This document shows, one piece after another, positions 1-24,218 of a DNA stretch of 24,218 nt. The notes below the pieces were generated by a model. It was not told the DNA's origin, searched no databases, and saw only the letters and a program-made list of their open reading frames with translations. The stretch comes from a virus. Made by a program: the position numbers and the translations under genes. How positions within the stretch are numbered: position 1 is the stretch's first letter; every line of letters begins with the position of its first letter. The stretch lies in IMG/VR virus record IMGVR_UViG_2162886015_000009, positions 1 to 24,218 of that record; one strand, given 5' to 3'.

Positions 1-1
1 C

Positions 2-520
2 AAGCCCATCCTGTTCCTGGACGTCGATGGCGTCCTCAACCCGGAACCTGTCAGCTCTGGGCGACGCCCCAGGGGGTTCGAGACGCACCGCATGCGCCCC
101 TCAGGCTGGGCGAACCCCAGGGTCAAGCCCCTCAGGGTTTGGCTCAACCCGGAGCACGGGGAGAAGCTGCTCTCGCTGCCCGTGGAGCTCGTGTGGGGAA
201 CCACCTGGGAGCACGAGGCCAACGAGTGGATCGCGCCGCACGTGGGTCTGCCGCAACTGCCGTTCGTCAGGTTCGACAGCGGCACCCCTGGACCAGGGGT
301 GCATTGGAAGACGCGGGACCTCGCCCTCTACGCCGCCGGCCGGCCGTTCGCGTGGCTCGACGACGAGCTGCGCGTGGACCGAGACGGCACGTGGCTGAGC
401 GACCACGGGGTGAAGAACCACCTGCTCGTGCTGGTGGCGCCATTCCAGGGACTGATGGACAGTCACCTGGACAGGGTGCGAGAGTGGGCTCTAGCGCTGG
501 ACGACGGGCGACTCAGCTGA
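2..520 (+). CDS. HAD-superfamily phosphatase-like protein (5' partial)
   Basis: The reading frame is open from base 2 to TGA 518-520, and the true start lies just upstream of the window. All four haloacid dehalogenase (HAD) motifs are visible. Motif I is DVDGVLNP at residues 7-14 of the visible part (nucleophile Asp plus acid/base Asp). Motif II is the Thr in VWGTTWEHEAN (about 191-223). Motif III is the Lys in HWKTRDL (about 302-322). Motif IV is the DD in AWLDDEL (about 350-370). About 172 residues are present, close to a whole small HAD phosphatase, so only a few N-terminal residues should be missing. The family hydrolyses phosphate esters through an aspartyl-phosphate; the substrate cannot be told from sequence. 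It lies immediately upstream of a second HAD-like gene with a regulatory-looking gap between them. Family call is firm; role in the phage is unknown. Confidence 0.85.
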   Translation, partial: KPILFLDVDGVLNPEPVSSGRRPRGFETHRMRPSGWANPRVKPLRVWLNPEHGEKLLSLPVELVWGTTWEHEANEWIAPHVGLPQLPFVRFDSGTPGPGVHWKTRDLALYAAGRPFAWLDDELRVDRDGTWLSDHGVKNHLLVLVAPFQGLMDSHLDRVREWALALDDGRLS

Positions 521-535
521 TAGGGTGATATCACC
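498..535 (+). promoter_or_regulatory. Candidate sigma70-type promoter with palindromic operator
   Basis: A TGGACG hexamer (498-503, five of six matches to TTGACG/TTGACA) is followed after exactly 17 bases by TAGGGT (521-526), a -10 form common in actinobacteria. A perfect 12-bp palindrome GGTGATATCACC (524-535) overlaps the -10 end and the expected transcription start. This is the usual position of a repressor operator. It would drive the gene at 565 and those coupled to it. Spacing and motifs are seen directly; promoter and operator function are inferred. Confidence 0.5.
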
Positions 536-564
536 AGTCAGGAAGCGAAGGAGGAAGCGAGCTC

Positions 565-1044
565 ATGACCTTAACGTCCCGCACGAAGGGTTCCAGCATG
601 GTGGAAGCTCATGTCTTCGACGTCCAGGGCACGCTGATCGACGTCACGTCGGTCCGCACCCTGGTCGAGTGTGACAAGCCGGACTTCGACGCCTTCCACG
701 AGGCGACGGGCAACTGCCCCGCCAACCAGGACATCGTGGATGCGTCCAAGCGGAGTCACACCGCTCAGAAGGTCGTCGTCGTGATGACCGGCATGAACGA
801 GAAGTTCCGTGGACTCGTCGCCACCTGGCTGTACAAGCACGAGGTGCCCTTCGACCTGCTCCTGATGCGTCCCAACGGCGACTACCGCAAGGACTTCGTG
901 GTCAAGCGGGAGATGCTCAAGGACGTGCGCCTGCGGGGGTTCGTCGTCACCCACGCCTGGGACGACAACCCGCAGATCATCGATCTGTGGAAGAACGAGA
1001 AGATCCCGGTGACCGTCGTTCCGGGGTGGACAGGAAAGAGATGA
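565..1044 (+). CDS. Polynucleotide kinase 3'-phosphatase-domain-like HAD protein
   Basis: This 159-aa protein resembles the C-terminal 3'-phosphatase domain of T4 polynucleotide kinase, without the kinase half. HAD motif I reads FDVQGTL (D19, Q21), followed by VVVMTGM (T75), a WLYKHEVPFDLLLMR stretch, NGDYRKDFVVKREML (K114) and a terminal AWDDNPQIIDLW (D133/D134) plus VTVVPGW. The GDxRKD...VK segment is characteristic of the Pnkp phosphatase branch. The second Asp of the DxD motif, the general acid, is Gln here (codon CAG 625-627), so activity may be reduced or changed. The start at 565 is preceded by AAGGAGG (548-554); an in-frame ATG at 598 is an alternative and would still keep the motif. 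The stop overlaps the next start in ATGA (1041-1044), suggesting translational coupling. The expected role is DNA or RNA 3'-end healing. Confidence 0.75.
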   Translation: MTLTSRTKGSSMVEAHVFDVQGTLIDVTSVRTLVECDKPDFDAFHEATGNCPANQDIVDASKRSHTAQKVVVVMTGMNEKFRGLVATWLYKHEVPFDLLLMRPNGDYRKDFVVKREMLKDVRLRGFVVTHAWDDNPQIIDLWKNEKIPVTVVPGWTGKR

Positions 1045-1399
1045 CCGTCGTCTCCTACGACGTCGTCCGGGAGAGAGTGGCCCGAGGGGCCGCTCTCCTG
1101 GACGAGAAGAGCCCGGGGTGGTTCCGCACCCTGGTTCCCGAGAGCGTCGTCATGCATTACTACGACAGCTGCGTTCTCGGGCTGCTCAACCGGAGGTCGG
1201 CTACGCCGGCATGGTGGACGCCCTCGGTCTCGAGCACGACACTGAGACCGACGCTGAGGATAGTCTCGTCTGGCACGGCTTCGATCTCATCGACGACGAG
1301 TGTGCCGTCAACCCCGACTATCGCGAGTCGTACGCCAGGCTCACCGACACCTGGCGGAACCTCATCGCTGAGCGACAGATAGCTGCAGGACTGCGATGA
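1041..1399 (+). CDS. Conserved phage hypothetical, broken by an apparent -1 frameshift near 1190
   Basis: Translation starts at ATG 1041 (ATGA overlap with the upstream gene) and reads MTVVSYDVVRERVARGAALL then ...SCVLGLLN in frame 3. The natural continuation, PEVGYAGMVDALGLEHDTE and then a C-terminus rich in Asp/Tyr and ending WRNLIAERQIAAGLR, is in frame 2 and ends at TGA 1397-1399. The two pieces join exactly at 1188-1192 if one C is added to the CC run (AAC CCG). I recall an actinophage family with the same order: an RGAALLD...PGW start, a CVLGQL motif in the middle, then a GL..LGL region. The frame-3 reading beyond this point continues to 1382 but turns into low-complexity Ser/Thr/Pro sequence. 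No slippery heptamer is present, so this is more likely an indel (real or assembly error) than programmed shifting. Function unknown. Confidence 0.65.
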
Positions 1400-1494
1400 G
1401 CTGGGTCTGCGGTCGATGCCGCAAGACCATATACCTGCCCCCAAGCCGGGGGTGCCCGTTTTGTCCGAAGAGAAAGTGGAGGAAGCGACGATGA
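1396..1494 (+). CDS. 32-aa zinc-ribbon-like microprotein
   Basis: ATG 1396 sits in an ATGA overlap with the previous gene's stop, and its own TGA (1492-1494) overlaps the next gene's ATG (1491) the same way. The product starts MSWVCGRCRKTIYL and has the pattern C5-x2-C8 ... C20-x2-C23 (GCPFCPKRK), followed by a very basic tail (KWRKRR). Four cysteines in two CxxC knuckles fit a minimal zinc ribbon, and the basic tail suggests nucleic-acid contact. Third codon positions are mostly G or C, as in the neighbours. It is far below usual gene-calling limits. Real coding is likely from the double coupling; the function is not known. Confidence 0.6.
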   Translation: MSWVCGRCRKTIYLPPSRGCPFCPKRKWRKRR

Positions 1495-1721
1495 ACCGTC
1501 GTGAGACCAACATCAAGCGCGTCGAGTACGTCCTCACCCCCGACGAGCTGGGTCACACCCACGCTGACGTCACCAAGGCGATCCAGGTGGCGGCCAACGA
1601 GTACTGGCAGGCGACGGGCGTGGCGCAGGGCGGCCCGCTCCCCGACGACGCCATCCGCCTGAACGTCGATGCCTCCAGTGGCGACGTCATCGTCAGCTTC
1701 GAGCTTGAGCGACGCTCCTAG
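1491..1721 (+). CDS. Hypothetical protein, 76 aa
   Basis: It starts at ATG 1491, eight bases after GGAGG (1478-1482). An upstream in-frame ATG at 1416 lacks such a site and would overlap the microgene. The product begins MNRRETNIKRVEYVLTPDEL, continues with a helix (ADVTKAIQVAANEYWQATG) and ends with a strand-like segment (DVIVSFELERRS). The compact alpha/beta layout shows no catalytic motif or membrane segment. Its stop TAG shares a base with the GTG start of the next gene (1719-1723). I do not recognise the family. Confidence 0.75.
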   Translation: MNRRETNIKRVEYVLTPDELGHTHADVTKAIQVAANEYWQATGVAQGGPLPDDAIRLNVDASSGDVIVSFELERRS

Positions 1722-1954
1722 TGGCGCTCGTTTCCGTCCAGATCGTCCAGTGCGACACATGTCGTGGTATGATGGTGGTCGATGGTGACTCTTCCAGGGT
1801 CACCACGGACATCCGCGAGGCCACGACGTATCGCACACCCTCGGAAGCCGCCACCGCCGCGAACAGGCGCGACTGGCGGATCTGGACGGGATGGCGGGAG
1901 AACGGGGACGAGTACGTGAGTCGCGCGGATTGTCCAGCGGACAAGACCACGTAA
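1721..1954 (+). CDS. Hypothetical CxxC protein, 77 aa
   Basis: GTG 1721 overlaps the upstream stop by one base (TAGTG), so it is probably translated by coupling. The product begins MALVSVQIVQCDTCRGMMVV; the C11-x2-C14 knuckle near the N-terminus and a single Cys near the C-terminus (SRADCPADKTT) hint at metal binding but do not make a full four-Cys site. The middle (TPSEAATAANRRDWRIWTGW) looks like a short helix followed by a Trp-rich strand. Function unknown. Confidence 0.7.
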   Translation: MALVSVQIVQCDTCRGMMVVDGDSSRVTTDIREATTYRTPSEAATAANRRDWRIWTGWRENGDEYVSRADCPADKTT

Positions 1955-1972
1955 ACGTCAAGGAGACGACGC

Positions 1973-2350
1973 ATGGACGCAGCCGAGCTCGCTGAGCTCA
2001 ACGACAAGATCACGGCTCGTGGGGAGACCCTCGGCCGCCTGGTGCTCAAGCGGGTCAGCCACGCGATCCGCGCGCACCTGGACGAGGCGCGCACCGTGCG
2101 TCTGCTCAAGGACGGCGACGACTACACCCTCGAGCGGGTCGCCGGCCCGTCGAGCAAGGTGCTCTACCGCTTCGCCGCGGACAAGAACGCGGTGGATCCG
2201 GAGAGTGTCTTCGGCGACGACGCCGACGGCATCGTGCATGACCTGGTGACCTACGCTCGGGTGGGTGGCGCTCGTCTTCACCCGGTCGAGGCCGCCAAGG
2301 CCGCGGGGGACTCGGATGTTCTCTCCATCCACCTGCGCACCGACGTCTGA
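1973..2350 (+). CDS. Hypothetical protein, 125 aa
   Basis: It starts at ATG 1973 after AAGGAGA (1959-1965). The N-terminal third is helical and charged (MDAAELAELNDKITARGETL, then LVLKRVSHAIRAHLDEA). The centre looks like beta strands (VRLLKDGDDYTLERVAG, KVLYRFAADKN), and the C-terminus again helical (IVHDLVTYARVGGARLHPVEAAKAAG). There are no cysteines and no recognisable catalytic motif. It is the last gene before a strong hairpin (2372-2406), so it likely closes a transcription unit. I do not recognise the family. Confidence 0.75.
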   Translation: MDAAELAELNDKITARGETLGRLVLKRVSHAIRAHLDEARTVRLLKDGDDYTLERVAGPSSKVLYRFAADKNAVDPESVFGDDADGIVHDLVTYARVGGARLHPVEAAKAAGDSDVLSIHLRTDV

Positions 2351-2371
2351 GGTTCAACCGTCTGACGTCTT

Positions 2372-2406
2372 CTCGGCCGGTGGGAGTGTACTTCCCGCCG
2401 GCCGAG
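2372..2406 (+). terminator. Strong GC hairpin, probable terminator
   Basis: CTCGGCCGGTGGGA (2372-2385) pairs with TCCCGCCGGCCGAG (2393-2406) over 14 bp with one G-T pair and a 7-base loop. It sits 22 bases after a stop codon. There is no T-run, which is common for actinobacterial-type terminators. A promoter-like element begins at the next base. Confidence 0.6.
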
Positions 2407-2415
2407 TGGTATTAT
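2407..2415 (+). promoter_or_regulatory. Candidate extended -10 promoter
   Basis: TGG followed by TATTAT (2410-2415) fits the extended -10 pattern TGn-TAnnnT. It directly follows the terminator hairpin and lies about 80 bases before the small membrane genes. No -35 hexamer is recognisable because the region is occupied by the hairpin arm. The 2416-2495 interval holds no other supported gene. Confidence 0.35.
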
Positions 2416-2495
2416 CGAATCACCGCGTTGTAGCAGTTCAGGAAGAGACGAGGAATCGCACGTGGCTCGTGCGCCACCGAGAGGAAGTGACAGCA

Positions 2496-2579
2496 ATGCG
2501 ATACATCTGCATGGGACTCAGCTTCTGGCTGACCCTGCTGCTTATGCAGCCCTACTTGACCAGCTACACGATTCGATAA
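2496..2579 (+). CDS. 27-aa single-span membrane peptide
   Basis: ATG 2496 lies eight bases after GAGGAAG (2481-2487). The peptide starts MRYICMGLSFWLTLLLMQPY and ends LTSYTIR; almost the whole length is one hydrophobic segment. Third positions are about 85% G/C, whereas the overlapping frame-2 reading (GTG 2462 on) has mostly A/T third positions, which favours this frame. The stop TAA 2577-2579 overlaps the AAGGAAG site of the next, also membrane, gene. Function unknown; a lysis accessory or membrane peptide role is only a guess. Confidence 0.5.
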   Translation: MRYICMGLSFWLTLLLMQPYLTSYTIR

Positions 2580-2592
2580 GGAAGTCTTCACC

Positions 2593-2811
2593 GTGCCTGA
2601 CCGTGAGGAGCTCGGCATTCTGTGCCTCTTCGGGCTCCTGGCCGTTCTCTACGTCGTTGGCCTCGCCATCAAGTACCTCATCGAGTACTGGTACGCCGTC
2701 ATCCTGACGCTGAGCGTTCTCGTCGCGTTCCGCGTCTGGCTCCGCCGACTGTACCCCGTCTACCTCGACGATGACGAAGACGACTACTGGGAGCCTGTCC
2801 CCCAGGAGTGA
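2593..2811 (+). CDS. Small two-span membrane protein, 72 aa
   Basis: GTG 2593 is eight bases after AAGGAAG (2578-2584). Two hydrophobic segments are visible, LGILCLFGLLAVLYVVGLAI and then YWYAVILTLSVLVAFRVWL, separated by KYLIEY and followed by an RRLYPVYL turn and a very acidic tail (DDDEDDYWEPVPQE). The size, two spans and charged tail are holin-like, but no endolysin gene is nearby in this window, so I do not call it a holin. It is paired with the 27-aa peptide just upstream and followed one base later by the next ATG. Confidence 0.7.
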   Translation: MPDREELGILCLFGLLAVLYVVGLAIKYLIEYWYAVILTLSVLVAFRVWLRRLYPVYLDDDEDDYWEPVPQE

Positions 2812-2812
2812 T

Positions 2813-3494
2813 ATGGCGTATAATCCAGTCGTGACGTCAGAGATTCTCGGCCCGGCACGTGGCCGTCTTCAGACCGCCTGCCAGCGCGCCTGGAGGCTCA
2901 GCCAGGCGCTCGAGACACTGGTTCCGCATCGCGCGGTGAACCCGGACGACGTCGCCTCTCGGACTCGCGTCACCCCAGCGCCGCCCTGGCACGCCAGGGC
3001 GGCGCTGCTTGTTATGGACCTCCACGCGTCAGCACGAGAAGCACGAGAAGACCTTCATCTTCGCCGTCAGCGGCAACGCCAAGGTGCGTGGCGGCAGCGA
3101 TCTCAACACGCAGTACGCCCTGGACGCGCTTCCTCGTCTCGCTGAGGCGGTAGAGGACAGTCACGTGTGGCGCACGGTCTTCCGCTTGGAGCAGTGGATC
3201 CACAAGGCGGAGGAGATCCTCGGGCTCGTGGAGCCACTGCGTCACCTCCCCACGCCACCGGATGAGAGTGAGCCTCGCTGCCCCTGGTGTGGCTATCTCA
3301 CGTTGCGTTGGCAGATCCAGCTTGCCAGGATACGATGTGTCAATCCAGGGTGCGCCGTGGATCAGCACCACGATCGCCGGCCGGCAGGCTACCTGGAGAT
3401 GGACTTCCAGACCGGCACCACGGCAATCGTCTGGGATGATGAGCTCCCCGAGAAGCGGAAGGACCTGGACGATGAGCAGGGGCTGGACGTCTGA
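2813..3494 (+). CDS. Conserved phage hypothetical with Zn-ribbon, broken by an apparent +1 frameshift near 3059
   Basis: The 5' part in frame 2 starts MAYNPVVTSEIL and runs through PPWHARAALLVMDLHASARE. The continuation in frame 3 reads FAVSGNAKVRGGSDLNTQYA, then ALDALPRLAEAVED, then a zinc-ribbon (RCPWCGYLTLR...IRCVNPGC) to TGA 3492-3494. Removing one base at about 3059 (CAT CTT C to CAT TTC) gives SAREAREDLHFAVSGNAKV. I recall an actinophage family with the order PPWN...LVMDLHA...DLRYAVTG...GGSD.NT..ALDAL...CPYC...C..PGC. The start at ATG 2813 follows AGGAG (2804-2808); GTG 2831 is an alternative. The defect is probably an indel, either real or from sequencing. The frame-2 reading alone would end at 3145 and the frame-3 reading alone opens at 3009. 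Function unknown. Confidence 0.65.
2819..2824 (+). promoter_or_regulatory. TATAAT -10-like element inside a gene start
   Basis: A perfect TATAAT lies seven bases before GTG 2831, the spacing expected for a leaderless GTG transcript, but it is also codons 3-4 of the ATG 2813 reading. No convincing -35 is present. Similar TATAATC elements occur at 3801 and 10547, both in front of long structural genes. Confidence 0.3.
2976..3007. repeat. 15-bp perfect inverted repeat within a coding region
   Basis: CAGCGCCGCCCTGGC (2976-2990) and its exact reverse complement (2993-3007) are separated by only AC. In RNA this would form a very stable hairpin. It lies within the coding sequence for TPAPPWHARAAL, where the family has a conserved PPW motif, and about 50 bases before the frame change. 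Confidence 0.7.
3032..3049 (+). repeat. 9-bp tandem duplication
   Basis: GCACGAGAA occurs twice with no gap (3032-3040 and 3041-3049), coding for ARE ARE in frame 2. It lies ten bases before the inferred single-base indel of the same gene, so the segment may be prone to slippage. Confidence 0.7.
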
Positions 3495-3747
3495 CGATCT
3501 TCCCGTGGTGGGGGACGACCCAACTCTCTGGACCGTCAGTGAGGCCGCCACACTCCTGGGCCCTCCGCAGCTCTCGGCCGCCCAGGTGCGGGAGCTCGTG
3601 AAACTGTTCGCCCTGAAGTACGACCTGCAGCCTGTAGGCAAGCGTCGAGTGACCGCGAGAGGGCGCGGCGGCCGGCACGCTAGGGTGTATAAAGCCGACT
3701 CCCTGATCAGGGCCTACAACGACCTCGTAGGCCGTCCGAGTCGGTAA
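3472..3747 (+). CDS. Winged-helix/excisionase-like DNA-binding protein, 91 aa
   Basis: ATG 3472 follows GGAAGGA (3457-3463) and overlaps the 3' end of the previous gene by 23 bases. The product starts MSRGWTSDDLPVVGDDPTLW and contains TVSEAATLLGPPQLSAAQ, a classic helix-turn-helix opening. This is followed by VRELVKLFALKYDLQPVGK, a basic wing (KRRVTARGRGGRHARVY) and a final helix (KADSLIRAYNDLVG). The pattern matches MerR/excisionase-type winged helices and small phage DNA-binding proteins that often sit just upstream of terS. It may regulate the late operon or help DNA recognition for packaging; which one is not shown by the sequence. Confidence 0.65.
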   Translation: MSRGWTSDDLPVVGDDPTLWTVSEAATLLGPPQLSAAQVRELVKLFALKYDLQPVGKRRVTARGRGGRHARVYKADSLIRAYNDLVGRPSR

Positions 3748-3756
3748 GATCGTTTA

Positions 3757-3833
3757 CCAAGTGATTACCTTCACCTGGTTCCCGCTGCGAAGTTTCAGGA
3801 TATAATCGTGGCGAGGGGTGAGGTGTCGCCACG
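3757..3833 (+). promoter_or_regulatory. Probable late-operon promoter with flanking dyads
   Basis: A perfect TATAAT (3801-3806) lies 47 bases before the terS start. An imperfect inverted repeat CCAAGTGA / TCACCTGG (3757-3764 / 3771-3778, seven of eight pairs) sits where a -35 region or activator site would be. A perfect 8-bp inverted repeat CGTGGCGA / TCGCCACG (3807-3814 / 3826-3833) begins right after the -10 and covers the expected start. The second dyad is followed by TTTT, so a 5'-leader hairpin or attenuator is an alternative. No good -35 hexamer is visible. The whole gap 3748-3852 appears regulatory. Confidence 0.45.
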
Positions 3834-3852
3834 TTTTGAAAGGTGAGACCAG

Positions 3853-4458
3853 ATGCCAAGTTGGGGAGATGAGGCTGAGGCTGCACGGCAGCTGAATCAG
3901 CCACACGGTAACGATGAGTACCTGCTCGCCGTTCCCGACGACTCCAAGGGCTTCAAGTCCCGTGGCCGTTGGCGAGACGCTGAAGCCGCGCGTCTCAAGG
4001 CCAAGGGCATGACGCTGGAGCAGGTGGCCGCGGAGCTGGGCCTCGACAAGCCCAACGCGGAGAATGGCCCACAGCGCGCCGCCGCCGCCATCAAGCGGGC
4101 GATGGGTGAAATGGCCCGCTTCGCCAACGACGAGATGCGGATGATGGAACTCCGCAGCCTCGACGAGTTGGAGTGGCTCGCCTGGCAGACGATGAAGACC
4201 AGCCACGTCGTGGTCAGCCAGGGTCGCGTCGTCTTCAACGAGGACACCGGCGTGCCGGTGACCGACGACCGCTACACGCTCGAGACGATCGACCGCATCC
4301 TGAAGATCAAGGAGCGTCGCGCCAAGCTCATGGGTCTGGACGCGCCGATCCGTCGCGAGGTCATCACGATGGACTCGATCGAGAACGAGATCAAGAAGCT
4401 CGAGGACGAGCTCAAGTCCAGTCAGGGAAGTCAGGGCCTCACCGACGCGCTGGGCTAG
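3853..4458 (+). CDS. terS: Terminase small subunit
   Basis: This 201-aa protein starts at ATG 3853 after AAAGGTGAG and lies directly upstream of the large terminase. After a variable N-terminus, WRDAEAARLKAKGMTLEQVA followed by AELGL (about residues 37-62) forms a helix-turn-helix. A long helical region follows (ELRSLDELEWLAWQTMKTSH), then a short beta hairpin (VVVSQGRVVFNEDTGVPVTD), and the segment TLETIDRILKIKERRAKLMG with LDAP, typical of actinophage small terminases. The C-terminus (IENEIKKLEDELKSSQ) is a coiled coil suited to ring formation. The role is to recognise the packaging site and deliver DNA to TerL. Gene order and motifs agree. Confidence 0.8.
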   Translation: MPSWGDEAEAARQLNQPHGNDEYLLAVPDDSKGFKSRGRWRDAEAARLKAKGMTLEQVAAELGLDKPNAENGPQRAAAAIKRAMGEMARFANDEMRMMELRSLDELEWLAWQTMKTSHVVVSQGRVVFNEDTGVPVTDDRYTLETIDRILKIKERRAKLMGLDAPIRREVITMDSIENEIKKLEDELKSSQGSQGLTDALG

Positions 4459-4467
4459 GATTGAGCC

Positions 4468-6078
4468 ATGCCCACCCTGGATGAGCTCAAGCTGCAGCGC
4501 CTGCAGTACCTGCAGGAGCTGCAGTCCAAGGCTGCCGGCCTCAAGAAGGGCGTGGATCAGTACCTCCACGACCCGGTTGGCTTCATGCACGACTGCGTTG
4601 ACTGGGGTGAAGGCAACAGTGGCCTGACCTTCTACCAAGAGGACATCATGGCCCTCCTGGAGGAGAAGCGTCGCGTCTCCGTCCGTGGCCCCCACGGTCT
4701 CGGCAAGTCTGCCGTCTCCGCGCTCACCGTGCTCTGGTTCGCCATCACCCGTGACGCCGCCGGCGTCGACTGGAAGATCGTGACCACCGCGGGCGCCTGG
4801 CGTCAGCTCATCAACTACCTGTGGCCAGAGATCCGCAAGTGGTCGATGAAGCTCCGCTGGGAGAAGATCCGCAACCATCCGTTCAACGGCAGCGAGCTGC
4901 TGAACCTGGCGCTTCGTCTCAAGCATGGCAACGCCTTCGCGGCCGCTGCCTCGAACCCTCAGCTCATTGAGGGTGCCCACGCCGACTCTCTGCTCTTCGT
5001 CTACGATGAGTCCAAGGCCATCTTCGCCGGCACGTTCGACGCGTGTGAGGGTGCCTTCTCCGGCACCGGCGAGTCGTACGTCATGGCGCTCTCCACACCC
5101 GGCCCGCCACAGGGTCGCTTCTACGACATCCAGTCGAAGAAGCCGGGATACGAGGACTGGGCGGTCAAGCACGTCACGCTGGAAGAGTCCATGCGGGCCG
5201 GCCGTATCTCCCCGGAGTGGGCTGAGCAGCGCAAGCTCCAGTGGGGTGAGAACAGCGCCCTCTACCAGAACCGCGTCCTTGGTCAGTTCTACGCTGGCGA
5301 GGAAGACAGCGTCGTTCCTCTCAGCTGGGTGGAAGCGGCCAACGAGCGCTGGCACGAGTGGCAGCTCGGTGGCAAGGTCGACCCAGGCACGCCGCACACC
5401 CTGGGCGTAGACGTCGCCCGCAGCGGCAACGACAAGACCTGCTTCGCGATCCGGTGGGGACACGTCATCACCGAGATCCGCGACTACACTCACAACGACA
5501 CCATGGTCACCACTGGCCGCGTCCAGGGCATCCTGGAGAACGACCCGACCATGACCGCGATCGTCGACGTCGTCGGCGTGGGCGGTGGCGTTGTGGACCG
5601 CCTCCGCGAGATGAACGCGAAGGTGCAGCCCTTCACCGCGTCGGCTCGCAGTCGCAACCGCGACAAGACCGGTGAGCTCGGCTTCCTCAACACCAGGGCC
5701 GCCGCCTGGTGGAACCTGCGTGAGCTGCTTGACCCGTCAGCTGGCTCCGTCGTCTGTCTGCCACCCGATGACGATCTTCTGGGAGATCTTACGGCTCCAA
5801 AGGCCGCAGAGCCCCAGTCAGGTGGTAAGCTGAAGATCGAGTCGAAGGACGAGATCAAGAAGCGCATCGGTCGTTCCACAGACCGCGCCGACGCCGTCGT
5901 TCAGGCCTTCTGGACTGAGGCTGGCAGCTGGCACGACGCCTATGGCACAACCAAGTGCGACAGCTGCGGCCAGGCCTTCCTCACGAAGGTTGACGGCGTG
6001 GAGCGGATCAAGTGCCCGCATTGCGACGCTCTTGTCCTCGACGACGACGTTGACGACGAGGAGCCGACGGATGAATGA
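4468..6078 (+). CDS. terL: Terminase large subunit (ATPase/nuclease) with C-terminal zinc ribbon
   Basis: This 536-aa protein is the packaging motor. The ATPase half has a Walker A-like GPHGLGKS (residues 74-81), Walker B LLFVYDE (175-181) and a coupling-motif candidate ALSTPGPPQG (207-216). The RNase H-like nuclease half has GVDVARSG (D315), IVDVVGVGGG (D367) and STDRADAVVQAF (D472/D475), the usual acidic metal-binding triad. After the nuclease domain there is an extra ribbon, C497-x2-C500 ... C516-x2-C519 (KCDSC / KCPHC), and an acidic tail. The start at ATG 4468 follows AGGA (4457-4460), ten bases after terS ends. The stop overlaps the following start (ATG 6071). The Cys-rich tail is not part of the core fold. 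Confidence 0.95.
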   Translation: MPTLDELKLQRLQYLQELQSKAAGLKKGVDQYLHDPVGFMHDCVDWGEGNSGLTFYQEDIMALLEEKRRVSVRGPHGLGKSAVSALTVLWFAITRDAAGVDWKIVTTAGAWRQLINYLWPEIRKWSMKLRWEKIRNHPFNGSELLNLALRLKHGNAFAAAASNPQLIEGAHADSLLFVYDESKAIFAGTFDACEGAFSGTGESYVMALSTPGPPQGRFYDIQSKKPGYEDWAVKHVTLEESMRAGRISPEWAEQRKLQWGENSALYQNRVLGQFYAGEEDSVVPLSWVEAANERWHEWQLGGKVDPGTPHTLGVDVARSGNDKTCFAIRWGHVITEIRDYTHNDTMVTTGRVQGILENDPTMTAIVDVVGVGGGVVDRLREMNAKVQPFTASARSRNRDKTGELGFLNTRAAAWWNLRELLDPSAGSVVCLPPDDDLLGDLTAPKAAEPQSGGKLKIESKDEIKKRIGRSTDRADAVVQAFWTEAGSWHDAYGTTKCDSCGQAFLTKVDGVERIKCPHCDALVLDDDVDDEEPTDE

Positions 6079-6250
6079 CCAGATGTTCCACGGCACCCCG
6101 CGGCCACTGCCGCGGGTGCTCTTCTGCCACGTTCCCGCTCACTGGTGCGGCCGTCTCTGGACTGCCAACACCGTGGGTGAGTACGACGAGGCGCTCAAGG
6201 CACGAGTCGGCCACGAGCAGCTCTGCAGCGGTGCTCGGGGGATCGCGTGA
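6071..6250 (+). CDS. Hypothetical Cys/His-containing protein, 59 aa
   Basis: ATG 6071 lies inside the end of terL (8-base overlap) with GAGGAG eight bases upstream. The product starts MNDQMFHGTPRPLPRVLFCH and has a compact C19-H20...H24-x-C26 cluster (FCHVPAHWCGRLW), plus C52 near the end, compatible with a small zinc site. Its stop TGA overlaps the next GTG (6247-6250). Coupled spacing and shape suggest a real gene; function unknown. Confidence 0.65.
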   Translation: MNDQMFHGTPRPLPRVLFCHVPAHWCGRLWTANTVGEYDEALKARVGHEQLCSGARGIA

Positions 6251-6570
6251 CTGAGATCCCCGCACAGTCGCTCCCTGGCTGGATGCAGCCGGTGGCGATG
6301 CCTCGCCTCAGCGTCGAGGAGCAGCAAGCCGCTCGCGACATCTTCGAGGGCAAGGTGGAGGGCAAGTCAGCTTGCCACTACTGCGCCGGCATCCACGCCA
6401 CCGTCGCCAACCTGCCAGCCAGTCGTCAGCCGTGCCCGCGTGTTCGCCGCATTGAGTGGCACAGCGACGGCACCGTGCTCGTCCTTGAATACCAGCACCC
6501 TGGTGACTGGGCGGACGAGAACACGATCTTCCCTCACGACGTCTACGACGGTGAGGAAGAGACCACGTGA
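6247..6570 (+). CDS. Conserved phage hypothetical, 107 aa
   Basis: It starts at GTG 6247 in a GTGA overlap. The core reads ACHYCAGIHATVANLPASRQ, then PCPRVRRIEWHSDGTVLVLE, then a terminal IFPHDVYDG. The CHYC knuckle followed by PCPRV.RIEWH.DGT is a combination I recall from many actinophage genomes as a hypothetical protein next to terminase or portal genes. A single CxxC with one further Cys and several His could bind a metal. The stop overlaps the next GTG (6567-6570), so three small genes are translationally chained after terL. Confidence 0.75.
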   Translation: MTEIPAQSLPGWMQPVAMPRLSVEEQQAARDIFEGKVEGKSACHYCAGIHATVANLPASRQPCPRVRRIEWHSDGTVLVLEYQHPGDWADENTIFPHDVYDGEEETT

Positions 6571-6887
6571 GGTTCGTCTGCGACGTCTCCGAGGACAACG
6601 GCAACCTGGTCATCCTCGCTCTCAACCCGGTCACCAAGACCGAGGTCAAGATTTCTCCGCCTTTTCGCTGGGAAGCCAGCGAGGAGCTGGAGATCTTTGC
6701 CCGGAACTTCGACCTGTACTGCAACGTCTCGTGGCAGTTCGGGAAGCTTGATCCGAGCAAGGTGAACCCCTCAGCGTGGCCAAGGCGATCAGTCATCGAC
6801 GCCTTGAAGTTCGGTGAGGCGCTTCCACCACCACCATCACCACCATCATCACCCGATCGCGGCGAACGCGACGCGGTCACCGACTGA
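6567..6887 (+). CDS. Conserved phage hypothetical, 106 aa
   Basis: GTG 6567 is in a GTGA overlap with the upstream gene. The protein begins MRFVCDVSEDNGNLVILALN, a beta-rich start, and continues with an EELEIFARNFDLYCNVSW segment followed by KLDPSKVNPSAWPR. The C-terminus is a Pro/Ser tract (LPPPPSPPSSP) coded by a CCA/TCA trinucleotide run at about 6828-6852. Expansion or contraction of this run would not disturb the folded part. Function unknown. Confidence 0.75.
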   Translation: MRFVCDVSEDNGNLVILALNPVTKTEVKISPPFRWEASEELEIFARNFDLYCNVSWQFGKLDPSKVNPSAWPRRSVIDALKFGEALPPPPSPPSSPDRGERDAVTD

Positions 6888-6909
6888 CTAGAGCCTTCGA
6901 AAGAGGTTT

Positions 6910-9132
6910 GTGGCAGACCTTGAGCCAAGCGCACCGGTTCTTCCGGTGGTCATCTCCGCCAACGGCATGGGCCGTTACAACGACAACCGCAACGACGAGT
7001 GGCAGGAGGGCTTCCGCGACGTCCTCCACGGGCAGTCGGGCATCAACGCCAACGTCGGCTCCACGGGCCAGCGACTGCTCATCGGTCAGGACACCATCAA
7101 CCGCAACGTCGGTGACACGGGCCAGCGCATCATCGCCGGCCAGCGCATCACCGACGCGGAGATGAACGATGGCTTCCGTGACCTGAGTGGGGAGCACCTC
7201 AACCTCGCCAACGGTCAGCGCTTCACCGACCGTGCGGTCCAGGACGGCACGCAGGCTGGTCTGACCGGCCAGCGCTTCACCGACTCGCGCATCTCGAACG
7301 GCGTGGAGAACCTGTCCAACGGTCAGCGCTTCACGGACGCCCGCATCGCGGACGGCGTGGAGGGCCTCGGCCGTCAGGTCAACCAGGACGCCATGTACCT
7401 GAGTCGTGGCCAGCAGGCCACGGACGCCAACGTCAACCAGAACGCGTGGTGGGTCGACAACGACGTCAACCACGGGTTCCGCCACCTGTCGGGTGAGGTC
7501 AACGCCGTTGACCGTCACCTGGACGGCGAGATCGGCGAGGTCGGCGAGGCCGTCAACGGCAACGGTCGTTGGCTCGGTGACGGTCAGCGTCGCACGGACG
7601 ACAACGTCAACGCCAACGCGCGCTTCCTCGACCGCAACATCGACGAGGTCGACCGCGACGTTCTTCGCACCGGTCGCGAGAACGAGCGTGGCCAGCGCCT
7701 GACGGACGACAACGTCAACACCAACGCTCGCTGGGTGGAGCGGGGTCAGCACGACATCCACCGCCACATCGGCGAGGACGGTCGTGAAACCCGTCAGGAC
7801 GTTCGCGGCGAGGGCCGCGAGGTTCGTCGTGACGTCGGCGAGGTCGGCGAGGCTGTCAACAGCAGCGCTCGTTGGCTGCACGGTGGCCAGGACGCCAACA
7901 CTCGTTGGATCGGCGACCAGGTCAACTCGGACGCTCGCTGGCTCCACAGTGGTCAGGACGCGAACGCCTGGCGTCTCGCTCAGCAGGCTGGCGCTGACAC
8001 GCGCTACCTGGACCAGAACATCGACGCCGGTCGTCGGGACAACGAGCGCGGGTTCGGTCACACGAACCAGCACCTCTCGGACGCTGAGCGTCGCATCGAG
8101 AACCGCATCGGTGACAAGGTCGGCCACGTCGGCGAAGAGCTGGCGGAGTCCGTCGGCGACCTCGGTCGTCAGGGTGTCGACTCCGAGCGCCGCATTGAGG
8201 GTCGTCTGGCCCACAACGCGGAGGAGAACGCCGAGGACTTCTGCGAAGTCAACGAGAACCTCGGCAACGCCGAGCGTCGCCTGGGCAACAACGCGCGTGA
8301 CACCGCGCGGGAGACTCAGCTCCGCATCGCCGACACCGAGCGTCGCATCGAGCGTGGCGCCGACATGGCGGAGCTGCGTCAGACGAAGAACGCGGACGAC
8401 GCGGAGCGTCGCCTCCACGGTCAGATCGCCAGCCAGGTCACGCACAACCTCGAAGAGGTTGCGGAGCAGGTCGGCGACTTCGAGCGTCGCACCGCCTCCG
8501 ACTTCCGGGACACCGAGCGTCGCCTCGACAACCGCATCGACGCCTCCGAGCGTCGGGTGGAGGGCGTCGTTCGCCACAACCTGGAAGAGCTCAGCGAGCA
8601 GCTCGGCGATCACGACCGCCGTGCCTCCGAGCGTCTGGCGCAGATCGCGTGTGAGGTCGCCCACGAGGGCGACAAGACGCGCGGCCTGGTGGAGAAGGTC
8701 GAGCTCGAGGGTCGTCTCTACCTCCGTGACCGCGAGGACCGCACGCACGACCTGGTGCGCACCCTGGCGGACCGCAACCTCGACGAGATGCGCGGCTTCG
8801 AGCGTCGCACCTACGAGAACGAGGTCAAGACTCGCGACCTCATCCGCCACGAGTGGGAGGAGCACCGCGAGCGCGACTTCAACGTCGCCCTGGCGGACCG
8901 CAACCGCCTGCGCACGAAGATCGACATCCTCGAGGCCGAGGACCGCGAGTGGCGGCGTCGCCCCCACCACGGTGGCGGCAACATCAACGTGAACACCTAC
9001 GTTGAGGACGTCGTCGACGACCGGAACTTCCAGTCGCAGGCTCAGCGTCAGCGTCAGCGCTCGTTCCTCCAGGACGAGGACGTTCGCGTCGGCGGCCGTG
9101 GCGGCAACGGCGACCGCGGCATGACCGTCTGA
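6910..9132 (+). CDS. 740-aa repetitive alpha-helical rod protein (putative virion fibre/stalk)
   Basis: It starts at GTG 6910 shortly after AAGAGG (6901-6906). Nearly all of the protein is hydrophilic repeats. Residues about 102-153 carry three copies of an 18-residue unit beginning GQRFTD. Residues about 170-350 carry related units with NVN-NAR-(F/W)L and ARWLH-GQDAN motifs. Residues about 392-580 are built on ERR-(I/L/V) starts spaced 33, 29, 22, 22, 26, 11 and 11 residues apart, a mainly hendecad pattern. Spacings of 18 and 11 favour nearly straight coiled coils. The C-terminus is Gly/Asn-rich (GGGNINVNTYVEDVVDD) and then Gln/Arg-rich. There is no signal peptide and no enzyme motif. Its place between terL and the portal, followed by fibre-like genes, suggests a virion stalk or head fibre; this is inference. 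A scaffold or internal core protein is the alternative. Confidence 0.8.
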   Translation: MADLEPSAPVLPVVISANGMGRYNDNRNDEWQEGFRDVLHGQSGINANVGSTGQRLLIGQDTINRNVGDTGQRIIAGQRITDAEMNDGFRDLSGEHLNLANGQRFTDRAVQDGTQAGLTGQRFTDSRISNGVENLSNGQRFTDARIADGVEGLGRQVNQDAMYLSRGQQATDANVNQNAWWVDNDVNHGFRHLSGEVNAVDRHLDGEIGEVGEAVNGNGRWLGDGQRRTDDNVNANARFLDRNIDEVDRDVLRTGRENERGQRLTDDNVNTNARWVERGQHDIHRHIGEDGRETRQDVRGEGREVRRDVGEVGEAVNSSARWLHGGQDANTRWIGDQVNSDARWLHSGQDANAWRLAQQAGADTRYLDQNIDAGRRDNERGFGHTNQHLSDAERRIENRIGDKVGHVGEELAESVGDLGRQGVDSERRIEGRLAHNAEENAEDFCEVNENLGNAERRLGNNARDTARETQLRIADTERRIERGADMAELRQTKNADDAERRLHGQIASQVTHNLEEVAEQVGDFERRTASDFRDTERRLDNRIDASERRVEGVVRHNLEELSEQLGDHDRRASERLAQIACEVAHEGDKTRGLVEKVELEGRLYLRDREDRTHDLVRTLADRNLDEMRGFERRTYENEVKTRDLIRHEWEEHRERDFNVALADRNRLRTKIDILEAEDREWRRRPHHGGGNINVNTYVEDVVDDRNFQSQAQRQRQRSFLQDEDVRVGGRGGNGDRGMTV
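7213..7368 (+). repeat. Three 18-codon repeats starting GQRFTD
   Basis: GQRFTD occurs at residues 102, 120 and 138 of the rod protein, exactly 18 codons apart, with a following (V/I)xxG position. Eighteen residues equal five turns of an ideal alpha helix, so the side chains repeat on one face without supercoil. A looser GQR-ITD copy lies upstream at residues 78-82. Confidence 0.75.
8080..8650 (+). repeat. Hendecad (11-residue) repeat block
   Basis: ERR-I/L/V/T motifs recur at spacings of 33, 29, 22, 22, 26, 11 and 11 residues. The clearest units are ERRTASDFRDT and ERRLDNRIDAS, each 11 residues long. HNLEE-(V/L)-EQ-(V/L)GD appears twice about 45 residues apart. The block marks a right-handed or straight coiled-coil section. 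Confidence 0.7.
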
Positions 9133-9148
9133 TCGGGAGACACTCAAC

Positions 9149-9502
9149 ATGGCTCTCGTGACGGACGTCGCATACGCGTCCACCAACAGCACGCTGGTCA
9201 CCGATGACGCGTGGGTCTCCCTCGTGGGCGGTCCACTCCCCGTCGTCGGTCTGGGCTTCGTCGTGCAGCTCCAGGGCTACGTCCTGGGTCTCACGGAGGA
9301 CTCCTCCGTTCGGTTTGTCATCGACGGCACCGAGGTGGTCAAGGCACCACCGGAGTTCCCGCTGATGTACATGCAGCTGCTCACCGTCGGCCCTCACACC
9401 GTGGACTTCCAGGCCATGGTGACCGAGGACAGTGAGCAGGAGCAGGCTGGTCCCCGCGGATTCAGCGTCGTGGACCTCGGTCCCGACCTGGTCCTTCCGT
9501 AG
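9149..9502 (+). CDS. Hypothetical beta-rich protein, 117 aa
   Basis: ATG 9149 follows GGGAGA (9135-9140), 16 bases after the rod gene. The product begins MALVTDVAYASTNSTLVTDD and is almost all predicted strand: WVSLVGGPLPVVGLGFVVQL, then VRFVIDGTEVVKAP, then HTVDFQAMVTED. The layout suggests a beta sandwich such as a fibre head, chaperone or decoration domain. There is no membrane segment or signal. A strong hairpin follows the stop. Position implies it works with the rod protein; not proven. Confidence 0.7.
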   Translation: MALVTDVAYASTNSTLVTDDAWVSLVGGPLPVVGLGFVVQLQGYVLGLTEDSSVRFVIDGTEVVKAPPEFPLMYMQLLTVGPHTVDFQAMVTEDSEQEQAGPRGFSVVDLGPDLVLP

Positions 9503-9510
9503 TACGTGAC

Positions 9511-9545
9511 GTGGCCGGCGAGAGCGTCTCCCTCTCGCCGGCCAC
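9511..9545 (+). terminator. Perfect 14-bp GC hairpin, probable terminator
   Basis: GTGGCCGGCGAGAG (9511-9524) and CTCTCGCCGGCCAC (9532-9545) pair perfectly with a 7-base loop. It lies eight bases after the TAG of the 117-aa gene and just before the AAAGGAG site of the next gene. There is no T-run. It probably acts as a partial terminator or mRNA 3'-end stabiliser inside the late operon. Confidence 0.6.
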
Positions 9546-9572
9546 GCCCACCTGACTGAAAGGAGAACCGGC

Positions 9573-9941
9573 ATGCTGCTTCCGAACAACTACACTATCG
9601 TGGCGGCGGCTGGCTCTCAGTGGTCGGCTCTCTTCACCGTCTACGATGACGATGGCACCCTTGCCGACCTCACCAACAAGGTCTTCGAGATGGTTGTCCG
9701 CGACCGACTTGGCGTCTCCAGTCGCGTCACCTTCTCCGTCAACAGCACCGCGTCCACCGCATACGGTACGATCATCCCCAACACCGTGAACTCCACGCTT
9801 GAGGTCGTCGTCACGTCCGCGGCAACGAACCTGATCGTGGAGGGCGGCGGCCCGTACACGCTCTGGATGGATCAGAACCTGGCAGACGCCACGGCTCTGG
9901 TCACCGGCACGTTCTTCGCCAACCCCGTCGCGAACCCGTAG
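9573..9941 (+). CDS. Fibre-associated beta-domain protein, 122 aa
   Basis: ATG 9573 is seven bases after AGGAG (in AAAGGAGAA, 9559-9567). The sequence reads LPNNYTIVAAAGSQWSALFT, then VYDDDGTLADLTNKVFEMVV, and ends GGPYTLWMDQN...ALVTGTFFANPVANP. The pattern of an opening IxxGx-W, then DLT...F.M.VRD, then YT/LxxD and a final G.F...P resembles the BppU-type N-terminal domains that anchor phage fibres to the virion. It is followed after nine bases by a fibre-like gene. Assignment to that fold is by pattern only; function as an adaptor is inferred. Confidence 0.6.
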   Translation: MLLPNNYTIVAAAGSQWSALFTVYDDDGTLADLTNKVFEMVVRDRLGVSSRVTFSVNSTASTAYGTIIPNTVNSTLEVVVTSAATNLIVEGGGPYTLWMDQNLADATALVTGTFFANPVANP

Positions 9942-9950
9942 GGAGCAGCA

Positions 9951-10514
9951 GTGGTCAACGTCACCGTCACCACCGGCGGCACCAGTGGCCCACGCGGCAA
10001 CACGATCCTCAGCGGCACCGGTGCCCCGAGTAACGTCGTCGGCTTCGACGGCGACTACTACATGGACGGCGCCAACTACCCCGCCAGCATCGTGCTCTAC
10101 GGCCCCAAGGCGGCCGGCGCCTGGCCCGTCACCGGTGTCACACTCGCCAACGGCACCGGCCTGGCGGTAGGTGGCGACCTCAACGGTGCGCTGCCCAACC
10201 CGACGGTCGTGACCACGCACCTGACGGCGGCGCTTCCGGTGGCTCAGGGTGGCACCGGCTCGCAGACCAAGAACTTCGTGGACCTCACCACCGATCAGAA
10301 CATCGGCGGCAACAAGACCTTCTCCGCCTACACGGTCGTTGAGAGTGGCCAGGTAAACGGTGACTTCCGGTTCTTCGGCACCGCTGGCTTCTTTGGTGCC
10401 GCGGGCATCGCTCGGCAGACGGTGACCGGCGCGAAGGGTGGCAACGCGGCGCTGGCCTCGCTGATCACCGCTCTGGCGGCCTTCGGACTGATCACGGACA
10501 ACACAACCGCGTGA
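9951..10514 (+). CDS. Fibre-like virion protein, 187 aa
   Basis: GTG 9951 follows GGGAGCAG. The N-terminal region has GPRGNTILSGTGAPSN, then GFDGDYYMDGANYPASIVLY and GPKAAGAWP. This GPxG...GtG.P....G..GDYY.D.....LYGPK..G.WP signature is common next to collagen-like stretches in phage tail fibres. The middle carries GGDLNGALPNPTV and LPVAQGGTGSQ, and FVDLTTDQNIGGNKTFS, all typical of fibre shaft domains. The C-terminus (NAALASLITALAAFGLITDN) is helical. It is short for a receptor-binding fibre and lies within head genes, so a head fibre or short appendage is plausible. Confidence 0.7.
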   Translation: MVNVTVTTGGTSGPRGNTILSGTGAPSNVVGFDGDYYMDGANYPASIVLYGPKAAGAWPVTGVTLANGTGLAVGGDLNGALPNPTVVTTHLTAALPVAQGGTGSQTKNFVDLTTDQNIGGNKTFSAYTVVESGQVNGDFRFFGTAGFFGAAGIARQTVTGAKGGNAALASLITALAAFGLITDNTTA

Positions 10515-10546
10515 GCTTGTCGTGGGCTGCCACGGCAGTTAAGCGT

Positions 10547-10552
10547 TATAAT
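10547..10552 (+). promoter_or_regulatory. TATAAT -10-like element before the portal gene
   Basis: TATAATCGGCG (10547 on) lies about 20 bases ahead of the portal start in the only real gap between these modules. No matching -35 is visible. The same TATAATC sequence precedes terS (3801). Confidence 0.35.
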
Positions 10553-10572
10553 CGGCGAAGAAGGGGGTGACC

Positions 10573-13500
10573 GTGGCCAAGCGCGGATCCATCATCAGCA
10601 GTGCCAAGCACATCCCAGGCGGTGCCCGGCCGACCAGTGCGCCACAGGGTGGCGGCCCCAACTTCGGCTCGATCTCGCCACTGGCACGCTCGCTGGATAC
10701 CGGCAGCAGTGGCGGCGGCTCCTGGAACAACTCGTACGGTGGCTTCCTGCCCCGTCCGACCGACGCCTTCACTGAGGGCGCGTTCGGTCCGTTCAGCCCG
10801 ATCCTCCCGGTGCCCGTTGACGCCCCTCCCCCGGGCGCTGAGCGGGCCGAGCCGAGGCGCGAGGAGTACCGGGTTGGCTGGAACCTCCCAGTCGGTCAGC
10901 CGGGCACAGAGGGCATCAAGCTCGCTGACTTCTCGACCCTGCGCACCCTGGCGGACCTCTACTCCGTGGCTCGTGCGTGCATCCAGCTCCGCAAGTCGGA
11001 GATCCGTGGCCTCGAGTGGGACATCATGCCCACATCCGACGCCGCGAAGCGCATGCGCAACGATCACGACGCCATGCGAGACTTCGGTGAGCGACGCGAG
11101 AAGGCCGTCAAGTTCTTCCGCCGCCCCGACCCCGACTACTTCTCGTGGAACAGCTGGATCGACGCCGTCCTCGAAGAGGTCTTCGTCTTCGACGCGCTGT
11201 CCATCCTGATCCGCCCAAAGTGGCTCAAGGGCCGCGGCAAGGGTCTCCTGGGCAGCGACCTGGACAGCCTGAACCTGATCAGCGGCCCGACCATCCGACC
11301 GCTGTACGACATCAACGGTGGCTTCCCCCGACCACCGGCACCGGCGTATCAGCAGTATCTCTACGGCGTGCCGCGCTCAGACCTCATGACGATGATCACG
11401 CAGCGCGACATCGAGCAGGCCGGCCTCAGCGGCTCGGAGCTGAAGCAGTTCCGTGGCGATCAGATGCTCTACCTGCCGATGGTGCCGCGACGCTGGACGC
11501 CATACGGCTTCCCGCCCATCGAGCGTGCACTCATCCCGGTCATGTCAGGCCTTCAGAAGCAGGCCTACCAGCTGGACTACTTCCGTGAGGGCACCGTCCC
11601 CGCGGTCTTCGTCTCGCCGGGTGGCAGCAACCAGAACATGACACCGAACCAGATCCGCGAGCTTCAGGACGCTCTCAACGCGATCGCCGGTGACCCAGCG
11701 TGGAAGCACAAGATCATCGTGCTGCCTGCCGACTCGCAGGTCCACCCGCAGAAGAACGCGCAGATCGCCGACCAGTTCGACGAGATCGTCATGAACCAGG
11801 TCTGCATGGCGTTCGACGTGCAGCCGATGGAGCTCGGCATCATGCCGAAGGTCAGCGCCACGGTCTCTCCCGGCGCGGCCAATCAGATGAGCAAGGCCAC
11901 GCAGGACATCCAGGAGCGCAAGGCCACCAAGCCGATCCTGACCTTCCTGGCCGACATCATGACCAGCGTGCTCCACAACATCGCCGGCCAGGAAGACATG
12001 CGCTTCGTCTTTGAGGGCCTGGAGGCGGAGGACGACGAGGCGCTCAAGACTGAGCTCCTGGTCAAGCAGATCGGTGCCGGTCTTCGCTCCATCGATGAAG
12101 GCCGCGAGGAGCTCAACCTGCAGCCGTGGGGTCTCCCCGAGACCTCCGACCCAGGTTGGTCCACGCCAAACGGCTGGGTGCCGCTGGTCGAGGCCACGGA
12201 GGCACGTCTCACCGACGCTCTCACCGGGCCACTCATGGAGTTGCCCGAGGGTGCGTCTCGCGCCACGCAAATGCTCACCGGTGCCGCGCCGCAGGGCATG
12301 CCACCAAGCCAGCAGGCGATCGGTTACGTGCCGCCAACCGCTCCTGGTGCTGCGGACAAGCCCGGCAAGACGCCGCCGGAAGCGGGCACCGCTCCGTCAG
12401 CCAGCGCTGCTGGTCTGAAGCCGCGTGTCAACCCCGCCATCTCGCGTCGTCCTGGTGCCATGGGCACGGGGCAGAGCACGGCGGCAGCCACGCCTGGTCA
12501 CTCCGCGGCGGGTGGCAGCAAGACACCCGCCAAGGACGACGACAAGACGAAGCCTGCAGCCAAGAAGCCGGCGGCCTCGCCCGGCAAGGCCAAGGCGATC
12601 GAGTCTGAGCTGGACGCTCTCAGCCGCCACGTGCGGAAGGGCCGCATGCTCTCCACCTGGACGCCTCGTCACGTCAGCCACAGTCTGCTCGCCCGCATCG
12701 CGGAGGCAAACGTGGAGGGCGGCGACATCGGCATCGCGATCAGCGTCGTCAAGGCGACTCGTCGAGTCGACATCGACGGTCAGACCGTCTGGCTCGACCA
12801 GGATCTCAACCAGATGGAGAACGCCGCTGGCGGCGGTGGTCGGGTCTTCCCGGCTCACGACGTTGACGACACGGAGGTGCCGGGAGGCACCCCTGGCTCC
12901 ACAGCCGGTGGCGAGCCACCTCGCTGGGCGCCCGCTGAGGGCACCAGCTCGGGTGACACTCGCAGCCAAGGCACGTTCGCTCACCACCCTGAGGGTGGGA
13001 ACGACGCCGCCATGCCGCCTGGGCGAAGCCGTCCAGGCAGTCAGGGCGGTGGCCCCAGCATGCCGAACGTGGACGTCTGGCCGCGCGTTGAGGGCGGCCC
13101 GGGTGGCGGTCGAGACCAGGCTGGCGTGAGCAGCCCACCCGGCGCCGTCAAGGGCGTCTTCGGTGGCGCCCCAGCGGCTGAGGTCATCGCCGTCATGTCC
13201 AAGAACTTCCCGGGCAAGGCGATCAAGTGGGTCAAGGACGCGAAGTGGACGCGGGAGATCGTGCCGCTCCACGACGTGGACTTCGACGGGGAGGCCAGCT
13301 GGGCCGCCCATCACAACACCGCTCACGTCCAGGAGTTCGTCGACAAGCTGAACAGTGGCAAGCGACTCAAGCCGGCCATCCTGGTCAGCGTCCCCGGCAA
13401 GCATCGTCTGCGGATCGTGGACGGTCATCACCGTGCCTTGGCCTACCGTCAGCTCGGCAAGCCGATCGACGCCTTCGTGGGAGCCGTCCCCGACGGTGAC

Positions 13501-14190
13501 GACCGTTGGATGGTCACGCACTCGTCGCAGCTCCACCAGAGCGCCGACTCGCTCAACAAGAGCGAGAAGGTCAGCCAGGCGTCGGTGCACTACCGCAAGG
13601 CCACCGACCCCACGAAGCGCTGCGACACCTGCACCATGTTCCGCGCGCCAAACGGCTGCACCCTGGTAACCGGGGTTATCAAGCCGGGCGACACGTGCGA
13701 CCGCTGGTACGGTGGCAACGCCACCAAGAGTCACGAGCCACCCGTCGCCGCTGGCCTCACGGTGATGGCCAGGGACACCGGCCGCATCCTGATGCTCCAG
13801 CGAGCACTCGTGGACGACGATCCCGCGGCGGGTCACTGGGAGTTCCCCGGTGGTTGCCTCGAGAACGGCGAGACGGGCCTCATGGGGGCGATCAGGGAGT
13901 GGCAGGAGGAGACAGGTTGCCTCCTGCCGCCGGGCCGTCTCGCGGGCACCTGGACCTCCGCTGACGGGGTCTACCAGGGCTTCGTCTACCTCGTCGACGC
14001 TGAGGCTGAGGTCGACTGGGACGGTGGCCGAGATGAAGTGATCAACCCGGATGACCCGGATGGTGACTACTTCGAGGCGCTGGCCTGGTGGGACCCTGAT
14101 CAGCTCACGAACAACCCTGCCGTGCGGTCGGAGCTCCTGCGTGACGTCGCAGAGATCCAGCGGCTGGTGAGGGAAGCGCGTGGCGAGTGA
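10573..14190 (+). CDS. Portal protein fused to ParB-like and Nudix hydrolase domains
   Basis: I chose GTG 10573 (AAGGGGG five bases upstream); GTG 10567, two codons earlier, is possible. About 1205 aa, more than twice a normal portal. Residues about 100-560 are the portal core, with LADLYSVARACIQLRKSEIR, then MLYLPMVPRRWTPYGFPPIE and QVCMAFDVQPMELGI, typical of siphovirus portals. Residues 560-865 are an Ala/Pro/Gly-rich linker. Residues about 870-985 hold a ParB-like nuclease-type domain (LKPAILVSV, RIVDGHHRALAYRQLGKP). A Cys cluster (RCDTCTMFRAPNGC...CDRWYGG, about 1017-1048) follows. Residues about 1060-1205 form a Nudix domain with a complete Nudix box, G-x5-E-x7-RE-W-Q-EE-T-G. The portal is the DNA-entry ring; the enzymatic tails would be displayed in each of 12 copies. 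The reading frame is uninterrupted. Confidence 0.9.
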   Translation: MAKRGSIISSAKHIPGGARPTSAPQGGGPNFGSISPLARSLDTGSSGGGSWNNSYGGFLPRPTDAFTEGAFGPFSPILPVPVDAPPPGAERAEPRREEYRVGWNLPVGQPGTEGIKLADFSTLRTLADLYSVARACIQLRKSEIRGLEWDIMPTSDAAKRMRNDHDAMRDFGERREKAVKFFRRPDPDYFSWNSWIDAVLEEVFVFDALSILIRPKWLKGRGKGLLGSDLDSLNLISGPTIRPLYDINGGFPRPPAPAYQQYLYGVPRSDLMTMITQRDIEQAGLSGSELKQFRGDQMLYLPMVPRRWTPYGFPPIERALIPVMSGLQKQAYQLDYFREGTVPAVFVSPGGSNQNMTPNQIRELQDALNAIAGDPAWKHKIIVLPADSQVHPQKNAQIADQFDEIVMNQVCMAFDVQPMELGIMPKVSATVSPGAANQMSKATQDIQERKATKPILTFLADIMTSVLHNIAGQEDMRFVFEGLEAEDDEALKTELLVKQIGAGLRSIDEGREELNLQPWGLPETSDPGWSTPNGWVPLVEATEARLTDALTGPLMELPEGASRATQMLTGAAPQGMPPSQQAIGYVPPTAPGAADKPGKTPPEAGTAPSASAAGLKPRVNPAISRRPGAMGTGQSTAAATPGHSAAGGSKTPAKDDDKTKPAAKKPAASPGKAKAIESELDALSRHVRKGRMLSTWTPRHVSHSLLARIAEANVEGGDIGIAISVVKATRRVDIDGQTVWLDQDLNQMENAAGGGGRVFPAHDVDDTEVPGGTPGSTAGGEPPRWAPAEGTSSGDTRSQGTFAHHPEGGNDAAMPPGRSRPGSQGGGPSMPNVDVWPRVEGGPGGGRDQAGVSSPPGAVKGVFGGAPAAEVIAVMSKNFPGKAIKWVKDAKWTREIVPLHDVDFDGEASWAAHHNTAHVQEFVDKLNSGKRLKPAILVSVPGKHRLRIVDGHHRALAYRQLGKPIDAFVGAVPDGDDRWMVTHSSQLHQSADSLNKSEKVSQASVHYRKATDPTKRCDTCTMFRAPNGCTLVTGVIKPGDTCDRWYGGNATKSHEPPVAAGLTVMARDTGRILMLQRALVDDDPAAGHWEFPGGCLENGETGLMGAIREWQEETGCLLPPGRLAGTWTSADGVYQGFVYLVDAEAEVDWDGGRDEVINPDDPDGDYFEALAWWDPDQLTNNPAVRSELLRDVAEIQRLVREARGE

Positions 14191-14398
14191 GGCCGATGAG
14201 ACGCTCAAGCTTCTCAGTGATCTTACCGCCGCGTTGAACGCTTGCGCCGAGGCCGGTCTCCGGCCTCAGCTCAGGCACGACACGGTGTACACGCGAGGTG
14301 GTTATGTCTTGCCACTCGATGACGGCAAGTGGGTGACACGTACGCTCCTCTACACGGAGTGGACCCCTGCCACTGAGTTCGACGACGACGATGAGTGA
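14180..14398 (+). CDS. Hypothetical acidic protein, 72 aa
   Basis: GTG 14180 overlaps the portal gene by 11 bases, with GAGGGAAG just upstream. The product begins MASEADETLKLLSDLTAALN, a helix, followed by a beta stretch (GLRPQLRHDTVYTRGGYVLP, then GKWVTRTLLYTEW) and an acidic tail (EFDDDDE). No motif is recognised. Being coupled to the portal suggests a head accessory role, without further support. Confidence 0.65.
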   Translation: MASEADETLKLLSDLTAALNACAEAGLRPQLRHDTVYTRGGYVLPLDDGKWVTRTLLYTEWTPATEFDDDDE

Positions 14399-14406
14399 CC
14401 ACGATG

Positions 14407-14415
14407 TGGTAAGAT
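14407..14415 (+). promoter_or_regulatory. Candidate extended -10 promoter for protease/capsid genes
   Basis: TGG plus TAAGAT (14410-14415) in the 45-base gap before the protease gene fits the extended -10 pattern. No -35 hexamer is apparent. It would allow extra transcription of the protease-scaffold and capsid genes. Confidence 0.35.
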
Positions 14416-14443
14416 CCCTACTGCCGCACTTGAGGAGCTGTGA

Positions 14444-17071
14444 ATGGCAGCCACGCTGACGTCAGCCGGTGAGCTGACCTTCATTTCGTTCCCGATCACC
14501 AAGTTTGAGGAGACCGGCGACGGCAACCTGTACGTCTATGGCAAGGCCACGGACGGCAGCGTCGACAGCGACGAGCAGATCGTCGACACCGAGTTCTCCG
14601 GCAAGGCCATCGCCAACTGGCTGGCTACCGGCGCCAACGTCCGCGTTCAGCACAACGCGCAGCGGGACCCAGCCGGTGTGGGCGTGGAAGTCAGCACCGA
14701 GTCCGACGGCTCCACCTGGGTGAAGAGCCTGGTGGTGGAGACCGAGGCGAAGAACCTGGTTCGGCACAAGGCACTCCGTGCCTACAGCGTCGGCATCGCC
14801 CGACCCAAGATCGTGCGGGACAACGTAGCTCGGAACGGCCGCATCGTCGACGGTGAGATCGTCGAGATCAGCCTGGTCGACCGACCCGCCAACAAGAACT
14901 GTGGCATCCAGCTGGTGAAGGCTGACAAGGACGGCAACGTCGAGTTCAGCGGCAAGGTCTTCGGCGCTGCCGACGTGCTCACCAAGGGTGCCTCCGCCAC
15001 GGTGGAGATCACGACGCCGGTCAACCCCGCCTTCAGTCCAGCCGATCTGGCGAAGCTGCTGCATCACCGCGCCACCGCGGAGAAGCGGCAGATGGACGCC
15101 AACGTGGGTGGCGGCGTCGATCGCGACAAGATCCCCGGTTCCGACTTCGCTGGCCGCGACCGCTCCTTCCCGATCGTCACACCTGGCGACGTCAGCGACG
15201 CCGCCAGCTCCATCGGTCGTGCCGGAGCAGACAACTACTCCAGCGATCAGCTGCGAGCGAACATCAGCCGGATCGCTCACCGCAAGGGCCCAGAGTTCGT
15301 GGCGGCGCTTCCGGAGTCCTGGAAGAGCGAGATGGAGGCTGTTGTGGCCAAGGGTGACGGTGCAGTCGTCGAGGACGACAACGACGACAACGAGGGTGGC
15401 GAGGTCAAGGCCGCCGACACCGGCAAGGACGGCGAGGAGAACGTCGCGGAGCCAGACGAGACCAAGGGCGCCAAGGGCGGCAAGACCTGCACCGGTTGCG
15501 GCAAGGGCTTCGACTCCGACTCCAAGCTGCGCAGCTGCCCAGGCTGTGGCAAGGCTCTTCCCAAGTCCGGTGGTCAGGACAAGGAAGACCTTGAGAAGGG
15601 TCACGGCGGCTGCAGCTGCGGTGGCGGCTCGTGCGACGGCTGTGGCAACTGCGCCGGCGACTGCGACAAGTGCATGGGCATGAAGACGGACAAGAGCGTC
15701 AGCTGCCCAGGCTGCTCTCAGGCGGTCACCACCAAGTTCTGCGGCGGCTGCGGTCACCAGGTGATCACTGTCGAGAAGAACGACACCCCTGGCGCGGGCG
15801 TTGTGGGCGTGGGTGCCTCCAACGTGGAGCCAGTACCGGCTCACCGCGAGCCTGACGGAACCGACATCGAGGCACTGGAGGCGGACGCAAGCATGCCGAC
15901 CACCCCCGACGCCAGCGTCAAGGCGGCACAGCGGCTCAAGTCCGTGGGTGTCCCCTCCGACATGGGCGTCATCCACGACCTGACTTGCGCGGCCTTCGAC
16001 CCCGTCGAGGTTGCCAAGACGTATCCCAACGAGAACCTGCACACGATCGACGTCGACGCGTGGCAGCAGAAGGCCCTCGACGCCGCGGCCAACTCGCCGC
16101 TGGCTGAGGCGCAGAAGATGACCGAGCTCTGGCAGCACGTGATCACGCTCAAGGGCGCCGATCACGAGATGCTGGACGAGGTCCGCGAGGAGTCGCACAA
16201 GTCCTTCCAGGACGCGAACCCCGGCCCGGGCACCTTCCCCACGCCTACGGAGCTCAGCCCCGTTCGATTCCGTCGCCCCGTCCTCACGGCCGGCCAGGCG
16301 AGTCACGGAACCGGCTACGACGGCCCCAACACCGCTCAGGTCCCGACGGACGGCGTCACGGCGGACGACTTCAACCGTGGTCCGCTGACCGACGGCCAGG
16401 CGGCGCAGAGCCCATCCAACAAGGGCCGCTCGTTCTACCGCAACGTGCAGCGTGACTCGGCTCGCAGCGCTCTCGCCGCGATGCACGACCACATCGCGCA
16501 GACCTTCCCCGACCTGTGCTCCATGCACGAAGATCACCACCCTGGTGCGGGTCCCGACGCCAACGCGCCGGCCACCCACGTGGGCAAGTCCGTCGAGGCT
16601 CCGGTGGAGTCCGTCGTTGAGCCCACCACCACGGTGACCCCTGAGCCCGCGGCGGAGCCGGTGGCTGAGGTGAAGAAGAGCAAGAAGGACAAGAAGATGG
16701 TCACGAAGGCGGCTACCGTCGACGCCGACCTCATCAAGTCCGCGGTCATCGACGCTCTCACGCCGCTGGCCACCCAGGTTGAGGAGCTCACCAAGGCTCT
16801 CAAGGACGAGCAGGCGAAGAACGTCGAGCTCGCCAAGACGGTCGATGAGCTCTCCAACCTCCCCGACCCCACGGTCGCAGCGTTCAAGGGTGTGGCTGCC
16901 CCTGACGCTCTCAAGTCTTCGACGTCGGTGGCGTCGACCGTTGCCAGCGCCGCGGAGCGGACGCAGGCGGCACTTATGGCGGCCCTCACTGAGGACGCTC
17001 GCCACAGCCCGGACCCAAGCGAGCGGGAAGCCGCTTGGACCAAGCTCTACCAGATGAGCGGCATCCAGTAA
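14444..17071 (+). CDS. Capsid maturation protease fused to zinc-ribbon array and scaffold domain, 875 aa
   Basis: ATG 14444 follows GAGGAG. Residues about 10-160 form a prohead protease of the HK97/XkdF type: YVYGKATDG...EQIVD..FS.KAI, NVRVQHN (His70), ALRAYSVGIARP (Ser115) and DGEIVEISLVDRPANKNC. His and Ser are the expected catalytic pair. Residues 240-297 carry an FPIVTPGDVSDAASSIGRAG...RIAHRKGPEF...LPESW module seen beside other phage proteases. Residues 349-436 are a Cys-rich array of CxxC knuckles (CTGCGKGF, CPGCGKAL, CSCGGGSCDGCGNCAGDCDKC, CPGCSQAV, CGGCG). After a long charged linker, residues about 740-875 have a basic KKSKKDKKM stretch and a coiled coil (VEELTKALKDEQAKNVELAK), like a capsid scaffold. 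The combination suggests one polypeptide that scaffolds and then cleaves the procapsid. The zinc array has no known need in this role. Confidence 0.85.
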   Translation: MAATLTSAGELTFISFPITKFEETGDGNLYVYGKATDGSVDSDEQIVDTEFSGKAIANWLATGANVRVQHNAQRDPAGVGVEVSTESDGSTWVKSLVVETEAKNLVRHKALRAYSVGIARPKIVRDNVARNGRIVDGEIVEISLVDRPANKNCGIQLVKADKDGNVEFSGKVFGAADVLTKGASATVEITTPVNPAFSPADLAKLLHHRATAEKRQMDANVGGGVDRDKIPGSDFAGRDRSFPIVTPGDVSDAASSIGRAGADNYSSDQLRANISRIAHRKGPEFVAALPESWKSEMEAVVAKGDGAVVEDDNDDNEGGEVKAADTGKDGEENVAEPDETKGAKGGKTCTGCGKGFDSDSKLRSCPGCGKALPKSGGQDKEDLEKGHGGCSCGGGSCDGCGNCAGDCDKCMGMKTDKSVSCPGCSQAVTTKFCGGCGHQVITVEKNDTPGAGVVGVGASNVEPVPAHREPDGTDIEALEADASMPTTPDASVKAAQRLKSVGVPSDMGVIHDLTCAAFDPVEVAKTYPNENLHTIDVDAWQQKALDAAANSPLAEAQKMTELWQHVITLKGADHEMLDEVREESHKSFQDANPGPGTFPTPTELSPVRFRRPVLTAGQASHGTGYDGPNTAQVPTDGVTADDFNRGPLTDGQAAQSPSNKGRSFYRNVQRDSARSALAAMHDHIAQTFPDLCSMHEDHHPGAGPDANAPATHVGKSVEAPVESVVEPTTTVTPEPAAEPVAEVKKSKKDKKMVTKAATVDADLIKSAVIDALTPLATQVEELTKALKDEQAKNVELAKTVDELSNLPDPTVAAFKGVAAPDALKSSTSVASTVASAAERTQAALMAALTEDARHSPDPSEREAAWTKLYQMSGIQ

Positions 17072-17133
17072 CATGGCTGCCGGCATCACTCCGGCATATG
17101 CCACCTGTATCGCTTTCGCGAAAGGAGACTCTC

Positions 17134-18948
17134 GTGGCTGACATCGTCACAGAGCCATCACTCACCCAGCCGGGTGACGCGCTCAAGAGCGCCGCGTCCG
17201 AGGCCTCGCGCTACTCGCGCTCGGGCGACATGCTCAAGAACAAGATGACCCACCTGGTCAAGGGTGCGGGGTTCGTCGGCAACGGCAACACCGCGCTCAG
17301 TGACCCCGCGGTCGTCACCACCAAGGCCCACCAGGCCACGATGGAGCTGCGCGCGGAGACGCACCGCGGCTACACCAACCGTGCCTCGGTCGTCAAGTCC
17401 ATGAACCCGGGCTTCCTCGACCAGTTCGGCAACCTGAAGACGGCACTCACCATGCCGTCCGTGGGCGAGCAGATCAGCCAGCTGGTCGGCGGGATGCCGG
17501 GTGGCGCGGACGCGCTGAAGTCCTTCACCGCGGGCAACCTCGGCATCGGCACGGTCTCGGGCCTGGTCCCCTTCGACCTGCTCGCGCCGTCGCGCCTGAT
17601 CTACCCGGTCTACACGGTCTTCCGCAACAAGCTGCCACGTCCGGCCGGCCAGGGCACGTCGCGCATCGAGCGCGTGTTCACCGGTATCTCGGGCTCGCAG
17701 ACCGGTGGCCAGGGTGTCCTCGACATCTCCATCCCTGAGCTCGTCCAGACGGGTGGCACGCTCGCGTCCACCTCCTGGCCGCTCAACCTGCCGGGCGCCG
17801 GCTCGCAGACCGAGGTCCAGCTCAACGTTCCGTACAAGTTCTTCGGCCTCACCGAGTCGCTCTCGTGGCTCGCGCAGTTCGCCGGCCAGGGCTTCGAGGA
17901 CATCTCCGCGCTCGCCAACCTCATCCTCCTCCAGGAGATGATGCTGGGCGAGGAGTACCAGATGCTGGCGGCCACGTCGCAGCCTCTGGCAACTCCGGCA
18001 ACTCCGACCGCCGCGGTTCGCACCGCAGGCTCGAACGAGACCGCGCTCAACACCACGCTCACCAACGTGGCCGTCGTCGCCAAGAACTACTACGGCGGCA
18101 CCGCGGGCTCCGCGAACTCGGGCGCCTTCGTGGTCGGCGCCGGCCAGGTCGTGGACGTCACGATCACGCCCGTCGCTGGCGCACTGTCGTACGACATCTA
18201 CGCCTACGACGGCGCGAACTACTACCTGATGGCGTCGGGTGTCGGTGGCACCAAGTACACGCTGCAGGGCTCGCTCCCGGCCACGACGACCAAGCCCGCC
18301 GCGGACACCGGCACCGGCTCGGCGACGCGCATGGAGGGTCTGATCCCGACCCTCACCGGCAAGTCGGCCTCGGCTGGCGTCTACCCCGCCAACTGGCAGG
18401 GTGGCTACGTCAACCAGAACGTCGGCCAGCACCTCAACTACAACGTCCTCTACACCGCCCTGCAGGGGCTGTGGGATGGCGCTCCCGGCTCCAGCAACAA
18501 CCCCGGCGCGTTCCGCGCCGACCCCGCGGAGATCGTCGGCGAGGGTGGCGACATCATGCGCCTCTCGAACGACATCATCTCGCAGGGCTCGGCCACGAAC
18601 TACCGCCTGTTCCTGGACCAGGCCGAGGTGGGCGGCGCCCGCGTCGGTGCGGCTGTGTCGGAGTTCCAGAACCCGATCACCCGCTCCATCCTGAAGCTCG
18701 TGGTTCACCCCTGGCTGACCCAGGGCACCGCGATGCTCATGACCTACCAGCTCCCGCAGACGTGGACCAACGTGGCCAACGCCTGGGAGATGACGATGGT
18801 CCAGGACTACGTCAGCATCGCGTGGCCGGTCATCGACGCCACGTTCCGCTACTCGCTCTTCATGTACGGCGCGCTCGTCTCGCACGCCCCGCAGTACTCC
18901 GGCATCCTCCAGGGTCTGCAGGTCAGCGACACCACGCCGTTCAGCTGA
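17134..18948 (+). CDS. Major capsid protein (HK97-like) with Ig/FN3-like insertion
   Basis: GTG 17134 lies five bases after AAAGGAGA, giving 604 aa; the frame is open further upstream but without a ribosome binding site. The N-terminal 120 residues are helical and charged, as in capsid delta domains. The core has LAPSRLIYPVYTVFRNKLPR, then the Gly-rich GISGSQTGGQG and VPYKFFGLTESLSWLAQFAG, with C-terminal LVVHPWLTQGTAMLMTYQLP and FRYSLFMYGALVSHAP. Residues about 280-397 are an insertion with TNVAVVAKNYYGG, VVDVTITPVAGALSYDIYAY and a YTLQGSLPATTTKPAADTG end, an Ig/FN3-like beta sandwich probably exposed on the capsid. Codons are almost all C/G-ending with many TCG serines, as for a very highly expressed gene. 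A strong hairpin follows. Confidence 0.9.
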   Translation: MADIVTEPSLTQPGDALKSAASEASRYSRSGDMLKNKMTHLVKGAGFVGNGNTALSDPAVVTTKAHQATMELRAETHRGYTNRASVVKSMNPGFLDQFGNLKTALTMPSVGEQISQLVGGMPGGADALKSFTAGNLGIGTVSGLVPFDLLAPSRLIYPVYTVFRNKLPRPAGQGTSRIERVFTGISGSQTGGQGVLDISIPELVQTGGTLASTSWPLNLPGAGSQTEVQLNVPYKFFGLTESLSWLAQFAGQGFEDISALANLILLQEMMLGEEYQMLAATSQPLATPATPTAAVRTAGSNETALNTTLTNVAVVAKNYYGGTAGSANSGAFVVGAGQVVDVTITPVAGALSYDIYAYDGANYYLMASGVGGTKYTLQGSLPATTTKPAADTGTGSATRMEGLIPTLTGKSASAGVYPANWQGGYVNQNVGQHLNYNVLYTALQGLWDGAPGSSNNPGAFRADPAEIVGEGGDIMRLSNDIISQGSATNYRLFLDQAEVGGARVGAAVSEFQNPITRSILKLVVHPWLTQGTAMLMTYQLPQTWTNVANAWEMTMVQDYVSIAWPVIDATFRYSLFMYGALVSHAPQYSGILQGLQVSDTTPFS

Positions 18949-18958
18949 TCCATCTCGT

Positions 18959-18986
18959 GAGGCCCCGCCGTCGCAGGCGGGGCCTC
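18959..18986 (+). terminator. 11-bp GC hairpin after the capsid gene
   Basis: GAGGCCCCGCC (18959-18969) pairs perfectly with GGCGGGGCCTC (18976-18986) around a 6-base loop, 10 bases after the capsid stop. There is no T-run. It probably terminates partially or protects the abundant capsid mRNA 3' end. Confidence 0.65.
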
Positions 18987-19008
18987 CCTCGCACGGAAGG
19001 CATGGCAC

Positions 19009-19329
19009 ATGGCCATCTTCGCCTCGGGTAGCGTGCAGACCACCACGGCTACCAACAGCGCGACCAAGGTGTTCGACACCACGTCGTCGCTCTACGCCAC
19101 GGGTGCGCACCTCACCAACCTGACCCTGGTCAACACCGGAAGCACCACGTGCTTCATCGGCATCGCCGCGGTCACCGTCACCGGTCTGCGCCTGGCACCC
19201 GGCCAGCAGATCACCATCTACGGCTACGACTACGTCAAGGGCAACACCGCCGGCGACGTGTACGCCATCACCGCCTCGGGCACCACGACCATCGAGGCCG
19301 GCCTCTCCACGGTCAACGCGACCGTCTGA
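19009..19329 (+). CDS. Small beta-rich virion protein, 106 aa (decoration-like, paralogue 1)
   Basis: ATG 19009 lies eight bases after GGAAGG. It starts MAIFASGSVQTTTATNSATK and contains LTLVNTGSTTCFIGIAAVTV followed by TGLRLAPGQQITIYGYDYVK and VYAITASGTTTIEAG. It is all strand, without Lys/Arg-rich or catalytic patches. The NTGSTT-x-(F/Y)-IG...TG..L.PG motif is shared with the next two genes. Sitting right after the capsid gene, and bracketed by hairpins, it is a good candidate for an abundant head decoration protein. Function is inferred. Confidence 0.75.
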   Translation: MAIFASGSVQTTTATNSATKVFDTTSSLYATGAHLTNLTLVNTGSTTCFIGIAAVTVTGLRLAPGQQITIYGYDYVKGNTAGDVYAITASGTTTIEAGLSTVNATV

Positions 19330-19342
19330 GGTCGCACGAACC

Positions 19343-19378
19343 GGGCTGGCCGGTGCTACCCCCGTCGCCGGCCAGCCC
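19343..19378 (+). terminator. 11-bp GC hairpin after decoration-like gene
   Basis: GGGCTGGCCGG (19343-19353) pairs perfectly with CCGGCCAGCCC (19368-19378), with a 14-base loop, 13 bases after the stop. The larger loop makes it weaker than the other two. Confidence 0.5.
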
Positions 19379-19405
19379 ACCCCCTCCATCCGAAAGGCAA
19401 CCACC

Positions 19406-19882
19406 GTGGCAGTGACCACCGTCTCCGTCCCGTCCTCGCCCGTCGTGGTCTTCGCGCCCTCGGGTTGGGACACAACCGCCACTCTGACCAACACGGGTCT
19501 CACCACGCTGTACCTGGGTCAGTCCGGCGTCACCGCGGCCACTGGCTTCCCGCTGCAGGCTGGCAAGAGCATGCAGGTCAGTTACAACGCCAAGGTGTAC
19601 GCGGTGGCAGCGGTCGATGCGATCAAGGCGCCGACCAGCACCGCCAGTGCCACCGTCGCACAGGGCGCGACCGCGATCACCGTCGCGTCGGGTGGCGCCA
19701 GCTTCACCAACGGCATGGTCATCGCGATCATCGACGGCAACAACACGGAGCTCGTCGTCGTGGGCGCCGGCTCGACGGGCACGAGTGTGGTCGTTGCCGC
19801 GACCGCGTTCGGTCACGCCAGTGGCACCGTCTTCGGCCAGTTCAACGGGCACCAGGGTGGCAGCATCCAGGTAGCGATGTGA
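19406..19882 (+). CDS. Beta-rich virion protein, 158 aa (decoration-like, paralogue 2 with extra module)
   Basis: GTG 19406 is eight bases after AAAGG. The N-terminal half has ATLTNTGLTTLYLGQSGVTA then ATGFPLQAGKSMQVSYNAKV and YAVAAVD, matching the 106-aa protein before it and the 94-aa protein after it. Residues about 80-146 are a second module (SATVAQGATAITVASGGASF, then IAIIDGNNTELVVVG and FGHASGTVFGQF) that also appears in the connector gene at 21391 and the tail protein at 23682. There is no signal or membrane segment. A role as a capsid decoration or surface protein is inferred from place and fold. Confidence 0.75.
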   Translation: MAVTTVSVPSSPVVVFAPSGWDTTATLTNTGLTTLYLGQSGVTAATGFPLQAGKSMQVSYNAKVYAVAAVDAIKAPTSTASATVAQGATAITVASGGASFTNGMVIAIIDGNNTELVVVGAGSTGTSVVVAATAFGHASGTVFGQFNGHQGGSIQVAM

Positions 19883-19889
19883 GGAACTG

Positions 19890-20174
19890 ATGGCTCTCGT
19901 CGCAAGCGCGAAGGCGCCAACCGCTGCCTCCACCGTGCTCTTCACCGTGCCCAACGGGCCGTGTCAGGTGACCATCTCCAACACCAGCGGTGGCACGATC
20001 TACATCGGCTTCGGCCCCAACGCGGTCTCGGCCACCAACGGCTTCGCCATCCCGAACGGAGCTCCACCGGTGCCCTTTACGGGGTACCCTGGATCTGCCG
20101 GCGCGGCGGTCAACGTGATCGCTCCTGGAACGATCTCCGGCGTGGTAAGCTGGCTTATCTCCACGCCCCAGTAG
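19890..20174 (+). CDS. Beta-rich virion protein, 94 aa (decoration-like, paralogue 3)
   Basis: ATG 19890 is close to GAGGAA (19881-19886), seven bases after the previous stop. It reads MALVASAKAPTAASTVLFTV, then CQVTISNTSGGTIYIGFGPN and AVSATNGFAIPNG, the same NT-x(2-3)-T-(I/L)Y-(I/L)G...T.G(F)..(P/L).G core as its two neighbours. The C-terminus (AAVNVIAPGTISGVVSWLIS) is again strand. It completes a tandem set of three related small proteins behind the capsid gene. Confidence 0.75.
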   Translation: MALVASAKAPTAASTVLFTVPNGPCQVTISNTSGGTIYIGFGPNAVSATNGFAIPNGAPPVPFTGYPGSAGAAVNVIAPGTISGVVSWLISTPQ

Positions 20175-20183
20175 GAGGACGCG

Positions 20184-20465
20184 ATGAGTGACGTAACTGT
20201 CCAGCTGCCACCAGGCTGCAAGGGACTCGACTGCAAGGACGGCACGAGGTACACCGCCAAGAAGGCTGGTGGCTTCGTCAAGGTCGATGAGCGTCACGCT
20301 CGCGCGATCAACCAGGGCCAGTACGGTGAGCAGAACCTCATGAACGCCAAGGGGCAGCAGTCCTTCGGCACCCGGAAGGGTCAGCTCTGCGAGCCGTGTG
20401 GCCGCCTCTGGAACTCCTGGACGAAGATCTGCAACAAGTGTGGGGCGGAGACCGTCACCGTCTAG
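20184..20465 (+). CDS. Conserved phage zinc-ribbon hypothetical, 93 aa
   Basis: ATG 20184 follows AGGAGGA. The sequence has PPGCKGLDCKDGTRYTAKKA with C12 and C17, then VDERHARAIN, and a C-terminal ribbon C69-x2-C72 ... C83-x2-C86 (LCEPCGRLWNSWTKICNKCG). I recall the combination GC.GLDC.DGT.Y.A, a D.HA.AI motif and a final CxxC...CxxC ribbon from many actinophage head regions, always uncharacterised. It may bind DNA or another head protein. The neighbour downstream also carries Cys/His sites. Confidence 0.75.
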   Translation: MSDVTVQLPPGCKGLDCKDGTRYTAKKAGGFVKVDERHARAINQGQYGEQNLMNAKGQQSFGTRKGQLCEPCGRLWNSWTKICNKCGAETVTV

Positions 20466-20514
20466 GTTGTTCGTCTCCTGGGCGGGAAACCGAACGGAAC
20501 AGAAAGAGGTCGCC

Positions 20515-21186
20515 ATGACCGTTTACGCCCGCAGCGACGTCGCTGCGGTTTCGATCTCCACCAGTCACGGAGGTTGTGGCGAGAGTCACACCCGACCCGT
20601 GGTTGAGGGCGCACCCGTCAAGCTCTGGGCACTCACGTGCCACGGCGGCTGCGAGGATCACCTGCGGAACGACCCTCTGTGGGCCGGTACGGCACACACC
20701 GTCCCGGAGACCCCAGACGAGGTGTCGATCCGAACCGACGTCGAGAAGCGCGGCCAGGCTGAGCAGCAGACCAGCATCCTGGACGCCCTCAACAAGCTTT
20801 CCGCCCTGGGCGCCCTGCCCACGGTTCTCGCGCAGGTACTGAGCGGTCACACCGCGTCGGTCGCCGCAGCCGCACCCATCACTCGTCTCTGCCGCAACGG
20901 CCACCCCAACGGGGAGCACGGCAAGTTCTGCGGCGAGTGCGGCGCGGACATGATGGACGCGGCCAACAAGAAGCCTGTCGCAGCCCTCGAGGGGGTTGAG
21001 GCCGCCGCTCCCGCTGAGACTGGGGTTCCAGTCACGTCAGCGGACGCGCAGCCTGAGACAGACACAGACGACCTCGATGAGCTGACCTACACCCAGCTCA
21101 AGGAGATCGCCAAGAACCTGAACCTGGAGATCGCGAAGTCCAGGGTCGAACAGCTCGAGATCATCAAGAAGGCTCGCACGCAGTAG
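20515..21186 (+). CDS. Conserved phage protein with Cys/His sites and a SAP/Rho-N-like C-terminus, 223 aa
   Basis: I chose ATG 20515 (AAAGAGGT upstream); the frame is open further upstream into the previous gene without a ribosome binding site. The N-terminus (MTVYARSDVAAVSISTSHGG then CGESHTRPV) has C21, C42, C46 and H49 (TCHGGCEDHL), a likely metal site. A second site has C126, H130, C139 and C142 (LCRNGH...FCGECG). Residues about 187-221 (DELTYTQLKEIAKNLNLEIA then KSRVEQLEIIKKA) form a helix-extension-helix like SAP or Rho N-terminal domains that bind nucleic acid. The start motif is one I recall from actinophage hypotheticals. Position between capsid and connectors suggests head completion; function unknown. 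Confidence 0.75.
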   Translation: MTVYARSDVAAVSISTSHGGCGESHTRPVVEGAPVKLWALTCHGGCEDHLRNDPLWAGTAHTVPETPDEVSIRTDVEKRGQAEQQTSILDALNKLSALGALPTVLAQVLSGHTASVAAAAPITRLCRNGHPNGEHGKFCGECGADMMDAANKKPVAALEGVEAAAPAETGVPVTSADAQPETDTDDLDELTYTQLKEIAKNLNLEIAKSRVEQLEIIKKARTQ

Positions 21187-21226
21187 ATGGTCCGCCGGCC
21201 ACGCCCCCGCCGGCTGAGAGAGGTGT

Positions 21227-21391
21227 ATGAGGCGTCGTCCTCGATGCAGTCTGTGTACCGGACGCAGTAAACGCATTCCGGTAGGACATTGCCAGTCATG
21301 CAACGCCTCTTACTGCGACAGACATGGTTCCTGGTTCAACAACAAGTGGCTGTGTGCGAAGTGCATACGGCGGGAGGGAGACTGTGAGTAG
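21227..21391 (+). CDS. 54-aa double zinc-finger microprotein
   Basis: ATG 21227 follows GAGAGG (21218-21223) and the stop TAG (21389-21391) shares a base with the next gene's GTG. The protein has four regularly spaced ligand pairs: C7-x2-C10, C22-x2-C25, C30-x2-H33 and C43-x2-C46, with an extra C53. This could bind two zinc ions. The first residues are basic (MRRRPRC). Third-position G/C is lower than in its neighbours (roughly 57%), hinting at a later arrival or low expression. It fills what would otherwise be an empty 200-base gap. Function unknown. Confidence 0.6.
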   Translation: MRRRPRCSLCTGRSKRIPVGHCQSCNASYCDRHGSWFNNKWLCAKCIRREGDCE

Positions 21392-22344
21392 TGGCCACGC
21401 CATACGTGACTCCCGGGATGATCACGAACGCCCCCACGGGCATCTCCTGGTCGATCATCCCCTTCCCTAAGTCCACGAGCAGTCAGCAGTTTGCCGAGCA
21501 GACCAACATCTGCTGGCGAGCCACGCAGATCGTGGATGGCTACGTGAACCAGGTCTTCCGGTCGACGATCGACAATGAGCAACGCAGCGGCCCCGGTGAC
21601 TTCCGCGTGAACGTGGAGCAGGACACCGGGGTTGTGCGCTGGATTCTCACTCGCTCGCCCGTCACCGAGATCCTGGCTGTCCAGACCGCCTCAGCCGCGA
21701 TGTTCCCGCGCCAGTGGACTCAGGTGCCCAGCGGCATGTGGGACATCGAGGTGCCGCTCATCGGCGTCTACGGCTCCTACGTCTCCGGCGGCAGCGGCGC
21801 CGCGGGTGGCCAGGCCATCCTCATCGCACCCGGCTACGCCGGCTGGGGCCTTGGCCGTCAAGGCTATCGTCTAGCGACCAGCTACCTCAACGGCTGGCCG
21901 CACGCTGGTCTCATGGCAGACGCGACGGCCGGCGCTTCCACGCTCACCGTCGACGACGTCACCGGCATGGCGGGTGCCACCGTCTTCATCTACGACGGGG
22001 CAAGCACCGAGCGAGTGCACGTCAACAGCGTGACCGCCGACGCCGACGTCACGCTCCCCAACGGGGGTGGCACCGCACCCGCTGGCCCAGGGACGATCAC
22101 GCTCTCCACGCCCCTGGCGTTCAATCACCCTGGAAGCAATCCCGCCACGGTGACCGTGAGTGCGATCCCCACCGACGTGCTCTGGGCGACGGTCCTAGCG
22201 GCCACGACTCAGGCACTTGACGCCGGCATCACCAGCGTCAGCATCCAGAACCTGCCGGGCTCCGAGACCGTTGGTGGCCACGGCATCCAGGAACTGATCA
22301 CCCACTATGAGCTCCTCCTGGAGCCATACAAGCGCGTGATCTAG
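21391..22344 (+). CDS. Head-to-tail connector/adaptor-like protein, 317 aa
   Basis: GTG 21391 overlaps the upstream stop by one base. The N-terminal part (ISWSIIPFPKSTSSQQFAEQ, TNICWRATQIVDGYVNQVFR) and the last helix-rich part (VLWATVLAATTQALDAGITS ... IQELITHYELLLEPYKRVI) look like a gp6-type adaptor that docks below the portal. Between them, residues about 176-256 form an inserted beta module (ATAGASTLTVDDVTGMAGA, FIYDGASTERVHVNS, FNHPGSNPATVTV), shared with the gene at 19406 and the tail gene at 23682. The position after the capsid genes and before gp10-like and tail genes supports a connector role; the exact ring (adaptor or stopper) is not resolved. Confidence 0.7.
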   Translation: MATPYVTPGMITNAPTGISWSIIPFPKSTSSQQFAEQTNICWRATQIVDGYVNQVFRSTIDNEQRSGPGDFRVNVEQDTGVVRWILTRSPVTEILAVQTASAAMFPRQWTQVPSGMWDIEVPLIGVYGSYVSGGSGAAGGQAILIAPGYAGWGLGRQGYRLATSYLNGWPHAGLMADATAGASTLTVDDVTGMAGATVFIYDGASTERVHVNSVTADADVTLPNGGGTAPAGPGTITLSTPLAFNHPGSNPATVTVSAIPTDVLWATVLAATTQALDAGITSVSIQNLPGSETVGGHGIQELITHYELLLEPYKRVI

Positions 22345-22355
22345 GGAGGAAGTCG

Positions 22356-22496
22356 ATGGCACGCAGTCACAAGACCAGTCGTCACGCCACCAAGACCAAG
22401 CAGAAGAAGAGTCACGCCAAGATCAAGAAGGCGAGCACTCGCTCCGCCGTTCATGGTGGCTCCTTCCGAACGGTGAACAAGCCGAAGGGCTGGTAG
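22356..22496 (+). CDS. 46-aa highly basic microprotein
   Basis: ATG 22356 follows AGGGAGGA (22343-22350), a very good site. The peptide starts MARSHKTSRHATKTKQKKSH and ends SAVHGGSFRTVNKPKGW. About one third of residues are Lys or Arg, with several His and no acidic residues. Third positions are strongly G/C. It looks like a protamine-like or nucleic-acid-binding peptide, or a basic peptide that plugs into the connector. It lies between two connector genes. Confidence 0.65.
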   Translation: MARSHKTSRHATKTKQKKSHAKIKKASTRSAVHGGSFRTVNKPKGW

Positions 22497-22500
22497 CCAC

Positions 22501-22980
22501 ATGCCGCTGAACTCGGTCCAGCTCTACGTGCGGGGCCTGCTCGAAGAGCTGCAGATCCCGGGACTCAACGTGGCGCTGGAGGCGTACGTCACCCCACCGA
22601 TGGTGGAGGACATCGACCGCCCGAAGGCCTACGTCATGGCCTCTCGGGGCCGAGTGAAGCGGCAAACCGCCCCACGTGGTCCCGGCTTCAAGTGGATCAG
22701 CTGGACCGTGGACGTCTACATCACGTATGAGACCACTCCGGACAGCCCTGAGGTTGACCAGGAGATGCCACTCATCATCGATGCCGTCTGCACCAAGCTC
22801 TGGACGACCACGATGCCTCTCTTCATCAACGACCCCACCACCGGTCAGAAGAGCCAGATCCTTCAGATTGGTGAGGAGTTCGACATCGAGTACCCGCCAG
22901 AGCGAACTCCAGCCACGCTTCGCATGCTCTACTACACAGCTCGCATCGGCTTCGACATCTACGAGGCGGTACAGGCATGA
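22501..22980 (+). CDS. Head-tail joining / tail terminator-like protein, 159 aa
   Basis: ATG 22501 lies four bases after the preceding stop. The sequence starts MPLNSVQLYVRGLLEELQIP and contains FKWISWTVDVYITYETTPDS, then DQEMPLIIDAVCTKLWTTTM and a C-terminal LYYTARIGFDIYEAVQA. An N-terminal helix, a central beta sheet, a long helix after it and a final strand fit the tail terminator or neck fold. The order connector, this gene, gp10-like, tail tube also fits. The stop overlaps the next start (ATGA, 22977-22980). The assignment is by position and shape, not by a diagnostic motif. Confidence 0.6.
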   Translation: MPLNSVQLYVRGLLEELQIPGLNVALEAYVTPPMVEDIDRPKAYVMASRGRVKRQTAPRGPGFKWISWTVDVYITYETTPDSPEVDQEMPLIIDAVCTKLWTTTMPLFINDPTTGQKSQILQIGEEFDIEYPPERTPATLRMLYYTARIGFDIYEAVQA

Positions 22981-23429
22981 TGAGCATCACGATCGAGAAG
23001 GCCGACCAGCGGTTCACCACCCGCTGGCGCTGGGAGTCCGTCGCCACCAAGTGGGCGGTTGAGAGTGGTGAGCTCATGGAGCGAGCGATCAAGGCGGAGG
23101 CACCCGTCAGCAAGAAGCCGACGGCTGGCGCCCTGCGCGACTCCATCAGCTTCAAGCCGAAGGTCAGCGCGACGTCGGCCACCGTGGAGTTCACCTCACA
23201 CGTTCCCTACGCCCGCTACGTGATTCAGGGCACCCCGGCTCACGTCATCATGCCTCGCAACGCTCGCGTCCTGCGGTGGCAGCAGGGCGGCGCCTGGGTC
23301 TACCGTCAGAAGGTCAATCACCCTGGCGCTCGACCCAACCCGTTCCCTGAGAAGGCGCTGAAGCCACTGGTCCCAGTGGTTGGCCGCAAGATGCGCAACC
23401 TGATCGTCGAGAGCATGGGGAAGCTGTAA
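22977..23429 (+). CDS. HK97 gp10-like head-tail protein, 150 aa
   Basis: ATG 22977 overlaps the upstream TGA. The N-terminal helix (VATKWAVESGELMERAIKAE) leads into APVSKKPTAGALRDSISF, then FTSHVPYARYVIQGTPAHVI and VNHPGARPNPFPEKALKPLV. The signature AP..tG.LR.Si, followed by YA.yv..GT..H.I and HPG..PNPF...AL, is that of the HK97 gp10-like family of head-tail joining proteins. The stop TAA shares its last base with the next ATG (TAATG). Confidence 0.8.
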   Translation: MMSITIEKADQRFTTRWRWESVATKWAVESGELMERAIKAEAPVSKKPTAGALRDSISFKPKVSATSATVEFTSHVPYARYVIQGTPAHVIMPRNARVLRWQQGGAWVYRQKVNHPGARPNPFPEKALKPLVPVVGRKMRNLIVESMGKL

Positions 23430-23707
23430 TGAAGCTGCGATACGTGGGTGACCTGCCCACCACCTTTATCACGGGGGCGGTGGGCACGGTAGAACCCGGG
23501 ATGGAGTTCTCCGTCCCCGATGAGCTCGCGCCGGCCTTCCTGGCTCGCGTGGATGTGGAAGAAGTCGAGGAGGTGGAAGTCGAGGAGGTCAAGCCTCACC
23601 GACGGAAGCACCACGACGAGGAACCCGGTCAGTCGGTTGCCACCGACGGCGGTGACCCTGAGAAGATGAGCGAGGAGAACAGTGGTTTCGTACCCGACGA
23701 TCACTGA
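23429..23707 (+). CDS. Small acidic head-tail region protein, 92 aa
   Basis: ATG 23429 is in a TAATG overlap. The product starts MKLRYVGDLPTTFITGAVGT then VEPGMEFSVPDELAPAFLAR. This KLRYVG...v.pG..f.Vp.elA..ll.R.D layout is found in small proteins next to gp10 in many siphophages. The C-terminal half is a charged low-complexity tail (EEVEEVEVEEV then HRRKHHDEE), encoded by a 15-base DNA repeat. The 3' end overlaps the tail tube start by 26 bases. Function unknown. Confidence 0.7.
   Translation: MKLRYVGDLPTTFITGAVGTVEPGMEFSVPDELAPAFLARVDVEEVEEVEVEEVKPHRRKHHDEEPGQSVATDGGDPEKMSEENSGFVPDDH
23561..23589 (+). repeat. 15-bp-period direct repeat
   Basis: GAAGTCGAGGAGGT occurs at 23561-23574 and 23576-23589, coding for EVEEV twice. 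It contains GGAGG cores inside the gene, which could attract ribosomes or pause them ahead of the tail tube start at 23682. Confidence 0.7.
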
Positions 23708-24218
23708 GAAGTACGGGTCTCTCTCCGCGACCGGGTTCGCGAAGGAGACCGTCTTCGGCACGCCAGTGGCTGCCAACACGTTCCTCCCCATGATGTCCAA
23801 CACCATGGAGGAGAACCCTGGTTGGTTCTCGCCACACCTGATGCAGAACCTGCGAGACCTGCAGGTCTACAACCTCTACGGTGAGGCGAAGTTCCAGGGC
23901 ACGATCAACGGCCCGATCTTTCCGTCCAACTCGATGGCGGTCATGGTCGCTGCCATCGGTGCCGACTCCATCACGGGCTGGGGTGTCTACGGCACGCCGG
24001 CGGCACCCACGTCCACCACGTTGAACGGCAGCACGATCAGCGGGGCAACCACGATCACGGTCGCGTCAGCCACCGGCTTCGTCGTGGGTCAGTACGTGAT
24101 CGTGGACGTCGCTGGCAACCAGGAGCAGCGTCTCATCTCCAACGTGGCCGGCAGCGTGATCACGGTCGCCGACGCGCTCTACTACACTCACGACACCGGC
24201 GTGGCGGTGAAGTCGGGC
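23682..24218 (+). CDS. Major tail (tube) protein (3' partial)
   Basis: GTG 23682 follows GAGGAG (within 23672-23678) and overlaps the previous gene by 26 bases; the frame is open to the window end (179 residues). The start VVSYPTITEKYGSLSATGFA then KETVFGTPVAANTFLPMMSN is the classic tail tube opening (...KET.FGTPV....FLP...). It is followed by NPGWFSPHLMQNLRDLQVYN and YGEAKFQGTINGPIFPSN, also typical. From residue 114 an inserted beta module (NGSTISGATTITVASATGFV ... YYTHDTGVAVKSG) begins that matches modules in the genes at 19406 and 21391. Valine at codon 1 is GTG and would be read as Met. Confidence 0.8.
   Translation, partial: MVSYPTITEKYGSLSATGFAKETVFGTPVAANTFLPMMSNTMEENPGWFSPHLMQNLRDLQVYNLYGEAKFQGTINGPIFPSNSMAVMVAAIGADSITGWGVYGTPAAPTSTTLNGSTISGATTITVASATGFVVGQYVIVDVAGNQEQRLISNVAGSVITVADALYYTHDTGVAVKSG

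Follow-up and report, generated by a model that had tools for sequence, protein, structure and literature searches.

The TerL-portal interval

The stretch of DNA analyzed here, hereafter the window, is a viral record of 24,218 bases with a G+C content of 65%. Between the genes coding for the terminase large subunit (TerL) and the portal we found four ORFs of 740, 117, 122 and 187 aa (Table 1), which had already been pointed out in a preliminary description made from the letters of this DNA. All of them are located on a single strand, with intergenic gaps of 9–70 bp, and in the comparison with the relative L006 the changes in each are concentrated at third codon positions, indicating that the four are coding and under selection. 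Two small genes located directly 5′ of the 740-aa ORF recur in the relatives. For the 107-aa protein no family match was found in the PHROG and Pfam searches, and homologs of the 106-aa protein were found both together with the 740-aa gene (L006, L002, L013, L077, L079 and L080) and without it (L021 and L024). An antisense ORF of 774 aa over the 740-aa gene was rejected as a gene and is probably a shadow of the high GC content. At the right border, the portal ORF matched the Pfam families Phage_portal (53.1 bits) and NUDIX (57.2 bits); its Nudix box seems intact and a ParB-like stretch was also detected. Searches of the whole window gave no nucleotide match in the phages collection, no Rfam match and no tRNA gene, and the promoter and terminator scan gave nothing above shuffled sequences.

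Table 1. Features of the window, with positions in the 24,218-base record.
Feature	Position	Strand	Remarks
Polynucleotide-kinase-like gene	565-1044		phrog_415, E 2.9e-32
Terminase large subunit (TerL)	4468..6078	+	Left border of the slot; phrog_2, E 1.1e-34
107-aa protein	6247..6570 (start possibly 6283)	+	CxxC...PCPR motif; homologs in most relatives
106-aa protein	6567..6887	+	Homologs in relatives; frequently directly 5′ of the rod
Rod, 740 aa	6910..9132	+	Predicted helical repeat protein
117-aa TNF/C1q-like jelly-roll protein	9149..9502	+	AlphaFold model; candidate trimeric knob (or anchor)
122-aa beta protein	9573..9941	+	phrog_1084; candidate adaptor for the fibre
187-aa short fibre protein	9951..10514	+	N-terminal region (anchor) conserved among slot fibres
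Portal with C-terminal NUDIX domain	10567..14190	+	Right border of the slot; phrog_2662, E 6.7e-45
Protease-like gene	14444-17071		Single ORF; CxxC-rich middle, coiled-coil scaffold-like C-terminus
Major-head-like gene	17035-18948		phrog_13692
Three small beta-rich proteins	19009-20174		Follow the major head gene; might be decoration proteins

A predicted helical rod and a predicted separate jelly-roll protein

The 740-aa protein had been described as a repeat rod, and at the protein level the repeat is real. Autocorrelation peaks were found at a lag of 18 (residues 40–180), 11 (180–400) and 22 (380–680), in each of the three segments above all 500 shuffles, and at the DNA level there was almost no tandem repeat. 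Hydrophobic residues recur with a period of 3.60–3.66, which fits 18/5 and 11/3 helical repeats. The AlphaFold model is helical from residue 30 to 682; its mean pLDDT of 51.5 is low, a value of the kind that a coiled-coil chain modelled in isolation should give. If the approximately 650 helical residues were fully extended, at 0.15 nm per residue, the rod would reach ~95 nm as an upper bound. It is strongly hydrophilic, with a net charge of −36.

The sequence searches placed the rod in no named family: it matched no PHROG, neither the protein nor its profile matched any PDB sequence, and the only Pfam matches, apolipoprotein or DUF1664 in three of the homologs, were sub-threshold and of the type that amphipathic helices typically give. 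A tblastn search of the phages collection gave no match either, and the profile found no relative in 84,980 bacterial and archaeal genomes. Counting the window, there are nine carriers among the relatives or pieces of them, the others being L006/G001, L002/G002, L013, L014, L003/G005, L077, L079 and L080. Identity among the homologs is highest in the C-terminal third (~0.8 at residues 601–640) and lowest at both ends. Two relatives have an N-terminal extension containing a ‘W.N.AT...C.DA’ stretch, for which the libraries searched gave no name.

The 117-aa gene adjoins the rod in L006, L002, L003 and L013. Its AlphaFold model (pLDDT 84.6) is a jelly roll and, as a prediction, has the ten strands of the C1q/TNF-like fold. 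Compared by VIA-align, the model was closest to the C-terminal domain of Pgp3 (Z 11.6 over 107 residues), followed by F-BclA (Z 11.4) and the TNF-like lectins PLTL and BC2L-C (Z about 11). Over this set of lectins and knobs (the N-terminal domain of BC2L-C, PLTL, BclA and Pgp3) Z is about 10.7–11.6, although sequence identity is only 6–16%, and the profile of the 117-aa protein found nothing convincing among the PDB sequences. Proteins of this fold group are mostly trimeric knobs, and we propose on the basis of the model that the 117-aa protein is a candidate for one, with the difference that C1q/TNF-like lectins and knobs are usually fused to their stalk, whereas here the putative knob is a separate gene. 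ExsF (9h3d), a C1q-like protein of Bacillus that anchors a spore fibre, was also among the structural matches, so that a function as anchor is possible too. More distant homologs (20–28% identity) occur in three relatives in which no rod was seen (L004, L011 and L024), after long fibres and directly before the portal. In L011 the slot fibre seems to be split across two overlapping frames (positions 1081-2683 of that contig).

A small candidate adaptor and an exchangeable fibre

All ten homologs of the 122-aa protein matched phrog_1084 (best E 1.1e-11). Two of the ten also matched the Pfam family LtfC (PF23926), with a best E of 0.029 that falls under the curated cut-off for membership. No match was found by tblastn in the phages collection, and the profile retrieved nothing convincing from the PDB sequences (best 26dk_M, E 0.046). 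In phage DT57C, LtfC forms a dodecameric collar that holds the lateral tail fibres (PMC10713586). The LtfA-LtfC system of T5 and DT57C resembles the 122/187 pair in combining a small beta adaptor with a fibre anchored by its N-terminus (PMC10713586); it differs in that the DT57C fibres are located at the tail tip, and the likeness of the adaptors stays under the Pfam cut-off.

The 187-aa protein contains the GPRG...GDYYMD...LYGPK and VAQGGTGSQ motifs noted in the preliminary description, and had no meaningful match among PDB sequences. Its N-terminal 70 aa are 53–66% identical to those of fibres of 400–1,132 aa located in the same slot of the relatives, and the remainder is unrelated or partly shared. 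The slot fibres show the same pattern among themselves: the N-terminal ~60–70 residues are about 48–85% identical, and beyond them the sequences fall into no fewer than four mutually unrelated C-terminal types, which reach ~1,100 aa. This is the architecture of modular receptor-binding fibres, i.e., a constant N-terminal anchor followed by exchanged C-terminal domains. The slot fibres of L004, L024 and L012 matched PHROGs named ‘tail fiber’ with E down to 2.6e-68.

The short form is found in the window and in L006, and has a C-terminal element of its own. Since its orthologs elsewhere have 414–1,132 aa, the 187-aa gene could be taken for a cut-down and non-functional remnant of a longer fibre, replaced by the rod and its knob. 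However, the two short forms are 80% identical with changes biased toward third codon positions, indicating that the gene is under selection as it stands, and we consider such a degeneration very improbable.

The slot in related phages

We compared the interval in about 20 relatives, with genes called by a purpose-written script that places the starts approximately; the slots of L013, L025, L079 and L080 were incomplete or hard to call. Most relatives have fibre-like genes between TerL and portal, L017 and L038 being slots without any. In the Brevundimonas phage Polewnik, which has a related portal and head protein and no inserted fibre, TerL abuts the portal.

The cassette consists of two separable modules, rod plus 117-aa protein and 122-aa protein plus fibre. 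L004, L012 and L026 have the second and no rod. The reverse is found in L003/G005, where the rod and the 117-aa gene are located some 10 kb away from TerL, in a region of small genes that do not look structural, and the slot of the L003 contig holds a different fibre of 877 aa. Several of the small genes around this displaced rod share a C-terminal ‘L.PLRTR.ALKAI..IKAL’ motif (positions 961-14454 of the L003 contig). In L077 both modules are present and interleaved, with the fibre before the rod and without the 117-aa gene. The proposal that the four proteins make up one stalk, adaptor and tip is not supported by this distribution and was rejected; in the comparison of related genomes that the preliminary description had suggested, fibres recurred in most slots and the block was not kept as one unit.

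An internal capsid scaffold, the reading that the preliminary description had set against its own, was rejected for the rod, which is missing from the slots of most relatives and located 5′ of the portal. More broadly, the rod might be an internal head protein, a scaffold, an ejected protein or a protein that is no part of the virion, such as a protective or amphipathic helical one, the fibre being then the 122/187 pair only. The low confidence of the helical model, the apolipoprotein-type matches, the hydrophilic and strongly charged composition and the location away from the head genes in G005 are in line with such a role. However, its patchy presence speaks against an essential scaffold, a place that the coiled-coil C-terminus of the protease-like protein probably occupies, and the rod is accompanied by the gene of the C1q-like knob in L006, L002, L013 and L003. 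We consider a non-surface rod unlikely.

Similar arrangements exist in cultured phages. In two of them, the Streptomyces phages GiJojo and pSt2308, the TerL-portal slot is occupied by a gene homologous to the C-terminal fibre domain (XTS03718.1 in pSt2308; gene 68 of GiJojo shares this domain only, ~285 aa). In the Streptomyces phage Moab, an LtfC-like gene (20.6 bits against Pfam LtfC, cut-off 27) and a fibre (genes 30-31) are located between the major capsid protein and the head-to-tail adaptor, and gene 15 of the Streptomyces phage KimJongPhill is a fibre-domain gene in the same position. All four resemble the window in having fibre-type genes within the head module, and differ from it in that the rod had no tblastn match in the phages collection and in that their fibre genes are annotated as hypothetical only.

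Two of the relatives, G001 (107.6 kb) and G002 (108.0 kb), allowed the slot to be compared with the tail genes. Both have a separate tail module with tail tube, tape measure and baseplate-like genes and a pectin-lyase-like spike. In G001 the spike has 677 aa and a pectate-lyase-like domain (Pfam E 3.2e-11), and in G002 it is represented by a counterpart in length, indicating that the slot fibre is additional to the tail-tip spike.

Head, neck or tail

Genes for head fibres are usually placed with the head genes, and this is the location of the fibre-type genes in the window and in most relatives, the rod of G005 being an exception. The preliminary description had suggested a head fibre or capsid-attached appendage; a surface fibre cassette among head genes is supported by the exchange of fibres at a constant position, the predicted C1q/TNF-like knob and the separate spike locus of two relatives, whereas the motifs that it had listed do not specify a head location, because a GPRG/GDYY/YGPK-type motif is also present in a tail-module gene of the Streptomyces phage Samy annotated as tail fibre.

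This last observation is one of those that would be expected if the cassette fibres were displaced tail fibres, attached to the tail as side or collar fibres, with their position reflecting mosaic rearrangement only. The names of the PHROGs matched by the slot fibre domains, the resemblance of the adaptor to LtfC and the fibre gene of L034, which is located 5′ of TerL and outside the slot, point in the same direction. Against it, the position next to the portal or among head genes is kept in divergent relatives, including GiJojo, pSt2308, Moab and KimJongPhill, and G001 and G002 already have a complete tail-tip spike locus. We regard a tail location as a real but lesser possibility.

Head fibres are known in other phages. 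The head fibre gp8.5 of phi29 is a coiled coil of alpha-helices believed to help the phage attach to the cell (PMC7602432), and the crAss001 head fibres gp21/gp29 bind the centres of the hexons (PMC10172136). These are capsid-bound fibres that range from small to long, as the appendage proposed here may be. The searches of PDB sequences with the rod, its profile and the 187-aa protein found no sequence relation to gp8.5, gp21/gp29 or other solved head fibres, although a remote one may exist, and the window differs in its much longer rod, its separate C1q-like protein and its swappable fibre. In the literature we found no structural or proteomic report on the appendages of the window and its relatives. 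The constant linkage to head genes and the existence of head fibres in phi29 and crAss001 lead us to favor head or neck over tail. It has to be weighed that the nearest named relative of this type of adaptor, LtfC, is (by a weak match) a tail protein in DT57C, and that the low confidence of the rod model and its apolipoprotein-like matches below threshold allow roles other than adhesion for the amphipathic helices.

A possible second adhesive appendage

We favor a reading in which the interval between TerL and portal serves as a fibre slot of variable content, occupied by two modules in the window, and in which it provides an extra virion-surface adhesin, most likely on the capsid or neck; as a whole this seems to us about evenly balanced. 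The extra adhesin module in the slot is well supported, and an attachment of the appendage to head or neck is plausible. A swappable set of fibres beside normal tail spikes, as found in these related soil phages, may point to a second appendage for adhesion that could be borne by the head or neck.

In the mechanism that we propose, the first module would form a long alpha-helical rod with the C1q/TNF-like jelly-roll protein as a trimeric knob, and the second would combine the beta adaptor with the short fibre, the N-terminus of which would bind the virion or the adaptor. The C-terminal part of the fibre is exchanged between phages, as happens in receptor-binding fibres. The appendage, for which the capsid or neck is the most likely site of assembly, could then bind the host surface or soil polymers reversibly, ahead of the engagement of the tail. 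The sequences themselves show the genes, the periodicity of the rod, the exchange of fibres and the spike locus of two relatives, and the C1q-like fold comes from prediction. We infer in this scheme that the proteins are present in the virion, that there is trimerisation, that rod and knob are in contact, and that the attachment to head or neck and the adhesive role are as described. Its most specific form, in which a lineage of ~110-kb soil phages would carry a two-part adhesion organelle on the head or neck, with a rod of at most ~95 nm from a new helical-repeat family, a separate C1q-like lectin as tip, an exchangeable fibre beside it and the TerL-portal interval as cassette slot, is tentative and seems to us rather doubtful.

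The question of location could be tested in the cultured phages GiJojo and pSt2308. If the proposal is correct, large soil phages would recognize their hosts by two independent sets of fibres, one of them borne by the head or neck, with its genes beside the portal. Half of the determinants of host range would then be overlooked by genome annotation, in which such genes of GiJojo, pSt2308 and Moab are called hypothetical, and host predictions based only on tail genes would mislead.

Follow-up and report, generated by a model that had tools for sequence, protein, structure and literature searches.

We show that the portal gene of an uncultured soil phage encodes, in a single frame, a Phage_portal domain followed by a ParB/sulfiredoxin (Srx)-fold domain, a cysteine module predicted to be of the high-potential iron-sulphur protein (HiPIP) type and a Nudix hydrolase domain. 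The gene lies on a 24,218-base virus record, analysed over its full length and referred to here as the window. The three modules were found together in 16 of 49 complete portal ORFs, namely the window and 15 other distinct ORFs from several metagenomes, and by sequence comparison a portal clade has conserved this architecture. Portals are usually regarded as passive DNA gates. A clade with conserved, exchangeable enzyme modules on its portal makes the idea of a virion-packaged counter-defence testable. The features of the window are:

4468 to 6078, + strand: terminase large subunit, context (phrog_2, E 1.1e-34; C-terminal end zinc-ribbon-like)
10573 to 14190, + strand: portal fusion ORF, 1205 aa, GTG start (open frame, start context)
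10858 to 12207, + strand: portal core, residues about 96-545 (PF04860, phrog_2662; conserved in 49 complete relatives)
12208 to 12588, + strand: low-complexity linker A, A/P/G rich, residues 546-672 (composition)
12589 to 12792, + strand: conserved block ELDALSRHVRKGR..STW.PRHV, residues 673-740, 68 aa (own HMM)
12793 to 13173, + strand: Gly/Pro-rich, low-complexity linker B, residues 741-867 (composition)
12895 to 12927, + strand: GSTAGGEPPRW motif within linker B, residues 775-785 (kept in about ten relatives)
13174 to 13563, + strand: ParB/sulfiredoxin-fold domain, residues 868-997 (phrog_1033, PDB profile, AlphaFold2 and Foldseek)
13585 to 13728, + strand: HiPIP-like Cys module, residues 1005-1052, cysteines 1017, 1020, 1029 and 1042
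13729 to 14172, + strand: Nudix hydrolase domain, residues 1053-1200 (PF00293, phrog_1198, Foldseek)
14444 to 17071, + strand: head maturation protease-like ORF, context (phrog_3270 and phrog_80, weak matches)
17035 to 18948, + strand: major capsid protein candidate, context (phrog_13692, E 1.1e-53)

The portal gene is part of a run of head genes, with the terminase upstream and the protease-like ORF and the capsid candidate downstream. The terminase shares 49% identity with its counterparts in Streptomyces and Actinoplanes phages, which tentatively points to an actinobacterial host, and the capsid candidate resembles the protein annotated as major head protein in Alicyclobacillus phage MMB025. 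Rfam and tRNA searches of the 24,218-base window were negative. The portal frame is uninterrupted from the GTG codons at 10567 and 10573 to the stop codon at 14188-14190; the GTG at 10573, which is preceded by AAGGGGGTGACC, is the likelier start. A preliminary description of this DNA, made from the sequence alone, had claimed one uninterrupted frame, and this holds from 10573 to 14190. A frame break or missed stop was ruled out, the frame being open in every relative used for dN/dS calculations. The same description had spoken of a full siphovirus portal. The portal domain is indeed complete, since PF04860 matches residues 132-515 over model positions 2-321 of 321 (Pfam, E 3.6e-14), phrog_2662 matches the core with an E value of 6.7e-45, and the gene takes the position of a portal gene between the terminase and capsid genes of the head operon; the label siphovirus, in contrast, is not supported by the sequence. 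Similarly, the 300-residue low-complexity linker described between portal and enzymes is of low complexity at residues 546-672 and 741-867, but is interrupted by the 68-aa block, whose HMM matches nearly all relatives, and contains the GSTAGGEPPRW motif. That this motif serves as a cleavage or docking site would be a guess in either case.

Profile searches of the tail found both ParB-like and Nudix folds, in agreement with the preliminary description. Residues 914-967 match the ParB-like family phrog_1033 (PHROGs, E 8e-8), while the window protein has no ParB match in Pfam. AlphaFold2 modelled residues 868-1000 confidently (pLDDT 89, pTM 0.81), and the top PDB fold matches of this model in Foldseek were PadC (E 3.4e-4), sulfiredoxin (8e-4), Noc, ParB, SbnI and SerK. 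As all leading matches belong to the ParB/Srx superfamily, the model places the domain within this fold. The DGHHR sequence, already pointed out in the preliminary description, forms residues 950-954 and corresponds to a GxxR-type phosphate-binding motif, of which D, G, the second H and R are invariant in 38 sequences; the domain also contains a WAAHH sequence. In domain numbering, the invariant residues are W19, A44, P67, D83, G84, H86 and R87. The nearest solved sequences by PDB profile are the free serine kinase SerK (E 9.7e-5) and SbnI (0.003), and NCBIfam likewise picks SerK, with a score far under the family cut-off. SerK (PDB 5x0b and others) shares the ParB/Srx fold and DGHHR with the window domain, but only about 65 residues are alignable and the column of the catalytic Glu30, whose position was taken from the E30 mutant names among the fold matches, is occupied by Ala of the WAA motif, so that we do not assign it to the SerK kinases. 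The domain spans about 130 aa, after which comes a HiPIP module, a Nudix domain or the C-terminus of the protein. Neither a helix-turn-helix nor a dimerisation domain was found after the ParB-like fold, which sets it apart from canonical ParB CTPases.

The Cys cluster noted in the preliminary description has the pattern C-x2-C-x8-C-x12-C-x2-W at residues 1017-1045. In an alignment of 17 relatives, the four cysteines and Y10, R11, M25, L34, V35, G37 and W48 are invariant. When the profile of this alignment was compared with the PDB, HiPIPs were the only matches with E values below 0.01: PioC (2.6e-6), 3h31 (1.2e-5), 1hlq (0.0045) and 1isu (0.0098). The NCBIfam model Feoxidase_Iro, Iro being a HiPIP, matches 15 of the 17 members, with a best E value of 2.7e-11, under its curated cut-off. 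The spacing C-x2-C-x8-C-x12-C is identical to that of PioC (6xyv), and PioC, 3h31 and Iro also resemble the module in the flanks of the four cysteines. Cysteine spacing alone as the cause of the match was ruled out by shuffling: with the cysteines fixed, none of 999 shuffled versions of either the PioC or the 3h31 stretch reached the real score, and with the cysteines masked the real stretches still scored above all shuffles. A zinc-finger reading was also rejected, as zinc-finger Pfam matches were confined to single members and HiPIPs were the sole PDB matches below the threshold. We predict that the cluster is a HiPIP-type iron-sulphur module of the high-potential [4Fe-4S] kind, a nature that the preliminary description had missed. 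Whereas PioC, 3h31 and Iro are small free electron carriers, the predicted module is part of a phage portal, and the match suggests the presence of this type of iron-sulphur protein in phage heads. AlphaFold2 confidence was low across the stretch. Six members of the module also matched DUF7140 weakly.

The Nudix domain is recognised by PF00293 at residues 1057-1187 (Pfam, E 2.4e-15) and by PHROGs (E 3e-16), in which the best family is phrog_1198 (E 6.6e-18). The intact Nudix box that had been described lies exactly at residues 1094-1115 (GCLENGE-x7-REWQEETG), conforms to GX5EX7REUXEEXGU with W and C in the U positions and retains every catalytic residue; the domain also contains an NPDDPDGD motif at residues 1158-1165. 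The top Foldseek matches are ADP-ribose pyrophosphatases and BdRppH, and the sequence matches are scattered over MutT-like enzymes. Because the matches are spread over the MutT, RppH and ADP-ribose families, no particular substrate is indicated. Assignment to the T4 NudE subfamily was rejected, as T4 NudE belongs to phrog_1185 (250 bits), whereas the window domain scores best in phrog_1198 (66 bits, against 37 bits for phrog_1185).

The relatives were collected by two portal-based scans and deduplicated, leaving 49 ORFs, the window included, that are intact at the 3' end; all counts refer to loci returned by these scans and are no census. ParB-like domains are present in 46 of the 49, Nudix domains in 39 (by our own HMM; one more by Pfam) and HiPIP-like modules in 20. 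Fourteen IMG/VR loci join portal, ParB-like and Nudix domains, and thirteen of them also the Cys module, the exception being L005. Both the near-universal ParB-like domain and the arrangements described below had escaped the preliminary description. The tail is modular, its modules being permuted, swapped or unfused among relatives. L006-L015 have the modules in the order HiPIP-Nudix-ParB, as opposed to ParB-HiPIP-Nudix in the window, and in L038 a 2H phosphoesterase match (5e-7) takes the place of the Nudix domain after a portal-ParB-HiPIP run. The ParB-like domain is a separate gene directly downstream in L077 and L086, and is absent from L044; the HiPIP module is a separate gene in L070, L074, L075 and L076. 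According to Pfam matches, on which all our statements on MuF are based, MuF is present in the tail of many relatives, and no match was found in the window protein. Nudix domains that are 52-61% identical sit on portals that are only about 28% identical, and phages Gilgamesh and Pam4 carry related Nudix domains on head proteins of the protease type, so that the Nudix module moves among head proteins. A search of a genome collection returned only a portal-Nudix locus of Streptomyces prunicolor and one weak archaeal match. The tail of L044 (PLDF..GELKT) looks nuclease-like by eye, and that of L057 looks acetyltransferase-like.

Against the nearest relative, L002, dN/dS is 0.11 for the portal, 0.08 for ParB, 0.19 for HiPIP and 0.18 for Nudix, with 0.29 (linker A, 68% identical) and 0.18 for the two linkers. 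In other pairs, ParB and Nudix values lie mostly between 0.07 and 0.35, and the short HiPIP stretch is near 0.9 in two pairs. Judged by these ratios, the modules of the window fusion are under purifying selection. Recurrence in distinct contigs and dN/dS also rule out a sequencing accident as the origin of the fusion.

Portal-enzyme fusions are of a known kind. Iyer et al. (2022, PMC9503650) report T4-like Nudix domains joined to MuF, portal or capsid protease, which may be packaged and injected, and 2H domains joined to MuF or portal. As in the window, Nudix domains sit on portals in head operons there, but the word ParB is absent from the main text, and no HiPIP module was found in the passages searched. 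In the Arthrobacter phages Sonali and Mufasa8, the nearest portal-Nudix phages in culture, gp3 is a single portal-Nudix-MuF ORF whose Nudix domain is 40-49% identical to that of the window; its portal is only about 29% identical, MuF is C-terminal, and neither a ParB nor a HiPIP module was found in it. Virion-linked polyvalent proteins of the phage P1 DdrB type carry ParB-fold domains (PMC5512222), and the window protein, too, combines several predicted enzymatic domains on a virion-linked polypeptide. In the window, however, the domain is nearest to SerK/SbnI by sequence, DGHHR is present, the carrier is the portal itself, and no metallopeptidase partner as in the DdrB type was found with the fusion. 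The words portal, Nudix and MuF are absent from the main text of a 2025 ParB-fold survey (PMC12704722). Tail hub and tail-tip proteins, such as the RcGTA hub and lambda gpL relatives, are known to contain iron-sulphur clusters (PMC7296036). In the titles and abstracts searched, with few subscription papers covered, no virion HiPIP was found. A HiPIP module on a portal seems not to have been described before. The triple combination had been called unusual; this stands for the set of ParB, HiPIP and Nudix on a portal, which appears to be new, but not for portal-Nudix fusions, which have been published and are found in cultured Arthrobacter phages.

We propose, at about even odds, that the portal doubles as a carrier of enzyme cargo in the head lumen, directed at nucleotide-type host signals. 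From general portal biology, the C-terminus would face the head lumen, so that each head would contain some twelve tails beside the DNA exit. We would place the action of the modules at an early stage of infection. They could work at the exit while still attached to the ring or, should the head protease sever the linker, after leaving alongside the DNA. As substrate of the Nudix domain we envisage a nucleoside-diphosphate-X compound, for example ADP-ribose or an NAD-type signal; for the ParB/Srx domain we propose the binding or use of a nucleotide, and the HiPIP module would coordinate a [4Fe-4S] cluster in a redox or structural role. Packaging, cleavage and delivery of the tail, its substrates and its targeting of defence are what we infer. 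The proposal is in line with the fused frame, the intact Nudix box, the recurrence of all three modules in 16 distinct ORFs and of the ParB-like domain in 46 of 49 portals, the dN/dS values of 0.08-0.18 for ParB and Nudix, the sharing of the tail with MuF, an internal head protein, in many relatives, and the mobility of the Nudix module among head proteins. Packaging and injection have been proposed for Nudix and 2H domains on portal or MuF (PMC9503650; PMC5512222), and counter-defence against nucleotide signals, already suggested in the preliminary description, fits published proposals for Nudix fusions of head proteins as well as the replacement of Nudix by 2H in L038. Against it, the Nudix matches single out no substrate, a portal-bound tail would need to be cut to enter the cell, and the near-universal ParB domain resembles a core function more than optional counter-defence. 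In addition, as ParB and HiPIP occur as separate genes, attachment to the portal would be dispensable for function. A more specific version, which we consider rather unlikely, is that each head carries about twelve ParB/Srx, HiPIP [4Fe-4S] and Nudix machines, with the iron-sulphur module serving as redox gate or sensor for a nucleotide-directed enzyme when the genome enters. If true, this would place a redox cofactor protein fold, previously undescribed in the literature searched, inside a phage head.

Less probable than cargo delivery, but still a serious alternative, is that the tail acts late, in the cytoplasm or procapsid, for example by curbing nucleotide pools or ADP-ribose compounds during assembly, and is then trimmed or merely stored. 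The position in a late head operon, the protease-like gene that comes next and the ability of the modules to be free-standing genes within the operon all agree with this, but why distant phages repeatedly have such modules fused to the portal, MuF or protease is left unexplained. We regard it as improbable that the ParB/Srx domain belongs to the DNA-handling machine, contacting DNA at the portal under the control of a nucleotide switch during packaging or ejection, while Nudix and HiPIP play an accessory part. Such a role would account for a ParB-like domain that is near-universal in the clade while the other modules vary, and for its fold with a GxxR phosphate motif, nucleotide binding being common in the ParB/Srx fold (PMC12704722); yet the domain is unfused in L077 and L086 and missing from L044, has no helix-turn-helix or dimerisation domain and is closest by sequence to free serine kinases, not to DNA-binding ParB. 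A polymorphic toxin-like tail with exchangeable effectors against host or competitor cells, as for MuF toxins, is highly improbable: the variable C-termini (2H, nuclease-looking in L044, acetyltransferase-looking in L057) and MuF in relatives would suit it, but the window protein itself does not class with MuF-type polymorphic toxins by Pfam, no immunity gene was identified and Nudix is atypical as a toxin domain. Finally, mis-assembly or read-through of separate genes, to which the separate ParB gene of two relatives might point, is effectively refuted by the 15 other fused ORFs from several metagenomes and the purifying selection apparent on every module. For the cargo proposal, the cultured portal-Nudix phages Sonali and Mufasa8 offer a way into experiments.

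In three viral loci (L019, L086 and L103), the portal domain is interrupted by large in-frame inserts, two of which match LAGLIDADG_3:
L019, residues about 662-1022 of the portal, LAGLIDADG_3 match
L103, 3179-4234, LAGLIDADG_3 match

As the inserts are in-frame, split the domain and carry a LAGLIDADG_3 match in these two cases, these interruptions of portal genes are probably inteins or homing elements. The Nudix domain of L013, L036 and L041 contains an internal insert that is rich in Cys and His, spans about 45 residues and has the pattern CPCG..AWG..WWSHADGSISHD. On G001, the contig of the nearest relative, L002, two Nudix genes are present in addition to the portal-borne domain:
G001, 21309-21665, additional Nudix gene
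G001, 103722-104081, additional Nudix gene

In L044 (1835-3052), the only portal without a ParB-like domain, the tail shows a PLDF..GELKT pattern, which by eye looks nuclease-like, and the long additional C-terminus of the L057 portal (to 13634) looks acetyltransferase-like on visual inspection; Pfam gave no match for either part.

Between the terminase and portal genes, the window encodes a repetitive 740-aa ORF (6910-9132) with GQRFTDARI-type repeats, for which family searches gave no match. The protease-like ORF (14444-17071, 875 aa) contains zinc-ribbon-like and very Cys-rich stretches. The predicted HiPIP-like Cys modules are also encoded outside portals in viral sequences, in some cases as small stand-alone ORFs:
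L126, 4617-5090, non-portal HiPIP-like module
L127, 5983-6207, non-portal HiPIP-like module
Synechococcus phage S-SRM01 (L124), QPX48026.1, non-portal HiPIP-like module
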